A stretch of 64,000 bases of DNA. Source: Tenacibaculum agarivorans. GTDB lineage: Bacteria; Bacteroidota; Bacteroidia; Flavobacteriales; Flavobacteriaceae. The DNA lies in the NCBI RefSeq assembly GCF_001936575.1, contig NZ_MSMP01000008.1, positions 62,001-126,000 of the forward strand, in the 5' to 3' direction. Shown here piece after piece: positions 1-64,000 of this stretch. The notes beneath the pieces were generated by a model. It was given only the letters and a program-made list of their open reading frames with translations, was not told where the DNA came from and made no database searches. Numbering within the stretch: the stretch's first letter is position 1; each line of letters opens with the position of its first letter. The position numbers and the translations under genes are program-made.

Positions 1-5
1 GTGAA

Positions 6-88
6 GAAGTAATCTGTTGATCTAAGAGTGAGAATTTCGTTTTTTAAGATAAAGATTGCTTCATCCGTTGCACTTTTTCGCAATGACA
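6..88. repeat. Dispersed intergenic repeat, type A, copy 1
   Basis: The stretch runs from GAAGTAATCTGTT to GATTGCTTC and then CGCAATGACA. The same order of blocks recurs at about 4661-4730 (GAAGTAATCT, AGATTGCTTC, CGCAATTACA). The two outer blocks are imperfect inverted repeats of each other, so a hairpin can form. Seen directly; that it is a genome-wide family is inference from similar elements in other flavobacterial genomes. Confidence 0.65.
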
Positions 89-104
89 GTATTAGAAAAG
101 TAAA

Positions 105-223
105 TGTCAGTTCGAGTGATTTTTATAAAGTGATAACGGAATAAAAATCGTATCGAGAACAGTTCATAAACAAAACATTTCTTGATAAAAAGTATTACGA
201 AGAATTTCATTTGAAGTGATAAT
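105..223. repeat. Dispersed intergenic repeat, type B, copy 1 (degraded)
   Basis: It starts TGTCAGTTCGAGTGATTTT and continues through AAAGTG-TAACGG and TATCGAGAAC. It is closely similar to 62806-62926. The right end here (TTTGAAGTGATAA) is more diverged than in copy 2, where a clear terminal inverted repeat is visible. No open reading frame is associated. Together with the type A element it fills the 241 bases before the first gene. Confidence 0.7.
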
Positions 224-241
224 AAAGTTTATAATAAAAGC

Positions 242-1417
242 ATGAAACTTAAAAATTTTTTAATTGTAATGACATTGGTTGCAGTGGTAAGTGATTATTT
301 ACTGCATCCTTTTTATCCACAATTTTTTGAGCTTCGTTTTGGAATCAAAGATCCAGAATTAGTCGGGTACTACTTTGCTGCAATTTGTTTTATGGTAATG
401 ATTGCATTCCCTTTTTGGGCATACATATCTAAAAAAGTAGCAGAACTAAACATATTAATATATACACAGTGTATAGCAGGAATATTAGCATTGTATTGTT
501 GGTATACAAATTCATATCTTAATTTCTGGATTGTATCTCTTATCATGATTATTTTTAAAGGAAGCTATTTACTAGTATATCCCTACATACTTAAAATAAT
601 TACAAAAGAAGAGCATCCAAAAACCATTGGTTTACTATCAGTAGTTGTGCATTTAGGTGGGATTTTAGGAGCAGTTATCGGTGGGTTAACGGTTGATCTT
701 ATAGATCCAAGAAATATCTTTCTAATTATGGCAGCCGGAGATTTTATTCAAATGGTAATGAGTGCTTATGTACTTAAAAAAGATGCTTATGATACAGGAT
801 TAGTTGTTGCAGAAGAAGTACAAAAAGATAGAAGATTAATACCTAAAGGCTTCATTTTAAAGCTAGGTTTAATAACAATGATATTATATTTCAGTGATTT
901 CTTAATAAGACCTTTCTTTTCGTTATACTGGGAAAGCTTTTCGTCCTTTAAAACCAAATTTGTTTCAGGATCTGTCTATGCCATTCCTGGTTTTGTAGCA
1001 TTAATTACGTTGTGGGTTAATAATAGGCGAAAAACAGAAGAAGGCTATAAAGGTATTATTAATGCTTTATGTGTTGCATTAATTGGTCTTTTCTTGCAAG
1101 GTATTCCTTCAGATATTTTTGTAGTTACTGGAAGAATAATTTACGGTTGGGCTATATTCCAAGGTGTAGTAAAATTCGATATTTTATTATTTGAGTTAAG
1201 TACTCCTGAATCTTATGCTATAGATTATAGTAAAATTCATTTTTTTCAAAATTTAGGAGTGCTATTAGCTTCTTTAAGTGTAGGGGTAGTAGTCGATAAT
1301 TTTGGTTTACAAATACCATTTACTATTGCTTTATCAGGATTTATTATAACACTGATGTTATACTTCTTTGTATTTAAATCAGTAAGAGTTACCCACAAAC
1401 AATTAGCTAAAACCTAA
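242..1417 (+). CDS. MFS transporter, likely siderophore exporter
   Basis: 391 residues, hydrophobic throughout with about 11-12 predicted membrane segments, starting with a helix at residues 5-25. A glycine-rich helix near 130-150 (GGILGAVIGG) is typical of major facilitator permeases. It lies 3 bases upstream of the acyltransferase-NIS synthetase fusion on the same strand, so it should be cotranscribed. In NIS siderophore loci the MFS protein usually exports the finished siderophore across the inner membrane. The MFS fold is well supported; the substrate is inferred only from context. Repeats fill the upstream 241 bases, and I found no clear TTG/TAnnTTTG promoter there. Confidence 0.8.
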   Translation: MKLKNFLIVMTLVAVVSDYLLHPFYPQFFELRFGIKDPELVGYYFAAICFMVMIAFPFWAYISKKVAELNILIYTQCIAGILALYCWYTNSYLNFWIVSLIMIIFKGSYLLVYPYILKIITKEEHPKTIGLLSVVVHLGGILGAVIGGLTVDLIDPRNIFLIMAAGDFIQMVMSAYVLKKDAYDTGLVVAEEVQKDRRLIPKGFILKLGLITMILYFSDFLIRPFFSLYWESFSSFKTKFVSGSVYAIPGFVALITLWVNNRRKTEEGYKGIINALCVALIGLFLQGIPSDIFVVTGRIIYGWAIFQGVVKFDILLFELSTPESYAIDYSKIHFFQNLGVLLASLSVGVVVDNFGLQIPFTIALSGFIITLMLYFFVFKSVRVTHKQLAKT

Positions 1418-1420
1418 ATT

Positions 1421-3841
1421 ATGAAAGATGAAAATATAATCTTTAACACAAAATATAAAGGTTTTGGAACAATCTCAATTCGTCCTTTTAGTGTAGAAGA
1501 AGACAGTCAGTTTTTACACACTTGGGTTACGCAAGAATATGCAGTCTTCTGGGAAATGCAGAACGCAACTTTAGCAGATGTAAAAGAAGAATATACAAAG
1601 TTATTAGAGCCAGATCATTATGGTGTTTATGTGGGACTATTTAATAATGAACCAGCTTTTGTACTAGAACGTTACGATCCTAAACAAGATATCATTACTA
1701 ATTATTACAATGCTAAGTCCACTGATAGTGGTGTACATATTATTGTGGCCCCACCAAAGCAACCTAAAGTAGCTAATTTTACTTGGTATATGTTTCGATC
1801 GATAATGGATTTTGTCTTCCAAAATTCAAAAATCAATAGAATACTTGTAGAACCAGATATTCGAAATAAAAAAATGTTTGCGCTATGCCAAAGAATTGGT
1901 TTTACACTGGATGAAGTTGTTGAGTTACCTCATAAAACAGCACAACTAGCATTTTTAACCAAAGAAAATTACGTAGAAAAAATACAATCATTTTTACCTT
2001 CAAAACGAACTCCGATGAACACGTTAGATAATGTGGTATCTCCACAGCAATCCACTCAACATATACAACCAAAAGTTTGGCAACAAGCCAATAGATTATT
2101 AATCAAAAAAGCATTATGTGAGTTTTCACATGAGTTGTTAATTCAACCTGAAGCTATTAGTGAACTAGAAAACGGTTATAAACATTATAAAGTTTCGGCA
2201 GATAACGCAGAAATTATATATGAATTTAATGCGAAGCCAATGGCCTTAAATCACTATGTAATTGATGAGTATTCTATTCAAAAAACAAATAAAGGTGAAT
2301 CAACAGAGTTGGATGCTATATTCTTTATTAAAGAATTTAGAAAAGCGTTAGGTATTGCAGATGAAAAAATGCCTGTTTATCTAGAAGAAATCATAAGTAC
2401 ATTATATGGAAGTGCATTCAAAATTACGAAAGGTAATCCCACTGCTGAGGAGTTGGCCGCAGCTGATTTTCAAACGATAGAACAATCAATGACCGAAGGA
2501 CATCCTGGTTTTGTAGCTAACAATGGAAGAATCGGTTTTGATAGCACAGATTATAGATCTTACGCTCCCGAAGCAGGGAATTCATTTTCTTTATTATGGT
2601 TAGCAGGACATAAGAGTAAGGCAGTATATGCAGCTTTAGAATCGTTACCCTATGAGAAATTAATTCAACAAGAATTAGATACCAATACTATTGAGAAGTT
2701 TAACTCAATTATAGAAGAAAAGGGAGGTAATCCAAAAGATTATTTATTTCTTCCAATACATCCATGGCAATGGTTCAATAAATTGGCCAATATTTTTGCA
2801 CCTGAAGTAGCAAAACGAGATTTAATTTGTTTAGGTTATAGTCCAGATCAATATTTGGCGCAGCAATCTATTAGAACATTATTCAATACAACAGATCCCC
2901 AAAAATTCTACACCAAATCTGCCTTATCAATTTTAAATATGGGCTTTATGAGAGGTTTACCATTATATTACCTTGGTACAGCTCCTAAGATGGCAGTTTG
3001 GTTGGAGAATTTGTTGTATAACGATCCTTATATCCAAGAAAATGGATTCAGAATGTTAAGTGAAATAGGATCTATAAGTTATGTAAATCCATATTTTGAA
3101 GAGTTTGGACCACACAACGATTATAATAAAATGTTAGCTTCATTATGGAGAGAAAGTCCTTATTCAGTAGTAAAAGATAATCAAAAGCCAATAACTATGG
3201 CAGCTTTACTCCATATTGATCATCATGGTAATGCATTGCTACCAGAATTAATAAAAGATTCTGGATTATCTGTAGACAATTGGATTCGTCAATATTTGAA
3301 AACATATTTGAGTCCAATGTTACATTGTTTCTACTACTATGACTTAGTATTTATGCCACATGGAGAAAATATAATCATGGTTTTAGAAAATAATATTCCT
3401 GTATATGCTTTACTGAAAGATATTACTGAAGAAGCCTGTATTTTAAGTTCAGAGGTTGAATTGCCAGAGCATTTAAAAAGAATGTATGCTCCAGTGCCTG
3501 AAGATGTAAAATTATTGTCAATTTTTACAGATATGTTTGATGGATTCTTCCGTTTTCTAGCGCCAATACTATATGAGCATGCAAATTATGGAGAACATCA
3601 TTTTTGGGAACTTGTGGCGGAAAATGTATTAGAGTATCAAGCTAAATTTCCACAATTATCAGATAAATTTGAACGCTATGATATGTTTGCTAGCGATTTT
3701 AAATTGTCATGTTTAAATAGGTTACAATTGAATAATCATAAGCAGATGATTGATTTAGACGATCCTGTTGCTTTATTACAATTTGCAGGAAAATTAATGA
3801 ATCCAATAGCTCAGTTTAAATCTTTAGAAATATCATTATGA
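1421..3841 (+). CDS. Fused GNAT acyltransferase-NIS siderophore synthetase
   Basis: 806 residues in two domains. Residues about 8-185 are an AlcB/IucB-type GNAT acyltransferase (GVHIIVAP, LVEPDIRN, RIGFTL) that would acylate an N-hydroxylated diamine with acetyl- or succinyl-CoA. After a polar linker, about 216-800 is an IucA/IucC (NIS) synthetase with STLYGSAFK near 326, TEGHPGFVANNGRIGF near 358, PIHPWQW near 445, SILNMGFMRG near 502 and HGENIIMVLENN near 647. This family adenylates a carboxylate and condenses it with an amine or hydroxylamine. The DfoC-like fusion architecture is known from desferrioxamine loci, so a hydroxamate of the bisucaberin/desferrioxamine type is plausible but not proven. 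The TGA overlaps the next start codon (ATGA). Confidence 0.9.
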   Translation: MKDENIIFNTKYKGFGTISIRPFSVEEDSQFLHTWVTQEYAVFWEMQNATLADVKEEYTKLLEPDHYGVYVGLFNNEPAFVLERYDPKQDIITNYYNAKSTDSGVHIIVAPPKQPKVANFTWYMFRSIMDFVFQNSKINRILVEPDIRNKKMFALCQRIGFTLDEVVELPHKTAQLAFLTKENYVEKIQSFLPSKRTPMNTLDNVVSPQQSTQHIQPKVWQQANRLLIKKALCEFSHELLIQPEAISELENGYKHYKVSADNAEIIYEFNAKPMALNHYVIDEYSIQKTNKGESTELDAIFFIKEFRKALGIADEKMPVYLEEIISTLYGSAFKITKGNPTAEELAAADFQTIEQSMTEGHPGFVANNGRIGFDSTDYRSYAPEAGNSFSLLWLAGHKSKAVYAALESLPYEKLIQQELDTNTIEKFNSIIEEKGGNPKDYLFLPIHPWQWFNKLANIFAPEVAKRDLICLGYSPDQYLAQQSIRTLFNTTDPQKFYTKSALSILNMGFMRGLPLYYLGTAPKMAVWLENLLYNDPYIQENGFRMLSEIGSISYVNPYFEEFGPHNDYNKMLASLWRESPYSVVKDNQKPITMAALLHIDHHGNALLPELIKDSGLSVDNWIRQYLKTYLSPMLHCFYYYDLVFMPHGENIIMVLENNIPVYALLKDITEEACILSSEVELPEHLKRMYAPVPEDVKLLSIFTDMFDGFFRFLAPILYEHANYGEHHFWELVAENVLEYQAKFPQLSDKFERYDMFASDFKLSCLNRLQLNNHKQMIDLDDPVALLQFAGKLMNPIAQFKSLEISL

Positions 3842-4404
3842 TTTCAACAACAAAAATAATTTTCACTAAAAATATTGAAGGTTTAGGAGAAATGAGTATA
3901 CGATCATTTGATATTGAAACAGATATTGAATTATTGTATAGCTGGGTAACCAAACCCTATGCAAAATACTGGGGAATGTTAGGGCATACTATTGATGAAG
4001 TAAAGGCAGAGTATCAAGAAATAGAAGAAAACCCACATCATCATACATTTATTGGAATGTTAAATGACCAACCTATCTTTTTAATGGAGCGTTATAAGGC
4101 AGATAAAGATATTATAGCAGAACATTACGATGCAAAAGATGATGATTACGGAATGCACATTCTTGTAGCACCAGTACAAAAAAGAATATCGCAATTCACA
4201 TGGCATGTATTTTCTACGGTTATGGAGTATTTTTTCAGTTTACCGTATGTGAATAGAGTAGTGGTGGAACCAGACATGAATAATGAAAAAATACATGTTT
4301 TAAATAAAAAGGCAGGGTTTGTATATCAAAAAAATATAGAGCTGCCAGATAAAGTAGCTTCCTTGGCTTTTTGTACGAGATATGATTTTTACACATCACT
4401 TTAA
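3838..4404 (+). CDS. AlcB/IucB-like GNAT acyltransferase
   Basis: 188 residues forming a stand-alone GNAT acyltransferase of the siderophore type. It aligns along its whole length with the N-terminal domain of the preceding fusion: MSIRSFDIETD versus ISIRPFSVEED, GMHILVAP versus GVHIIVAP, VVEPDMNNEK versus LVEPDIRNKK. The shared GxHI-hVAP and EPD blocks are the conserved core of this family, which transfers an acyl group from CoA to an N-hydroxy-amine. It starts within the stop of the upstream gene (ATGA overlap), implying translational coupling. It looks like the unfused half of a duplicated module whose partner is the synthetase at 4735. The acyl donor cannot be told from sequence. Confidence 0.88.
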   Translation: MISTTKIIFTKNIEGLGEMSIRSFDIETDIELLYSWVTKPYAKYWGMLGHTIDEVKAEYQEIEENPHHHTFIGMLNDQPIFLMERYKADKDIIAEHYDAKDDDYGMHILVAPVQKRISQFTWHVFSTVMEYFFSLPYVNRVVVEPDMNNEKIHVLNKKAGFVYQKNIELPDKVASLAFCTRYDFYTSL

Positions 4405-4734
4405 AGATTTGGAAACTTATAAAATGTCATTACGCTGTTCGAAAAAAAATACTAAGAATGGTTAATGACATTTAAGTAACTAAATTCTTATCCTAAATCT
4501 TGATTTTTGCGAATCCTGTCTTGAGCGAAGCCGAAAGGTTGTATCAAGACAAAGGAGGGTAGAAATTATTAATTCACGAATCATTTTAAGTGACTCATTT
4601 AAAATATATAATAAAAAGATATCATTGCTAGCGCGATCTGAACAAAGTCGAAGTGTAAAAGAAGTAATCTGTTTCTCGAATATGAGATTGCTTCACTACG
4701 TTTTACTTCGTTCGCAATTACAAACAGAATAAAA
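4405..4734. repeat. 330-base gap with repeat elements inside the siderophore operon
   Basis: No gene is supported here. A block at 4517-4555 (TGTCTTGAGCGAAGCCGAAAGG) and a related one at 4634-4655 (GATCTGAACAAAGTCGAAGTG) belong to a short motif common between genes in Bacteroidota. 4661-4730 is the second copy of the type A repeat found at 6-88. ATTCACGAAT occurs at 4572-4581, matching the candidate operator near 18.9 kb, possibly by chance. The insertion separates the second acyltransferase from the second synthetase and may contain a termination or processing site. Confidence 0.6.
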
Positions 4735-6558
4735 ATGACAAATACAAACATATTGCATCTACAACTCGACTCTTGGGAATATGTTAACAGACAACTCATT
4801 AAAAAAGCAATTAGTGAATTTTCTCATGAGTTAATTCTAAAGCCTGTAACCGTTGAAAACAAAGTAAGCGGTAACAGGTATTCAATTACAACCGATGATC
4901 TTCAATATGTATATCATTTCGAAGCCAAGATTTTTATGTTAGATCATTGGTTTGTAGATGCTGATAGTATTAGTAAGACAGATGAAAATGATAATGAAAT
5001 TCTGCTAGATGCTTTACAATTCATAACAGAATTTAAGAGCAAACTAGGAATTCCTGATGAGTTTTTAGCTACGTATTTAGAAGAAATTACAAGTACACTT
5101 TCTGGAGCAGCATATAAGTATACTAATGAGGAATTTTCAGCTGCTGAATTAGCATTACAAAGTTTTCAAGAAATAGAGCATGCAATGACTGAAGGACATC
5201 CTTGTTTTGTAGCTAATAATGGAAGAATCGGTTTTACTATTAATGATTATCATTCATACGCACCAGAAACAAATAAACCTTTCAATATATTTTGGATTGC
5301 AGCTCATAAAAAGTATGCAACATATACAGCTATTGAAAGTTTTGAATATAAATCATTATTAGAAAATGAACTTGGCCCTTTTAAAATAGCTGCATTTAAA
5401 CAAGAAATTGAGAATAACCATTGTAATGTAGACGATTATATTTTAATGCCAGTCCATCCATGGCAATGGACGAATAAAGTTGTGCATGTATTCGCAGCAG
5501 ATATCGCTCAAAAAAATATTATTCTTGTTGGACAAAGTGAAGATAAATTCTCAGCGCAACAGTCTATTAGAACTTTGTTTAATATAAGTAATCCACATAA
5601 ACTGTATACCAAAACAGCACTTTCTATCCTAAATATGGGATTCATGCGTGGTCTTTCTCCTTATTATATGCAAAGTACACCACCTATTACTCAATGGATT
5701 ACTGATTTATTAGAAAATGATTCGTATTTGAATGCTAATGGCTTTACCATGTTAGGTGAAGTGGCTACTGTGGGGTATCATAATCATTATTACGAAGTAT
5801 TAGGAAAAACAAATCCACACAATAAAATGTTATCAGCATTATGGCGAGAAAGTCCTTTCACTAAAATAGCTTCTAATCAACGCGTATTAACTATGGCTGC
5901 TTTATTGCATGTAGACGCTAAAGAAAATTCATTAGTAGCTGGTTTGATAAAAGCATCTCCATACAATGCAACTACTTGGGTAAAACACTATTTAAAAGCA
6001 TATTTAGCACCATTATTACATTGTTTTTACAAATATGAGTTTGTGTTTATGCCGCATGGAGAAAATTTAATTTTAGTATTGGAAAACCATACACCAACAT
6101 ATGCTTTAATGAAAGATATTACTGAAGAAGTAATTGTATTTAATAAAGAAATGGAACTTCCAAAGCATGTGGACCGTTTATATACAGAAACTTCAGACAA
6201 AATGAAGGTGTTGTCCATATTTACTGATGTTTTTGATTGCTTTTTCAGATTTCTAGGACAACAATTAGATAGTTATGCTAATTTATCTGAAGATCGATTC
6301 TGGAAGTTAGTTGCAGATTGTATCTATGAGTATCAAGAAGAATTTCCTGAGTTCAAAGATAAATATGAGCGATACGATTTATTTGTTGATGAGTTTGATC
6401 GTTGTTGTTTAAACAGATTACAATTGGGAAATACAAAGCAAATGTTGAATCTAGCAGATCCAATTGAGAGCTTAAAACTTGTTGGAACTCTTGAAAACCC
6501 AATAGCTAAATTTAAAAAAAGAACCATTATTTCTAATACCATTTCAGCATTTAGTTAA
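4735..6558 (+). CDS. NIS siderophore synthetase (IucA/IucC family)
   Basis: 607 residues, the usual length for a stand-alone NIS synthetase. Conserved blocks are STLSGAAYK near 120, TEGHPCFVANNGRIGF near 152, PVHPWQW near 240, SILNMGFMRG near 296 and HGENLILVLEN near 441. These are the ATP- and carboxylate-binding motifs of the family. It is strongly similar throughout to the C-terminal domain of the fusion at 1421, so the two are paralogues. It probably performs another condensation, or the macrocyclisation, of the same siderophore. The start is the ATG at 4735, placed directly after a repeat. Only one base separates it from the nitroreductase gene. Confidence 0.92.
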   Translation: MTNTNILHLQLDSWEYVNRQLIKKAISEFSHELILKPVTVENKVSGNRYSITTDDLQYVYHFEAKIFMLDHWFVDADSISKTDENDNEILLDALQFITEFKSKLGIPDEFLATYLEEITSTLSGAAYKYTNEEFSAAELALQSFQEIEHAMTEGHPCFVANNGRIGFTINDYHSYAPETNKPFNIFWIAAHKKYATYTAIESFEYKSLLENELGPFKIAAFKQEIENNHCNVDDYILMPVHPWQWTNKVVHVFAADIAQKNIILVGQSEDKFSAQQSIRTLFNISNPHKLYTKTALSILNMGFMRGLSPYYMQSTPPITQWITDLLENDSYLNANGFTMLGEVATVGYHNHYYEVLGKTNPHNKMLSALWRESPFTKIASNQRVLTMAALLHVDAKENSLVAGLIKASPYNATTWVKHYLKAYLAPLLHCFYKYEFVFMPHGENLILVLENHTPTYALMKDITEEVIVFNKEMELPKHVDRLYTETSDKMKVLSIFTDVFDCFFRFLGQQLDSYANLSEDRFWKLVADCIYEYQEEFPEFKDKYERYDLFVDEFDRCCLNRLQLGNTKQMLNLADPIESLKLVGTLENPIAKFKKRTIISNTISAFS

Positions 6559-6559
6559 G

Positions 6560-7138
6560 ATGAATTTTGAAGAAATTACAAAACTAATCAGAGAACGAAA
6601 AACGACATATGCGTATGATTTCTCTGATCAAAAAGTTGATAAAGAAACTATTGAAGCCGTAGTTTCAAATGCACTTTGGGCGCCAACACATAAATTAACA
6701 CAGCCATGGCGTTTTGTAGTGTTACAGGGAAAACATCAACAAGAATTAGGAGAGTTTATGGCAGAGTATTATAGGAGACTATATTCTGAAGAGGATTTTC
6801 CTAATGATCGTTATGAAGCAACTAAAAGGTATGCAGAAAATGCCACTTTACTAGCGCTAATATTTCAACCTAGCAAAAGAGCACAACTGCCAGAATGGGA
6901 AGAAGTTGCTGCTATTTCATGTGCTGTACAGAATATGTGGTTAAGTTGTACGGCTTTGGATATAGGTTGCTATTGGGATACTGCTGGAGCAACTATGGAA
7001 TATGGTAAAAGAATAGCATTAGATGAAGGAGAAAGATTTCTTGGAATCTTTTTTATGGGACATTTAAAAGATGAAATAGAATCAGGTAATCGAAGAAGAA
7101 AACCATTATCTAAAAAATTAAGTTGGACAAAAAACTAA
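6560..7138 (+). CDS. Nitroreductase-family FMN oxidoreductase
   Basis: 192 residues with the nitroreductase fold signature. RERKTTYAYDF near the start fits FMN phosphate binding, WAPTHKLTQPWRFVVL lies near 42-57, and AAISCAVQNMWLSC near 113-126 is the dimer-interface helix. These proteins are small cytoplasmic FMN homodimers using NAD(P)H. The gene is sandwiched without gaps in the siderophore operon (1 base after the NIS synthetase, 3 bases before the next). A role in precursor modification or ferric-siderophore reduction is possible but unproven. Family assignment is firm; substrate is unknown. Confidence 0.82.
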   Translation: MNFEEITKLIRERKTTYAYDFSDQKVDKETIEAVVSNALWAPTHKLTQPWRFVVLQGKHQQELGEFMAEYYRRLYSEEDFPNDRYEATKRYAENATLLALIFQPSKRAQLPEWEEVAAISCAVQNMWLSCTALDIGCYWDTAGATMEYGKRIALDEGERFLGIFFMGHLKDEIESGNRRRKPLSKKLSWTKN

Positions 7139-7141
7139 ATC

Positions 7142-8248
7142 ATGAATCAAACAACAACTAAAAGAATACTAGAATTAGATTTAACAAAAGGTTTAGGTGT
7201 ATTTCTAATTCCAATGGCACATACATTATTAATCTATGGAACTTCTCAAACACAAGAGACTGATTGGTTAGGACTTATAGTTCATTTTTTTGGAAAATGG
7301 GCAGGTATTTTTATTATTTCAATGGGGTTTTCCTATGCACTTTCTAATAAGCATACCATAAAAAGTTCAATAAAGCGAGGTTTATTATTACTTGGAGCAG
7401 GATATGTGATGAACTTTTTAAAATTTATAGTACCGTTATTTTTAGGCTTAATTCCTGATAGCTTTATAGAAGCTTATGGATGGACATCACCACCTACTTT
7501 TAATAACATGGTATATATGATACTTACCGGTGATATTCTACAATTTGCAGGAATGTGTTTATTATTTATGGGTATAGTAGATAAACTAGTGAAAAAGTTT
7601 AATAAATGGATACCAATTTATATTGCTATTGCAGTATTAGTTTTAGTAGAATTTATTAGAGGTTTTAGATTAGGAATATCTGGTGTAGATTATATATTAG
7701 ATTTACTTTGGGGTAATCAATGGAATGTGTATTTTCCTGTCTTTCCATGGATTGGATTCATTTTAGTGGGAATGTTTTTTGGATATTGGTTCAAAGAAGT
7801 GAAAAGGGATATTAGAATGATATTTTTACGAATGTTTCACTTTGGTTTGCCACTAACAATTATTGGAGTAGTATTATGTTATATGAATTATGATTTTCAT
7901 ATGCGAGATTATTTTCATCTAGGTATCGGTGGATTTATCTATTTATTGGGATGGAATTTAATGTCTTTTACTTTGTGTTACTATCTAGTAAAAAAGTATA
8001 AAGGAAATAAAGTATTAGACTTTTTTTATTACTGTAGTCAAAAAATTACATCTATCTACATCATCCAATGGGTAGTTATTTGTTGGGGTATGGGAATTTT
8101 CGGATATCATAATCAAACAACTAAAGGAGTAATTCCATTAATGATTGTATTTACCGTAATAACGTTTGGAATTCAAAAAATTATAGATCAAATTTCATTT
8201 AAAAATCAAAAACACAAGCAAAAATCACTTAAAGATGTTCCTGTATAA
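7142..8248 (+). CDS. Multipass membrane protein, HGSNAT/DUF1624-like acyltransferase
   Basis: 368 residues, about 9-10 membrane segments. The N-terminus (RILELDLTKGLGVFLIPMAHTLL) resembles the R-x3-LD-x-x-(K/R)G-x-x-h-x6-H opening of the heparan-alpha-glucosaminide N-acetyltransferase/DUF1624 and acyltransferase-3 groups, which move acyl groups across a membrane. It is the last plus-strand gene of the siderophore operon and ends one base from the convergent AraC gene. It might acylate the siderophore or an envelope molecule. The fold is recognisable; assignment to one of the two acyltransferase groups is uncertain and the substrate is unknown. Confidence 0.6.
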   Translation: MNQTTTKRILELDLTKGLGVFLIPMAHTLLIYGTSQTQETDWLGLIVHFFGKWAGIFIISMGFSYALSNKHTIKSSIKRGLLLLGAGYVMNFLKFIVPLFLGLIPDSFIEAYGWTSPPTFNNMVYMILTGDILQFAGMCLLFMGIVDKLVKKFNKWIPIYIAIAVLVLVEFIRGFRLGISGVDYILDLLWGNQWNVYFPVFPWIGFILVGMFFGYWFKEVKRDIRMIFLRMFHFGLPLTIIGVVLCYMNYDFHMRDYFHLGIGGFIYLLGWNLMSFTLCYYLVKKYKGNKVLDFFYYCSQKITSIYIIQWVVICWGMGIFGYHNQTTKGVIPLMIVFTVITFGIQKIIDQISFKNQKHKQKSLKDVPV

Positions 8249-8249
8249 C

Positions 8250-9215
8250 TTATAAGTTCTCTTTTCTGAATTTTTTTGGAGTAATACCTTCAGTTTTTTT
8301 AAAAGCAGCTGTAAAATGTGTAGGATTTTTATAGCCTACTAATTCTGCTATTTCATAAATAGGTTTTGAACTCGTTAATAATAAGTCTTTGGCAGCTATC
8401 ATTCGTTCATGAGATGCAAATTCAAAAATGGTGACTCCAAAATTATTCTTAAACTCTTTTTTCAATTGAAATTCATTCAAGTATACTTTTCTAGAAAGCT
8501 CATGAATTGAAAACTGTACATCCAAGTTGTTTTTAATAAGGTCTTTGGCTAAATAAATTTTCTTTACTACGGTTGAGTTATTCATACCTTTTTTTTCATT
8601 TTCAAACTGAAGCATGAGTAACTCCAATACTTTAGATTCTAAAAAAAGACGTTTTAATAAACCTTTTTTATCATCAGAAAGTATTTCATTGATAATCGAT
8701 TGTGTCTTATAATCTAAATGATTAGAAAAGTTTTCTTTTAAGTTTTCAATTGAAAAATTCTTGTAAATAGGAAAAGAGTTGGCTAACTGATGTTTTTGTA
8801 TGAATGTATCAGATATTTTAATGATAATTTCATGTATTAGTGTTTTTCTAGGATAGAAAATATAGCCGTTAGTGGTATTAACAAATGTAATACAGCTTTC
8901 CATCTCTTCTTGGACTAATTCAATCTGTGGCTCAGATACATAGATTTTTTTCTCGCCTTTCACTAAAAAAGAAAGAAGTAATGAATCTTTTTCAAAAAAG
9001 CCATTAATTTTAATATCATGATGAAACTCTACTTCTCTTTTTATAAGCATTAAGCCATCAAAATTCCAACAAAAAATTTCGCCTGTTCCAAAAGAGTTTT
9101 TAATGGAATAATGCTCAGTAGTTAAACCACAATTTTGATTTTTCACTTTTGTAACAAGGAGATCATTTAAAATCTGTTGATTATCTGAACCAACTTGTAT
9201 GTTGATAGTTTGCAT
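8250..9215 (-). CDS. AraC-family transcriptional regulator
   Basis: 321 residues. The C-terminal 100 residues hold the two helix-turn-helix units (IHELSRKVYLNEFQLKKEF and IYEIAELVGYKNPTHFTAAF) ending in GITPKKFR, the classic AraC signature. The N-terminal two thirds would be the ligand-sensing part. It resembles PchR-type regulators that sense a ferric siderophore and activate the receptor gene. It converges with the biosynthetic operon and diverges from the TonB receptor gene at 9383, the usual place for such an activator. Regulation by ferric siderophore is inferred from context. Confidence 0.88.
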   Translation of the reverse strand: MQTINIQVGSDNQQILNDLLVTKVKNQNCGLTTEHYSIKNSFGTGEIFCWNFDGLMLIKREVEFHHDIKINGFFEKDSLLLSFLVKGEKKIYVSEPQIELVQEEMESCITFVNTTNGYIFYPRKTLIHEIIIKISDTFIQKHQLANSFPIYKNFSIENLKENFSNHLDYKTQSIINEILSDDKKGLLKRLFLESKVLELLMLQFENEKKGMNNSTVVKKIYLAKDLIKNNLDVQFSIHELSRKVYLNEFQLKKEFKNNFGVTIFEFASHERMIAAKDLLLTSSKPIYEIAELVGYKNPTHFTAAFKKTEGITPKKFRKENL

Positions 9216-9267
9216 AGTTCGTCATTTTTTTTCCCACATACGTCATTTATTAGAGGCATTCAGTTGA

Positions 9268-9275
9268 TACTTTTG
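9268..9275 (+). promoter_or_regulatory. Candidate -7 box for the TonB receptor operon
   Basis: TACTTTTG matches the Bacteroidota -7 consensus TAnnTTTG. No TTG is seen 19-21 bases upstream, so the promoter may depend on an activator such as the divergent AraC protein. The leader to the receptor start is about 100 bases. Confidence 0.45.
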
Positions 9276-9290
9276 CGGACAGAATATTCT

Positions 9291-9309
9291 ATTTAAAATA
9301 ATTCTAAAT
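9291..9309. promoter_or_regulatory. Candidate 19-bp iron-repressor palindrome
   Basis: ATTTAAAATAATTCTAAAT is a near-perfect inverted repeat (ATTTArAATwATTyTAAAT). It lies just downstream of the predicted transcription start of the receptor operon, where a repressor would block transcription. Its 19-bp size and symmetry fit Fur- or DtxR-type iron sites. A weaker partial match (ATTTAATAAGTCTAAAT) lies near 9358-9374. Which repressor binds is not known. Confidence 0.5.
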
Positions 9310-9382
9310 AAATTTTGCAACTTCAGGGGAACAGTATACATCTGTTGCGAAAATAATATTTAATAAGTCTAAATAAAAATAA

Positions 9383-11782
9383 ATGAAAAAATTTATACTT
9401 TTAATTTTACTGTCGATGTGCAGTGTTATAAGTTATGCTCAGCTAAATGGAAAAGTTGTAGATAATAACAATGAGCCTATTCCGGGGGTAAGGGTCTCAA
9501 TAAAAAATTCAGACAAAGAAGTAATAACCGATATCGAAGGGAAATTCAAAATTGAAACAACTTCAAATGACAAGGAGTTAATTTTCTCTTTCTTAGGATT
9601 TAAAACAAAAGTCATTACAATTGCGGATTTACAAAATGATACAACAGTAGTTTTATATGAGGGGAATGAGCTTTTAGAAGAAGTAGCGATTACCAATTTG
9701 AAAAATAAGTTTTCAAGAAAAAAGACGGCTTATGTAGCTAAATTACCTTTAAAAAATATTGAAAATTCTCAGGTATATAGCACTATAACTAATCAATTAT
9801 TAATCTCTCAAAACGTTAATAATTTTGAAGATGCATTAAAAAATGCAGTAGGAGTAGATAAATTATGGCAGTCAACAGGTAGAGCAGGAGATGGTGCAGG
9901 TTTTTATTCTATAAGAGGATTTGCAACACAGCCTCAATTGGTAAATGGGATGCCAGGTATAACTAACGGATTCATTAATCCGCTTAACGTAGAAAGAGTA
10001 GAAGTAATAAAAGGACCTTCAGCAACTTTATTCGGTAGTACTATAACATCTTATGGAGGTTTAATTAACATTGTAACTAAAAAACCTTACAAAGGTACTG
10101 GCGGTACTATATCTCTAGGAGGCGGATCTTTTGGATTTAAGAAATTAGCTTTAGATGTAAACACTACCGATGCTAGTGAAAAATTTTCAATACGATTTAA
10201 TGCAGGTTTCCAATCAGAAGATAGTTTTCAAGATGCAGGTTTAAGAGAATCGGTATTTATGGCACCAGCAATTTCTTACCAAGTAAATGATAAATTAACT
10301 TTAAACTTCAATTATGAAGTTTCAGGAAATAAGCAAACAAATCCAGTATTCTTATTCTTTAATAGATCTGTGCCATTAGCATTTAATAATTTAGAGCAGT
10401 TAAATTATGATCCAAATTTATCATTAACAGATAATAGTATTCTAATAAAAAATCCTACACAAAATTATAGAGGAGAAATTGCTTATAAAATTACAGACAA
10501 CTGGTCTTCTCAAACTATAGTTTCTGGTGGTAGAGCTGAGTCTAAAGGTATTTATACATTCTTATGGAACTTTGCAGATTTTACAACTAATCCAGCTGCA
10601 CCAGCACCAACACCTTTCTTCAGTGTTTTTGCGCAAAGATCAGATGCAGAAACAAACTCGTTCGATATCCAACAAAACTTTACAGGAGACTTTAAAATAG
10701 GAGAAGTACGTAATAGATTATTAGTAGGAGTAGATTATTTAGAAACTCAAAATATAGATAAAAGCTCAGAGTTTAGAACTTTAAATGCTATAACAGCTCA
10801 AGGACAACTTTTACAAGGATTACCAACAAATGCTAATAGTGTTAATTTAGCATTAACTGGTGTGCCAAATTCAGATATCAATGTAAATCAAAATGTATTA
10901 AGTGCTTATGTTTCTGATGTTGTTAATATTTTACCTGAGTTATCTGTAATGGCAGGAATTAGATATGATCGATTCGACTATCAAGGAGATAAAAATACAG
11001 ATGTAGACGATGCTACTGAATATACTAAATCAACATTTTCACCAAAAGTAGGGGTAGTATATCAACCTATTTTAAACAAGGTTTCTGTTTTTGCGAATTA
11101 TCAAAATGGATTTAATTATGTAAATCCTGAATTAGCACCAGTAAGTTTAACAGATCCAACAGCAGGTTTACAATTACGTTCTTTCGATTTAGAAAATGCA
11201 GATCAATTTGAAGGTGGAGTAAAAACAAATTTATTTAGTAATAAACTAGAAGCAACACTGAGTTATTATAATATTACTGTGAGTAATAAAATCATAGGTT
11301 TTGGACCAGGAAAACAACAAGATGGTGAAATAAAAAGTCAAGGGGTTGAATTAGACTTTAATGCGTACCCAGTTGATGGTTTAAACCTTAGAGGAGGTAT
11401 TGCATATAATGATTCAGAAATAGTAGAGTCAACATCAAACCCATTACTAGTTGGTGAAAGATTTGGAGAAGCAGGAGCTGAGTTTACCTATAACTTTTGG
11501 GCAGATTATAGATTCCAAGAAGGAACGATTAAAAACTTAGGAATTACAGCAGGATTCAACGGTTCTAGCGATTACAATACCATGGAAGGATATCCTAATG
11601 TAGGAGAGTTTATATTACCAGCATATACGGTTTTTAATGCAGGATTGTATTATGACCATGCAAAATTTAGAGTAAGTTTTAATGTAAATAATTTAACTAA
11701 CGAGGAGTATTACAAAGGCTGGAGCACTGTTACTCCTCAACAACCAAGAGCTTACTTTGGAACTCTAACCTATAAGTTTTAG
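9383..11782 (+). CDS. TonB-dependent siderophore receptor
   Basis: 799 residues. Residues 1-19 are a signal peptide ending SYAQ. Residues 20-95 are a carboxypeptidase-regulatory-like beta domain (GKVVDNNNEPIPGVRVSIKN) common on Bacteroidota receptors. The plug follows, with VERVEVIKGPSATLFGS near 203-219, then a 22-strand-type barrel ending in a C-terminal aromatic (YFGTLTYKF). It sits in the outer membrane and would import the ferric siderophore made by the neighbouring locus. It is the first gene of an operon continuing to 14540 and is divergent from the AraC gene. Specificity is inferred from context. Confidence 0.93.
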   Translation: MKKFILLILLSMCSVISYAQLNGKVVDNNNEPIPGVRVSIKNSDKEVITDIEGKFKIETTSNDKELIFSFLGFKTKVITIADLQNDTTVVLYEGNELLEEVAITNLKNKFSRKKTAYVAKLPLKNIENSQVYSTITNQLLISQNVNNFEDALKNAVGVDKLWQSTGRAGDGAGFYSIRGFATQPQLVNGMPGITNGFINPLNVERVEVIKGPSATLFGSTITSYGGLINIVTKKPYKGTGGTISLGGGSFGFKKLALDVNTTDASEKFSIRFNAGFQSEDSFQDAGLRESVFMAPAISYQVNDKLTLNFNYEVSGNKQTNPVFLFFNRSVPLAFNNLEQLNYDPNLSLTDNSILIKNPTQNYRGEIAYKITDNWSSQTIVSGGRAESKGIYTFLWNFADFTTNPAAPAPTPFFSVFAQRSDAETNSFDIQQNFTGDFKIGEVRNRLLVGVDYLETQNIDKSSEFRTLNAITAQGQLLQGLPTNANSVNLALTGVPNSDINVNQNVLSAYVSDVVNILPELSVMAGIRYDRFDYQGDKNTDVDDATEYTKSTFSPKVGVVYQPILNKVSVFANYQNGFNYVNPELAPVSLTDPTAGLQLRSFDLENADQFEGGVKTNLFSNKLEATLSYYNITVSNKIIGFGPGKQQDGEIKSQGVELDFNAYPVDGLNLRGGIAYNDSEIVESTSNPLLVGERFGEAGAEFTYNFWADYRFQEGTIKNLGITAGFNGSSDYNTMEGYPNVGEFILPAYTVFNAGLYYDHAKFRVSFNVNNLTNEEYYKGWSTVTPQQPRAYFGTLTYKF

Positions 11783-11817
11783 TGTATAGTTGTGTATCAG
11801 TTTAATCCTTTTTATAA

Positions 11818-11851
11818 CAAAACTCTAAACTATTTTGGTTTGGAGTTTTGT
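11818..11851 (+). terminator. Hairpin after the TonB receptor, possible attenuator
   Basis: CAAAACTCTAAAC and GTTTGGAGTTTTG form a long stem with a short loop. No T-run follows it, so it may partly terminate, or stabilise the receptor mRNA, rather than fully stop transcription. The downstream genes lack another evident promoter. Confidence 0.5.
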
Positions 11852-11867
11852 GGTTAATAATTATGAA

Positions 11868-12209
11868 ATGATTAGTGTTTTACTTTTACTAACAGTAATA
11901 GGAACTTTTTTAAGGTATAGTACCTCAGAAAAAGTTGTAGTATCTAAAAAAACGTTTTTAGATGTATTGCTAAATAAATCCTTTGCGTATAAAAAAATAG
12001 TAGGAGGATCATTGCTTATTGCCGCATTGCTGGTATCAATTCTATGTAATGGAGTAACCTCAGGTGTATTTATATGGCTATTCATGATTACCATAGTGAT
12101 AAGTTTGTTAGTAACTCTATATCCTTTACAATTGATAAAAACAGTTTATGTTTTCAGCTTTTTAGTATTGTTAATACTAACAGAATTAATTTTAAATTAT
12201 GCCAGCTAA
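11868..12209 (+). CDS. Small membrane protein of siderophore-uptake operon
   Basis: 113 residues from the ATG at 11868. An upstream TTG at 11835 would add 11 residues but lies inside the hairpin, so the ATG is preferred. There are four hydrophobic segments and no motif I recognise. Proteobacterial receptor operons often carry two small membrane proteins (DUF3649- and DUF3325-like) before a PepSY protein. This gene and the next have the same order, size and topology, so they may be functional analogues; that is inference. It overlaps the next gene by 11 bases, indicating translational coupling. Confidence 0.7.
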   Translation: MISVLLLLTVIGTFLRYSTSEKVVVSKKTFLDVLLNKSFAYKKIVGGSLLIAALLVSILCNGVTSGVFIWLFMITIVISLLVTLYPLQLIKTVYVFSFLVLLILTELILNYAS

Positions 12210-12501
12210 TCCAAAATATTTAAATAAATCTCCTTGGCAACAATTTGCAAAGGTCTCAGCAGGAATTTTAGGTGGGTATATAGTCACAGCACTTTTGCAT
12301 ATGTGCTTACCATTATGGTTTCCTTACCCTAAAGAGATTTTAATCACTTCTATTTTTACAGTTTTTATTGTTTGGGGAGCCTTGTTAATCTTTCCCTTTT
12401 TATTTAAAAATGGTTGGAAAGCTTGGGGAATGTATATGATATTGATACTGATTTTATATATAATTTATGAATTAGGTAATTCAAAAAATCCCTTTATTTA
12501 A
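12199..12501 (+). CDS. Small membrane protein, iron-uptake associated
   Basis: 100 residues with three hydrophobic helices (roughly 20-42, 47-68, 74-91) after a polar N-terminus containing SPWQQFAKVSAGILGGY. Its size and position resemble the DUF3649-type iron-uptake protein found before PepSY proteins in other phyla, but I cannot confirm homology by eye. It overlaps the upstream gene by 11 bases and shares the stop/start TAATG with the PepSY gene. A role helping ferric-siderophore transit or reduction at the inner membrane is inferred from the operon. Confidence 0.7.
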   Translation: MPANPKYLNKSPWQQFAKVSAGILGGYIVTALLHMCLPLWFPYPKEILITSIFTVFIVWGALLIFPFLFKNGWKAWGMYMILILILYIIYELGNSKNPFI

Positions 12502-14540
12502 TGAGTAAGCGGAATTATAATGTGTTTTTTAATACACATACAGTAAGCGGAATTGTTATTAGTTTTGCCTTATATATTATTTTCTTTGCAGGAGCTTTTG
12601 CTTTGTTTAAAGATGAAATTAAGATTTGGGAAGAAGGCAAGTCTGTAAACCATATCAATAGAAAAGATGTTAACTTTGATCAGTTATTTGAAAAATTAGA
12701 TAAAGATTTTGATTTAATCGGTAGAGATTTAGAAATTGGTCTTGGCAAAAATGAAGATGAACTATATGTATATCTGTTGCCTAGTCAGGATACCACGGCT
12801 TCTGAGAGAAGTAAGCAACCTCAGTTTTTCTCTTTAAACATCCAAACAGAAGAAAGAAAACAGTATCATGAATATTATGGAATAGGGGAGTTCTTATATC
12901 GACTCCATTTTTTTCATCAAATTCCTACTATCGGAATTTATTTAGCGGGTTTTGTAGCTATATTTTTTCTGTTCGCAATAGTAACTGGAGTTATTGTACA
13001 TTGGAAAAAAATAATAACTAATTTTTATCATTTTAATCCGAAGAATGCTTTAAAAAGGGTTTGGTCTGAAGCACATACTGCTTTAGGTATTATAGGATTA
13101 CCATTTCAATTTATTTTTGCAGTAACTGGAGCTTACTTTTGTCTTTCAATTTTAGTATTACTTCCTGCTAATTTTCTTTATAATGGAGATCAACAAAAGT
13201 TAATAGAAAATATTCGTCCAGAGCGAAAAACATATGCTTGGGTTGAAAAAATAGATACAGAACTACCAAGTTTCAACAGTTTTATAAAAGAGTCAGATAG
13301 TTTTTGGAATGATTTCCAATTTTCTAATGCCTACATAAGGAACTACAGAGGAAGTAATATGAAATATATTCTTCAAGGCGAGCTAAATGATAAGGATAGG
13401 TTTGTAGGAGTAGGAAGAATAGTATTCGATTACGAAAATGGAAAGATAAATGCAGTAAAAAATCCTGAAAAATTAAATTATGTTGAAGATATACAAGGGG
13501 TATTAACTCGACTACATTTTGGAAATTTCGGAGGGGTGATTGTAAAAATCATCTACTTTATTTTAGCTTTAATTACCTGCTTTGTTATACTGTCTGGAGT
13601 ATTATTGTGGATAGAGTCTAGAAATAAAAAAAGTATGACTATTCAACAGCGGTTGTTCACAGCCAATGTTGGACATATTTATTTAGCTATTTGTTTATCA
13701 ATGCTACCAGTAACTGCAATTTCATTCCTTTTTAGCAAAATCTTTCATGGTTATTTTCAGAATAAACAGTCGTTTATATATTATTTCTATTTCTTGTCTT
13801 GGTTAATTTTCATTATTTATTTCCGTTATAAAAGAGATAATTATAAGATTAATAAACAGAGTCTACTAATAGGTGGATTAGTAGGATTGCTAATTCCAAT
13901 AGTAAACGGAGTTGTATCTAACCAGTGGATATGGAAATCAATAGAGAATGGACAGTCTGATATGCTAACTATAGATATACTTTGGTTGTGTATTGGAATA
14001 ACAAGTTTAGTAGTGTATACAAAGGTCTCAGAAAAGGTGAAAGAACAAAGTGCATTTTCAAAATATCCTATCGATTATAAAAACGTAAACAATTTAGAAG
14101 AATCAATACATAAAAACTTAATAATTAAAGATAAGAATCACATACCTATGAGAACAAAAATTATAATGTTGTGGGTTATACTTGTAATAGGGTTTATCAT
14201 ACATCATGTATATGGAATAGCAGACGTTTACTTTAAAGAATCATTACTTATAGAAGGTTCAAACGGAGAAATACCAGGATGGGCGCATCAATGGAGAATT
14301 CAATTAGAAGGGGTAGCTTTTTTATTTGCAGTGCTAACTATTCAACTCTCAAAAAACTGGTTTAAATGGGTTTCTTTAGTTTGGGCAATTTTAGTTGGTT
14401 TATTTAATATATATCATTTTATAACAGCCTTAATCTATGAAATTACAAACGTATCTGAAATATTAGTTTTAGCGACTATGGCCATTGCTAATATCTTTTT
14501 AATTAAAGAATTATTTACTTGGAAACCGTATACTAAGTAG
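12501..14540 (+). CDS. PepSY-TM inner-membrane protein, likely siderophore reductase
   Basis: 679 residues. A first membrane helix at 13-35, then a periplasmic PepSY-like region, helices near 145-167 and 195-222, a second PepSY-like region (about 230-335), and a further group of helices to the C-terminus. Several histidines sit at helix ends (LHFFHQIPT, HTALGI, LHFGNFGG, GHIYLAI), as expected for heme-binding PepSY-TM proteins. Related proteins such as FoxB reduce ferric siderophores at the inner membrane. It is the last gene of the TonB receptor operon, consistent with iron release from the imported siderophore. The family is clear; the reductase role is inferred. Confidence 0.82.
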   Translation: MSKRNYNVFFNTHTVSGIVISFALYIIFFAGAFALFKDEIKIWEEGKSVNHINRKDVNFDQLFEKLDKDFDLIGRDLEIGLGKNEDELYVYLLPSQDTTASERSKQPQFFSLNIQTEERKQYHEYYGIGEFLYRLHFFHQIPTIGIYLAGFVAIFFLFAIVTGVIVHWKKIITNFYHFNPKNALKRVWSEAHTALGIIGLPFQFIFAVTGAYFCLSILVLLPANFLYNGDQQKLIENIRPERKTYAWVEKIDTELPSFNSFIKESDSFWNDFQFSNAYIRNYRGSNMKYILQGELNDKDRFVGVGRIVFDYENGKINAVKNPEKLNYVEDIQGVLTRLHFGNFGGVIVKIIYFILALITCFVILSGVLLWIESRNKKSMTIQQRLFTANVGHIYLAICLSMLPVTAISFLFSKIFHGYFQNKQSFIYYFYFLSWLIFIIYFRYKRDNYKINKQSLLIGGLVGLLIPIVNGVVSNQWIWKSIENGQSDMLTIDILWLCIGITSLVVYTKVSEKVKEQSAFSKYPIDYKNVNNLEESIHKNLIIKDKNHIPMRTKIIMLWVILVIGFIIHHVYGIADVYFKESLLIEGSNGEIPGWAHQWRIQLEGVAFLFAVLTIQLSKNWFKWVSLVWAILVGLFNIYHFITALIYEITNVSEILVLATMAIANIFLIKELFTWKPYTK

Positions 14541-14555
14541 AGGCTAAAAAAGTCT

Positions 14556-14617
14556 TCTAAAAGTATGATTCAGAATCTAAAAAAGGAAATTATTCAATTT
14601 TAAATCATACTTTTAGA
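14556..14617. terminator. Inverted repeat between convergent operons
   Basis: TCTAAAAGTATGATT (14556-14570) and AATCATACTTTTAGA (14603-14617) are perfect 15-base inverted repeats around a 32-base AT-rich loop. They lie between the PepSY gene and the convergent barrel gene and could terminate both, though there is no clean T-run. Confidence 0.55.
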
Positions 14618-14629
14618 AAGTCTTTCAAG

Positions 14630-17302
14630 TTAAAATTGATACTTTAATGTAAGCATTACATATCTTGATAATAATCTATAATCAGTTATAGAACTACCAT
14701 TGTCATTTATTGTAAATTCTTGAAAAGTATCAGTATTAAATAGGTTTTTACCTACAAGAGAGATACTGATTTTAGGTGATTTAATTTTATATTCAGCACT
14801 AAAATCTGCAAAATAATAGACACTATTTTTTGGATTTAAATTGCCGAAAGAATAACGTTCTGTTTGGATATCAAAATTGAATGTATCATTAAAAATAAAA
14901 GATAAGTCTAAAAATGTATTATTGTTTGTATAAGATTGGTTAAAAGTAGTAGCTATAGAATTGGTGGTCCATTTAGTTCCCAAGTGATAATTAAACATAC
15001 TATTAAAACCTGATCGCATTTCTACACCATAGCTATAATTATCTGTTTTTACTTCCCTTAGGTTTGAGTCGTTAATAATATTTTTATAATTAGAACTAGA
15101 ATAACCTAAAACTAATTTTATGTTAGAAGATAAGCTATTGACAAATCTGTTTAAATTTGAAGAAATACCTAATAGACTCTTATCTTCAATTAGAATTTTA
15201 CTTGATTGAGTATAATTTTGTGTTAATTGTGTATTAGTAGAAAAGAAATCATGATACTTATTGTAAAATATAATTGTATTAGCAAAAAACTTTCCTCCCC
15301 AGTCCCCAAATTGATGATTTAAATTAAAACTAGAAGCATTAGTTTGATTAAAAGTACCAGTTCCTCTATTAAAATTCTGATATCCTGTTAAAACGTAATT
15401 ATTATATACATCTAAAACATTCGCATTGGTTCTATTTATAGAAGCTCCCATTGTTAATTCATTCTTTTCTCCAATATTCCATTTGAATTCAAATTCAGGA
15501 TTAAAAAATATAGGAACTTCCTCATTTGAGTTGTTTTCTGTATTAAAACGATTATATAATACGTGAACTCCTAAGTTCCCCATTAGAGCGAGTTTATTAA
15601 ACTTTAGTAAATACTTACCTTTAATAAAAGTATCATTAGTAAAATAAGTTAAATCGTTAGAATACTCGTTTGGGGCAATTTCTACATTTAGATTCTGTTT
15701 TAATAATAAATCAGAATTCAAAACATCCTGTCTTAAAGAATTTCCAAATCTTAACTCTAATAAATTACCACCTTTTTTTCTATTAAGAAAATGCCCTTCA
15801 AAAGCAATAAAATTCATAGTATTTTCAATTAACTGAGAAGCAGCATTAGCATTTGTGTTAGGAAATAAATCTTCGAATAAAAAAGAGTTAAAATCTACCA
15901 AGTAGTTTTGAGGTGATTTATCAAAAATGTATCTACCCGTTAATAAAAAGACTTTTCTTTTATTTAATTTGTTAGTGTAAACAATTTTTTGATCAAAAAA
16001 AGTGTTCTTGCCTTGTAGAAATTCGTCAATGCCTTCATTATTAAAAACTAAATTACTACTTTCAGTATAATTACGATAATTAAATTTTGAGGTTAACTCT
16101 AGCGTTTTTGTTTTTGAAAAATCATAATTTAGGTCAAACCTTCCAAAAGCTATTTTTTTCTTTTTTCTTAAAAAATAACTTTCTGTATTCATAAAGTCAG
16201 TATTACGAACTTGATAGTTTTCAATTGAATTCCTGAAAAAGTTATTTTCATCTGAATTTAAAAAAACTAATGACTTAATCTTTAATTTTTTTGATGGATT
16301 AAAAATTGCGTTTAATGAAAGCAATTCGGCATTATTAAAATTAGTTCTAGTTTCTTTAAACTTTGGAACAAAAGCGTCTAAAGATACTAAAGAACCTGTA
16401 GTTTGTTCATCTCCTAAACTAGAAACTTCATTCATTCTGTAAGGTCTAATTAGATGTTCAATTTCTCCAATTACATCTGTACCAGTATTATTAAGATTAG
16501 TTAAGAAATAATATTTATTTTTTTTCCCAAAGTTCATTAAGTTTCCTTTCATAGTATAAATATTTTCAGAACCTAAACCATATCCTAATGCCGAATTACC
16601 AAACCATATTCTTTTAGCCTTTTCATTTAAGATTAAATTTAAGGCAACTTTTTTGCTATTTTCTATTCCTTTTAAATGTTTGTTTTTAGAGTAATTTTTT
16701 AATAATTCTACTTTTTTGATAGGATCATTGGGCATATTCTTTGTTAATAGTTTATACCCTTTTTCAAAAAAATCATCGCCTTCAACCATTACTTTTTCTA
16801 TTTCTTTATTTCCCACTCTAATTGTGCCATCCGCATCAACTTCAACTCCTGGTAAATTTTTCAAAACATCTTCAACTACTTGTTCATTACCTCTTAAAAA
16901 AGATTTAACATTAAACGTAACAGTATCCTTTTTCACTTTTATAGACTTATTTGCTTTGATCACAACTTCTTGTAATTCAAGTTTCTTTTCTGTTAAATTC
17001 AGATTTACAATTAAGTTTTTATCAAACTTTTTAATGTCTATTTTCTGATCCTGATATCCTAAAGAAGAATAGTTTATCACAAAACTTTTTTGATTAGAAA
17101 CATTTAAAAGATAAGATCCATCAATGTCTGTATAGGTGAATGCAATTATTTTATTACTTAAACTATCTTTCTTAGCTACAACATTAACAAAAGGTATTGG
17201 CTTTTTTTCAGCGTCAACAATTTTCCCGCTAATAGTTTGCCCTACAGAAACTCCAATGGAGTATAAAAAAATGAATATTAAAAAACCTACCTTTTTTCCC
17301 AT
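14630..17302 (-). CDS. Outer-membrane beta-barrel protein, TonB-receptor-like, GLPGLI-associated
   Basis: 890 residues. Signal peptide 1-21 (ending VSVGQ), then a carboxypeptidase-regulatory-like domain (about 22-105, ISGKIVDAEKKPIPFVNVVAKK). A plug-like region follows (DTVTFNVKSFLRGNEQVVEDVLKNLPGVEVDADG near 125-158), then a long beta-barrel ending in an aromatic (LTLKYQF). It resembles the outer-membrane proteins regularly encoded beside GLPGLI proteins in Bacteroidota. It is last in a four-gene operon starting with two small secreted proteins, 16 bases after the GLPGLI gene. It may transport or assemble those peptides, but the substrate is unknown. Confidence 0.82.
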   Translation of the reverse strand: MGKKVGFLIFIFLYSIGVSVGQTISGKIVDAEKKPIPFVNVVAKKDSLSNKIIAFTYTDIDGSYLLNVSNQKSFVINYSSLGYQDQKIDIKKFDKNLIVNLNLTEKKLELQEVVIKANKSIKVKKDTVTFNVKSFLRGNEQVVEDVLKNLPGVEVDADGTIRVGNKEIEKVMVEGDDFFEKGYKLLTKNMPNDPIKKVELLKNYSKNKHLKGIENSKKVALNLILNEKAKRIWFGNSALGYGLGSENIYTMKGNLMNFGKKNKYYFLTNLNNTGTDVIGEIEHLIRPYRMNEVSSLGDEQTTGSLVSLDAFVPKFKETRTNFNNAELLSLNAIFNPSKKLKIKSLVFLNSDENNFFRNSIENYQVRNTDFMNTESYFLRKKKKIAFGRFDLNYDFSKTKTLELTSKFNYRNYTESSNLVFNNEGIDEFLQGKNTFFDQKIVYTNKLNKRKVFLLTGRYIFDKSPQNYLVDFNSFLFEDLFPNTNANAASQLIENTMNFIAFEGHFLNRKKGGNLLELRFGNSLRQDVLNSDLLLKQNLNVEIAPNEYSNDLTYFTNDTFIKGKYLLKFNKLALMGNLGVHVLYNRFNTENNSNEEVPIFFNPEFEFKWNIGEKNELTMGASINRTNANVLDVYNNYVLTGYQNFNRGTGTFNQTNASSFNLNHQFGDWGGKFFANTIIFYNKYHDFFSTNTQLTQNYTQSSKILIEDKSLLGISSNLNRFVNSLSSNIKLVLGYSSSNYKNIINDSNLREVKTDNYSYGVEMRSGFNSMFNYHLGTKWTTNSIATTFNQSYTNNNTFLDLSFIFNDTFNFDIQTERYSFGNLNPKNSVYYFADFSAEYKIKSPKISISLVGKNLFNTDTFQEFTINDNGSSITDYRLLSRYVMLTLKYQF

Positions 17303-17318
17303 CTTCTATATTGAATAA

Positions 17319-18083
17319 TTATTCAAATGTTTTTTCAATATTATGATCAGTTACTGAATTTACTGTTATTCTAGCTCCTCTAGGTAGTTTAGCATATAGC
17401 TTTTTTAATAACTCATCTGTTGAATTGTTTTTATAGCTAGCATATTCTTTAAAAGAAATTTCTTTTCCATTACTAGGAATTTTTAACTCAACAGAAGTAC
17501 TGTTTTTAGTAGCTATACTGCTTAATGAGAACTTAATATTTGTATCTTTTGACTCTATTTGCACTATTAAACCAGGTAGTCCATGGAATTTCCAAGGTCC
17601 ATGTATTGTTGGTATTTCAGAAGTATACCATACTTCAAATTCTCTTCCTCTAAATTTTAGTTCTGCTTTTTTACAAGTATAGTTGCCGAATTTTTTTTCC
17701 TCAGAACGAAGTTCCCAGTTCATTGCAGGTAGATCTTCCTTAACTATGTATGGTAAAAAATTACCGTTTTTAGTCGCAAAATCTCTAAATACAATTTCCT
17801 TTGTAGTTAAATTTTTATAATATTTTTTTCCAATACTATCTTTTACAACTTTGGTGAATCTTCCAACTCCTGTATCATCCATATGAGCAGAAGTTTCAGT
17901 AGAATCCATGCGTTTAAATGTAGAAAGAGATTCTTTCCCTAAAACTTCTAATTCTATATTATAAAATTCTTTTAAACCAAAATTAGAATACGTATAGTTT
18001 GCCCTTAAGTAGGTTTTCTTTTGGCCGAAAATAGTAGATGATAATAGAAGTATTATCGCTAAAAAGAAATATTTATTTTTCAT
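17319..18083 (-). CDS. GLPGLI family protein
   Basis: 254 residues. Signal peptide 1-20 (SSTIFGQ). The family hallmark HGLPGLI lies near residues 166-172, preceded by EVWYTSEIPTIHGPWKF. GLPGLI proteins are secreted or periplasmic Bacteroidota proteins of unknown function, usually paired with a TonB-receptor-like barrel, exactly as here. Two cysteines are visible (SCPV-type motifs are absent; one is in NYTCKKAEL). An intrinsic-terminator-like hairpin just upstream (18097-18124) should lower its expression relative to the small secreted proteins in front. Confidence 0.88.
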   Translation of the reverse strand: MKNKYFFLAIILLLSSTIFGQKKTYLRANYTYSNFGLKEFYNIELEVLGKESLSTFKRMDSTETSAHMDDTGVGRFTKVVKDSIGKKYYKNLTTKEIVFRDFATKNGNFLPYIVKEDLPAMNWELRSEEKKFGNYTCKKAELKFRGREFEVWYTSEIPTIHGPWKFHGLPGLIVQIESKDTNIKFSLSSIATKNSTSVELKIPSNGKEISFKEYASYKNNSTDELLKKLYAKLPRGARITVNSVTDHNIEKTFE

Positions 18084-18096
18084 GATTGTGGTATTT

Positions 18097-18124
18097 TAAA
18101 AGAGGTCGAAAAGTTTCGACCTCT
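18097..18124 (-). terminator. Attenuator between small secreted proteins and GLPGLI gene
   Basis: On the minus strand AGAGGTCGAAA and TTTCGACCTCT form an 11-bp perfect stem with a 2-base loop followed by TTTT. It lies inside the operon, so partial termination would give excess mRNA for the two small secreted proteins over the GLPGLI and barrel genes. Confidence 0.75.
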
Positions 18125-18144
18125 TGTAGTTAAAATAATTAAGG

Positions 18145-18381
18145 TTACTCAACTAATAATTTAATTGCTTGACACTTAAGCCAACTAACATCAGTAATAG
18201 TAATATCTAAATTATATTCTTTTCCATCGTCAGTAGTTCCCTCTACATGAATTGTGCAGTCTCTGAACTCTGTAGAATCTTCTGATAAGTTAAATTCTGA
18301 TTCAGTATTTTTAATCTTGTTGTCGCTAAACCCTTGAAAAGAAAATAACGAAACTGCTAAAATTAAGGCTAGTTTTTTCAT
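18145..18381 (-). CDS. Small secreted cysteine-pair protein 2
   Basis: 78 residues. Signal peptide about 1-19 (LILAVSLFSFQGFS), then an acidic stretch and a compact segment with DCTIHVEGT, DDGKEYNLDITIT and WLKCQ. The C-x-h-x-h-x-GT-DGKE-L-hTh pattern is shared with the neighbouring 78-residue protein, so the two are paralogues. The two cysteines probably form a disulfide outside the cytoplasm. I do not recognise the family. Its position upstream of a GLPGLI protein and barrel, and divergent from lanthipeptide genes, suggests a partner or cargo of that system. Function unknown. Confidence 0.75.
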   Translation of the reverse strand: MKKLALILAVSLFSFQGFSDNKIKNTESEFNLSEDSTEFRDCTIHVEGTTDDGKEYNLDITITDVSWLKCQAIKLLVE

Positions 18382-18392
18382 GGTTGAAATAA

Positions 18393-18629
18393 TTATTGTT
18401 TCATAACTTCCTTAAGCATTGTACCAGCTGCTTTAGCACAGTCGTCAGCCTCAACAGTTACTACTAAATCTACTTCTTTCCCATCATAAGTACCTTTAAT
18501 AGTGACTGGACATGATTTAAAATCTTCGATAGATTCTGTATCAATCTTGTTAACTAATCCATTTTCAGTGTTGATTGCGAAGATGTTTGTAGCAAAAACG
18601 AATGCTCCTAATAAAAATAATTTTTTCAT
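18393..18629 (-). CDS. Small secreted cysteine-pair protein 1
   Basis: 78 residues, first gene of the minus-strand operon and 11 bases before its paralogue. Signal peptide about 1-18 (FVFATNIFA). The mature part contains SCPVTIKGT, YDGKEVDLVVTV and DDCAKAAGTMLKEV, predicting two or three beta strands and a C-terminal helix with one cysteine pair. It is preceded by a long leader of about 190 bases and a near-perfect promoter at 18828-18858. No known function; small size, secretion and high predicted expression are what the sequence shows. Confidence 0.75.
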   Translation of the reverse strand: MKKLFLLGAFVFATNIFAINTENGLVNKIDTESIEDFKSCPVTIKGTYDGKEVDLVVTVEADDCAKAAGTMLKEVMKQ

Positions 18630-18827
18630 TTTTTTAAATTTTTAAAGTTGTGCTTACTCTTTTTTTAAGGTTTTTCAGCTTCCCTCCCTTTTGTTGCAAC
18701 AGTTAGATTTTATTCTTAAAATCATGAAATGATGAATAGAAGTGTATAAGTATTATTCTAAATTTATTTTTTGATTTTTAGTATAATAAGTTGAGTTATT
18801 CAACTGCTACTGCATCATTTACACTGG

Positions 18828-18858
18828 CAAATATATAGGCGGTTTTTAGTGTTCACAA
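18828..18858 (-). promoter_or_regulatory. Promoter of the small-secreted-protein/GLPGLI operon
   Basis: On the minus strand TTG (18858-18856) is followed after 20 bases by TATATTTG (18835-18828), an exact match to the Bacteroidota TTG-N19-21-TAnnTTTG promoter. The phased 21-bp repeats begin only 5 bases upstream of the TTG, an ideal activator position. Confidence 0.75.
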
Positions 18859-18862
18859 GAAG

Positions 18863-18925
18863 TCTATATCTCCATTCATGAATAGCGACTCTGTATTCAC
18901 GAATTCAGACTCTGTATTCATGAAT
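18863..18925. promoter_or_regulatory. Triple 21-bp operator repeats (ATTCAYGAAT)
   Basis: ATTCATGAAT (18874-18883), ATTCACGAAT (18895-18904) and ATTCATGAAT (18916-18925) start exactly 21 bases apart. The flanks of units 2 and 3 also match (GACTCTGTATTCA). 21 bp is two helical turns and the spacing of tandem AraC-type half-sites. They sit between the divergent operons. The most likely binder is the TPR-AraC protein at 22106; that link is inference. Confidence 0.75.
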
Positions 18926-19016
18926 GAAGGTGTTTTATTTGTTGATTTTCAAAGCTTTGTTTGTTTGGTTTAGAATTTGAAGACTATTAAGTATTTTTGT
19001 TGTCAAATTGATAAGA

Positions 19017-21251
19017 ATGCACAAAAATCCGTATCAAGTTTTTAGTAATTATATTTTAAGAACACCGATGTTTTCATTGAATAGTTATAATAAGCTTACT
19101 AAATTTGATATGATAGATGAATTATCTTTTAATTCATTTATTACTTCAAGCATATTTAAAGAAGCTATCTACTTAGCATCACCTGAATTTTTCACAATTT
19201 TTGAAAGATATATTAATAATGATATAAAAGACTCTAAGAAAAAACAGCGTATAAGAAATTCGATTCTTAAATATATTACTAGAACTTGTAGTAGATGTAC
19301 TCCTTTTGGACTATTTACAAATTGTAGTGTTGGTAGTTTTTCTGATAAAACTGAGATTCAGTTTGAAACCAGCAAGATGTATAAACGGGTTACACGTTTA
19401 AGCATGGATGTACTTGATGAACTATGCAGAAATTTACTGCAAAATGAAGAAGTTAAAGAAAAAATAAAATTTTATACTAATAATAGTTTATACGCATTAA
19501 GTAATCAATTTAGATATATTTCATATGAAATTCAAAATGGAAAACGTATTTATAATTTAGATGGTGCTGTAAAAACAGAATATTTAGAGGCGATTATAGA
19601 AGAAGCTAAAAAAGGCAAAAGCATAGATGAATTAATAACGTTAATTGTTAAGGATAACATAACCAAGACAGAAGCGAAAGAATATATAAGTGCTCTTGTA
19701 GACTGCCAAATTTTAGTACCAGAACTAGGAATAAATCTTACAGGAAAAAACAGTTTAGATCATCTGATAGATATACTAAAATTAAGACATATCGATTCCA
19801 ATATTATTAATAGATTACAGCAATATCAGAAATCACTACTTAATTTAGATGAAAATTTTAGCAATACGAAAATAGATTATAACCTATTAATCGAGCAATT
19901 AAAGAATAAAGATAGTTTATCTAATCATAAATCTTTTTTCCAAACAGATGTCATGGCAACATTGCAAAGTAATGTGTTGGATAAGTCAATAGTACATCAA
20001 CTAAAAAAAGCTATGGTAATTTTAAATAAAATGTCTTTACCTTATGAAATTGAACGATTAGCTAATTTTAAAAGAATATTTAAAAAGCGCTTTGAAAGTC
20101 AAGAGGTAGCTCTTAGTTATGTTTTAGATACTGAATTAGGACTAGGGTATGATATGGCTAAAGATACCATAACTCCTTTATTAGATGATTTAAAATTAAC
20201 TCAGCCCAAAAAGCTATATAAAAGTATTATATGGACAGAGGTTGATGAGATATTATTAAAAAAGGTGTTATTTACTTTAAAAAATGGATCTAAAATAATA
20301 GAATTAACTCATGATGATTTCAAAGATTTTGAGTCAAAATGGGATGATCTTCCAGATACTATATCCACTGTAATTGAAATAGTAAATTTGGAAAGTGGTA
20401 GTCAAATTTTTTGTAACATGATAGGTGGAAGTAGTGCGGCAAATTTAATTTCAAGATTTAGTCATTTGGACAGCTCCATAGACAATCATGTTTCGCAAAT
20501 ACTTTCATTGGAAGAATCCATAAATCAAGAAAAAATCATAGCAGATATAGTTCACTTACCTCAGTCTAAAGCGGGTAATTTTATCTATCGTCCTACACAA
20601 AGATCTTATGAAATTCCTTATTTAGGGAAATCAATATTATCTTCGAAAAGACAAATAGATATAAACGATATTATGATTTCTATGCATGGAGAAGAAATCA
20701 TACTAAGATCTAAAAAATTTAATTGCCAAATTTTACCAAGACTTACAAATGCGCATGTACCTAGCTCGCAATCTCTACCTTTGTATCGATTTTTATGTGA
20801 TATTCAATTAGAAAAGAAAAGAGAAGGAGTTTGCTTTAAATGGCATAGTTTATTTAATAGTTTTTCATTTCTGCCAAGAGTAACTTTTCAGAATATTATT
20901 TTTTCTAAAGCTAAATGGATAATTAATATTTTAGAAATACAGCATTTGTATAAATTGTCAAATAAAGATGATGTATTTAAAGAGTTTCTAGATTGGGGAA
21001 AAACTCTTGAATTACCAAAATATGTTCAATTGGTAGAAGGGGATAATACTTTATTAATTCATACTCATAATTCAGATTGTATAAATATGTTATTGGCAAC
21101 TGTAAAGAATAAAAAAAGTTTTGTTTTAGAAGAGTTCTTATTCCATAATACTAATCTGGTAACAGACAATAGAGATTTTTTCTGCAATGAATTTGTTGTT
21201 TCTTTTTTTAATAATAAAAAACTAAAGGATATTGAAATTAAAGAAAACTAG
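19017..21251 (+). CDS. Lantibiotic dehydratase, N-terminal (glutamylation) half
   Basis: 744 residues from the ATG at 19017 (an upstream TTG at 19008 is less likely). The domain is Lant_dehydr_N: SRCTPFGLFTNCSVGSF near 95-111 and a C-terminal NEFVVSFFN near the position where the LanB glutamylation domain normally ends. In class I lanthipeptides this domain uses glutamyl-tRNA to activate Ser/Thr of the precursor. The elimination domain is on the next gene, overlapping by 20 bases, so LanB is split. A TATTTTTG box at 18992-18999 gives a very short leader. It is divergent from the small-secreted-protein operon. Confidence 0.9.
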   Translation: MHKNPYQVFSNYILRTPMFSLNSYNKLTKFDMIDELSFNSFITSSIFKEAIYLASPEFFTIFERYINNDIKDSKKKQRIRNSILKYITRTCSRCTPFGLFTNCSVGSFSDKTEIQFETSKMYKRVTRLSMDVLDELCRNLLQNEEVKEKIKFYTNNSLYALSNQFRYISYEIQNGKRIYNLDGAVKTEYLEAIIEEAKKGKSIDELITLIVKDNITKTEAKEYISALVDCQILVPELGINLTGKNSLDHLIDILKLRHIDSNIINRLQQYQKSLLNLDENFSNTKIDYNLLIEQLKNKDSLSNHKSFFQTDVMATLQSNVLDKSIVHQLKKAMVILNKMSLPYEIERLANFKRIFKKRFESQEVALSYVLDTELGLGYDMAKDTITPLLDDLKLTQPKKLYKSIIWTEVDEILLKKVLFTLKNGSKIIELTHDDFKDFESKWDDLPDTISTVIEIVNLESGSQIFCNMIGGSSAANLISRFSHLDSSIDNHVSQILSLEESINQEKIIADIVHLPQSKAGNFIYRPTQRSYEIPYLGKSILSSKRQIDINDIMISMHGEEIILRSKKFNCQILPRLTNAHVPSSQSLPLYRFLCDIQLEKKREGVCFKWHSLFNSFSFLPRVTFQNIIFSKAKWIINILEIQHLYKLSNKDDVFKEFLDWGKTLELPKYVQLVEGDNTLLIHTHNSDCINMLLATVKNKKSFVLEEFLFHNTNLVTDNRDFFCNEFVVSFFNNKKLKDIEIKEN

Positions 21252-22113
21252 GAAGCTTAGAAGAAGTTTTACCATTGGAGAAGAATGGATATACTATAAA
21301 ATTTATAGTGGTATTTCTGTTTCAGATACTATTTTAATAGATGTGCTTAAGAATATAACCGATCAGTTAATTGAAAACAATATAATTCTAAAGTGGTTTT
21401 TCATTAGATACTCTGATCCAGAACCACATTTAAGAGTTCGTTTTTTAATTAAAGATATCTCAGATTTTGGATTGGTAGTAAATAGTATTAGAAAAGATTT
21501 GTCAGTATTTATTAATAGTGGAGAGATTTGGGATATACAGTTGCACAGCTATAATAGAGAGCTGGAACGTTATGGAGAAACTACAATTAATTTGGCAGAA
21601 TCTATGTTTTTTTACGATACTGATATGGTATTGAATCTCATAAGATATAACCTTGACTCTGAAGACTATTTTATGTACATATTAAAAGCAGTTAATGATA
21701 CTTTAACTTTTTTTGAAATAGATGAACATAAAAAACTTAATTTAATAACTCAAGTAAGAAATTCTTTCAGAAAAGAGTTTAATATAGAAAAGACTTTGAA
21801 TAAGCAATTAGATAAAAAATTTAGAAGATTAGAGCCTAAAGTATCTAGTATTCTGAATTTCAGTAAAAATGATTTTAATTTACCTGCATTGAAATCTATT
21901 GATGGTAGAAACGTAAATTATAGACCTATAATTGATGAATTTGTTATGATGAATATGAATAAAGAATTATCAGTTCATATGGATGAATTAATAACAAGTT
22001 TTATCCATATGACAATAAATAGAAGTTTTCGTTCAAAACAACGGTTACATGAAATGTTAATATATGATGTACTATATCGTTACTATAAATCTAAAATAGC
22101 CAGAAATGAATAA
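21232..22113 (+). CDS. Lantibiotic dehydratase C-terminal (elimination) half, SpaB_C
   Basis: 293 residues, read from a TTG at 21232 because no ATG occurs before the conserved opening RSFTIGEEWIYYKIYSG. The block KWFFIRYSDPEPHLRVRF near 55-72 and HSYNRELERYG near 103 are hallmarks of the thiopeptide/SpaB_C elimination domain, which removes glutamate to leave dehydroalanine or dehydrobutyrine. It overlaps the glutamylation-domain gene by 20 bases in the +1 frame and the regulator gene by 8 bases. Together the two halves make about 1,040 residues, close to a full LanB. Confidence 0.88.
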   Translation: MKLKKTRKLRRSFTIGEEWIYYKIYSGISVSDTILIDVLKNITDQLIENNIILKWFFIRYSDPEPHLRVRFLIKDISDFGLVVNSIRKDLSVFINSGEIWDIQLHSYNRELERYGETTINLAESMFFYDTDMVLNLIRYNLDSEDYFMYILKAVNDTLTFFEIDEHKKLNLITQVRNSFRKEFNIEKTLNKQLDKKFRRLEPKVSSILNFSKNDFNLPALKSIDGRNVNYRPIIDEFVMMNMNKELSVHMDELITSFIHMTINRSFRSKQRLHEMLIYDVLYRYYKSKIARNE

Positions 22114-23806
22114 AATACGATTGTTATTTTTCTTTTTAATCATAGTTACATTTTGTAATGCTCAAAAAGTTCCTGATTCGCTTCTGCAGAGATCATATGA
22201 TAAGCTTTTTGATTTATACAATAGTGGCGATAAACTAGAAAATACTTATAATTATGCCCAAGCGTATTTGAGAAAGGCTCTGGGTGATAGAGATACTACA
22301 AAAATATTGACTGGATATTATTTAAATGCCTTACTATGTAAAGAGAAGAAGCGTTTACAATATTATGACAGTATTCTTGATCTTACAAAGTACTATCAAG
22401 ATGAGACTTACCCGACTGCAATTTATATATCCCAAGGTGACTTCTATTACAGAAAAAAAGATTTTAATACAGCTTTAGATTATTATTTAAAAGCTAAATC
22501 AACAGCAGAAAAAACAGATAATAAATTCTTAATTTATAACAGTAATTGTTTTATTGGTAAAGTTAGGGATAGAACAAAAGATTCTATAGCAGCTTTAAAT
22601 ATTCACAGAGAAAATTTTGTATTTGTAAAAAATAATATTTCAAAGTTTCCATCGGCAATTCATTTACAAGCATTATATGCTTTAGCCAACGCATATAATA
22701 ACACACAGGTATTAGATTCTGCATTATATTATAATAAAATAGGTTTAGAGTTAGCTCGTAAAACTAATTCAACAAATGAGTTACATCTTCTTTTATTAAA
22801 TGATGGTACTACACAGTACTATTTAAAAAATTATGGAAGTGCTATTCAAAGTTTGAGTAAAGCTAGGGATTACTTCAAAAAAATAAATAATAAATCTAAC
22901 TTATCGGAGAGTCTTTATTTTTTGGGAAAAAGTCAAATGAATGTAAATGAAAAAGAAGAAGCTATCAACAATTTTAAAATCATTGATACTATTTTTCAAA
23001 AAACAAATGACTTATTACCAAGATTAAGAGATTCCTATGAATTACTTATTAATTACTCTAAAGAAACTAAAAATTTAAATCAACAGTTATATTTTTTAAA
23101 TAACTTAATTAAACTAGATAGTATAATTACAACTAATGAAAGTTACCTTACAAACAAATTAATTAAGAAGTATGATATTCCAAAGATTGTAGCAGAAAAA
23201 GAAGCAGTTATTAACGAACTTGAAAGTAAAAATACTATCAATAAAAAAATTATTTTATTAATCGTTTTTGTTCTTATGGTGGTATCAATTTTATTATATC
23301 TACAATCGGTTAAGAAAAAGAAGTATAAAGAGCGTTTCGAAGCAATTATAGAACAAAGTAAAATAAATATACAAAAACAAAAAGTAGTAGAACAAGATCA
23401 AAAAAATGATCCAAAAATTAATGAAAAAGTTAAAAAAACTATTAATGTTCCAGAGGATATTGTAAATGAAATTTTTAAGTGCTTAGATAAGTTTGAAGCA
23501 GAAAAAGGATATCTGAATACAAATGTGAATATTCAAGAACTAGCAAAAAATTTTAAAACGAATGCTAACTATTTATCCAAAGTAATTAATCATTATAAAA
23601 AACAAAACTTTACTACTTATATTAATTATTTAAGAATAGACTATGTAATTGACGAATTACAAACAAATAAAACGTATCGAAAATTTACGATTAGAGCACT
23701 GGCTAGAGAGATTGGTTTTAAATCTTCAGAGTCTTTTTCCAAATCTTTTTATAAAAAAACAGGGATTAAACCCTCTTATTTTATAGAAAATATAGAAAAG
23801 AGTTAA
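22106..23806 (+). CDS. Membrane-anchored TPR-AraC regulator
   Basis: 566 residues. An N-terminal signal sequence (1-19, ending TFCNAQ) leads to a predicted periplasmic TPR region (about 65-330). A membrane helix follows at about 384-402 (ILLIVFVLMVVSILLYL), then a lysine-rich coiled coil and an AraC DNA-binding domain (about 455-562, ending TGIKPSYF). This sensor-regulator layout is frequent in Bacteroidota. It starts inside the dehydratase gene stop region and precedes the precursor gene, so it is the obvious regulator of the cluster and candidate binder of the ATTCATGAAT sites. The signal sensed is unknown. Confidence 0.85.
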   Translation: MNKIRLLFFFLIIVTFCNAQKVPDSLLQRSYDKLFDLYNSGDKLENTYNYAQAYLRKALGDRDTTKILTGYYLNALLCKEKKRLQYYDSILDLTKYYQDETYPTAIYISQGDFYYRKKDFNTALDYYLKAKSTAEKTDNKFLIYNSNCFIGKVRDRTKDSIAALNIHRENFVFVKNNISKFPSAIHLQALYALANAYNNTQVLDSALYYNKIGLELARKTNSTNELHLLLLNDGTTQYYLKNYGSAIQSLSKARDYFKKINNKSNLSESLYFLGKSQMNVNEKEEAINNFKIIDTIFQKTNDLLPRLRDSYELLINYSKETKNLNQQLYFLNNLIKLDSIITTNESYLTNKLIKKYDIPKIVAEKEAVINELESKNTINKKIILLIVFVLMVVSILLYLQSVKKKKYKERFEAIIEQSKINIQKQKVVEQDQKNDPKINEKVKKTINVPEDIVNEIFKCLDKFEAEKGYLNTNVNIQELAKNFKTNANYLSKVINHYKKQNFTTYINYLRIDYVIDELQTNKTYRKFTIRALAREIGFKSSESFSKSFYKKTGIKPSYFIENIEKS

Positions 23807-23845
23807 CTTGTTAATTGTTTGTTTATTAGTGTTTTATATAGTGTT

Positions 23846-23855
23846 ATTCATGAAT
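23846..23855. promoter_or_regulatory. ATTCATGAAT site upstream of the precursor gene
   Basis: A perfect copy of the palindrome repeated three times at 18874-18925. A TAATTTTG box (23904-23911) lies 49 bases downstream, versus 39 bases between the nearest palindrome and the -7 box in the divergent operon: one helical turn different. Supports co-regulation of precursor and secreted-protein operon. Confidence 0.6.
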
Positions 23856-23954
23856 CAAGACAAGCATTTATAAAATGGTAAGCTTTTAGTTGAGTTTCAT
23901 TCGTAATTTTGGATTGACTAAAATTTAATTACTCACTAATCAAAAAACCATATC

Positions 23955-24143
23955 ATGAAAACATTAAAATTAGACAACTTTAGAGTATCTGCTTTATCAA
24001 ACTTACATGCAGTTAGAGGTGGAGATGATGATTCAGAAACTGGACCAAGTATATGTGTGGAGTCATCTAGTAAATGGGTTACACCATCTCAAGCAGGTGG
24101 TGGTGGAGGAAATGGTAAAGTAAGTGCAGTTATAATAAGATAA
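23955..24143 (+). CDS. Class I lanthipeptide-type precursor peptide
   Basis: 62 residues. The leader (MKTLKLDNFRVSALSNLHAVRGG) has the KLDNF...LS...V-GG form of Bacteroidota RiPP leaders. The predicted core begins DDDSETGPSICVESSSKW and continues with Thr/Ser sites, a run of five glycines and a hydrophobic end (SAVIIR). There is one cysteine and about eight Ser/Thr, so at most one thioether ring can form; other sites could stay dehydrated. It has its own upstream region with a candidate operator and is followed by a strong hairpin terminator. Family call rests on leader form and the adjacent dehydratase. Confidence 0.82.
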   Translation: MKTLKLDNFRVSALSNLHAVRGGDDDSETGPSICVESSSKWVTPSQAGGGGGNGKVSAVIIR

Positions 24144-24162
24144 ATTATATAAATGCTTTTTA

Positions 24163-24197
24163 ATAATGCAAAGATATGGTTCATATTCTTTGCATTT
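24163..24197 (+). terminator. Terminator after the precursor gene
   Basis: AATGCAAAGATATG (24163-24176) pairs with CATATTCTTTGCATT (24180-24194) with one bulged base and a 3-base loop, followed by TTTT. It should end most precursor transcripts before the protease gene, giving more peptide than protease. Confidence 0.8.
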
Positions 24198-24221
24198 TTA
24201 CAATTTTAATAAGTTTAAAAT

Positions 24222-25862
24222 ATGTTTACTTCCCAAATATCCATTAATCATATATATATTATAGTATTGATTTTATTATCAAGCTGTAATAATAGTAAGT
24301 ACATATCTATAGAAGATCAAAATATACCTCTATCACAAGTAGTAAAGGAAGAAAAAGTTAAAGATTGGAGTCATAAAGATATTTTACTTGATTCTATACC
24401 TGGGATTAGTTTAGAAAGGGCATATAATACTATTTTAAAAAACAAATCAGGAAAAGAGGTCATTGTAGCTTTAATCGATACAGGTGTTGATATAAATCAC
24501 AAGAATTTAAAAGATCACATTTGGATTAATGATGATGAAATTTTAGATAATAATCTTGATGATGATAAGAATGGTCATATAGATGATATTCAGGGGTGGA
24601 ATTTTTCAGGTAATGATAAGGAAGAGACTAATAAATATAATCATTATGATTACACTAGAATTGTAAGCGCATTTCGTGATAAATACAAGAATAAGGATGA
24701 AGATGATATTAATTCTTCTGATTTAAATGAATTTAAGATGTATAAAAGAGCTGAAAAAAGATTAAAGGAGAAAACCAAATCTGTGGCTCAAGAAAAAGAA
24801 TATGCACAAAATGTTTTTATATGGAAAAACAAGGCTATTGAGATTTTAAAAAATAAAACCAAAATCGAAAATATTACAATTCAAAAGCTCGATAGTATAA
24901 AGAAATTGTATGCAAAAGATTCTATTATACAATTAAATATTAAGATTGCAACTGGTTTCATAAAAAATGGGTACACTGATGATTATATAGATGGATTAAA
25001 GTTAAGAGCAAGTAATATGCTATCAAAACAACTTAATGTTAATTATAATGAACGGAAGGTAACTGGAGATGACCCTAATGATATGGCTAACACTAATTAT
25101 GGGAATTCTGAAATTAATGCAGACATTAACTTTTTTACTCATGGAACTATAGTAGCAGGCGTTATAGCTAAAAACACGCCTGAAATTAAAGTAATGCCGC
25201 TTTGTATTTCTGGTTTTGGTACTAAACATGATAAAGATATAGCACAAGCTATTTATTATGCTGTAAATAATGGTGCGAAAGTTATTAATATGAGTTTTGG
25301 TAAAGATTTTTCTTTACACAAAGAGTGGATAGATGATGCTATCAAATATGCAGAAAAGCATAATGTTTTAATTGTAACTTCAGCAGGAAATGACAATGAT
25401 GATATGGATAATATAGAAAAGTTTAATTATCCAGATGATAGAGATGAAAATGGAAAAGAAATTGTTTCCAATTTTTTGAAAGTAGGAGGATCTACATACA
25501 ATATAAATGAAGATTTAAAGTATGGATATAGCAATTACGGTTTGAAAAATGTAGATCTATTTGCGCCTGCAGAAAAGATATATACTACTTTTCCTGATAA
25601 TAAATTTAAATATGATACAGGTACTTCTTTAGCTTCTGCAATAACAGCTAAGATTGGAGCATTGTTGTATTCATATTATCCAAAATTGACATCTTCTGAA
25701 GTGAAAAACATACTTATGGATTCAGGAATCAAATATAACTTCAATGTGAAAGTTTCTTCAAAAGAAAACAAAACTATTCCTTTTGATAAACTTTCAAAGT
25801 CAGGTAGGGTTTTAAATGCTTATAATGCTTTTATAATGGCTGATAGCATTATATCCCATTAA
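24222..25862 (+). CDS. S8 (subtilisin-like) serine protease lipoprotein
   Basis: 546 residues. The N-terminus has a lipoprotein signal with lipobox LSSC near residues 20-23, so it is lipid-anchored outside the cytoplasm. The catalytic triad is visible: Asp in ALIDTGVD (about 82-89), His in FTHGTIVAG (near 305) and Ser in TGTSLASA (near 467). About 220 residues separate Asp and His, an insertion common in Bacteroidota members. Directly after the lanthipeptide precursor, it is the probable leader peptidase (LanP), but a general protease role cannot be excluded. All catalytic residues are present. Confidence 0.87.
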   Translation: MFTSQISINHIYIIVLILLSSCNNSKYISIEDQNIPLSQVVKEEKVKDWSHKDILLDSIPGISLERAYNTILKNKSGKEVIVALIDTGVDINHKNLKDHIWINDDEILDNNLDDDKNGHIDDIQGWNFSGNDKEETNKYNHYDYTRIVSAFRDKYKNKDEDDINSSDLNEFKMYKRAEKRLKEKTKSVAQEKEYAQNVFIWKNKAIEILKNKTKIENITIQKLDSIKKLYAKDSIIQLNIKIATGFIKNGYTDDYIDGLKLRASNMLSKQLNVNYNERKVTGDDPNDMANTNYGNSEINADINFFTHGTIVAGVIAKNTPEIKVMPLCISGFGTKHDKDIAQAIYYAVNNGAKVINMSFGKDFSLHKEWIDDAIKYAEKHNVLIVTSAGNDNDDMDNIEKFNYPDDRDENGKEIVSNFLKVGGSTYNINEDLKYGYSNYGLKNVDLFAPAEKIYTTFPDNKFKYDTGTSLASAITAKIGALLYSYYPKLTSSEVKNILMDSGIKYNFNVKVSSKENKTIPFDKLSKSGRVLNAYNAFIMADSIISH

Positions 25863-25893
25863 TTTTTATTTGGTAGCTGAATTAAAATGTATA

Positions 25894-26694
25894 TCAAAAC
25901 TCTTTCCTTTCAACTATTATATTTTTAAAATCCTTTACTAAAGTTTGTAGTAGTCTTTTATCAGAATTTGTATAAAATATATTTGGATTTATTTGAGATG
26001 AATTAGTGTTTAGTAGGTCTTCTTGAGATAATATTCTCTTAGTTTGTCTAGCTACGGCTTCACCAGAATCAATTATATTTATAGAGTTGTTTGTAATTCT
26101 TTTGATAACTGGTATTAAAAAAGGGTAGTGAGTACACCCTAGAACTAAGCAATCTATATTTTGATCTAGCATTGGGTTTAAGTATTTCTCGAGTAATAGG
26201 TACATTTCTTCAGAGTCTATTTTACCCGCTTCTATTAGTTCTACTAAACCTTCACCAACTTGTTCTATAATATTGATATTATCATCAATTTTTGAAGATG
26301 TTTTTTCAAACAGTTCGCTATTTAATGTGCCTTTAGTTGCAAGTATACCAACAGTTTTTGTTTTAGTTTGTAATGATGCTGGTTTTATAGCGGGTTCAAT
26401 GCCAATAAACGGTATGTTATAAGAGTTTCTTAAATGTTTTATTGCGTTTGTAGTAGCAGTGTTACAGGCAACAATAATAAGCTTGCAATTTCTCTTTAAT
26501 AGATATTCTGTATTCTTAATAGATAATTCAGTAATTCTTTCCTTGGATTTTTGTCCATATGGAGCATTAATGCTATCTGATAAATAGATAGTTTGTTCAT
26601 TAGGTAAAGCTTTATGAACTTCTTTCCATATTGAAATTCCTCCAACACCAGAATCAAATATACCTATGGGGTTTTCAGCTTCTAAGATCATCAT
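25894..26694 (-). CDS. murI: Glutamate racemase
   Basis: 266 residues. IGIFDSGVGGISIW near the N-terminus, VACNTATTNAI with the first catalytic cysteine, and LGCTHYPFLIP with the second, are the signature of this cytoplasmic enzyme. It converts L- to D-glutamate for peptidoglycan. It is last in the block bamA-skp-skp-murI on the minus strand, a common flavobacterial order, and is convergent with the S8 protease gene. Two Met codons open the frame; either could start it. Confidence 0.95.
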   Translation of the reverse strand: MMILEAENPIGIFDSGVGGISIWKEVHKALPNEQTIYLSDSINAPYGQKSKERITELSIKNTEYLLKRNCKLIIVACNTATTNAIKHLRNSYNIPFIGIEPAIKPASLQTKTKTVGILATKGTLNSELFEKTSSKIDDNINIIEQVGEGLVELIEAGKIDSEEMYLLLEKYLNPMLDQNIDCLVLGCTHYPFLIPVIKRITNNSINIIDSGEAVARQTKRILSQEDLLNTNSSQINPNIFYTNSDKRLLQTLVKDFKNIIVERKEF

Positions 26695-26766
26695 TACTTC
26701 AAAAATAAAAATCCTACCTCAAAGAAGCAGGATTTTCTATATTTATTATTGTTTACTATCGTTAGA

Positions 26767-27276
26767 TTAGAATCCTAATTTAGCTTTTACAGCATTAAAG
26801 ATATCTTCACCTTTTTCAAAAACGATTAAACCTTTACCTGGTGCAGCGTCTAATACATAAACAATATTCTTTTCAGCAGCTACAGCTTTAATTGCATTTT
26901 CAGCTTTTTCAAGAATAGGTCTAGTTTTTTCTTGGTATTTTTTAGCCATCTCTTGATTCATAGTTTGCTCAGCTTGAGCTATCTTTTGACGATCTTGTTG
27001 AACTTCAAGAGCTCTCTTTTGATTTGTCTCTTGAGTTTGACTCTTTCCTTCAGCTTCGTATTTTTTTACTTTAGCTTCTAAGGCTTTAAACATACCTTCA
27101 ATATCAGCTCTATATGTTTTTTGTAATTTTTCTAATTCAGCTTTCAATGCCTTAGTTTCCGGCATTTCAGCAAGTAATTTGTCGGTATTAATATGTGCAG
27201 TTTTCTGTGCATTTACCACTCCACCTAAACCAACCGTAAAAATTGCAGCTAATAATAACGTCTTTAAATGTTTCAT
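26767..27276 (-). CDS. OmpH/Skp-family periplasmic chaperone
   Basis: 169 residues. Signal peptide 1-23 (GGVVNAQ), then a short beta element (TAHINTDKLLAEMP), a long charged coiled coil (about 40-125) and a C-terminal core (YVLDAAPGKGLIVFEKGEDI). This is the Skp layout: a trimer whose tentacles hold unfolded outer-membrane proteins on the way to BamA. Downstream of another Skp-like gene and bamA, as expected. Confidence 0.9.
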   Translation of the reverse strand: MKHLKTLLLAAIFTVGLGGVVNAQKTAHINTDKLLAEMPETKALKAELEKLQKTYRADIEGMFKALEAKVKKYEAEGKSQTQETNQKRALEVQQDRQKIAQAEQTMNQEMAKKYQEKTRPILEKAENAIKAVAAEKNIVYVLDAAPGKGLIVFEKGEDIFNAVKAKLGF

Positions 27277-27327
27277 GTTTACTTTAATTTAAATTTTTGT
27301 TCTCTTTTCTATTTTGTTAAATTGTGT

Positions 27328-28146
27328 TTATTCCTTTTTTTCTTCTGATCCTGATGACTCTTCAAGTTTCTTTTTCTTAGCTTCTTCTCTTGCCTTTTTT
27401 AAAGCTTCTTTCTTCTCTAATAACAATCTTCTTTTTTCTTCTCTAGCCTTTAAGCGCTCTTGCCTTTTTTCTTCAATGGCTTTTAATTTAGCTTCTCGGT
27501 CACTTAATCTTTTTTGTTTTAAAGCTTCTTTCTTTGCTTCTCTAGCCTTAGCTTCTTCAGATTTTCCTTCGCTATCTAATAGCTTCTTTCTTTCAGCTAT
27601 CTTATCACGCTTGTCTTGCTTTTTTACATCTATTTTAATGAGTTTTAAAACTAGTGGGCTAATATCGTGTTTTTTATTAGAATATAACATCACCAACTCA
27701 CTTGATTTGTCAAAAACAAAATCATATTTTTTTCTTGAAGCTATTGTTTGAATAGCATTATAAACTTGATCTTGGATAGGTTGAATTAACTTCTTTCTCA
27801 TGATATACATATCACCATCAGGTCCAAAGTATAATGATTCAAGTTTTCTAAGTGCTTGTTGTTTAACTTCAATATCCTCTTCGCGTTCTTCAATTAACTC
27901 TTGAGTTAAAATAGCTTTTTCGTTAGACAAATCAGTTTTCATTACTTCAATTTGTCTAGCCTCTTTATCTAAATTAGCTCTCCATTTGGCAACTTTATCA
28001 TTTAAGGCGTTTTGAGCTTCTATATATTGTGGAATACTTTGTAAAATGTAATCCATGTCTATGTAAGCAAGCCTTTGATTTCTTTGCGCACTGCAAATAC
28101 TTATTACAAAAAGTAAAAGAACGAAGGTTAAATTAATTTTTTTCAT
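27328..28146 (-). CDS. OmpH/Skp-family chaperone with lysine-rich C-terminal extension
   Basis: 272 residues. Signal peptide 1-20 (ISICSAQ), a Skp-type core (AYIDMDYILQSIPQY, long coiled coil to about 100, YDFVFDKSSELVMLYSNKKHDIS), then about 90 extra residues of alternating K/R and E/A (EEKRRLLLEKKEALKKAREE) predicted as a single long helix. Usual Skp proteins are about 160-180 residues, so the tail is an addition. It lies 61 bases after bamA and 51 bases before the second Skp gene. Confidence 0.88.
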   Translation of the reverse strand: MKKINLTFVLLLFVISICSAQRNQRLAYIDMDYILQSIPQYIEAQNALNDKVAKWRANLDKEARQIEVMKTDLSNEKAILTQELIEEREEDIEVKQQALRKLESLYFGPDGDMYIMRKKLIQPIQDQVYNAIQTIASRKKYDFVFDKSSELVMLYSNKKHDISPLVLKLIKIDVKKQDKRDKIAERKKLLDSEGKSEEAKAREAKKEALKQKRLSDREAKLKAIEEKRQERLKAREEKRRLLLEKKEALKKAREEAKKKKLEESSGSEEKKE

Positions 28147-28207
28147 TATTTATAATGTATTTAGAAAAAACCGTGCCAAAAAACCAAACTCTTGCAAATG
28201 TAGTATT

Positions 28208-30769
28208 TTAGAACTGTCTTCCAATGATAAAATGCGTCTGCCAACCAGATTTTTCTGTAAATCCTGGTAGAGGATCAAATCCATGAGCGAAATCTATACC
28301 TAATAAACCGAAAGCAGGCATAAAAATTCTAACCCCTAATCCAGCAGAACGTTTTAACTCAAACGGATTAAATGTACTAAAATTGTCATAAGCATTTCCA
28401 GCTTCTAAAAAGCCTAAAGTATATATAGATGCACTTGGTTTATCTGTAATTGAATAACGTAATTCTAATTGGAACTTATTGTAAATAGATCCTCCATTAG
28501 CAGAAGAGATTCTTTGGTTTTGATATCCACGTAAACCTACAATTTCTCTACCGTCTAATTGTCCTTGAGCAATACCATCACCACCAACAAAATAACGCTC
28601 TACAGGAGTTAATCCTAAATCATCATTATATGATCCTAAAAATCCCATTTCAAAGTTAGACATTAATACTAACTTGTTAGCTAAAGATGTATACCATTTC
28701 CCTTTAGCTGATAATTTATAGTATTCTAACCACTTAAATCGATCTGCTAAAAAGTCTTGAAACTCACTTTCAGTTAAACCGTCAGAACTATTTGATAAAT
28801 CTTTACCATTAATTAAAGAGTAAGGTAAAGTAGCTTTTGCCCTTATGCTGAACTCAGAACCATAAGTTGGGAAAATTAAACTTGGTCCAGCTGAGTTTCT
28901 ACTCAATGCTATAGTATATGCTAAGTTGTTTAAGTCCCCATTACTTAAAATAGCGTTAGAAGACCCAACTCGGTATTGGAAGTTGTTTAATCCAATTCTT
29001 TGATAACTTATACTTTGAGAAAGTGAGAAGAAATCATCAGGCCACTGTAATCTTTTTCCAAGTCCAACTGTTGCTCCAAAAATATCTAAACTTCTATCAC
29101 GATTAACCTGTCTAGTTTGAAAATCAAATTGAAACTGATTTGAGTAGAAGAAAGAGAATTGTAAAGATTGAGGTTTTTTACCACCTAACCAAGGCTCAGA
29201 AAAAGATAAACTATAGGTACTATTGGTTCTACTTGCCTGTAATCGTAAAGATAAACTTTGTCCATCTCCCATAGGAAGAGGTTGGTAAGCATCTTTATTA
29301 AAAATGTTACGGATAGAGAAGTTGTTAAATGAAAGTCCTAATGTACCGATGAAAGCACCACCACCAAAACCTCCTTGAAGTTCTATTTGGCTTCCTCCTT
29401 TTTCAACAACCGCAAATTCTACATCAGCTGTCTTATTTTGATAATCAGGTTTTACATCAGGAGTTACATTTGTATCAAAGAATCCTAACTGACCAATTTC
29501 ACGAATAGATCTGATAATATTCTGTCTACTAAATAAATCACCTGGTTTTACACGAAGTTCTCTATAAATAACATGATCATTGGTTTTATCATTACCAACA
29601 ACAGTAACTTTTCGAATAGTAGCCGGTTCATCTTCTCTAATTCTAATTTCTACAGTAATAGAATCATTTTGAACTCTTGTTTCTACAGCATTTACAGAAG
29701 AGAATAAATAACCGTTATTGTGATATAATGTCTGAATGTCTTGTGAATCAGGTGTTCCATCTCCAGAAATTCTTTCTTTAAGAACTTTTCCGTTGTAAAC
29801 GTCCCCTTTTTCTATTCTTAAGTAACGTTTTAGGAAATCATCAGTATATTTTTGGTTTCCAACAAAAAGAATATCGCTAAATCTGTATTGTCTACCTTCC
29901 TCTAATTCTATTTCAAGATTAATAGTGTTATCATCATTCCAAACTAATCTATTATCTAAAATTCTAGCATCTCTATACCCTAATTCGCTATATCTTTCAA
30001 GTACTGATTCTAAATCTTCTTTAAAATCATCTTCAATATATTTTGAAGATTTCCAAAAACGACCTAAAAATTTTCGTTTGGTATTTTTCATTACACCTCT
30101 TAACTTACCGTTAGAAAGTGCTTCATTACCAATAAAGTTGATGTTTTTAATTTTAATTCGATCACCTCTATCAATATGAATAAACATATCTACGGTATTC
30201 GTATCTGAAGTGTCTTTTTTGGTAGTTAAAGATACTTTAGTTTTTAAGTATCCTTTATCGGTATATTTTTTCTTAAAGTAATTTCTAGTTGTTACAATTA
30301 AGTTGTCCGTTACTTGAATACCTTTTTTTAATTCTGCTTCATTTTGAAGTTCCCTAGCTTTCGCTTTTCTAATACCAGTAATTTTAATATTATTTAGCTT
30401 AGGGAGCTCAATAACATCAAACTGTAGATATATAGTATTACCATCAATTTTAGACAAATAAACATCTACTTCACTAAACTGTTTACTTTCATACAGTTTT
30501 TTAATCGCACTAGTTAGTTTATCTCCCGGAAGTTTTATAGGCTGACCAATAAGTAGTCCTGTATATACTTTAACAGCATCTTCACTAAACTTTTGAAGTC
30601 CAGTTACTGAAATGCCTCCTAAAATATATTCTTTGCCTCTTTCGTAATTAAGTTTAGTTGGTTTTGTTGTTTCACCTGGACTAATAGTGTCTTTAGGTGA
30701 TTCTTCTTGAGCTTTAGCAATTGTAATAAAAGCAATAAAAAATACGATAAAAAATAAACTTTTACCCAT
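28208..30769 (-). CDS. bamA: Outer-membrane protein assembly factor BamA
   Basis: 853 residues from the ATG at 30769, which overlaps the uppS stop by 8 bases (ATGGGTAA). A longer frame from 30799 would lie inside uppS. Signal peptide (FITIAKAQ), five POTRA-like repeats (about 40-440; for example ISVTGLQKFSEDAVKVYTG and ILFVGNQKYTDDFLKRYL), then the Omp85 barrel with the VRGY-type motif (GLRGYQNQR) and a C-terminal F. It is the essential insertase of outer-membrane barrels, with two Skp chaperones just downstream. Confidence 0.95.
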   Translation of the reverse strand: MGKSLFFIVFFIAFITIAKAQEESPKDTISPGETTKPTKLNYERGKEYILGGISVTGLQKFSEDAVKVYTGLLIGQPIKLPGDKLTSAIKKLYESKQFSEVDVYLSKIDGNTIYLQFDVIELPKLNNIKITGIRKAKARELQNEAELKKGIQVTDNLIVTTRNYFKKKYTDKGYLKTKVSLTTKKDTSDTNTVDMFIHIDRGDRIKIKNINFIGNEALSNGKLRGVMKNTKRKFLGRFWKSSKYIEDDFKEDLESVLERYSELGYRDARILDNRLVWNDDNTINLEIELEEGRQYRFSDILFVGNQKYTDDFLKRYLRIEKGDVYNGKVLKERISGDGTPDSQDIQTLYHNNGYLFSSVNAVETRVQNDSITVEIRIREDEPATIRKVTVVGNDKTNDHVIYRELRVKPGDLFSRQNIIRSIREIGQLGFFDTNVTPDVKPDYQNKTADVEFAVVEKGGSQIELQGGFGGGAFIGTLGLSFNNFSIRNIFNKDAYQPLPMGDGQSLSLRLQASRTNSTYSLSFSEPWLGGKKPQSLQFSFFYSNQFQFDFQTRQVNRDRSLDIFGATVGLGKRLQWPDDFFSLSQSISYQRIGLNNFQYRVGSSNAILSNGDLNNLAYTIALSRNSAGPSLIFPTYGSEFSIRAKATLPYSLINGKDLSNSSDGLTESEFQDFLADRFKWLEYYKLSAKGKWYTSLANKLVLMSNFEMGFLGSYNDDLGLTPVERYFVGGDGIAQGQLDGREIVGLRGYQNQRISSANGGSIYNKFQLELRYSITDKPSASIYTLGFLEAGNAYDNFSTFNPFELKRSAGLGVRIFMPAFGLLGIDFAHGFDPLPGFTEKSGWQTHFIIGRQF

Positions 30770-31514
30770 TGGTATCAATCTGTTCACTGGTCTTTCCAAA
30801 TCTTCGTTCTCTATTTTGATAATCTAATATTGCGTCAAATAAATGATCTTTTCTAAAGTCAGGCCACAGTACATCAGTAAAGTAAAGTTCGGCGTAAGCC
30901 ATTTGCCATAGCAAAAAATTACTTATTCTCTGTTCCCCACTTGTGCGTATCATTAAATCAACATCGGGCAAATTAAATGTATATAAATGATTATTTATAA
31001 TTTTTTCGTCAATTTTTTTTATATCAATTTCGTTATTAACAACTTTTTTAGATATGTTTTTGATAGCATTAACAATTTCCTCACGACTACCATAACTTAG
31101 TGCGAATGTTAATGTTATCTTAGTATTTTTACTGGTTTCATCTATGACGTGTTGGAGTACTTTTTGAGCCTTTTTAGGTAGTTGTTCTAAAGCCCCAATA
31201 CTATTTACTTTTATCCCGTTTTTATGAAAATCTGGAAGTTCTTTCTTTAAAGAAGAAATTAAAAGTCCCATTAAAGTGTCTACTTCTAATTTCGGTCTTT
31301 TCCAATTTTCAGTAGAAAAAGCGTAAAGTGTGATAAATTTTGAGCCAATTTCTGAAGCTCCGGCAACTGCCTCTCTAACTGCAGTTAATGCGTTTTTATG
31401 GCCGAAAACACGTTGCATCCCTTTGTTTTTAGCCCAACGACCATTTCCGTCCATAATAACGGCAATATGATTGGGGATTTTATTTAGGTTGATGCTTTGT
31501 AGTTTTTCACTCAT
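30762..31514 (-). CDS. uppS: Undecaprenyl diphosphate synthase (isoprenyl transferase)
   Basis: 250 residues. HIAVIMDGNGRWAKNKG with the catalytic Asp, GHKNA, TLYAFSTENWKRP and RTSGEQRISNFLLWQMAYAELYF are the conserved blocks of cis-prenyltransferases. It makes the C55 carrier for peptidoglycan and other glycans in the cytoplasm at the membrane. The end overlaps bamA; it starts 3 bases after the porG stop, so the genes are coupled. Confidence 0.96.
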   Translation of the reverse strand: MSEKLQSINLNKIPNHIAVIMDGNGRWAKNKGMQRVFGHKNALTAVREAVAGASEIGSKFITLYAFSTENWKRPKLEVDTLMGLLISSLKKELPDFHKNGIKVNSIGALEQLPKKAQKVLQHVIDETSKNTKITLTFALSYGSREEIVNAIKNISKKVVNNEIDIKKIDEKIINNHLYTFNLPDVDLMIRTSGEQRISNFLLWQMAYAELYFTDVLWPDFRKDHLFDAILDYQNRERRFGKTSEQIDTNG

Positions 31515-31517
31515 ATA

Positions 31518-32201
31518 TTATTCCGGTTCTGCATAACAAGCGGGCCTACCAAATGTATAGACAATTGAAAACCCAATAAAGTTGTAAAAATCATTTCCAT
31601 TTCCCGGATTTAAATCTGGGATTACTCCTGCTATATTTTCTGAGGTAAAATCGATATCGTCCTTAAAAGTTAATCGTATTCCTGATTCAACAGCATATGC
31701 TAAATGATCAGAAATTCTACCTTTAAAACCTACTCCCAAAGGTATTGATACACTGAAACTATTCTCTAAATTAATAACACTTCCTGTAGCAGAAACAGGT
31801 GTTTTGTAACTGAAAGCAGCTAACTGTGCTAAAATATAAGGAGTATAGGTTATTCCTAACTCACGAACGTTGTAATCGAAAAAATTAAATTCTATTCCGG
31901 CAGCTAATTCATGAATGTTATTAGTAAACTGTAATCCTCTGCTTTGTCTGAAAGGATTTCCAGAATCTACATCAAAACCTTTTGCTGGTATATAGCTATA
32001 GTTTCCTCTTAAAGCTATTCTTGGATTTAGATTGTACTTGTAGACAAGTCCTCCGGCCAATGCGTTAGGTAATATGTAATTGGTTCTTCCAATATCACCA
32101 ATGAAATTAGAACCACCAATAAATACCCCAACTTCGTGAATTTGGGCAAATGATATACTTGAAATACAAGTTACTATTAATGTTAAAATAATACTCCTCA
32201 T
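31518..32201 (-). CDS. porG: Type IX secretion system protein PorG (DUF6089)
   Basis: 227 residues. Signal peptide 1-19 (SISFAQ), then an eight-strand-like outer-membrane barrel with IHEVGVFIGGSNFIGDIG, ITYTPYILAQ and IGFSIVYTFGRP. The HEVG...GGSxxxGDIG opening and location next to uppS and nadK are characteristic of PorG in Flavobacteriia. PorG is a component of the type IX secretion machinery that exports CTD-tagged proteins and supports gliding. Family recognition rests on the opening motif and synteny. Confidence 0.85.
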   Translation of the reverse strand: MRSIILTLIVTCISSISFAQIHEVGVFIGGSNFIGDIGRTNYILPNALAGGLVYKYNLNPRIALRGNYSYIPAKGFDVDSGNPFRQSRGLQFTNNIHELAAGIEFNFFDYNVRELGITYTPYILAQLAAFSYKTPVSATGSVINLENSFSVSIPLGVGFKGRISDHLAYAVESGIRLTFKDDIDFTSENIAGVIPDLNPGNGNDFYNFIGFSIVYTFGRPACYAEPE

Positions 32202-32309
32202 CTTTAGAAATAGCGTGCAAATATATGGAATTGAATTTGCTTTAAAAAGTTAATAATCTGTCTTTTTTGATTAACTTTATTTTTTGAAATTTATTGTAAT
32301 TTTTATGAT

Positions 32310-33209
32310 TTAAGAAGAATACTTATTTCTAGTATCTTCTCCCCATAATAGTTTTTTTCGTAATGTTTTTAAATAAGATTGATGCTCTAATTGTATTGTT
32401 TTTACAGTAAAAGGAGCCTTTTGAATATGTACTTTAGTCTCTTGAGGTACAGTTGCTATTCTAGAATCTAAAGAAATTAAAAAATCTTTTTCTCTAGCAC
32501 TTACTTCTAATTGGATACTTGTACTTTCAGGAATAACTATAGGTCTGGCATTTAAATTGTGTGGCGCTATTGGTGTAATAACCAATCCAGGTGAATCAGG
32601 TAAAATTACGGGGCCTCCACAACTTAATGAATACCCTGTAGATCCTGTTGGCGTAGAAATGATTAAACCATCCGCCCAATAGTTAGTCAAATACTCATCA
32701 TCTAAATAAGTCTTTACACCAATCATAGAAGTAGTATTTCTTCTAGCAATAGTTACTTCGTTTAATGCAAAGTTTAGCTCAGAAAAAGTATCTGTCTCAG
32801 GTGTAGTTTTTATCTGTAATAATGATCTCTCTTGAAGTGAGTAGTTTCCTTCAACTAAACAAACTACAGCTTCTTTAATTTCTTTCTTTTGAACTGTAGC
32901 TAAAAAACCTAATCTGCCAGTATTGATACCCAAAATAGGGATGTTTAGATCTCTAATATAGGTTACAGCTCTTAATATTGTTCCATCTCCTCCAACAGTA
33001 AATAATACATCAAAAGAATCAGATAAGTCATTAAAATGAGAAAAAACAGGATATTCTTCGGCTAAAAGGTCATGATCTTTTAGAAGCTGGTAATATTCAC
33101 TTTCTATATAGATAGCGACATTATATTTCTCTAAAGATTTAATTAATAATTTAATCTCCTTTTCAGCATTAACAGAGTAAGACTGTGCGTATATGGCTGC
33201 TTTTTTCAA
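32310..33209 (-). CDS. nadK: NAD kinase
   Basis: 299 residues. FTVGGDGTILRAV near 73-83 carries the GGDGT catalytic motif, followed by LGINTGRLGFLA and DGLIISTPTGSTGYSLSCGGP, the NAD-binding blocks. It phosphorylates NAD to NADP in the cytoplasm. It lies 35 bases after the CBS gene and upstream of porG in the conserved minus-strand block. Confidence 0.96.
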   Translation of the reverse strand: MKKAAIYAQSYSVNAEKEIKLLIKSLEKYNVAIYIESEYYQLLKDHDLLAEEYPVFSHFNDLSDSFDVLFTVGGDGTILRAVTYIRDLNIPILGINTGRLGFLATVQKKEIKEAVVCLVEGNYSLQERSLLQIKTTPETDTFSELNFALNEVTIARRNTTSMIGVKTYLDDEYLTNYWADGLIISTPTGSTGYSLSCGGPVILPDSPGLVITPIAPHNLNARPIVIPESTSIQLEVSAREKDFLISLDSRIATVPQETKVHIQKAPFTVKTIQLEHQSYLKTLRKKLLWGEDTRNKYSS

Positions 33210-33244
33210 TAGTTTTAGTTTTAAATGGCGAAGGTTAGATAGGT

Positions 33245-33907
33245 TTACATATCTAAATATTTTTTCAGATAATCTGCTCTGTCTTTCAATTCTTCTAAAT
33301 AGATATCATCTTCATGTTGAGAAATTACTGTGTAGTCGTATCTTCTAAAAGTTTGTATCACTTCGTTAACTTCATTAGAAGATAATTTAATCACTACTTC
33401 TATTGTATCTCTACTTTCTTTAGAAACATATAAACCTAACAATTTAGCTTTATTACTTTCTACAATTTGAGAAACTTGACTCATAGAAAAATCAAGTTTA
33501 GGTTTTGAAACTATTAATGTATCATTATCCTGATGCATAAAAGGACTATCAGCAAAAACATCTAAAATATCTCTTAACTCATAATAACCTATGTAGTTTT
33601 GATTTTTATCTAGAACTGGAATAATATTACAGTCATTTTCAGCAAATAAAGTAATTAGATCTAATAATGTTGTTTTGGTATTGGTGTGGAATTGATGAAG
33701 TAAATACGTATATTCTTTAAGTGATATTTCTTTGTTTTCAATAGTTTGTATATCGTCTTCAGCAAAACAACCAATAAGCTTGTTATTTTCTACAATTGGA
33801 ATATGAGTGATAGGTAAATCTTTACATAAATCTTGAGCAATATACACTGTGTCATCCAATGTAAGTGCCTTTATTTCTTTGAGGATATAGTCATTAATAT
33901 TCATCAC
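33245..33907 (-). CDS. CBS-domain protein
   Basis: 220 residues. Two CBS motifs fill residues about 8-125 (THIPIVENNKLIGCFAEDDI and NIIPVLDKNQNYIGYYELRDIL). A C-terminal ACT-like region with ISQHEDDIYLEELKDRADYL follows. CBS pairs bind adenosyl ligands and sense energy state. The gene starts the nadK-porG-uppS-bamA block, so a link to NAD kinase or envelope growth is possible but not shown. It diverges from pdxJ across 57 bases. Confidence 0.85.
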   Translation of the reverse strand: MMNINDYILKEIKALTLDDTVYIAQDLCKDLPITHIPIVENNKLIGCFAEDDIQTIENKEISLKEYTYLLHQFHTNTKTTLLDLITLFAENDCNIIPVLDKNQNYIGYYELRDILDVFADSPFMHQDNDTLIVSKPKLDFSMSQVSQIVESNKAKLLGLYVSKESRDTIEVVIKLSSNEVNEVIQTFRRYDYTVISQHEDDIYLEELKDRADYLKKYLDM

Positions 33908-33938
33908 TACGAATATAGTTTAAAAACTTTTAATACAT

Positions 33939-33946
33939 TATTTTTG
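33939..33946 (+). promoter_or_regulatory. Candidate -7 box of pdxJ
   Basis: TATTTTTG fits TAnnTTTG and lies 19 bases before the pdxJ start. No TTG is found at the matching -33 position, so the call is tentative. Confidence 0.35.
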
Positions 33947-33964
33947 TAGCCTTAAAATAGAATA

Positions 33965-34678
33965 ATGACAAAGTTAAGCGTAAATATTAACAAAATTGCA
34001 ACATTAAGAAACTCAAGAGGGGGAAATGTGCCAAATCTTCTACAGGTCGCTACAGATATTCAGGAGTTTGGAGCCAATGGAATTACAATACATCCAAGAC
34101 CTGATGAGCGTCATATTCGTTATCAAGATGCTTACGATTTAAAACCAATAGTAACTACAGAATATAATATTGAAGGAAATCCAATTCAAAAGTTTATTGA
34201 TTTGGTCCTGGAGATAAAACCTACTCAAGTTACTTTAGTACCTGATGCTGTAGATGTGCTTACATCTAATGCTGGTTGGGATACTATTAAGCATGAACAC
34301 TATTTAAAAGAAGTGATTTCTGAGTTTAAAAATGCAGGAATTAGAACGTCAATTTTTATTGAAACTGATTTGAAGTTGATTGAAGGTGCTGCTAAAACAG
34401 GAACTGATAGAATTGAATTGTACACCGAAAATTATGCGTCTGAATTTGAAAAAGGAAATAAAGAAGCAATAAAACCATATACCGAAGCTGCAATTTTAGC
34501 ACATGATTTAGGTTTAGGTATTAATGCTGGACATGATTTAAATCTTGAGAATATTAAGTTCTTTAAAGAGAATATTCCAAATTTAGCAGAAGTTTCTATT
34601 GGGCATGCATTAATTTCTGAAAGTATTTATCTGGGAATTCAAAACGTAGTGAATTTGTATCTACATAAATTACAATAA
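33965..34678 (+). CDS. pdxJ: Pyridoxine 5'-phosphate synthase
   Basis: 237 residues. [17 protein letters not shown] at the start, the HPRPDERHI block near 41-49, VTLVPD near 81 and [14 protein letters not shown] near 176-189 identify PdxJ. This cytoplasmic TIM-barrel enzyme condenses 1-deoxyxylulose-5-phosphate with aminoacetone phosphate to make pyridoxine phosphate in vitamin B6 synthesis. The stop and the next start share TAATG, so it is cotranscribed with the hydrolase. Confidence 0.96.
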
Positions 34679-35451
34679 TGAGTGAGATTTTACATAGCAA
34701 GATTGTAGGGGAGGGAAAACCTCTTTTAATTCTTCACGGTTTTTTTGGAATGGGAGATAACTGGAAAAGTCATGCGAATAAGTTTGCTGAAGATGGTTTT
34801 CAAGTACATTTAATTGATCAAAGAAATCATGGTAGAAGCTTTCATGCGGATGAATTTAACTATTCAATTTTAGTTGAAGATTTATTAGGGTATATTCAAT
34901 TTCATAATTTAGAAGAAATTGATCTTATTGGTCATTCTATGGGAGGAAAAACAGCAATGTTATTTGCTACTATGTATCCTGAAAAAATGCATAAGTTAAT
35001 TGTAGCAGATATTGCTCCAAAAGAATATCCACCCCATCATCAAGATATTATTGCAGCTTTAGAGTCTATTGATTTTTCTATTCATCATACAAGAAAACTG
35101 ATTGATAGTAAATTGCAAGAATTGATTCCAGAAGTTGGAGTTAGACACTTTATTTTGAAAAACACCTATAGAAAGACTAAAGATGAATTAGCATTCCGAT
35201 TTAATTTAAAGTCATTATCTGAGAATTACAGCGAGGTTGTTAAAGGTTTACCATCAAATACTGTTTTTAATGGAGAAGTATTGTTTTTAAGAGGAGGTAA
35301 ATCCGGGTATATCTTATCGGAGGATGAACCGCTAGTAAAAATGCATTTTCCAAAGGCTGAAATAGATACGGTTCCAAATGCAGGACATTGGTTGCATGCT
35401 GAAAACCCAACTGATTTTTATACCAAAGCTTTTAACTTTTTAGTGAAATAG
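34678..35451 (+). CDS. Alpha/beta-fold hydrolase (YbfF-like esterase)
   Basis: 257 residues. The oxyanion block LHGFFGMGDNW, DQRNHGRSFH, the nucleophile elbow GHSMGGKTAM (Ser near 91), a catalytic Asp region and the C-terminal His in NAGHWLHAE make a complete triad. It resembles YbfF-type esterases acting on acyl-CoA or carboxyl esters in the cytoplasm. Coupled to pdxJ and followed after 3 bases by a secreted protein gene. The natural substrate is unknown. Confidence 0.87.
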   Translation: MSEILHSKIVGEGKPLLILHGFFGMGDNWKSHANKFAEDGFQVHLIDQRNHGRSFHADEFNYSILVEDLLGYIQFHNLEEIDLIGHSMGGKTAMLFATMYPEKMHKLIVADIAPKEYPPHHQDIIAALESIDFSIHHTRKLIDSKLQELIPEVGVRHFILKNTYRKTKDELAFRFNLKSLSENYSEVVKGLPSNTVFNGEVLFLRGGKSGYILSEDEPLVKMHFPKAEIDTVPNAGHWLHAENPTDFYTKAFNFLVK

Positions 35452-35454
35452 ATC

Positions 35455-36456
35455 ATGAGAAAAATTAAGCATACTGTTTTATTTCTATTATTAGTTGTTT
35501 CAGTGCTCAATGCTCAAAATGCTAATGAAATATTGATAAATGCAAATAATATAGATTACTTAATTAAAGATGATTTTTCCTTAAGCCTAAGTAATCTTAT
35601 ACTTAAAAAGGTTCCGTTTAAAGAATCATACATTAAAGAGAATAAAATAAAATCAATAACTTTAGTTGTAGAAAAGAAAAGAGATACGAACTTAACTAAG
35701 TATAGTTTTAATGCTCAAGGAGGTTTAATTGAAGTTAAAAAGTTTGCTAAAGTAGATGCAGATGTAGAAACATTTAAATTTAATAGTCATTCTGCTGATA
35801 AAGTTATATATAATCAAAGATATATTGGAGAGTACATAGATATGAACTATGATTATGAAGGGAGATATCAAAATGATAAGATTACCTTCTATAAAAATGT
35901 TGAGCGTATTCAAGATGTAACTCTTGAAGATCGAATAAAAAGTACTCAAGAAGGAGAATATATTTTTATAAAAGATGATCTTTTTGTAACAAAGTGTTTC
36001 TTTTATCTAAAAGATGAGGAGTATATAAAAGATGCTAAGTTGCTAAAAAATATCGCTAAAAAAGTTATTAAAGAAAACGAAGCAAATTATCGAAGAGGAG
36101 TTCATTTTCTTTTTCATTATTACAAGGATAATAAATTAGATAAATTGTTAGAGTTTAAAAGTAAAGATGAAGAAGAGAATATTTTACTAAGTAATTTTAC
36201 TTATGATACTAAAGGATTCCTAATTAAGAAAAGTTTAAATAATTTCTTTGCACCTCAAGAAACTATTTTTCAAAATTTTCAATATGATAAAGACGGTTAC
36301 TTATTAATATATTCTTCTAATACTTTTGGAAAAGAGAAAAAATCAATTTTTAGTTATCAAGATAAAAAGATTTTAGAAGTGAAAAATTATGAAGTAAAAG
36401 ATGGAGAACGTTCTTTAAAAAACATAGTAAAGTATTTATATGAATATATGCAATAA
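35455..36456 (+). CDS. Secreted hypothetical protein
   Basis: 333 residues. Signal peptide 1-20 (LVVSVLNAQ), then a lysine-rich, largely beta protein with repeated KD-rich strands (FNAQGGLIEVKKF, YDTKGFLIKKS, YDKDGYLLIYSS). The YD-x-x-G-x-L repeats resemble RHS/YD-like or MORN-like hairpins. I do not recognise the family. It is the last gene of the pdxJ group and is followed by a hairpin. Confidence 0.7.
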   Translation: MRKIKHTVLFLLLVVSVLNAQNANEILINANNIDYLIKDDFSLSLSNLILKKVPFKESYIKENKIKSITLVVEKKRDTNLTKYSFNAQGGLIEVKKFAKVDADVETFKFNSHSADKVIYNQRYIGEYIDMNYDYEGRYQNDKITFYKNVERIQDVTLEDRIKSTQEGEYIFIKDDLFVTKCFFYLKDEEYIKDAKLLKNIAKKVIKENEANYRRGVHFLFHYYKDNKLDKLLEFKSKDEEENILLSNFTYDTKGFLIKKSLNNFFAPQETIFQNFQYDKDGYLLIYSSNTFGKEKKSIFSYQDKKILEVKNYEVKDGERSLKNIVKYLYEYMQ

Positions 36457-36462
36457 ATAAAG

Positions 36463-36500
36463 AAACCTCAGAAATTAATCTAAGGTTCCTTCTTTCAAAA
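36463..36500. terminator. Hairpin between convergent genes
   Basis: AACCTCAGA and TCTAAGGTT pair with one mismatch around a short AT loop, with A-rich and T-rich flanks on both sides, as expected for a two-way terminator. Confidence 0.5.
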
Positions 36501-36526
36501 AGTGTTAAAAGGCGGGTGAGTTATAA

Positions 36527-37231
36527 TTAACTCCTTTTATCTTCTCTTCTTTCTCTTATATCTTCTATTACTTCTTTTCTGTCTTCTTTAAGTTCTATTT
36601 TTGTAGCCCTAATGTCAGCTTCCATAGTTTTTGAAAATTCTTGAAGTAATTTTGTGTTTGTTATTAGCTTTCGCTTACCAGAAACTTTTTTATTGGATAC
36701 ATTAAAAGCTTTTATTTTTTTTAGAATTTCTTCTTGACGCTCAGTTCGAGCAATTTGAGCTTTCAAATCTCTAATGTCATCATTTTTATCTCTTACATCA
36801 TCTCGTTTATCTCTTCTATCGTCTCTGACTTCTCTTCGGTTTCGTATAGAGTTGTTGTAATACTTATCTCTTTGAGAATTTCTTAACTCTTTTCTAGAGC
36901 TTCTTAATTCTGCTTTACTTTGTCTTAATTCTCGTTCATCTTGCTTTATCTTTCGTTTGCTTTCCGCTATTTCTCTTTTCATATCAGATAGAATATCTTT
37001 TTTTATTGTCTTTAAACGTTTTCTATCATGATCAATAAAAGCATCTTCAAAAGCAATTATTTTTTCTTTGAAAGCTTTCAATTGAATTTGATCTTTTACC
37101 AATTGATTTTTTCCCGTTTTAATAGCTATCTTGTTATCAATAGCTTCTTTTGTATTTCTTGCCACCTGTGCATTTGCTAAACTAACTGTAAATGCAAAAA
37201 CTGAAAATAAAGTAATTTGTAATGTCTTCAT
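36527..37231 (-). CDS. Secreted charged coiled-coil protein with RD repeats
   Basis: 234 residues from the ATG at 37231, chosen because a signal peptide (SLANAQ) follows at once. The rest is almost entirely charged helix, with a central low-complexity stretch RRDKRDDVRDKNDDIRD and C-terminal EDRKEVIEDIRERR. A long alpha-helical rod is predicted in the periplasm or on the surface. No family is recognised. Downstream of the lipoprotein gene with a gap of about 60 bases; they may be separate units. Confidence 0.65.
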   Translation of the reverse strand: MKTLQITLFSVFAFTVSLANAQVARNTKEAIDNKIAIKTGKNQLVKDQIQLKAFKEKIIAFEDAFIDHDRKRLKTIKKDILSDMKREIAESKRKIKQDERELRQSKAELRSSRKELRNSQRDKYYNNSIRNRREVRDDRRDKRDDVRDKNDDIRDLKAQIARTERQEEILKKIKAFNVSNKKVSGKRKLITNTKLLQEFSKTMEADIRATKIELKEDRKEVIEDIRERREDKRS

Positions 37232-37294
37232 AATTCTCTGTTTTATTAGTAAGACATTCAAATTTTAAAAAGGTTTAATGAGAAAATAAAAAAA

Positions 37295-37759
37295 TTAAGG
37301 AATATGTATTTTGTAGATTCCTAAATCAGTGTCAAAAGTAAAATCGTTTCCTGTAATTTTTACGTCATTGGTTAAGAATGATTCACAACAATCACTTATA
37401 CTTTTTTCACCAGATATATTAAGTTGAAATAAGTTTTTCGATAAAGAATTTATATCTAATTCTATCTGAATATTAGACACATCAACGTTGCTGATGTTAT
37501 TAATATCTTCATTAATAGTTAGAATATTTGTGTTAGTATTAAAGTCAAAATTTAAGGCTGCATTATTTTGATTGTTGATAATTTTAATATTATCAACAGT
37601 TATTGAACCATTTTCAACTAAATTTTCATCAGTATTAGCATCCAAAAGTTCAAAAGAAAGAATAAGGTTATTTGAAACGCATGATACAGCACTGCAATCT
37701 GTTTTACAGGATTGAAATAATAAAACTATTAAGGTATTGATTAAAAGAAATTTTTTCAT
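37295..37759 (-). CDS. Putative lipoprotein, hypothetical
   Basis: 154 residues from the ATG at 37759. The signal has a lipobox (LLFQSC near 14-19), followed by CSAVSC. The mature part is Asn/Asp-rich and beta-predicted (SFELLDANTDENLVENGSI) with another CC pair (SDCCESF). No known domain. Lipid-anchored to the outer or inner membrane; function unknown. Confidence 0.65.
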   Translation of the reverse strand: MKKFLLINTLIVLLFQSCKTDCSAVSCVSNNLILSFELLDANTDENLVENGSITVDNIKIINNQNNAALNFDFNTNTNILTINEDINNISNVDVSNIQIELDINSLSKNLFQLNISGEKSISDCCESFLTNDVKITGNDFTFDTDLGIYKIHIP

Positions 37760-37819
37760 GTTTAGCATTTATATATTCTACTTAACAGATACCAATACCT
37801 TAATAGGGTTGCTTGTGGA

Positions 37820-38629
37820 TTAAGATTTTTTTTGATTTTCTTTTTCTTTTAAAATTTTCTTTTGATAGCGACCTTGTGCTATATCAGAAAAAATTAAAAC
37901 AAAGAGTACAAAGTAGAATGTAGTTTTACTCATTGACTCAATAGGCTCTCCAAATAATTTTATGTGTGCTAAGTGACCGCCTTCAGTAACTAACATAATA
38001 CCAACTACAAGTAATATAAATAAACCTAAAACTTCATACATTCTATTTTTTGCAAGAAAAGCAGATATTCTGTCTGCTAAAACTAACATTAATAAACCAC
38101 TTATTACTATAGCAATGGCCATTACAATAAAAGCCGTTGTAGAGCTTTCTATTTCACTAGTTAACCCTATAGCAGCCAATATTGAATCAAAAGAAAAGAC
38201 TAAATTCATAATTACAATGCTTGTAATTACTGCATTAGAAGATTTAGTTTTTTTATTAGAACCCTCAACATCATGATCTAAATCATCTATAGATACCATA
38301 TGCCAAATTTCTTTTATAGCTGTATAAATAATGAATGCACCTCCAGCTAAAACAATTATGCTATGTCCGTTGAAAGCAAACTTTACAACATCTTTTATTT
38401 CACCAGTTAACCAAGAAAAAGGAGTTTGGAAAAAATCAATGATAGAAACTAAAATAAATAGTAGTACTATTCTTAAAGCTATAGCAATTAATATACCTAC
38501 TTTTCTAACCCTTTTTTGATCAGCTACAGGGGCTTTTTTAGATTCTAAAGAAATATATAATAAGTTGTCAAAACCTAATACGGCTTGTAAAAAAACAAGC
38601 ATTAGTAATGTGAAAATAATTTGAATCAT
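37820..38629 (-). CDS. TerC-family membrane protein
   Basis: 269 residues, about 7-8 membrane helices. The family's acidic motifs are present: LGFDNLLYISL near 18-28 and FSFDSILAAIGL near 146-157. Both place Asp/Asn inside helices, where they likely coordinate metal. TerC/Alx/YkoY proteins export manganese or help metallate secreted proteins. It stands alone; a TAAATTTG box (minus strand, 38696-38689) could be the -7 element, without a clear -33. Confidence 0.85.
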   Translation of the reverse strand: MIQIIFTLLMLVFLQAVLGFDNLLYISLESKKAPVADQKRVRKVGILIAIALRIVLLFILVSIIDFFQTPFSWLTGEIKDVVKFAFNGHSIIVLAGGAFIIYTAIKEIWHMVSIDDLDHDVEGSNKKTKSSNAVITSIVIMNLVFSFDSILAAIGLTSEIESSTTAFIVMAIAIVISGLLMLVLADRISAFLAKNRMYEVLGLFILLVVGIMLVTEGGHLAHIKLFGEPIESMSKTTFYFVLFVLIFSDIAQGRYQKKILKEKENQKKS

Positions 38630-38712
38630 TACAAGAAAAGTTTGTTAATAGTTTTTAGCTGCTAATTTATACGAAATTAGTTAAGTGTCAAATTTAATTT
38701 TTGGTATTGCAT

Positions 38713-38755
38713 ATAAAAAAACGAGACGAATAAACACTACGTTTATTGCCTCGTT
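38713..38755 (-). terminator. Terminator of the 99-residue regulator gene
   Basis: On the minus strand AACGAGGCAATAAAC and GTTTATTCGTCTCGTT form a long stem with one mismatch and a 5-base loop, followed by a run of T. A textbook intrinsic terminator 30-70 bases beyond the stop at 38787. Confidence 0.85.
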
Positions 38756-38786
38756 GCCCCCGTCCTTATATAATCGAGTAGAAAAC

Positions 38787-39086
38787 TTAAGGGATACCTT
38801 TATTAATTTGATCAATTACTTTATCAATACTTGAGTCAATCAGTTTCTTTTCTTCCATGTAATTACCGAAAACACTAATAATTGCTTTCTCAATAATTAA
38901 ATTATTTCGTTTACCAGAGTAGACCTTTTGTATGGTCTCAATAGAAAAAATTTCACCCTTTTCTACTAGATATTCTCTAACTCTTTCTCTGTATTTAGGT
39001 GGTTTAATCTTTTCTAATTCTTTTCGTTGCATTGCTGTAATCATAAAAACTACAATTCTTTTTAAGTAAAAGCAGTACTTTTTCAT
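38787..39086 (-). CDS. Small putative DNA-binding protein
   Basis: Up to 99 residues; starts at 39086 or at the internal Met near 39044 (MITAMQRKELEKIKPP). The segment FSIETIQKVYSGKRNNLIIEKAIISVFG looks like a helix-turn-helix with a lambda-repressor-like helix 3 (YSGKRNN), followed by a short helix. It is divergent from another small HTH gene, with repeated TTTGTAC operators between them. A regulator is likely; its target is unknown. Confidence 0.6.
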   Translation of the reverse strand: MKKYCFYLKRIVVFMITAMQRKELEKIKPPKYRERVREYLVEKGEIFSIETIQKVYSGKRNNLIIEKAIISVFGNYMEEKKLIDSSIDKVIDQINKGIP

Positions 39087-39091
39087 TTATA

Positions 39092-39132
39092 TTTGTACGA
39101 GTTTTGTACGTACTGCATTACAAATGTACAAA
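39092..39132. promoter_or_regulatory. TTTGTAC/GTACAAA operator cluster
   Basis: TTTGTAC occurs at 39092-39098 and 39103-39109 (11-base step), and the inverse GTACAAA at 39126-39132. A plus-strand TATATTTG (39088-39095) and a minus-strand TACATTTG (39128-39121), both fitting the -7 consensus, overlap these sites. This suggests repression of both divergent genes by one of their products. Confidence 0.6.
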
Positions 39133-39187
39133 CAAAATTCTAAAAATAGAAACAAAATTAAAATAATTTTAGAAAAAAGTTGTTTTT

Positions 39188-39565
39188 ATGACTAACTACA
39201 TTGATGAAACATATAAAAGAGTAGAACAGATAATTGTGTTTAAAAACATGAATATCAAGTCTTTTGAAGATAGGATCAATGTGTCAAATAATTCAATAGG
39301 TACAGCAATTAGAAGAAAAGCTTCATTTAAAAGCAATGTGTTAAACAAAATTCTAAATTCTTTTCCAGACATTAATCCAACTTGGTTGTTAACTGGCAAA
39401 GGAAAAATGTTAGTTGCGGATATTGTAGAAGAACCTAATTCACTTTATGCAAACGAAAATATTGAATTTAAAGTAAAAGAGGAACTTCTAAAGTTGTTGT
39501 TGAGTGATAAAGAAGTTAATACCTTATTAAAGGATAAGGTAAATAAGCTACTTAAAAAAGAGTAG
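39188..39565 (+). CDS. XRE/phage-repressor-like HTH protein
   Basis: 125 residues. The N-terminal part is a helix-turn-helix (RVEQIIVFKNMNIKSFEDRINVSNNSIGTAIRR in two blocks) followed by FPDINPTWLLTGKGKML, the motif typical of Bacteroidota phage-type repressors. Those usually continue into an S24 peptidase domain; here there is only a short lysine/leucine-rich helix, so it is a repressor without the cleavable domain. Divergent from the 99-residue regulator. No phage genes are nearby. Confidence 0.7.
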   Translation: MTNYIDETYKRVEQIIVFKNMNIKSFEDRINVSNNSIGTAIRRKASFKSNVLNKILNSFPDINPTWLLTGKGKMLVADIVEEPNSLYANENIEFKVKEELLKLLLSDKEVNTLLKDKVNKLLKKE

Positions 39566-39569
39566 ACCT

Positions 39570-41684
39570 TTAACTTAGATTTTTTTGTAGCTCATGGTGC
39601 ATCATTAAGATTAAACCAATACTTTTTTGTTCTAACCTTTGTAAATGAGAAGTTGCTGCGTCTAAGTTATTCATAATAAGGTTGAAAGATCCATTCTGGA
39701 AAATATTCCCTTCACCTCGTTCAAATTTTCCGCCATCGATGATAGCTTCTTTAAATTCGGTAGCATCATCAATGTTAGACATAGGAATAAATGTTTTCTC
39801 ATCTATTTTATTGATCTCATCATTTAGCTTCACTACCATGTCTTTAATAACAGTACTGAAAGTTATTACTTGATGTTCTTCAACATCAGATTTTTCTTGT
39901 AGTTTATTGAATTCGTTAATAATGTGGTTTCTGGTGTTTATTACAGCTTGGTAAATCTCAATAATAACTTTATGCTGCCTATAAACATTCATTAAAGATT
40001 GTTCAGTGCCTATACTTTTTGCTAATGCATAATGAGTGGCGCAAAACTTAATATCCCAATTCTTGAAACTTTCATTTAAAAGTTTGTCTCTTTCGGCCAA
40101 GAGCACTTTATAACCTTCTTCAATTTGTTTTTTATGATATGTTTTTCCTTGGAATTCCAAAGTTCCTTCTTTAGTTGTTCCATTAGCAATATCCACGGCT
40201 TTAAGTATCAATGTCTCTATATCATTAACGGGAAGCATAAGTGTTGTTAACTCATCTTTTAGTACTTGAATACTAGACTTATTAATTTCAGTATAGTTTG
40301 AAGCACTTTTTTGTATCTCTTTTTCACTTTCAACATGTAAAAACCGATTCAAAAATGTATTTTGATATTCTTCCAATAACTCTTTCCCTTGAGTTTCTTG
40401 AGCAATAAAATTCTCAAATACCTCTACATTTGAATATTCCTCAGGTTTCTTCTGAATATACTTCTCATAAATAAGTTCACTCATTTCTTGTTGAAGTTTG
40501 GTCTGGTTATCAAAAAGAATCCATGGAGACCTTTCGTCTTCTATAGCATCAATAAAAGGAGCTTTCGCATTTTGCTCGCGTAGATTGTTTGGTGGATGAC
40601 TAGCATACATATCAACCTTTGAATTTTCAGAAGAAGAAAAAAACTGTTTATTACCATTAGTGTCAATCGGTAAGCTGTTTAGTGTTTCATACTGTTTTTC
40701 CTTAATGTTGCTTAAAGCTATAAGATTGTGCTCGTATAAATTTTTAGAAAATACTTTTTTCTTAGAAGCTAAGTACGCATGTCCAATAGTATCATTCCAT
40801 TTTTCAAAGCCAGTGTCTAATTTCCATAATGCAGATACAATAGCTTGGCTACCAGATGTGCTTACTGCCACTTTATCAGCATTAAATTCCATTTCTCTAG
40901 ATAGAGAAGAATACATGATATTTAAAAATTGATAAAATAATGACAATATGCTACGTATTAGCCAAATAATTGGAGTAATTACCCAAGCTGCTGCAGATAA
41001 ACGAATATCAGAAGCTCTCCATTGATCTAGAAGGTCATCCCATTTATCTCTAGAAAAAATCATATCATGAATAATAGTGTTAGCAGAGTTGATATAACTT
41101 CCAATTTTCATGGCTTTTTGAGCAAAATGTCCAAATTCATGACTAATAACTGCTTTAAATTCAGTTAAGTTAAGTGTGTTTACTAATCCTAATCCGATAG
41201 TAAGCTCTTTTTTCATAGGTAAAAAGAGGCTTAACCAAATATTAGTATAAGACACATAAGCATTAACATCAGGATCTACATAAATGTTCTTAGGCTTTGG
41301 AGCTCCAGTATCTTCACAAATTTTAAATACAAAATCCCAAATATTTTTATACTCCTCTTTATTAAGTTTGATTCTATTTTCAGGCTTTGGATTTTTTAGT
41401 TTAAATAAAAACTTTAAGGTAAATACAAAAAGCATTGCACTACCAGCTATAGCTCCAATTTTAATTAAAATAGTTATTTTATTGATATTTTCTATTTCAT
41501 AAATCACAGCTTTGTAGGTTAAAAGTCCTAAACCGAATACTAACCCTGCATACAAAACAAAAAATAAAATAATAGCTAAAATAGCTAGGAACGCTCTTGT
41601 TTTGTATGAAGAATGTAGTTTGGTAAATTCTTTAGAAATGTTTTCAGGATTTTTAGGATAAAAATCTAAGGTCTTAGTATTCAT
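39570..41684 (-). CDS. M48-family membrane metallopeptidase
   Basis: 704 residues from the ATG at 41684. Two membrane helices lie near 30-60 and 75-100, then the M48 core with VISHEFGHFAQK (zinc motif HEFGH, near 178-184) and a downstream REMEFNADKVA block giving the third zinc ligand. This is the HtpX/Ste24 type architecture. A long C-terminal half (about 330-704) is helical and not assigned. The active site should face the cytoplasm, with a role in membrane-protein quality control by family analogy. Confidence 0.87.
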   Translation of the reverse strand: MNTKTLDFYPKNPENISKEFTKLHSSYKTRAFLAILAIILFFVLYAGLVFGLGLLTYKAVIYEIENINKITILIKIGAIAGSAMLFVFTLKFLFKLKNPKPENRIKLNKEEYKNIWDFVFKICEDTGAPKPKNIYVDPDVNAYVSYTNIWLSLFLPMKKELTIGLGLVNTLNLTEFKAVISHEFGHFAQKAMKIGSYINSANTIIHDMIFSRDKWDDLLDQWRASDIRLSAAAWVITPIIWLIRSILSLFYQFLNIMYSSLSREMEFNADKVAVSTSGSQAIVSALWKLDTGFEKWNDTIGHAYLASKKKVFSKNLYEHNLIALSNIKEKQYETLNSLPIDTNGNKQFFSSSENSKVDMYASHPPNNLREQNAKAPFIDAIEDERSPWILFDNQTKLQQEMSELIYEKYIQKKPEEYSNVEVFENFIAQETQGKELLEEYQNTFLNRFLHVESEKEIQKSASNYTEINKSSIQVLKDELTTLMLPVNDIETLILKAVDIANGTTKEGTLEFQGKTYHKKQIEEGYKVLLAERDKLLNESFKNWDIKFCATHYALAKSIGTEQSLMNVYRQHKVIIEIYQAVINTRNHIINEFNKLQEKSDVEEHQVITFSTVIKDMVVKLNDEINKIDEKTFIPMSNIDDATEFKEAIIDGGKFERGEGNIFQNGSFNLIMNNLDAATSHLQRLEQKSIGLILMMHHELQKNLS

Positions 41685-41788
41685 AGTTTTCAATTTTTTG
41701 GAAAAATACAAAAAAATATAAAGCTGCCAAAGTTTCCTGTTTTATGCTTTGGTATAGTTATCGCTATTAATAAATTCAAAAAATAAGA

Positions 41789-42136
41789 ATGAAACTCGTA
41801 TTAAAATTATTATTAACAGCTTTTGCTGTAATTGTACTTTCAAACGTATTAGATGGAATTATTGTAAATGATTATTTAACAGCTATAATTGTAGCATTTG
41901 TAATAGCCGGACTCAATATGTTTGTTCGTCCAATATTGGTTATTTTAACATTGCCAGTAACCATACTTACATTAGGAGGATTTCTATTTGTAATTAATGC
42001 AATTGTTATTCTACTAGCAGGAAAATTAGTGACAGGATTTTATGTAAGTGGTTTTTTCTCAGCCTTGATATTTAGTCTTTTATTATCATTATTTAGGTCT
42101 ATTTTATTTAAGTTGTTAAAAGACGAAGAAAAATAG
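41789..42136 (+). CDS. Phage-holin-family (superfamily IV) membrane protein
   Basis: 115 residues, four membrane helices (about 5-22, 28-50, 55-80, 88-108) with the conserved NMFVRPILVILTLPVTILTLGGF block. This is the YvlD/PF04020 family, named after holins but widespread on chromosomes. Its role is unknown, perhaps envelope stress. It is a single gene before tig. Confidence 0.85.
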   Translation: MKLVLKLLLTAFAVIVLSNVLDGIIVNDYLTAIIVAFVIAGLNMFVRPILVILTLPVTILTLGGFLFVINAIVILLAGKLVTGFYVSGFFSALIFSLLLSLFRSILFKLLKDEEK

Positions 42137-42260
42137 AAGACAAGTAAAAGACTGTTTTTATTAAGTGTATTTGTAGCTTAATTCTCTACTCTAATAGGAA
42201 AGAGGTCTAAAGTATAAATAGAAAGATAGTAAGTATCTTAATTTCAATTGTATAAAACGC

Positions 42261-42291
42261 TTGGTAGTAAAATATAAAAATAGTAATTTTG
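42261..42291 (+). promoter_or_regulatory. Promoter of tig
   Basis: TTG (42261-42263), 20 bases, then TAATTTTG (42284-42291): an exact Bacteroidota promoter, 33 bases before the tig ATG. It also shows that an in-frame TTG at 42261 is a promoter element, not the start codon. Confidence 0.85.
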
Positions 42292-42323
42292 CAGCCAATT
42301 TTTTTAAGAAGAATAGTAGTCAA

Positions 42324-43646
42324 ATGAATATAACAAAAGAAAACGTAGACGCGTTAAACGCCATTGTAAAAGTTGATATTGTTGCCGAAGATTATAAAGA
42401 TAAAGTAACTGATATCTTAAATGATTATCGTAAAAAAGCTAACATTCCTGGTTTTAGAAAAGGTAATGTACCAATGGGAATGGTTAGAAAACAGTATGGT
42501 AAAGCTGTTTTGATAGATGAAGTTAATAAACTTTTACAAGAGAGTTTAAACAAATTTCTAGTTGAAGAAAAGTTAGATATTCTTGGTAATCCATTACCTG
42601 TAGTAAAAGATGATTTTTCTTGGGATACTGAGCAGTTTTCTTTTGAGTTTGAATTAGGATTAGCACCTGAATTTGATGTAGATTTAGATGGTAAAAACAA
42701 AATTAAAGAGTATAAGATTGTTGCTACTGAAGACTTACTAGAAAAAGAAGTTGAAAATATTCAATCTCGTTATGGTAAGTTGATTTCTTTAGAAGAAGCT
42801 GAAGAGCATTCTAATGTTACTGGAACTTTTGTAAACGAAGAAAAAGAAATCAACAAAAAATCTACATTCTTAGTTAACGATTTAAAAGGAAAGAAAAACG
42901 AAAAGAAATTAATCGGAGCTAAAGTTGGAGACGTTATTGAGTTAGATACTAAGAAACTTTTCGAAGAAGATACTAAATTATCTCAAGTATTAGGAGTTAC
43001 TAACGAAGTCGCAGAAGAGTTAGATGTGAAAGTAACTTTTACAGTAGAAGAAATTAATAAAACTGAATTAGCTGATTTAGATCAAGAGTTGTTTGATAAA
43101 TTATTCCCTGATGGAAGTGTAAAAACAGCTACTGAATTAAAAGAGAAGATTAAAGAAGATGCTGAAAAGCAATTTCAACAACAAGCAGATCAGCAATTAT
43201 TAAATGCAATTACTGAGCATTTAATTGAAAACACAAAATTTGATTTACCTGAAGCTTTCTTACAAAAATGGTTACAAACTGCTGGAGAGAAAGAATTATC
43301 TCTAGAAGAAGCTAAAGAAGAATTTGACAAATCAGAAAAAGGATTACGTTATCAATTAATCGAAGGAAAGATTATGAAAGATAATGGAATTAATCTTGAA
43401 TATGATGAGTTATTAGACTATGCTAAAGGTTTCATCAAAGCTCAAATGGCTCAATTTGGAAATATGAATCCAGAAGAAGAAGAGCTAAATAATATTGCAG
43501 GTAGAGTTTTATCTAATAAAGATGAAGCACAACGCTTACAAACGCAATTATTATCTCAAAAATTATTAGCTTTCTTTAAAGAAAAAATGAAGTTTAAAAG
43601 TAAAGAATTAAGTTACGAAGACTTTATTAAAGAGGTGTACAAATAA
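42324..43646 (+). CDS. tig: Trigger factor, ribosome-associated chaperone
   Basis: 440 residues from the ATG at 42324 (MNITKENVDALNAIVKVDI). The N-terminal ribosome-binding domain has the loop GFRKGNVPMGMVRKQYG (family motif GFRxGxxP near 45-61). A middle segment follows that is reduced relative to the proteobacterial PPIase domain, then the C-terminal chaperone arms. In Bacteroidota the FKBP part is often degenerate, as seems so here. Monocistronic, with its own promoter and a strong downstream terminator. Confidence 0.93.
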   Translation: MNITKENVDALNAIVKVDIVAEDYKDKVTDILNDYRKKANIPGFRKGNVPMGMVRKQYGKAVLIDEVNKLLQESLNKFLVEEKLDILGNPLPVVKDDFSWDTEQFSFEFELGLAPEFDVDLDGKNKIKEYKIVATEDLLEKEVENIQSRYGKLISLEEAEEHSNVTGTFVNEEKEINKKSTFLVNDLKGKKNEKKLIGAKVGDVIELDTKKLFEEDTKLSQVLGVTNEVAEELDVKVTFTVEEINKTELADLDQELFDKLFPDGSVKTATELKEKIKEDAEKQFQQQADQQLLNAITEHLIENTKFDLPEAFLQKWLQTAGEKELSLEEAKEEFDKSEKGLRYQLIEGKIMKDNGINLEYDELLDYAKGFIKAQMAQFGNMNPEEEELNNIAGRVLSNKDEAQRLQTQLLSQKLLAFFKEKMKFKSKELSYEDFIKEVYK

Positions 43647-43669
43647 TATATTTAATTATATAAATACCA

Positions 43670-43698
43670 AAGGCGAAGTGTTTCACTTCGCCTTTTTT
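43670..43698 (+). terminator. Terminator of tig
   Basis: AAGGCGAAGTG (43670-43680) and CACTTCGCCTT (43684-43694) form a perfect 11-bp stem with a 3-base loop followed by a T-run. Lies between tig and the convergent CPBP gene. Confidence 0.92.
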
Positions 43699-43710
43699 AT
43701 TTCGGAACTC

Positions 43711-44373
43711 TTATAAGAAACCAAAATAAAGGCCCATTAATGCAATGGAATCAAAAACACCGTGTACGATTATATTAAACCATAAATCGTATTTGTTTTT
43801 GTAAAAAATAAACCCAAGTATAGCCCCTAAAATTGCAGTTACTATTTGTCCTGTTATTCCTTGATATGCGTGAAAAAAACCAAAAAGAATTCCGAATAGA
43901 ATAATGTTAATACCTATACTTAATTTCCCGTCACCGAAAAATTTAACAAACTGTTTCATAAAATAGCCTCTCCATACCATTTCTTCTCCAAATGCTGCAG
44001 AAACCCATATGAAAATCAAAGAAATTATAAGTAGAGTAGGATTGTTTTTAATGGTATTAAAACCAGAATAATCTATAGGCTGTTGTGTGATTTTTGTAAT
44101 TACAGGAAGTAGTATATAAAAGTATAATATAAAAAGACCAATAGCGATCAGAGGAGCTTTTATCAGTAGATTTTTAATAGTAAAGTTCTTGCGGTGGAAC
44201 CCTAATTTCTTTAAAAATTTAGATTTGAATTCAATGAAGCTACTTAGACAAATAATTATAGTTGCTATAATCATTTCGAAATAATTAAGCCCTAAAGGCA
44301 GTTTCCAAAAAACCAAAACAAGTATAATAGTTAATACCGGTAAAATTTTAGAAGTAAATAAAGAAGTATTCAT
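43711..44373 (-). CDS. CPBP-family intramembrane metalloprotease
   Basis: 220 residues, about 6-7 membrane helices. GEEMVWRGYFMKQF (EExxxR motif near 128-137), FGFFHAYQGITG and the last HGVFDSIAL provide the glutamates and histidines of the ABI/CPBP (Rce1-like) active site. Members cleave prenylated or other membrane proteins, and some give bacteriocin self-immunity. No bacteriocin gene is adjacent, so the role is open. Confidence 0.88.
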   Translation of the reverse strand: MNTSLFTSKILPVLTIILVLVFWKLPLGLNYFEMIIATIIICLSSFIEFKSKFLKKLGFHRKNFTIKNLLIKAPLIAIGLFILYFYILLPVITKITQQPIDYSGFNTIKNNPTLLIISLIFIWVSAAFGEEMVWRGYFMKQFVKFFGDGKLSIGINIILFGILFGFFHAYQGITGQIVTAILGAILGFIFYKNKYDLWFNIIVHGVFDSIALMGLYFGFL

Positions 44374-44481
44374 GTGTGTTTGCTGTTAAATTCGAGGACG
44401 AAATAACAACAAGTAAAATCATGAAACTACTAATTTTGCTGGGTTTTTACTGAATGGTAGCAAAATAACGACTGAAAAACA

Positions 44482-45297
44482 CTAGTTAGAAAGCTTATTT
44501 TCAAACCAAGCTAAAAACTCTTTCTTTTTGTAACGACTTATAATTAATTCAGATTGATTTTTTTCTGTTGGATCTGGGTTTAGAGATACAATTAATTTAC
44601 CGTTTTGAGCAGAAATAATTTCTTGTATAGCATTTACATGAATTATAAACTGTCTGTTCGCTCTAAAAAATAATTGACTATTTAACTGCTCTTCTAGTTT
44701 TTGAAGTGTAAATTCTGTGCTCACTAACTCACTGTTGTTTTTTATTAAATACACAACCTTTTCTTGGCTATATAAATAAGCAATTTCTGAATATGGGATA
44801 ACAGATGTTTTTCCGTTTTTTTTAATTTTCAAGTGATCTCCTAAAACACCGAATTTATGGAGTTTATAAATTTTTTCACCATAGAGTAATGCAATAGCAA
44901 TGCAACTTAGAAGTAAGGTAGTTAATAATCCAATAAAGAAATAATAAAAAAGAAATGGAGTTCCAGCTAACCAAATAGCTAGAAGGTAAAAAGGAATATA
45001 TAGTAAGGTGATTAAACCTAAAGTAGAAAAAACGTAATAAGATATTGTAGTCCAATTTACGGTAGCAAATATGTTTTTTCTTTCGAAATATTTAAAATTT
45101 AGGTCTGCTATAATTCCTATTACTGTACCTATTGCTATGGAAATTACTGTAGAAATTAATGGGAAGTTATAGTCTTCATTAGTGTTGTAATTTGTTAAGT
45201 GGCTTGTAAAAAGAGATAATGCAGTAAGAATAAACATATTCTTTATTATATTATTTTTATCTCTATAAAAACGTAATAATCGATCTTTAAAAAACAT
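44482..45297 (-). CDS. LytTR-family membrane-linked DNA-binding protein
   Basis: 271 residues. Four membrane helices in residues 18-150, then a LytTR DNA-binding domain (about 165-268; IPYSEIAYLYSQEKVVYLI, FFRANRQFIIHVNAI, SRYKKKEFLAWF). There is no receiver domain, so it is not a classic two-component partner. It resembles membrane-bound LytTR regulators that act alone. It lies 6 bases downstream of the DUF3592 gene and is probably cotranscribed with it. Confidence 0.85.
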   Translation of the reverse strand: MFFKDRLLRFYRDKNNIIKNMFILTALSLFTSHLTNYNTNEDYNFPLISTVISIAIGTVIGIIADLNFKYFERKNIFATVNWTTISYYVFSTLGLITLLYIPFYLLAIWLAGTPFLFYYFFIGLLTTLLLSCIAIALLYGEKIYKLHKFGVLGDHLKIKKNGKTSVIPYSEIAYLYSQEKVVYLIKNNSELVSTEFTLQKLEEQLNSQLFFRANRQFIIHVNAIQEIISAQNGKLIVSLNPDPTEKNQSELIISRYKKKEFLAWFENKLSN

Positions 45298-45303
45298 ATA
45301 CTC

Positions 45304-46014
45304 TTAATTCCTTTTTAAAAAGGATATATCCATCCAATATTTACTGTAATCATCAGTATCTACTTTAACTACTATTTGATTTTTTACTTTATCAGTTGGA
45401 TTTTCCCATAAATTTTCACTTACAAATGTATGTGTTTCTTTGGTTTTATGATCGTGCCATTCTGCTTCAATGATATATGGTGATTCTCCGCTTACTACTA
45501 ATGAATGATCTACATGTATTTTACTGATATTAGGATTTATAATTCTTGTGAAGTTTTTCGCGTTTCTTTTGTTGTAGATATCTATTATTACATTCCATAA
45601 TAGCATAAAGCCAACAATAGTTGGTAAAATACCAATAGCGGCAAGTAGTATTGGCGGTCCCCACATATCAAAAAAATAGCTCGATATTCTTCCTTCATTA
45701 CTCTTGCCAATTATGTAACGTACATTTACTTCATCGCCAATTTCATCAGTTACAAACGAAGAGGAACTTGAAGATCTTATATAGACAGTTTTGTTTGTAT
45801 TATCTTTAAAATAAACATCTGTGTAATATGTATTACTATCTGAACTAGAACTACCATACTCTGTTGTAAAACCAAAAACATATCCTTTTGTTAGTGTAGA
45901 CTTTTTAATAAAAGTACTAGTATCAATAATTTGTTTTGCAGAGAAATATAATAAAACAGCCCCAACGCAAAAAGGTATGCATTTAGCTAAATTAACAATA
46001 GTGTTTTTGGTCAT
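45304..46014 (-). CDS. DUF3592-type membrane protein
   Basis: 236 residues. Membrane helix near 12-30, a periplasmic beta region (about 40-105) rich in serine and tyrosine (TEYGSSSSDSNTYYTDVYF, GDEVNVRYIIGKSNEGRI), a second helix near 117-140, and a C-terminal cytoplasmic beta part. The layout matches DUF3592 proteins, whose function is unknown. Paired with the LytTR regulator, so it may be part of that sensing unit. Confidence 0.7.
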   Translation of the reverse strand: MTKNTIVNLAKCIPFCVGAVLLYFSAKQIIDTSTFIKKSTLTKGYVFGFTTEYGSSSSDSNTYYTDVYFKDNTNKTVYIRSSSSSSFVTDEIGDEVNVRYIIGKSNEGRISSYFFDMWGPPILLAAIGILPTIVGFMLLWNVIIDIYNKRNAKNFTRIINPNISKIHVDHSLVVSGESPYIIEAEWHDHKTKETHTFVSENLWENPTDKVKNQIVVKVDTDDYSKYWMDISFLKRN

Positions 46015-46047
46015 AGCTATTTTAAGTACGAGTCTTAATAATGAATT

Positions 46048-46509
46048 TTAACTGTAAATAACATCAAATTTATAGACAGGATTTTCATCTTCAAACTCAA
46101 ATATTTTAGAATAATCCATAACGTTTTGTATGCCCTCTAACTGACATAAGTAAGCAACAACTGAACATAAGCCATTAAATAAATTATCCTTATTTGTAGG
46201 ATTATGAGGCTTTTGATTATAATGACATAAAGGCACTGTAAAACCACAAGCTTCTAAAAAAACTTTCTCAATATGTAATAGTTCTAAAGGAGAATATCCA
46301 TTAAATCGTCTTCCTAATCGTTGATGTACTCTACCTACATAACTTAGTTCTAAAGAACCGTGTTCATCAGATAAATGTTTCCAGCTATCATGATTATCTA
46401 AAATATTTCCAACTGCACAAGCAGAGCAGCATTCAGGGTTCAATTCATTATTATGAAAAGCATTATATAATTTGATTAAAGCTTTCTCTAAACGTTTAGG
46501 TGTATTCAT
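46048..46509 (-). CDS. Conserved Bacteroidota hypothetical protein, Cys/His-rich
   Basis: 153 residues, soluble. It contains LYNAFHNNELNPECCSACAVGNIL near the N-terminus, with the C-C-x-x-C cluster, and a GYSPLELLHIEKVFL block in the middle. Later CHYNQKPH and LCSVVAYLCQ add cysteines and histidines. I recognise it as a conserved flavobacterial protein without known function; the cysteine group suggests metal binding. Divergent from the DEAD-box gene. Confidence 0.75.
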   Translation of the reverse strand: MNTPKRLEKALIKLYNAFHNNELNPECCSACAVGNILDNHDSWKHLSDEHGSLELSYVGRVHQRLGRRFNGYSPLELLHIEKVFLEACGFTVPLCHYNQKPHNPTNKDNLFNGLCSVVAYLCQLEGIQNVMDYSKIFEFEDENPVYKFDVIYS

Positions 46510-46554
46510 ACTTACATTACTTTTAATCCGATTAAATATACAAAATAATGGTTG

Positions 46555-46562
46555 TACCTTTG
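46555..46562 (+). promoter_or_regulatory. Candidate -7 box of the DEAD-box gene
   Basis: TACCTTTG fits TAnnTTTG and ends 15 bases before the ATG at 46578. A TTG at -33 is missing, so it is tentative. Confidence 0.4.
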
Positions 46563-46577
46563 CGGAAATTATGTTAA

Positions 46578-47933
46578 ATGGTCACATTTGAAGATTTAGA
46601 TTTATCTAACCCACTTAGAAACTCAATTGCAGATTTAGGTTTTGAAAAACCAACCCCAATTCAAGTTCAAGCTTTCCCAAAAGTAAGATCAGGAAAAGAT
46701 GTTGTTGGTATAGCACAAACAGGTACAGGTAAAACTTTTGCTTATGTTTTACCAATATTGAGAGATTTAAAGTTTTCTAAACAGTTAACACCAAGAGTTT
46801 TGATTTTAGTGCCTACTCGTGAGCTCGTATTACAAGTGGTTGACGAAATAGAGAAATTAGCTAAATATATTACTTTAAGAGTGCTAGGTGTATATGGAGG
46901 AGTGAATTTAAATAGACATAAACAAGCAGTTGCAGAAGGAGCGGATATTATTGTAGCTACACCTGGTAGACTATATGATTTGGCTTTAAGTAGAGTGTTA
47001 AAGTTAAAATCGATACAAAAGTTAGTTATAGATGAAGTGGACGTAATGCTAGACTTAGGTTTTAGATTTCAACTATTGAATATTTTTGATTTATTACCTC
47101 CAAAGAGACAGAATATTATGTTTTCTGCTACCATGACAGAAGAAGTAGATGGGTTGATTGAAGATTTCTTTGTAGCACCCCAAAAAATAGCAATTGCAGT
47201 TAGTGGTACACCATTAGATAATATTGAACAGTCTACCTATAATACACCTAATTTTTATACTAAAATTAATTTAATAAATTTCTTGTTGTTTGATAAACAG
47301 GAATATAATAAAGTTCTAATCTTTGCTCCTAATAAAAGAAATGCAGATCGAATTTTTAATTTATTAGAAGAAGAATTTCCTGGACAAAATTGTGTAATTC
47401 ATTCCAATAAAACTCAAAATTATCGTATTAAATCGATAGAGAATTTTAATGAAGGAAAACATAGAATCCTAATTGCAACTGATGTTATAGCAAGAGGATT
47501 AGATCTACAAGAAATATCTCATGTTATTAGTTTTAACCCAACACAATATGCAGAAAATTATATGCATAGAATTGGTAGAACGGGTAGGGCAGAGCATAAG
47601 GGGAAATCCATATTACTAGTAACCGAAAAAGAAAAGGAAGCAAAACAGAGTATTGAGACATTGATGGATTATGAAATTCCATTACTTGAAATTCCAGAAC
47701 CTGTTGAAATATCAAAGCAACTTACCGAAGAGGAAAGACCTAAAGAAGATGCATCGCAATCTAGAAATAGAACTTCTCAAGAATATGTACCTGGACCAGC
47801 ATTTCATGAAAAGAAGGAAAAAAATAAAAAGGTAAATCTTGGTGGTAGCTATAGAAGAGAAATTGCAAAAAAGTATAAAAAACCGAAAACAAAAGGGGAT
47901 AAAAACTTCAATAAAAGAAATAAAAAGAAGTAA
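46578..47933 (+). CDS. DEAD-box ATP-dependent RNA helicase
   Basis: 451 residues. Q motif GFEKPTPIQVQAF, Walker A AQTGTGKTF near 48-56, PTRELVLQV, the DEAD box in the form DEVD (VIDEVDVML), SAT (MFSATM), and HRIGRTGR. The C-terminal 80 residues are basic and disordered (NKKVNLGGSYRREIAKKYKK), typical of RNA-binding tails. It remodels RNA or ribosomal precursors in the cytoplasm. The stop and next start share TAATG, so it is coupled to the 119-residue gene. Confidence 0.92.
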   Translation: MVTFEDLDLSNPLRNSIADLGFEKPTPIQVQAFPKVRSGKDVVGIAQTGTGKTFAYVLPILRDLKFSKQLTPRVLILVPTRELVLQVVDEIEKLAKYITLRVLGVYGGVNLNRHKQAVAEGADIIVATPGRLYDLALSRVLKLKSIQKLVIDEVDVMLDLGFRFQLLNIFDLLPPKRQNIMFSATMTEEVDGLIEDFFVAPQKIAIAVSGTPLDNIEQSTYNTPNFYTKINLINFLLFDKQEYNKVLIFAPNKRNADRIFNLLEEEFPGQNCVIHSNKTQNYRIKSIENFNEGKHRILIATDVIARGLDLQEISHVISFNPTQYAENYMHRIGRTGRAEHKGKSILLVTEKEKEAKQSIETLMDYEIPLLEIPEPVEISKQLTEEERPKEDASQSRNRTSQEYVPGPAFHEKKEKNKKVNLGGSYRREIAKKYKKPKTKGDKNFNKRNKKK

Positions 47934-48292
47934 TGAGAGCATTATCTGAGCAAGAATTACATAATCTGGCAATGAATATGGTAGGTAAGAAATTACAAGA
48001 AATGGGATATGAATTTGTAGCCATAAATAGTCAGCTTAAAAGGCATCCTCAGTTTGTGTTATTTAAAAAAGGAGAACCTACAATTTTCGTGTTGGTAAAA
48101 GCAACAAAAAACTTACAAAATCCTAATGATTATGATGTGCTATGGATGGAGACTTTTGTAGCGCATGCCAAGAAACAAAATGCCAAAGTTTGGTATGCAG
48201 GTGTTGGAATAGCTAATGCCGAAAGTGTAGATTTACCAGTTTTTAAAGATCAACCTTATTATTTTGCATTTGAAGATTTTGTAAAATTTTAA
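47933..48292 (+). CDS. Small conserved hypothetical protein
   Basis: 119 residues, soluble. It starts MRALSEQELHNLAMNMVGKK and has a core with beta strands (HPQFVLFKKGEPTIFVLVKA, KVWYAGVGIANAE) ending DQPYYFAFEDF. This is a small conserved flavobacterial protein. Homologues sometimes carry names of respiratory enzyme subunits that the sequence does not support, since no iron-sulfur or flavin motif is seen. Translationally coupled to the helicase gene. Confidence 0.72.
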   Translation: MRALSEQELHNLAMNMVGKKLQEMGYEFVAINSQLKRHPQFVLFKKGEPTIFVLVKATKNLQNPNDYDVLWMETFVAHAKKQNAKVWYAGVGIANAESVDLPVFKDQPYYFAFEDFVKF

Positions 48293-48521
48293 AGTGCAAA
48301 TCAAGATTGGTTTAAAATAAAGGCTAATATGTTTCGTTTTAAGTAGTTAAAAGCTTGTTTTTGTTGTGTATTTGACAAAAAACACCTTTTAATGAACCAA
48401 AATGGTTGCCCGATTTATGGTAAAAACACCATGTTTTTAACTATTAACCTGTAATCTATAAAGATTTTTAATCCATTTATGCTAATTTTTTAACATTTAA
48501 CACAGAATTAGGTAAAACCCT
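48293..48521. other. Gene-free upstream region with direct and inverted repeats
   Basis: No reading frame of note. AAAAACACC occurs at 48378-48386 and 48422-48430, 44 bases apart, and the second copy extends into an inverted repeat (AAAACACCATGTTTT). GAACCAAAATGGTT at about 48394 can also fold. The region leads into the promoter at 48522 and may hold regulator sites for the short gene downstream. Confidence 0.4.
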
Positions 48522-48552
48522 TTGAAAAACATGTGTTTAAGTCTTATCTTTG
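48522..48552 (+). promoter_or_regulatory. Promoter of the 33-codon ORF
   Basis: TTG (48522-48524), 20 bases, TATCTTTG (48545-48552), an exact consensus promoter. The predicted start near 48559 gives a leader of about 24 bases to the ATG at 48583. Confidence 0.8.
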
Positions 48553-48582
48553 TATTGGGATTATTTTAAATTATTAACTATC

Positions 48583-48684
48583 ATGGGGAAATTATTACTT
48601 AAGAAGGTTAATGGTTTTTTAAAAAATTTAGTTGGACTACTAGCTGACTTCGGAAGTGGAGCTAGTTACGCTTTAAGAAATTAA
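48583..48684 (+). CDS. 33-residue basic amphipathic peptide
   Basis: A short frame: MGKLLLKKVNGFLKNLVGLL, then ADFGSGASYALRN and a TAA stop. The first 22 residues form a cationic amphipathic helix (K at 3, 7, 8, 14), followed by a small polar tail. There is no signal peptide or leader, so if exported it would go as it is. It is framed by a consensus promoter (48522-48552) and a strong terminator (48707-48744), making a dedicated transcription unit of about 190 bases. It could be a membrane-active peptide, a small regulatory protein or a structured RNA with a chance frame. I recognise no family. Confidence 0.6.
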   Translation: MGKLLLKKVNGFLKNLVGLLADFGSGASYALRN

Positions 48685-48706
48685 TAAGAAAAATCGTTAA
48701 CGAGGG

Positions 48707-48744
48707 CACTTACTATTTAGGAAAAATAGTAAGTGTTTTTTTTA
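48707..48744 (+). terminator. Terminator of the 33-codon ORF
   Basis: CACTTACTATT (48707-48717) and AATAGTAAGTG (48725-48735) form a perfect 11-bp stem with a 7-base loop followed by a run of nine T. Very clear intrinsic terminator, ending just before the uracil-DNA glycosylase gene. Confidence 0.93.
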
Positions 48745-48757
48745 CCCAAAATACTAA

Positions 48758-49327
48758 ATGCAAGAACTACTTTCAGAAATTAAAAATTGTACATTGTGTG
48801 AAGCTTATATAGAGCCAAGGCCAGTGGTACATGTGAATGAATTATCTAAAATAATGATTATTGGTCAAGCCCCAGGAACTAGGGTTCATAAAACAGGTAT
48901 ACCATGGAACGATCCAAGTGGAGTTCAATTGCGTAAGTGGTTAAATGTAAGTGATGATCAGTTTTATAATCCAGATTTATTTGGCATAATGCCAATGGGA
49001 TTTTGTTATCCGGGTAAGGGAAAATCTGGAGATTTACCACCTCGTAAAGAATGTGCACCAAAGTGGCACAAACAAGTCTTGGATCATATGCCTAAATTAG
49101 AATTAACAATATTAATAGGAATGTATGCTCAGCAATATTATTTAGGTAAAGATGCTAAAAGAACATTAACAGAGACGGTGAATCATTACGAAGATTATTT
49201 TCCTAATTATTTTGTACTACCACATCCCTCACCAAGAAATAGATTTTGGTTAAAAAAGAATGAATGGTTTGAAAAATTTGTAGTTCCAGAATTGCAGTCA
49301 AGAGTAAGAGAAATTATACAAGAATAA
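48758..49327 (+). CDS. Uracil-DNA glycosylase family protein
   Basis: 189 residues. IMIIGQAPGTRVHKTGIPWNDPSG near 34-57 is the GQAPG motif I, and VLPHPSPRNRFW near 156-167 is the HPSP motif II. A CTLC pair sits near the start, but the full four-cysteine pattern of iron-sulfur (family 4/5) enzymes is not obvious. These proteins remove uracil or related bases from DNA in the cytoplasm. Single gene, convergent with the DUF6734 gene. Confidence 0.87.
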   Translation: MQELLSEIKNCTLCEAYIEPRPVVHVNELSKIMIIGQAPGTRVHKTGIPWNDPSGVQLRKWLNVSDDQFYNPDLFGIMPMGFCYPGKGKSGDLPPRKECAPKWHKQVLDHMPKLELTILIGMYAQQYYLGKDAKRTLTETVNHYEDYFPNYFVLPHPSPRNRFWLKKNEWFEKFVVPELQSRVREIIQE

Positions 49328-49343
49328 TAGAGGAATTTTTGTA

Positions 49344-50615
49344 TTAGAGATGAACTGTAAGAATTTCAAGTAATAAAAGTTTATCCATTACAAATGAGAT
49401 TAACTTATTTTTTAATTCATTCTTATTCATTTCTTTTAAGAAATCTTCGTCTTCACATAATTCGTCATATAATTCTTTTATGGTAGTTGGTTCTTCAAAG
49501 TACAATAGTATAGCTAACCAATCTTTTAGTTCTTCTTTTTGAAGTACTCCATTTTGAGGTAAAGAATATTGTAGGTAATAAGAATCATTTTCTTGTAAAA
49601 CTTCTACACTAGAGTTGAGTTGAAACTGAGTATTAAAAATACCGTCTAAACTTGTTTGATTTAACCAATCATAAATTGTAAATAAGTATTCAAATCGTTG
49701 GTTAGAAAAATCACTTTCAAAATTGTCGTTAGGAAAATGAGTTTTTAAATTTTGATTTAATTGCAGGTAAAAATCTGGATAATGATATTTGAATCTAGCT
49801 TCGAGTTGTTCACAGGCAAATATCGATTTTTTAGCATAACCAATGCAATGCACATATTTAGATTTAAAAGGTACAGTGTGAAAATTAATTACCTGAGAAA
49901 AGTCAGAGTCTACATGATCTAAGTAATATTGAACAGGAATTTGCTTTTTTTGAGCTATAGCATAACCCAATTGTTGTTCAAAAATAGTATTAAAAATTCC
50001 AACATCTATTTGATGTAAAAGATGAGAATTTACATCAATAAATTTAAATACTCTTTCTTTTAAAAGCTGGAAGAAGTCTAAATCATGTCCACCAATAATT
50101 CCAGCATTAAAAGCGTGAATCTCTTTGTTTATATACAACGCATTAATAATTTCAGTAGGTACCCAATCAAAATGCTTTAAAATATCATCAAGAGCAGATT
50201 GATAAGCAGGAAAATTAATTTCTAAGTTTTGACTAAATAATCGACTAGAAGTTAAACCTTCAGGAAGTTTTTCCCATATGTATACATCAGAATCTGCATG
50301 AATAAATGGAGTATTTTGTGCTGCATAGGTCATTATTTTTCCTAAAGCCCATAATTTAGAATCGTAAGAGTCTATAGCGTCTAAAGTAATATGAGTTTTT
50401 GTGTAGGGAATGTGTAATGCATCTATAAAAAGTTCTTTTCCTTTTTGGTCAGTATACAATTCAACATCAGCATAAAACTCTTTAAAGCTAAGGCAACTTA
50501 ATGCTTGGCTATAAAAGGAGTATTTTTGATGTAACCACCCTCCTTTAAATCTAGAATTTGGGTCTTCAGATTGTTGTAGACTAGGTTTAGACCAATAGCT
50601 TTGAATTATTTTCAT
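49344..50615 (-). CDS. DUF6734-type, glycosyltransferase-like protein
   Basis: 423 residues, soluble. It opens MKIIQSYWSKPSL and continues FKGGWLHQKYSFYSQALSC, and carries IHADSDVYIW near 103-112, a DxD motif like the sugar-nucleotide/metal site of GT-A glycosyltransferases, followed by an FNAGIIGG block near 168. The C-terminal 90 residues form a separate helical module. I place it in the DUF6734 group from its opening and layout. It lies 84 bases downstream of a GG-leader peptide gene, so it may modify that peptide. Enzyme activity is inference. Confidence 0.65.
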   Translation of the reverse strand: MKIIQSYWSKPSLQQSEDPNSRFKGGWLHQKYSFYSQALSCLSFKEFYADVELYTDQKGKELFIDALHIPYTKTHITLDAIDSYDSKLWALGKIMTYAAQNTPFIHADSDVYIWEKLPEGLTSSRLFSQNLEINFPAYQSALDDILKHFDWVPTEIINALYINKEIHAFNAGIIGGHDLDFFQLLKERVFKFIDVNSHLLHQIDVGIFNTIFEQQLGYAIAQKKQIPVQYYLDHVDSDFSQVINFHTVPFKSKYVHCIGYAKKSIFACEQLEARFKYHYPDFYLQLNQNLKTHFPNDNFESDFSNQRFEYLFTIYDWLNQTSLDGIFNTQFQLNSSVEVLQENDSYYLQYSLPQNGVLQKEELKDWLAILLYFEEPTTIKELYDELCEDEDFLKEMNKNELKNKLISFVMDKLLLLEILTVHL

Positions 50616-50699
50616 GTAGTAGTTTGTAGATAAATGGAGTTAAAGAATGAGATTCTCCTATATTGAAGAATCTCATGTATTTCATATTATTGGCTTAAT

Positions 50700-50930
50700 T
50701 TATTGCCAGCAAAATAAAGATGGATTAGGTCTGTAAACATACAACCTTCTCCCAGAACTAGTTGTAGGACATCCAGGTTTACTTGCCCATCCAGCAGTAT
50801 TTTGTTGTCCACCACATATAATAAATGAACAATTTCCAGTAAAAGAACCATTATAGCCTCCTACAATAGTTTGAGTTTCTTTTTTACTCAATACTGTAGC
50901 TTTAATTTGCTTTAGAATCTCTTTTTTCAT
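50700..50930 (-). CDS. GG-leader RiPP/bacteriocin-like precursor with four cysteines
   Basis: 76 residues from the ATG at 50930 (an upstream in-frame Met at 50960 is less likely). The leader MKKEILKQIKATVLSKKETQ ends TIVGG, a double-glycine site. The predicted core has four cysteines (GNCSFIICGG, KPGCPT, SLFCWQ) and is rich in Gly, Ser, Thr and Asn. The LS-K-E-x-V-GG leader form is typical of Bacteroidota peptide precursors exported by C39-peptidase ABC transporters, but none is encoded nearby. The next gene downstream is the DUF6734 protein. Confidence 0.72.
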   Translation of the reverse strand: MKKEILKQIKATVLSKKETQTIVGGYNGSFTGNCSFIICGGQQNTAGWASKPGCPTTSSGRRLYVYRPNPSLFCWQ

Positions 50931-50960
50931 GATTTGATTGATTAAGTTGTACCTACTCAT

Positions 50961-51365
50961 AAGCTTTTCGGTTTCCGCTATATTTGAAAATCATAGTTTT
51001 TAGACCTTAATTTTATCGGTCTGGATTGCGCAATCTATTTTTGATTGATTCATTGTTCAGAGAAAGAATCAATTCATAACTAATGAATATTGTAAAAAGA
51101 GTAAAAAAGAATATTGGCTAACAATTCATATTTCTCAAAAAATCCCTCAAAACTTTCATAACTCTTTCGTGTTTTATGTGATTAATTGTTAAAATCACAA
51201 ATAAATCAGTATTAAATGTACAAGAAAAAAGATTCGAAAAAGAGTAGGATATGTTAAAGAAAGCAACTAACACGTTTTCGTGTTGATAACTTTTATAGAG
51301 CAAATAAATAATATGTAGAATTTTAAAATCAAGAAATGATTTTTTTATATTTAATTAAAAACTAA
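50961..51365. other. 405-base divergent intergenic region
   Basis: No supported gene. GATTGATTC (near 51043) and GAATCAATT (near 51065) can form a hairpin, and CACGAAAGAG/CACGTTTTCG-like blocks are scattered. A TATATTTG box lies at about 50979-50986 on the plus strand without a -33 TTG. It must hold the promoters of the GG-leader gene and the KAP gene, but I cannot fix either. Confidence 0.35.
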
Positions 51366-52790
51366 ATGACCAAATTACTCCCTAACCTACCTGTAGAAAA
51401 TCTTACCAAAGAAAACGATTATATAGGAATTCTAAATAAAGGAAATATTATTAAATCCTTTTTTCTATCAAATAAACACCAGTTTAATAAAATTAAATTC
51501 TTTGCACTTTACGGAGAATGGGGGAGTGGTAAAAGTACTTTAATGAAGTATTTAAAAAAAGAGTTACATATTTCTTTTAATGCATTCTTTTTTGAAGCTT
51601 GGGAATATGAAAGTGATCATAATTTACCTAAGTCATTACTTGAATTTTTATATGAGAAATCAAATTCGGAATATGAGGCTTTTATTAAAAATGGTAAAAA
51701 ATTAATGGAAGGTTTTGCAAAGTCTTTAACCTTTAAAACTCCTATTTTTAATATTAATGCGGGTCAAATAATTAAAGAGGTAGAAGAAGAATCTTTTTTT
51801 GAACGTAAAGAAAAATTCAAAAAAGATTTTGAAACTTGGGAAGAGAGTATAACCACAGAAGATAAGTCAGCAGAATATAATATCATATTTATTGATGATT
51901 TAGATAGATGCGAACCTGAGAGTGTTTTGAATTTACTTTCAGCAATTAAATTATTTTTCACGTTTGGTAAAAAAACAATATTTCTGTGTGGTATAGATAA
52001 GAAAGCAGTTAATGAGGCAGTTAAAACTAAATATGGTGATGTGGTAAAATCGAATGAATATTTAGAGAAAGTTTTTGACGTATCATTTACGATGCCTCAA
52101 GAGAATGATGTAGAAAAATTGGTAAGCTTCTATTTTGAAGGAGAAGAGTATACAGATACAAATGGAGAAGAAATCAATTTGATTAGAGAAATCTCAAACT
52201 TCTTTTGGGTATTAAAATTTGAAAATCCTAGAAGAGTAAAAAAGGTTTTGAATAGATATAAGATGATTGAATCTTTAATAGAGGAAGATTATTTAGGTTT
52301 TGACTTGCCAAACATAATAAGAAAAAATGGAGGAACATTATTTGAGACAATTTTAACTATATATCTTTTAATTTTAAAAGAGTTTGAACCTGAAATTTTT
52401 GATCAGTTCTTAAACTTATCCTTTAAAAGAGGGGTAATAGATAAAGTTCTTTATCAAAATAATGTAAAAGGAGATAGGGTAGCGCTGGCTAGATATGATA
52501 GTTTGAAGGATAAGTATTTTGATGTTGATGAAAATATGACTTCATTTACCACAGAAAACGGTGTATTCAGGAAGTCTATTTTAATTTTTGTTTTTTTTCC
52601 TACAAATCCTGTTAGTGTAGGGAATTTAGCTCTAAATAACTTTGATTTTTTTAAGACTAATTTAAGTGTATCTAAAAAGCGAGTAGACTACTATTTCGTT
52701 GAATACTTATTTAGATTTCCAATTTTTCGTAGAGATACCTACACTTACTCATTTCTTGATTATAAGAGGATGATTTTAAATTTAACTTAA
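51366..52790 (+). CDS. KAP-family P-loop NTPase
   Basis: 474 residues. Walker A in LYGEWGSGKSTLMKYL near 47-62, the FFEAWEYE block near 79, and Walker B IIFIDDLDRCEPESVLNLL near 174-192 are the hallmarks of KAP P-loop NTPases (STAND-like class). The N-terminus LPVENLTKENDYIGILNKGN is also typical. No membrane helices between the Walker motifs are seen, unlike some KAP proteins. Such NTPases are patchily distributed and some serve in defence against phages; that role here is speculation. Confidence 0.85.
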   Translation: MTKLLPNLPVENLTKENDYIGILNKGNIIKSFFLSNKHQFNKIKFFALYGEWGSGKSTLMKYLKKELHISFNAFFFEAWEYESDHNLPKSLLEFLYEKSNSEYEAFIKNGKKLMEGFAKSLTFKTPIFNINAGQIIKEVEEESFFERKEKFKKDFETWEESITTEDKSAEYNIIFIDDLDRCEPESVLNLLSAIKLFFTFGKKTIFLCGIDKKAVNEAVKTKYGDVVKSNEYLEKVFDVSFTMPQENDVEKLVSFYFEGEEYTDTNGEEINLIREISNFFWVLKFENPRRVKKVLNRYKMIESLIEEDYLGFDLPNIIRKNGGTLFETILTIYLLILKEFEPEIFDQFLNLSFKRGVIDKVLYQNNVKGDRVALARYDSLKDKYFDVDENMTSFTTENGVFRKSILIFVFFPTNPVSVGNLALNNFDFFKTNLSVSKKRVDYYFVEYLFRFPIFRRDTYTYSFLDYKRMILNLT

Positions 52791-53294
52791 AATACACTCC
52801 AACCTTTTCTCATAAAGATTGTTTAGAGAAAGTGGCATTTGTTTTTCACGGACTTTAGTAAAGCCTTGTTTTTCGTAGTAAGTACAAAGCTTTTGATTTT
52901 CAGCATTGCAGTCTAATCGTAATAGAAAAGTATTTTCCTGTATGGCAAGCTGACCAAGTTTTTCAATAACTCTTTTACCTAATTGAAGACCAGTAAATGC
53001 TTCTTTAATTACTAGTGAATGGATATATTTTGCTTTTTCATTTTGTACACCCCAATACAAATGATCTTCGTCTAGTAAACGAAACATTCCTAAAATGGTA
53101 TCGGATTGCGTAATGAAATAGAATTCATGGTTATGAAAACCTTCCTCAATCCAATCGATTTTTTCTTGAGGAGGATTCAACCAATATTCCCATTGATTAA
53201 TATTGTTAGTTTGAAGCTTTTTAGCAGCTTCTTTTAGCATAGTCAAAGCAATTTCTAGCTCATAAGTACTAGCTTTTCTAAACTGAAACTCCAT
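52782..53294 (-). CDS. GNAT-family N-acetyltransferase
   Basis: 170 residues. FYFITQSDTILGMFRLL and KYIHSLVIKEAFTGLQLGKRVIEKL near 88-112 provide the Q/R-x-x-G-x-G/A acetyl-CoA loop (here GLQLGKRV), then LRLDCNAENQKLCTYYEKQGF, the standard GNAT end. The acceptor is unknown. It overlaps the end of the convergent KAP gene by 9 bases and lies 12 bases after polA. Confidence 0.85.
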   Translation of the reverse strand: MEFQFRKASTYELEIALTMLKEAAKKLQTNNINQWEYWLNPPQEKIDWIEEGFHNHEFYFITQSDTILGMFRLLDEDHLYWGVQNEKAKYIHSLVIKEAFTGLQLGKRVIEKLGQLAIQENTFLLRLDCNAENQKLCTYYEKQGFTKVREKQMPLSLNNLYEKRLECILS

Positions 53295-53306
53295 ACTATA
53301 ACTTGT

Positions 53307-56120
53307 TTAGTGTGCTTCTAACCAGTTTTGACCTAAACCAATTTCCACATCTAAAGGAACAGAAAGTTGAAATGCATTTTCCATTTCCTGTTTAATAATA
53401 GGAGTTATGATATCTAACTCATCGTTATGAGCGTCAAATACCAATTCATCATGTACCTGTAATAACATTTTTGATTTGAATTGCTCTTGTTTAAAACGCT
53501 TATTAATATTAATCATAGCCAACTTAATAATGTCAGCAGCACTACCTTGTATTGGTGCATTTACAGCATTTCGTTCTGCAGCACCTCTAACAATAGCATT
53601 TCTAGAATTGATATCTTTTAAATAACGTTTTCTACCTAAAACAGTTTCTACATAACCATGTTCTCTAGCAAAATCTACTTGTTTTGCCATGTAGTTTTTC
53701 AACTTTGGATACGTTTCGTAATAGGCATCAATTAACTGTTTCGATTCAGAACGGGTTAGATTGGTTTGATTACTTAAACCAAAGGCAGAAACTCCATAAA
53801 TGATTCCAAAATTTACGGTTTTAGCATTGCTACGCTGTTCTCTAGTTACTTCATCAAGCGCTACATTAAATACCTTAGCTGCTGTGGAAGCATGAATGTC
53901 TTCTCCATCTTGAAAGGCTTTAATCATAGTTTCTTCTTCGCTTAAAGCCGCTATAATTCGAAGTTCTATCTGACTATAATCGGCAGCTAATAAAGTATGA
54001 TTTTCATCTCTTGGAATAAACGCTTTTCTAACTTGTTGTCCTCTCTCAGTTCGAATAGGAATATTCTGTAAATTAGGATTGTTAGAACTTAATCTTCCTG
54101 TTGCGGCAACTGCTTGTGCGTAAACCGTATGAACTCTTTTTGTTTTTGGATTCAATTCATTAGGTAAAGCATCTACATAGGTGCTTTGTAGCTTTTTACA
54201 TTGGCGATACTCTAAGATATCTGCAATAATTTGATGCTCTTTCAATGAAGAGAGTACATCTTCAGCAGTAGAGTACTGACCTGTTTTCGTTTTTTTAGGT
54301 TTGTCTACTAATTTTAATTTTTCAAAAAGAATAGGACCTAATTGTTTAGGTGAAGCAATATTAAATTCTTCTCCTGCTTGTTCGTATATTTTTTGCTCTA
54401 AAGTTTGAATATCACTGGTTAATTCCTTTGACAAAGAAGCTAAATATTCGGTATTCAAATTAATACCTTCTATTTCCATGTCAGACAATACAGAAACTAG
54501 TGGTACTTCAACTGTGTTGAATAATTTCGTGAGTTTTCCTTCTTCTAATTCCTTTTCAAAATGTTCTTTGAGTTGTAAAGTAACATCGGCATCTTCAACG
54601 GCATATTCTGTTTGCTTTTCTAGAGCAACAGTACGCATAGATAATTGATTTTTACCTTTTTTACCAATAAGTTCAGTGATAGATACTGGTTGGTAATTTA
54701 AATAGGTTTCAGATAGAATATCCATATTATGTCGCATATCTGGATTAATCAAGTAATGCGCAATCATAGTATCGAATAATTTTCCTTGTACTGGAATATT
54801 ATAGTTCGATAATACTTCAATATCATATTTAATATTGTGTCCTATTTTTTCAATGGCTTCATTTTCAAAAAATGGTAAAAACTCTTCAACAATGGTTTGC
54901 GTTTCATCTTGGTCTTCAGGGAAAGAAACATAATACCCTTTTCCTACTTCCCAAGAAAATGCAATACCAATTAACTCTACTTCAAGTGCTTTTAATCCCG
55001 TAGTTTCTGTGTCAAAACACACGGATTTTTGTAGTAACAACCTTTCTAATAAAAGTTTTCTAGCTAAGGATGTATTTACCAATTGATAAAAATGAGAGGT
55101 ATTATTTATGGTTTTAAAACCATTAATTTCATTCGTTTGGCTAGTTCCTGAACCCGGAGTAGCAAACAAATCAAACTGATTAGTGTCAGTGGTTTTCGCT
55201 TTAGCAGAAGTTTGTGTAGTTTCAGTTGATAGTGCTGTTGTAAATGTTTTTACAAAGTTATCCGTAAGTCTTCTAAATTCTAACTCAGCAAAAATAGCCT
55301 TAGTTTTTTCTATATCTGGCTGTTCAAAAATTAGCTTGTCTTGTTCTAATTCCACAGGAACATCTAACATTATTGTAGCTAGTTTTTTAGATAATAGACC
55401 TAATTCTTGATTAGCTTCTACCTTTTCTTTCATTTTACCCTTAAGTTCATGAAGGTTAGCAAATAAACCTTCCATACTACCGTAGGCAGTAATAAATTTT
55501 TTAGCAGTTTTATCTCCAACACCAGGTAATCCAGGAATATTATCCACAGAATCCCCCATCATTCCTAAATAATCAATTACTTGTTCAGGTCTTTCAACTT
55601 CAAATTTTTGTTGTACTTCTTCAATTCCCCATTTTTCATATCCATTCCCCATTCTAGGAGGTTTGTACATAAAAATATTTTCTGAAACTAATTGCGCATA
55701 ATCTTTATCAGGAGTCACCATGTAGGTAACCAAATCTTCTTTTTCTGCTTTTTTGGCTAAAGTTCCAATAATATCATCGGCTTCATATCCCTCTTTAACA
55801 ATTGCAGGAATATTCATAGCTTCTAAAATCTGTTCAATATAAGGGACAGCTATTTTTATAGCTTCAGGTGTTTCTTGCCTGTTAGCTTTGTATTCAGGAA
55901 ACATTTCATTTCGATCTACACTACCACCTTTATCAAAACAAACCGCTAAATAATCTGGCTTTTCTTTTTTTATAACATCCAATAAAGAATTTGTAAAACC
56001 TAAAATAGCAGATGTGTCTAAGCCTTTAGAGTTAATTCTAGGATTTTTAATAAAAGCATAATATCCTCTGAAAATAAGTGCATATGCGTCTAATAAGAAA
56101 AGTCTTTTTTTAGTATTCAT
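53307..56120 (-). CDS. polA: DNA polymerase I
   Basis: 937 residues with all three domains. 5'-3' exonuclease at about 1-300 (LLDAYALIFRGYYAF, PGLPGVGDKTAKK). 3'-5' exonuclease at about 335-530 with its acidic residues kept (CFDTETTGL, GHNIKYDIEVL, YAVEDADVTLQL), so proofreading should work. Polymerase at 555-937 (ADYSQIELRIIAALS, RSNAKTVNFGIIYGVSAFG, QVHDELVFDA). It fills gaps and removes primers. A fully ordinary, intact gene. Confidence 0.97.
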   Translation of the reverse strand: MNTKKRLFLLDAYALIFRGYYAFIKNPRINSKGLDTSAILGFTNSLLDVIKKEKPDYLAVCFDKGGSVDRNEMFPEYKANRQETPEAIKIAVPYIEQILEAMNIPAIVKEGYEADDIIGTLAKKAEKEDLVTYMVTPDKDYAQLVSENIFMYKPPRMGNGYEKWGIEEVQQKFEVERPEQVIDYLGMMGDSVDNIPGLPGVGDKTAKKFITAYGSMEGLFANLHELKGKMKEKVEANQELGLLSKKLATIMLDVPVELEQDKLIFEQPDIEKTKAIFAELEFRRLTDNFVKTFTTALSTETTQTSAKAKTTDTNQFDLFATPGSGTSQTNEINGFKTINNTSHFYQLVNTSLARKLLLERLLLQKSVCFDTETTGLKALEVELIGIAFSWEVGKGYYVSFPEDQDETQTIVEEFLPFFENEAIEKIGHNIKYDIEVLSNYNIPVQGKLFDTMIAHYLINPDMRHNMDILSETYLNYQPVSITELIGKKGKNQLSMRTVALEKQTEYAVEDADVTLQLKEHFEKELEEGKLTKLFNTVEVPLVSVLSDMEIEGINLNTEYLASLSKELTSDIQTLEQKIYEQAGEEFNIASPKQLGPILFEKLKLVDKPKKTKTGQYSTAEDVLSSLKEHQIIADILEYRQCKKLQSTYVDALPNELNPKTKRVHTVYAQAVAATGRLSSNNPNLQNIPIRTERGQQVRKAFIPRDENHTLLAADYSQIELRIIAALSEEETMIKAFQDGEDIHASTAAKVFNVALDEVTREQRSNAKTVNFGIIYGVSAFGLSNQTNLTRSESKQLIDAYYETYPKLKNYMAKQVDFAREHGYVETVLGRKRYLKDINSRNAIVRGAAERNAVNAPIQGSAADIIKLAMININKRFKQEQFKSKMLLQVHDELVFDAHNDELDIITPIIKQEMENAFQLSVPLDVEIGLGQNWLEAH

Positions 56121-56243
56121 CAGTTATAAAATTGAAGATTGTAAAACTACAAAATAATAATGCTGTTCGGAAAAAAATACAAGAATTTGAAACAATGGAA
56201 TATTATTTGCTTCCAAAGATTTAAATTTAAAAAACTATTTATT

Positions 56244-57377
56244 ATGAAAATTATTAAGAAAACTATGATCGGATTTATCCTGTTTGGAAGTGTTGCCTTT
56301 TTAGCGTTGAGCTTTTGGGCATGTAAACAAATAGCGAATGTAGATGATTTGATAATCGATGAAAACGATACTCAAATCGAGAAAGTAAAAAATGCAGATG
56401 AATGGCTTGCTAAACTTCAAGAAGATAATAAGTTTAACGGAGCTGTACTATTGATTAAGAATGACGAAGTTTTGTTGAAAAAGACGTATGGTTATACCAA
56501 TTACACTAGAAATGAAAGATTAACGAATCAATCTTCCTTTCGATTAGCATCAGTATCAAAACAATTCACAGCAGTTGGAATTATGTTGTTAAAAGAGCAA
56601 GAGAAACTCGATTTTGATGATTCAATTGTAAAGTATCTGCCCGAACTTCCATATCAAAATGTTACCATAAGAAATTTATTGACGCATACTTCTGGAATTC
56701 CAGATATTTATATGGGATTTCCGAGTAAATATGAAGAAGAAATAGGAAATGTACTCACCATTTCGAAAACAGAAGAATTACTAGCCAAAGAAAGTTTACC
56801 ATTAGTAAATTCACCTAATGAAGTATATACATATAATAATACATGCTATGTTTTATTAGCAAGAATTATTGAAAAAGTTTCAGGGAAGTCATTTGAGGAA
56901 TTTATGCAAACAGAATTGTTTGATAAGTTAAATATGAAAAATACCAGAGTTTGGAATTTAGTATCTAATGATAAAGATTTTGCACATAAAACATCGTCTT
57001 TTAAAAATGTATCAGGAGATTTAATAGAAATAAAACCAGGGATTTTAGATGGAGTTGCAGGAGACGGAGGTGTATTTTCTAGTATTGATGATTTAATTAT
57101 TTGGGATAGATTTTGGAATCACAATACATTACTTTCAGAAGATACAATGAACGAAGCTTTTAAAACAACAGTTTTAAAGGATGGCGAAATTTCTAATTAT
57201 GGTTTTGGATGGATAATACTAAGTGAGGATGCACATATCCATAATGGTTCTTGGTTAGGGGCCAGAACAAGTTTTGTGAGAAATAAAAAATTAAAGAACT
57301 GTATTATAGTACTAGATAATTCTTCAAGTAAAAATATTGAAGCAATTGTTAAAGAATTAGTTAAAGTTTTAAAATAA
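56244..57377 (+). CDS. Serine hydrolase, beta-lactamase/esterase family
   Basis: 377 residues from the ATG at 56244; a frame open from 56160 adds residues before a normal membrane signal and is not favoured. Signal or lipoprotein-like start (FLALSFWAC). FRLASVSKQFTAVGIML carries SxxK (SVSK near 101), YNNTCYVLLARI the YxN motif, and NYGFGWIILS the C-terminal block. This is the class C beta-lactamase-like fold used by D-peptidases and esterases in the periplasm. Resistance is not implied. Confidence 0.85.
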   Translation: MKIIKKTMIGFILFGSVAFLALSFWACKQIANVDDLIIDENDTQIEKVKNADEWLAKLQEDNKFNGAVLLIKNDEVLLKKTYGYTNYTRNERLTNQSSFRLASVSKQFTAVGIMLLKEQEKLDFDDSIVKYLPELPYQNVTIRNLLTHTSGIPDIYMGFPSKYEEEIGNVLTISKTEELLAKESLPLVNSPNEVYTYNNTCYVLLARIIEKVSGKSFEEFMQTELFDKLNMKNTRVWNLVSNDKDFAHKTSSFKNVSGDLIEIKPGILDGVAGDGGVFSSIDDLIIWDRFWNHNTLLSEDTMNEAFKTTVLKDGEISNYGFGWIILSEDAHIHNGSWLGARTSFVRNKKLKNCIIVLDNSSSKNIEAIVKELVKVLK

Positions 57378-57436
57378 ATCCTACATAAAAGACGCAAAAG
57401 ATAAAAGTAGTATTTTTGATCATTTAAATATTTATT

Positions 57437-58660
57437 ATGCCGCGTTGGGTGATCCCTGTACTTATTATTTCTACTCTAATCATCATTTTAGAGGTTTATG
57501 CTTTTCAAGCAATTAAAATGGTTACAAAAAATAAATGGATTAAATATAGTTGGCTAGCTTTTGGAGTATTAGCATATCTAAATTTTTTCTATGTTATTTT
57601 TTCATCAGATAGAAGCTCTGGTCAAACAAGACAGTTCCAATGGGCAGCAGGTTTTATGCTGCTAGCATTATTGCCAAAGCTATTCGTGTTATTATTCATG
57701 TTTGGAGAAGATGTTGTACGATTGATAAGGAAAGGAATTTCATTTTTTTCTAATCAAACAACACAACCTTTAGCAAGTAGAAGAAAATTTATAGCACAAT
57801 TGGCTTTAGGAGTAGCTGCTATTCCATTTGTAAGTATGCTGTATGGAATTTTTAGAGGTAAGTACAATTACAAAGTATTGAAATATCAACTTTCATTTAA
57901 AGATTTACCTGAAACTTTTGATGGTTTTACGATCACGCAAATCACAGATATTCACTCTGGAAGTTTTGATAATAAAGAGAAGATTCAGTATGGAGTTGAC
58001 TTAATTAATGAACAAGAGTCTGATGTGGTATTATTTACAGGAGATATTGTAAATAATTTTGCTCATGAAATGGACGATTGGATTCCGATGTTTAAAGAAC
58101 TAAAAGCTTCTAGAGGTAAGTTCTCTATCTTAGGAAATCATGATTATGGAGATTACTCTCAATGGGATTCTGAAGAAGACAAAAAAGCAAATTTTGATGC
58201 AATCAAAAAGATTCATCCTCAAATAGGTTTTGACTTACTGCTAAATGAACATCGTTATCTAGAAAAAGATGGAGAACGAATTGCTTTAGTAGGTGTTGAA
58301 AACTGGGGGAAAGGATTTAATCAAGCAGGAGATTTAGCAAAAGCTTCAGAAGGAATTCATAAGGATGATTTTAAAATTTTACTGAGTCATGATCCGAGTC
58401 ACTGGGAATATAAGGTAAAGAAAGATGATTTTAATTATCAACTTACTTTGAGTGGTCATACACATGGTTTGCAATTTGGAATTGAAATACCTGGCTTTTT
58501 TAGATGGAGTCCTTCGCAATATGTGTACAAACAATGGGCAGGATTATATGAAGAATTTGGTCGTTATATTAATGTAAACAGAGGATTTGGCTACCATGCA
58601 TTTCCCGGTAGAGTGGGTATCTGGCCTGAAATTACCGTTATTGAGTTAAAAAAAGGTTGA
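57437..58660 (+). CDS. Membrane metallophosphoesterase
   Basis: 407 residues. Three N-terminal membrane helices (about 5-22, 36-53, 70-92), a twin-arginine-like segment SRRKFIAQLALGVAAIPF near 115-132, then a calcineurin-like phosphoesterase: ITQITDIHSGS, VLFTGDIVNN, LGNHDYGDY, LLSHDPSHW and LSGHTHGLQFG supply the metal ligands. It most likely acts outside the inner membrane on a lipid or phosphoester such as UDP-diacylglucosamine-like compounds; substrate unknown. Confidence 0.88.
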   Translation: MPRWVIPVLIISTLIIILEVYAFQAIKMVTKNKWIKYSWLAFGVLAYLNFFYVIFSSDRSSGQTRQFQWAAGFMLLALLPKLFVLLFMFGEDVVRLIRKGISFFSNQTTQPLASRRKFIAQLALGVAAIPFVSMLYGIFRGKYNYKVLKYQLSFKDLPETFDGFTITQITDIHSGSFDNKEKIQYGVDLINEQESDVVLFTGDIVNNFAHEMDDWIPMFKELKASRGKFSILGNHDYGDYSQWDSEEDKKANFDAIKKIHPQIGFDLLLNEHRYLEKDGERIALVGVENWGKGFNQAGDLAKASEGIHKDDFKILLSHDPSHWEYKVKKDDFNYQLTLSGHTHGLQFGIEIPGFFRWSPSQYVYKQWAGLYEEFGRYINVNRGFGYHAFPGRVGIWPEITVIELKKG

Positions 58661-58748
58661 TTTTCAGTATATTTTAATATTAAGTTAAGGCTTACTTAAC
58701 AAAAAAATAGTACTTTTAAGCTCTATATAGGACAAAACAAAGTTTAGA

Positions 58749-59042
58749 ATGACAAAGTTTGGTGAAATCATTAATATAGATAAGCCTGTATTAATTGACT
58801 TTTATTTTGACTGGGACGATTCAGAGAATAGTATCGATACACTACGTGACGTTGCTGCAGCTTTAGGAGATAAAGCGAAGGTGATAAAAATTGATATCAA
58901 AAAAAACGAAATATTAGCTTCTGCCTTAAGAGTGAAAGGAAATCCTACTTTTATGATTTATAAAAATGGGGAAATGAAATGGAGGAAAACAGGAGAGCAA
59001 GATGCTAACACCTTAATAGGATTAGTACAACAATACTTTTAA
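58749..59042 (+). CDS. Thioredoxin-fold protein lacking CxxC
   Basis: 97 residues. The thioredoxin core is clear (KPVLIDFYFDWDDSENS, KVIKIDIKKNEILASALRVKGNPTFMIYKNGEMKWRKTG), including the cis-proline GNPTF. At the active site, where WCGPC is normal, it has WDDSENS with no cysteine. The protein has no cysteine in this region and cannot do thiol redox chemistry, so a binding or scaffold role is likely. It has a strong terminator just downstream. Confidence 0.85.
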   Translation: MTKFGEIINIDKPVLIDFYFDWDDSENSIDTLRDVAAALGDKAKVIKIDIKKNEILASALRVKGNPTFMIYKNGEMKWRKTGEQDANTLIGLVQQYF

Positions 59043-59060
59043 TAAATATAAAAACAAGTA

Positions 59061-59095
59061 AAAAAGGCTGAAGCAATAATCACTTCAGCCTTTTT
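59061..59095. terminator. Two-way terminator
   Basis: AAAAAGGCTGAAG (59061-59073) and CTTCAGCCTTTTT (59083-59095) form a 13-bp perfect stem. A-run and T-run flanks on each strand serve both the thioredoxin-like gene and the convergent lodB-like gene. Confidence 0.92.
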
Positions 59096-59102
59096 TATTT
59101 AA

Positions 59103-60143
59103 TTATAGTTGATATAGTTTTTCTTTCTGATTAAAATATTCCTTAAAAATAGTGTGCATTTTTTTATCGTAGTTGACTAAGCTATACTTATTACTAGTCA
59201 TATGTTTCTCTATTGCTAAAGCAGCTTCTTTAGCAGTATAAATTGCGTTTGAAACTCCGTGAGAAGAAATAGGATTAAACGACATAGCAGCATCTCCAAT
59301 ACTTATTATATTTTGGAATGTGATTTTTGATGGAACAGAAGAATTGGCTAGCTTACCATAAACTTTAAAATTACCATTTCTAGGAATACATAGTTTTAAT
59401 AATTCAGTTTTATCAAGTAAATAACTCCAGTTAGTAAAGTCTTTGAATAACTTGTACGATTCGTTTTCTTTAGATGTATATAATGAAACAATTCTGGTGG
59501 TCTCATTTAAGTCAGATATTGTTCCCCAAGCATTTTCAAAAGATTCTGTAAAAAAACCATATTTTAATGATGGACCTTTTTTAGGAACGTAACACAAATA
59601 GGCAAGATTGCTATCATATTCAATACTATTGATATTGACTTGTTTTAAAATATGTCTTTTTCTACCTGTGGCATCCACAATTATATTACTTTCGATACTT
59701 GTAATTTTATCATTAAGCTTTTTTATAAGTATAGTATTGGTATTCTTTTTTGTTTCTAATTGAGAAATATCTTTGACAGAAATAATGCGATTACTTTGTT
59801 GTTGTAAAGCGCTAATTATTTTTTGCTTATTTATTTTTAAACCGTAACCATATTTTCCTTTTAAAAAGAAATTTTCATCACTGATTTGTGAACTATTCCA
59901 TTTGGATTGATATCCATAGGTTTTTGTTGAAAATGTTTCGAAAAGGGGTAGAAAATCAATTTCTTCTAGCAATGTTAACGTGCTAGGAGGGATGGTTTCA
60001 GCTAAAGGCAAGTTCTGTTTTGAGCTGACTTTATCAATAAGGATACTCTTTATTCCTTTTCTTTCTAAGAGTAAGTGTAAAATGAGTCCTGAGACTCCTT
60101 TACCAATAATTAAAACTTCCGTTTTTAGGGTTTCAGGACTCAT
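59103..60143 (-). CDS. LodB-like FAD-dependent maturase/oxidoreductase
   Basis: 346 residues. The FAD dinucleotide motif LIIGKGVSGLILHLLLERKG is near 11-30, and GDAAMSFNPISSHGVSNAIYTA near 278-299 is the second FAD block of the halogenase/geranylgeranyl reductase group. It lies 6 bases after a LodA-like gene. In Marinomonas LodB is the flavoprotein needed to build the tryptophan-derived quinone cofactor of LodA, so the same partnership is expected here. Cytoplasmic. Confidence 0.83.
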   Translation of the reverse strand: MSPETLKTEVLIIGKGVSGLILHLLLERKGIKSILIDKVSSKQNLPLAETIPPSTLTLLEEIDFLPLFETFSTKTYGYQSKWNSSQISDENFFLKGKYGYGLKINKQKIISALQQQSNRIISVKDISQLETKKNTNTILIKKLNDKITSIESNIIVDATGRKRHILKQVNINSIEYDSNLAYLCYVPKKGPSLKYGFFTESFENAWGTISDLNETTRIVSLYTSKENESYKLFKDFTNWSYLLDKTELLKLCIPRNGNFKVYGKLANSSVPSKITFQNIISIGDAAMSFNPISSHGVSNAIYTAKEAALAIEKHMTSNKYSLVNYDKKMHTIFKEYFNQKEKLYQL

Positions 60144-60149
60144 TTTTTA

Positions 60150-62576
60150 TTATTTAAAGATTAGATAGAATTCAGAAGCACCTTCAGATCCTCCACATTT
60201 ATCTTTATAATTTACTTCTATAGTTACAAAAGAATTTGCAACTTCTTTCAGGTTTGAAGTAATGTCAATTGGAGCTTCAGGAGTAATTCTTCCACTGCAA
60301 TTATTGCTGAAGTCATGTGTAAAAACAATGTTTCCATTAATTTTCATTTCAAAAACATCATCTACATAAACATTGCCTGTTCCTTCAAGATTAGAAGATA
60401 GGAATGCAGATGCATTTTCTGGAATCCAAATCATTTCTCTAGTATTTGAATAGAAAACACTTGGAGGAGCTAAGGTAACAGGCTTTGCAGGAATAGCTTT
60501 TCCTAAGAATATTGAAGTTAGATTTTTTACATTTTTACTTTCAGCAGCAACGTAAACAAGTTCAGGAATTCCATTAACATTAGATTTTCTTCCTGCAACA
60601 ACACCAACGTTTTTCCATTTGTAAACCATATTAATTAAACCATTCATATAGCCACCTTCAGCATGATAACCCACATAACCTGTATCAGTAGTCATTAGCC
60701 AAGGTAATCTGTTGGCATATACATATTGAATGGTTTCTGGTTTTAAATCAGAATTCCGCATAGCTACTAAACTTTCTTCGGTTAACACATCTACAGGCAA
60801 GTTTGCTGCCCACCAAGCTGGAATTGGATATTGGCTGTCTAAAAATACTTTCTGACAGCTACCTGCATCGGATTGCCAAGGAATTCCCATCCATTTTGTT
60901 AAATCACCCGGAGTACTTTTCCATAACCAACCTTTAGCATTGTTAGTACTAATTGATTCTTTTACATCATCAGAGTTCATTTGGAAACCAAAATCATTAT
61001 AAAATATTTGACTTTGTTCTTCTGGAGTTGCAGCTCCAATTCTGATTTCACGTAAACCAAAGAAAGAATTTCCTTGCGTAACGTTAGCATAAGCTAAAGA
61101 ATTCTCAGCATACATTTGTGCATGACGCATAGGCCAGGTTAATTCCACACCAGGGTGGAATCCTCCACCGTATAGTGTTTCTAATACAGCACGAGTCATT
61201 AATAAAGCTGTTTTGGCAGGGTCTTTTGCTGCTTCTAAATATTGATTTTGATAATATTTTCCAAGTTCATCCATGGTAGAGTAGTTACCATCAAGTGAAG
61301 TAAAATTTCCATCTCTCCATTTTCTCAATTCTTCATATAAAACAGGAGGGATAGCAAACCACTGTGCTGGACTTCCGGGATAGTTAATCCCATCTCCAGG
61401 ATAAAAAGGATATTTTAACTCTTGTGTTCCACTTCCTATGTTAGTAATGTCTGTTTTACTTTTACTAGGTATAATAGGTTCGTTATTATAGTTGTATAAT
61501 GGATCTCTAAATAACTGGAATATTTTATTTCTTACTGGTTGTGCAGCTTCTGAATTATTATATAAAGCTTTAAACTCTTCAGGAGTTAATTCATCTATAG
61601 TTTCTCTGAAAGAAGGAGCAAGGAAGTCACTTAAGTTTACCCACTGCATTCTGTATAATCTATACAATACAGGAAAGATTAAACTAAAATCGGTTGTAAA
61701 ACTTTCATTAGCAATACCACAAATAAGATCATACATTGTAGCTAGAGGTTGAATTTGTGGAGCATAATCAGGTGGGGCAGAAGCAACCCAAGCAGCAGTA
61801 CTAGCATCATTAAGTTCATATGTTGTTCCATTCATCGTTACTTTAGCAGTAACTTTTCCATCACAAATGTCATCGTACCAATTTGAATTATCAGCAAAGT
61901 CAGTGTTCAGGTCAGATGGATTTAAAGCTGCTGATATTCCATCTCCAGGATAAAAAATAAGAGAGCCTTCATCATATTCAATAGCGCCTAGATTAACATC
62001 TCTTGTATTTAAATTCATTGCTGATGCAATAAAACTATTGTTCTGCCCTTCTAAAGGAAAAGGAAATTTTCCACCTAATGGTACAGGGGCTATGTTTTTG
62101 GCTGTAATAGTTGTCGGAGCTGGACTATTTACTAATTCTTTTCGATAATCATAATCTTTATTATTGATTAATTGCTCGTTAAGTACATTAGGATTTCTTC
62201 TTGAAGTGCTAATACCAGGAGCGATTTTTTCAGTGAAAAAATTAGGGCTTAAGTTATGATTATCTGTGTTTACAGATAAATCTAAGCTGTTATTAAAATC
62301 GTACCAAAAAGGTTTTTTATTCGCAACTTCAACAGTCCATTCAATATCGCAAGAAGCTGGATCTATTTTTCGAAGAGGTTTACCATTATCATCACATTCA
62401 TAAATATAAAAACGTTGTGCCTGTTTCTTTAAAGCCCCGTCTTTTGTGTGAAATTCTAAGTTTTCTTCATATAAGTTTGCCCATGGTACTTCAGGAGTGA
62501 AAACAACATCGCTTTTATTGGTAGGACCATTTCCAAGTCTAGCAATTCCTATTGATGGATAAATTCGTAGTTTCAT
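60150..62576 (-). CDS. LodA-like quinoprotein amino-acid oxidase with C-terminal extension
   Basis: 808 residues. It opens LRIYPSIGIARLGNGP, the LodA-family start. MGIPWQSDAGSC ends in Cys574 and YKWKNVG holds Trp654; these match the pair that is cross-linked to cysteine tryptophylquinone in LodA. A run of WPMRHAQMYAENSLAY is also typical. LodA-like enzymes oxidise lysine, glycine or other amino acids, giving hydrogen peroxide, and are often antimicrobial. There is no signal peptide. Beyond the core the last 110-120 residues form a beta-rich module (NVYVDDVFEMKINGNIVF), making it longer than the 726-residue LodA. Substrate cannot be assigned. Confidence 0.85.
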   Translation of the reverse strand: MKLRIYPSIGIARLGNGPTNKSDVVFTPEVPWANLYEENLEFHTKDGALKKQAQRFYIYECDDNGKPLRKIDPASCDIEWTVEVANKKPFWYDFNNSLDLSVNTDNHNLSPNFFTEKIAPGISTSRRNPNVLNEQLINNKDYDYRKELVNSPAPTTITAKNIAPVPLGGKFPFPLEGQNNSFIASAMNLNTRDVNLGAIEYDEGSLIFYPGDGISAALNPSDLNTDFADNSNWYDDICDGKVTAKVTMNGTTYELNDASTAAWVASAPPDYAPQIQPLATMYDLICGIANESFTTDFSLIFPVLYRLYRMQWVNLSDFLAPSFRETIDELTPEEFKALYNNSEAAQPVRNKIFQLFRDPLYNYNNEPIIPSKSKTDITNIGSGTQELKYPFYPGDGINYPGSPAQWFAIPPVLYEELRKWRDGNFTSLDGNYSTMDELGKYYQNQYLEAAKDPAKTALLMTRAVLETLYGGGFHPGVELTWPMRHAQMYAENSLAYANVTQGNSFFGLREIRIGAATPEEQSQIFYNDFGFQMNSDDVKESISTNNAKGWLWKSTPGDLTKWMGIPWQSDAGSCQKVFLDSQYPIPAWWAANLPVDVLTEESLVAMRNSDLKPETIQYVYANRLPWLMTTDTGYVGYHAEGGYMNGLINMVYKWKNVGVVAGRKSNVNGIPELVYVAAESKNVKNLTSIFLGKAIPAKPVTLAPPSVFYSNTREMIWIPENASAFLSSNLEGTGNVYVDDVFEMKINGNIVFTHDFSNNCSGRITPEAPIDITSNLKEVANSFVTIEVNYKDKCGGSEGASEFYLIFK

Positions 62577-62740
62577 TGTTATCTAATTTAAGGTTTGTAA
62601 TCAAATTTAATTTTAGAAACAATGAGGTTAGAAATAAATGCAATGAGGTGTTAAAAATGAGGAATAAGAATAGTTTTTTTAGGGATAAATGTTATTGATA
62701 AAATTAACGAATGAAGTAGGATGATCATATAAACAAAAAA

Positions 62741-62764
62741 AGAGTGTCTATTTGTAGACACTCT
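62741..62764 (-). terminator. Terminator on the minus strand
   Basis: AGAGTGTCTA and TAGACACTCT pair perfectly (10 bp, 4-base loop). On the minus strand a T-rich tract follows (complement of 62735-62740), so it ends transcripts from the DUF2723 gene after the repeat. Confidence 0.8.
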
Positions 62765-62805
62765 CTTAGTTTACTAATATAACGTGAATCTCGGATAAAC
62801 TTTTT

Positions 62806-62926
62806 TGTCAGTTCGAGTGATTTTACAAAGTGCTAACGGCGTAAAATTTTATCGAGAACTAGTGAAATACTTCTCGATACAAAATTATTTTCCATTTTAT
62901 TACAAATAATTTTACTCGAAGTGACA
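62806..62926. repeat. Dispersed intergenic repeat, type B, copy 2, with terminal inverted repeats
   Basis: 121 bases from TGTCAGTTCGAGT to ACTCGAAGTGACA. The ends are 13-base inverted repeats with one mismatch. An inner pair (TATCGAGAA and TTCTCGATA) can fold. It matches 105-223 closely at the left. No gene is inside, so it looks like a small non-autonomous element. Confidence 0.75.
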
Positions 62927-62978
62927 GGAGTTTCTTTAAGCAAGATTTGCGTTAATACATTATTTGTATGTTGTTTGA

Positions 62979-64000
62979 TTACTCATTTATTAAGGAATCT
63001 ATCATTTGCTTACGTTGAGTTTCTAAGGAGTCGATCATTTGAAGTTCTTCTTCTAAACCGCCACTAGTAATAAATAATCGTTCTTTTTCGATAAATTCTT
63101 TAATGGCATTTTCTACGTACTCGCCATCATCATACCTAGTAATTTGATTCACAACTAGAGTTCTATACATAAACAAATAAGTCTCAATTTCATCTTTAAC
63201 TAAATGAATGTCATCAACATCATAAGTGTAATAATAATCAAGATATTGTCTAAATATTTTAATAAGGGTGTCAGCTGTTTCTCTTGCTTTGTCTGTGTCT
63301 CCTATTTTATAATATAATTCTGGATAACCTAAAGAAATACTATAATGTCCAAAATCTTCTATAGGCATTTTATGAAGTGATAAATCCAGTACTTCTTTAG
63401 CAGTAGCTGTATCCCCTTTAATTAAAAACTCATCAGATAAACGCATTAAATTATTTCGTAAGGATATTGCATTACGTTTCGCTTGTTCATCTAAATATAT
63501 TTTTCCGTTATTAATTGTTTTCCAATCCCATTTTTTTACGTTGGCATACATTTTTTCAGGATCTATTCTTCCCATATCAAACATAGAACGTTCAGCAATA
63601 GGAGTACGGATAGGAACTAGCTTAAATGACATTCCATCCAACTGTAAATAATCTTTCAACCATATATATTCTTCATCAGCATTTGCTCCACCTGTAAAAT
63701 AAATCGGTCTTTTCCAATCAAAATTATTAAGAATATCTAACATTAAAATCCTATTTTTTGTAATGGCATCATCAATTTTAATATCAATGTAGTCTACCAT
63801 TTTATCAGCGTCTTTAGGACTTACAATACCATACTTTAAAGCATTCTCTTTATTAACAGGAATTCGAATTCTATTTGTTGGGTATATTTTCTCTTTTAAA
63901 CCATTTTCGGTTTCATAATAAGTGGCTTCGTGATCATTCGCAACCCAATCCATGAAGAACTTCAGAGGGATTACAGAGTCTTTTAATTTTGGATGTGGTA
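62979..64000 (-). CDS. DUF2723-family membrane glycosyltransferase-like protein, C-terminal part
   Basis: About 340 residues are inside the window. The frame is still open at the right edge (SVIPLKFF before an internal Met), so the gene starts beyond base 64000. Seen are KFFMDWVANDH, RIPVNKENALKYG, ILMLDILNNFDWKRPIYFTGG and LVPIRTP, the conserved soluble C-terminal domain of DUF2723 proteins. The family has N-terminal membrane helices and resembles protein O-mannosyltransferases. The final 60 residues are helical with charged repeats (RKQMIDSLINE). The complete protein should span the inner membrane. Confidence 0.85.
   Translation of the reverse strand, partial: PHPKLKDSVIPLKFFMDWVANDHEATYYETENGLKEKIYPTNRIRIPVNKENALKYGIVSPKDADKMVDYIDIKIDDAITKNRILMLDILNNFDWKRPIYFTGGANADEEYIWLKDYLQLDGMSFKLVPIRTPIAERSMFDMGRIDPEKMYANVKKWDWKTINNGKIYLDEQAKRNAISLRNNLMRLSDEFLIKGDTATAKEVLDLSLHKMPIEDFGHYSISLGYPELYYKIGDTDKARETADTLIKIFRQYLDYYYTYDVDDIHLVKDEIETYLFMYRTLVVNQITRYDDGEYVENAIKEFIEKERLFITSGGLEEELQMIDSLETQRKQMIDSLINE

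Follow-up and report, generated by a model that had tools for sequence, protein, structure and literature searches.

The palindromic sites described here are likely (probability about 0.83) the operators of a TPR-AraC protein, which is encoded on the plus strand at 22106-23806 of the window, that is, the whole stretch of 64,000 nucleotides of Tenacibaculum agarivorans DNA that was analyzed. This protein is proposed as the binder of the sites; no binding or expression data are available. The finding extends from a single array to the operator code of a regulator family, for which binding, the direction of control, and the signal are unproven.

Results

A phased palindrome array lies between two divergent gene clusters

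The gap between two divergent gene clusters contains three sites with a pitch of exactly 21 bp (18874/18895/18916). The palindromic core 1, ATTCATGAAT (18874-18883), is the proximal site for the minus-strand operon; it is followed by the near-palindromic core 2, ATTCACGAAT (18895-18904), with arms TCTGT..TCAGA, and by the palindromic core 3, again ATTCATGAAT (18916-18925), which is proximal to the LanB operon. GACTC is common to both spacers, located at 18887-18891 between sites 1 and 2 and at 18908-18912 between sites 2 and 3; these boxes are read as a right arm overlapping the next left arm. A lone palindromic core, ATTCATGAAT with the right arm CAAGAC, was found ahead of the precursor gene at 23846-23855. 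No strand was assigned to any of the cores or boxes.

ATTCAYGAAT occurs on either strand at six places in the window, as compared to 0.46 places on average and a maximum of three in 300 dinucleotide-preserving shuffles of the window; a 21-bp pair was obtained in none of these 300 shuffles. When the 378-bp intergenic gap was shuffled 20,000 times, at least one copy appeared in 44 shuffles and three copies in none. Allowing one mismatch, 39 matches were found in the window versus 20.9 expected. The array is non-random in the window. The core word at 12463 lies inside a reading frame. The copies at 4572 and 31907, where the arms of the longer palindrome were not seen by eye, may be due to chance.

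The sites are surrounded by a peptide cluster and a secreted-protein operon

The divergent operon is preceded by a Bacteroidota-type promoter on the minus strand (18828-18858), consisting of TTG at 18858-18856 and the -7 element TATATTTG at 18835-18828, which starts 39 bp beyond the 18874 palindrome. The -7 and promoter elements were assigned by the known Bacteroidota consensus. The first gene of this operon encodes a small two-Cys protein with a signal-like start (18393-18629), followed on the same strand by a second small two-Cys protein showing 32% identity to the first (18145-18381), a GLPGLI family protein (TIGR01200; 17319-18083), and an 890-aa CarbopepD_reg_2 protein, by reading of the outer-membrane-barrel type (14630-17302). 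The plus strand encodes a lantibiotic dehydratase N-terminal protein (PF04738, 404.6 bits; 19017-21251, with the first ATG at 19017 and the listed ORF beginning at a TTG at 19008), a lantibiotic dehydratase C-terminal protein (PF14028/TIGR03891, 209.9 bits for PF14028; 21232-22113), the TPR-AraC regulator, a 62-aa GG-leader precursor peptide without any NCBIfam match at E ≤ 1 (23955-24143), and an S8 subtilisin-like protease with, by eye, a lipoprotein-like N terminus (24222-25862). The -7 element of the precursor gene, TAATTTTG (23904-23911, plus strand), starts 49 bp past the 23846 core; ahead of LanB, a -7-like TATTTTTG (18992-18999, plus strand) starts 67 bp past core 3.

A previous sequence-only reading had placed palindromes at 18874, 18895, 18916, and 23846, had expected fewer than one copy in 64 kb, and had given -7 distances of 39 and 49 bp, one helical turn apart. 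All of these statements held, with sequence and coordinates exact. The copy that it located in porG at 31905 failed by two bases, as the start is 31907. Neither the GACTC spacers nor the longer palindromic unit of about 22 bp had been used in that reading.

The LanB criterion of a class I lanthipeptide cluster is met (PF04738, PF14028). A LanC cyclase could not be detected in the whole genome (no PF05147 match at E ≤ 0.001); hence, "lanthipeptide" is better read as LanB-dependent peptide, with ring formation unknown. Inferred from the missing LanC match, the product might be dehydrated without LanC-type ring closure. Four C39-peptidase matches, two of them weak, are located elsewhere in the genome, and such peptidases could possibly export GG-peptides.

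In a separate part of the window (8250-14540), an AraC-type regulator was seen beside a TonB-dependent receptor, followed by a PepSY-TM protein, an arrangement resembling siderophore uptake. The PepSY-TM protein was assigned by Pfam domain search and its two neighbors by eye.

The regulator combines TPR and AraC-type domains

The regulator carries the C-terminal AraC-type double HTH of the AraC/XylS family (PF12833, 38.2 bits at a cut-off of 33.6; PF00165, 30.4 bits at a cut-off of 26.6). A structure model obtained with a 64-row alignment (mean pLDDT 89.6) revealed, in this order, an N-terminal helix, a TPR superhelix (about 24-320), a helix at 324-431, a low-confidence linker, and the AraC domain (about 450-565). 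By eye, the N terminus is signal-like, and helix 324-431 includes the hydrophobic stretch NKKIILLIVFVLMVVSILLYL at about 378-400. The membrane topology is inferred from this eye reading of the sequence, with no signal or membrane predictor behind it. Neither a histidine kinase nor a receiver was found in the regulator, for which Pfam at E ≤ 0.001 returned TPR and HTH domains only. Structural searches with the TPR part gave LGN as the first match in one search and APPBP2 in another, with Rap, NprR, and PlcR close behind; these matches allow peptide binding but do not show it. Furthermore, the DNA-binding domain is C-terminal, contrary to the RRNPP criterion of an N-terminal effector.

A paralogous cluster of the same genome carries a similar array

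Throughout the 5.63-Mb genome, 21-bp pairs with 0 to 2 mismatches were found in the window array only. Taking all mismatch levels up to 3 together, 19 matches were obtained versus 5 for a reversed control pattern. One place from the 3-mismatch list, C1:406518, sits just upstream of a second split LanB gene. Its cluster has the order LanB-N, LanB-C, TPR-AraC, with 40, 37, and 35% identity to the window cluster; two cores are located 129 and 108 bp ahead of the LanB reading frame, and one further core lies 13 bp past the regulator stop, at the contig end. This paralogous two-core array of the same pitch supports co-regulation by the TPR-AraC protein. A wrongly spaced version of an extended pattern, GTCNNATTYATRAATNNNGAC, showed no excess in the same genome (15 matches versus 35 for the control). 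Besides those of the window and the paralogous cluster, two TPR-AraC regulators were observed on one short contig, C60 (L082, 1038-2801 and 4976-6658), with a GG-peptide behind the first; at least four such regulators are therefore encoded in this genome, and the operator arms differ between their loci.

The motif recurs across the regulator family

At E ≤ 1e-60, a profile built from 7 regulators found matches in 91 of the 397 genomes of the family. Sixty of the listed places were fetched and combined with the first seven clusters, yielding a first set of 77 regulators that scored above 300 bits. The later set was drawn from named genomes and comprised 79 loci, mainly of Aquimarina, Flavobacterium, Tenacibaculum, Polaribacter, Kordia, and Lutibacter, and 83 regulators were left after the removal of 12 duplicates. 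A phylum-wide draw matched 22 of 296 genomes at E ≤ 1e-70, all belonging to the same order; the third set consists of 22 regulators from 22 of 29 phylum-wide loci, the other 7 being omitted since they were already in the first set. For the first set, the tested stretch was 400 bp upstream, or -20 to +150 of the stop codon.

ATTYATRAAT was found at 40/77 regulators of the first set, where 27 half-site rearrangements unable to spell ATTTATAAAT gave 0-5, at 30/83 of the later set (unrelated rearrangements 0-4), and at 5/22 of the third set (rearrangements 0-1). A count of palindromic 10-mers without a prior pattern ranked ATTTATAAAT first (27) and ATTCATGAAT second (13), the next one reaching 8. 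The exact core was missing from the tested stretches of 37/77, 53/83, and 17/22 regulators in the three sets, and the looser frame ATTY-NN-RAAT was present at 55/77, 50/83, and 16/22 (unrelated rearrangements 10-20, 12-23, and 2-7). The absence of the exact core together with the gain by the looser frame means that specificity must vary. Recurring centers are CAGG, CCTG, CTAG, and CGTG, and near relatives such as TTTCCGGAAA were also seen. Since the loci share a common ancestry, the counts do not represent independent trials, and the shuffle figures overstate certainty.

Near-identical palindromes of the first set are spaced by 21 (10 cases), 22 (7), or 31/32 bp (3 and 2), and seven other spacings occurred once each. 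Core spacings of the later set were 21 (6) and 22 bp (2) only. A double site in genome G039, with copies 14 bp apart, is off the 21-bp pitch. The alignment of 89 sites from related loci gave an operator unit of about GTC-N3-ATTYATRAAT-N3-GAC, approximately 22 bp long, the arms of which are weak, with at most 0.52 bits per position. As we read this alignment, sites placed 21 bp apart have one base in common, where the GAC that closes one unit runs into the GTC that opens the following one. Many sites are highly symmetric (9 of 9 pairs at 8 loci). The automated pick of the best palindrome was wrong for the precursor region of the window itself.

At least four tandem TPR-AraC genes each were observed at two loci (L072, 1014-7974; L081, 1074-7937); the leading gene of either array is preceded, at a distance of 169-172 bp, by a core-like palindrome.

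Sites behind the regulator keep preferred distances to the -7 element

A TAnnTTTG-like element was searched for, with at most one mismatch and TA kept. At 29 loci with a core past the regulator stop, the -7 element starts at 39 (10), 40 (3), or 49 bp (4), and no other offset occurred more than twice. The distances 39/40/49/50 account for 17/29 of these post-regulator sites, and for 17/41 when LanB sites are added; 300 shuffles of the 41 sites gave a mean of 1.6 and a maximum of 5. In the later set, the same distances were found at 10/16 sites versus a shuffle mean of 0.68 and a maximum of 3. The difference of one helical turn between 39 and 49 bp fits an activator bound on one helical face. 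None of 12 LanB-upstream sites had a -7 element at these distances, and 31 sites upstream of regulator genes showed no clear peak of -7 distance. By eye, the -33 region at the peptide promoters is poor.

When 299 genomes were scanned for a core combined with a -7 element, about 68 places were obtained versus 28 for a shifted control, an approximately 2.4-fold excess. Several matches are located at unrelated genes, and at least eight seem, by eye, to represent a single conserved coding stretch. Among 12 scan regions chosen by eye, a TPR-AraC, GG-peptide, or secreted-protein/GLPGLI gene is present in 6 and absent from the other 6; three regulators in the former 6 scored only 126-213 bits. As a separate observation, three promoters of genome G252 (L280, L281, L282) share ATTTATAAATATCGAC followed by a -7 element at 40 bp. 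The fetched stretches contain neither a TPR-AraC nor a recognized peptide gene, and these promoters may be distant members of the regulon.

An unlikely alternative is that the sites repress, that is, that the regulator blocks promoters until it is released by a signal. In its favor, the sites upstream of LanB and regulator genes have no fixed -7 distance, and palindromes are typical of repressor operators. Against it, the cores at the peptide promoters precede the -7 element by 39/40 or 49/50 bp. This places them beyond the usual core promoter on a single face of the helix, which is where an activator would sit, and the -33 region of these promoters is poor by eye. Even less plausible, and in our opinion very unlikely, is the explanation that the palindromes are RNA hairpins or terminators between operons. 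Some sites do have long inverted repeats, as upstream of LanB in L028 and ahead of the precursor in L029. However, the genes flanking the window array are divergent and require no terminator between them, and RNA structure would explain neither the phasing of 21/22 and 31/32 bp nor the preferred -7 distances.

The motif accompanies the regulator family rather than lanthipeptides

A LanB-C search over 59 genomes, including that of T. agarivorans, gave a match in 9, whereas named genomes queried with LanB returned no match. Intergenic cores were present in 7/7 of the first-found clusters with split LanB and TPR-AraC (the window, L026-L030, and L033), and cores were found in 0/4 of the clusters with full-length LanB and without TPR-AraC (L034-L037). 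At L031, which has no TPR-AraC gene, two cores 19 bp apart are located about 4.8 kb from LanB. LanB was absent from the fetched stretch at 31/48 site-bearing regulators. A lanthipeptide-specific signal was rejected: the motif occurs beside LanB-less regulators and is missing at the four full-length-LanB clusters lacking the regulator. The motif goes with the TPR-AraC regulator family and not with lanthipeptides.

Two further observations were made near LanB genes. At about 7479 of L032, a core-like ATTTACAAAT precedes a partial LanB-C gene by about 360 bp; the stretch contains no TPR-AraC gene, and this site is unexplained. Runs of GG-leader peptide genes were seen near LanB, six in L028 (12930-14531) and three in L034 (3332-4002).

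The outer arms follow the local regulator

Where one regulator has sites in separate regions, these sites agree with one another in 4.67 of 8 outer-arm letters. Identity to sites of other genomes was 3.99 of 8, and the value of 4.67 was reached in 3 of 5000 draws; between different regulators within a genome it was 4.13, and 4.67 was reached in 1052 of 5000 draws. For 48 regulators, site similarity was correlated with similarity of the DNA-binding domain at a partial r of 0.22 with the TPR part held constant, and the reverse gave 0.07. In a Mantel test restricted to pairs of less than 75% identity, 2 of 1000 permutations came up to the observed value. The correlations are modest, and they indicate that the outer arms follow the local regulator and not the genome; this arm correlation is weak and might in part be historical.

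Regulators without a GG-peptide (motif rule) also bear sites, up- or downstream, in 19/45 cases of the first set and 13/34 of the later set. At L098, L103, L104, and L105, sites are located upstream, and neither a peptide nor LanB was seen. The arm pattern, together with sites ahead of regulators lacking both peptide and LanB, points to the local TPR-AraC protein as the binder.

A near-perfect palindrome is unexpected for such a protein, because AraC domains are not two-fold symmetric. Alternatively, a two-fold symmetric dimer factor or a LytTR-type protein from elsewhere could bind the sites, the TPR-AraC gene being just a member of the regulon. The symmetry of many sites is more readily reconciled with a symmetric dimer than with an AraC domain. 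LytTR direct repeats also have a period of 21-22 bp, and the genome contains 40 LytTR matches, one of them in the window some 25 kb away (about 44502-44810, ORF 44482-45297). This alternative is nevertheless unlikely: the arms vary between the regulator loci of one genome about as much as between genomes, yet agree within a locus; they track the AraC DNA-binding domain, albeit modestly; and sites persist at regulators without a GG-peptide. Moreover, the motif is unlike the LytTR consensus; neighboring genes were not scanned for LytTR.

GG-leader peptides and proteases adjoin the regulators

A GG-leader peptide frame (motif rule) follows 32/77 regulators of the first set, and the core was present at 29 of these 32 and at 19 of the other 45 regulators. 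In the later set, the exact core was found at 17/49 peptide-bearing loci. By our own rule, a reading frame of >400 aa lies downstream of 57/81 peptide-bearing regulators; Pfam assigned 22 of these 57 to the S9 prolyl oligopeptidases and 20 to the S8 subtilases, and some of the remaining frames are further regulators or plain neighbors.

The secreted-protein genes have counterparts as well. Genome G135 encodes four small two-Cys proteins not more than about 7.5 kb away from a TPR-AraC/GG-peptide/S8 module, two of them similar to the second small protein (sp2) of the window (blastp E about 2e-4 and 7e-4), along with a GLPGLI relative and an 891-aa protein that by eye resembles the barrel protein of the window. 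ATTTATAAAT with a -7 element at exactly 39 bp is located ahead of two of the small genes. Genome G039 is a weaker case: a small secreted protein and a GLPGLI relative are encoded beside the regulator, behind the 14-bp double site. The small protein showed no blastp similarity to the window at E ≤ 0.01, and the -7-like CATCTTTG at 39 bp, which has one mismatch, was seen by eye and missed by the automated search.

Discussion

The sequence-only reading had claimed that an AraC-type activator encoded at 22106 co-regulates the precursor, the dehydratase, and the secreted-protein/GLPGLI/barrel operon. In its main line this claim is supported, although without binding data. Control of the dehydratase is less certain, with 0/12 LanB sites showing the 39/49 geometry, and the lanthipeptide link had to be corrected, as the system is not lanthipeptide-specific (31/48 without LanB; no LanC). 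Checks and refuting conditions had been given with the claim. The genome-wide search for tandem sites returned close 21-bp pairs at this array alone. Conservation in related clusters held, but many related regulators have no exact core. As to sites at unrelated genes, the scan of 299 genomes matched such genes also.

Neighboring operators in the window share a GACTC box and repeat every 21 bp, that is, every two helical turns, on one face of the DNA. We propose that the regulator is anchored in the inner membrane and that its TPR domain is extracytoplasmic. The activated regulator would bind to the operators and recruit RNA polymerase to promoters with a -7 element starting 39/40 or 49/50 bp past the core. 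Two promoters of the window fit this rule, that of the precursor at 49 bp and that of the divergent secreted-protein/GLPGLI/barrel operon at 39 bp. With less certainty, the three-site array may act on the LanB-regulator operon as well (at 67 bp), which would amount to autoregulation. By inference, the signal is likely to be a peptide, and the processed GG-peptide encoded in the same cluster is a possible candidate.

A bolder reading, which we consider less likely than not, is that self-sensing peptide circuits are widespread in Flavobacteriales. According to this reading, an exported GG-leader peptide would be cut to size by the neighboring S8 or S9 protease before the TPR domain of the membrane-anchored AraC protein recognized it outside the cytoplasm. 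Acting through palindromic sites, this protein would then switch on its own peptide and protease operons as well as the output operons. Within one cell, paralogous circuits would be kept apart in that each regulator reads its own outer operator arms. If true, this would represent a Gram-negative, one-protein counterpart of Gram-positive peptide signaling.

For the operator reading itself, a large regulator family of Flavobacteriales would possess a readable code of core, arms, 21-bp pitch, and 39/49-bp promoter distance, from which regulons and silent peptide clusters become predictable from sequence and can perhaps be switched on. Communication via processed GG-peptides in these bacteria becomes testable, and a palindromic operator of an AraC-type domain poses a structural puzzle. 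No paper on this operator or on TPR-AraC control of GG-peptides was found in the searched literature, which did not cover most subscription papers.

Several known systems resemble parts of the one described here. In class I lanthipeptide clusters of Bacteroidota (pinensin type), a LanB-type dehydratase is likewise combined with a GG-leader precursor; the differences are the missing LanC and the many site-bearing regulators without LanB in the fetched stretch. Two Bacteroidales RiPP clusters include TPR-domain genes, and TPR domains may regulate expression upon pheromone binding in other bacteria (PMC10352776).

RRNPP proteins (Rap, NprR, PlcR) share a TPR superhelix of high structural similarity (VIA Z about 18-23) and adjoining small peptide genes; in RRNPP systems, the peptide gene adjoins the receptor gene. 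Unrelated TPR proteins (LGN, APPBP2) match the TPR fold equally well. RRNPP proteins are cytoplasmic with N-terminal effector modules, whereas the TPR-AraC protein has a C-terminal DNA-binding domain and, by eye, a signal-like start and a hydrophobic segment.

E. coli AraC is a soluble, sugar-binding protein, and its araI1-I2 sites are tandem asymmetric 17-mer half-sites 21 bp apart beside the promoter. The AraC-type domain and the 21-bp tandem pitch are shared, but the units in the window are palindromic.

The motifs of the AraC-type hybrid two-component systems (HTCS) of Bacteroides are predicted direct repeats with an average pitch of 21 bp (PMC3878776). HTCS resemble the TPR-AraC protein in this pitch, in having a C-terminal AraC-type domain and, if the inferred topology holds, a periplasmic sensor, in motif groups that follow the protein tree, and in adjacent target genes (PMC3878776). 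The identity of the regulator as such a hybrid system was rejected, as Pfam at E ≤ 0.001 found neither kinase nor receiver. HTCS possess a histidine kinase and a receiver, and the studied ones sense glycans, whereas Pfam detected only TPR and AraC domains in the TPR-AraC protein; its operator unit is itself palindromic, often single, and placed at a preferred -7 distance, and its targets are peptide clusters.
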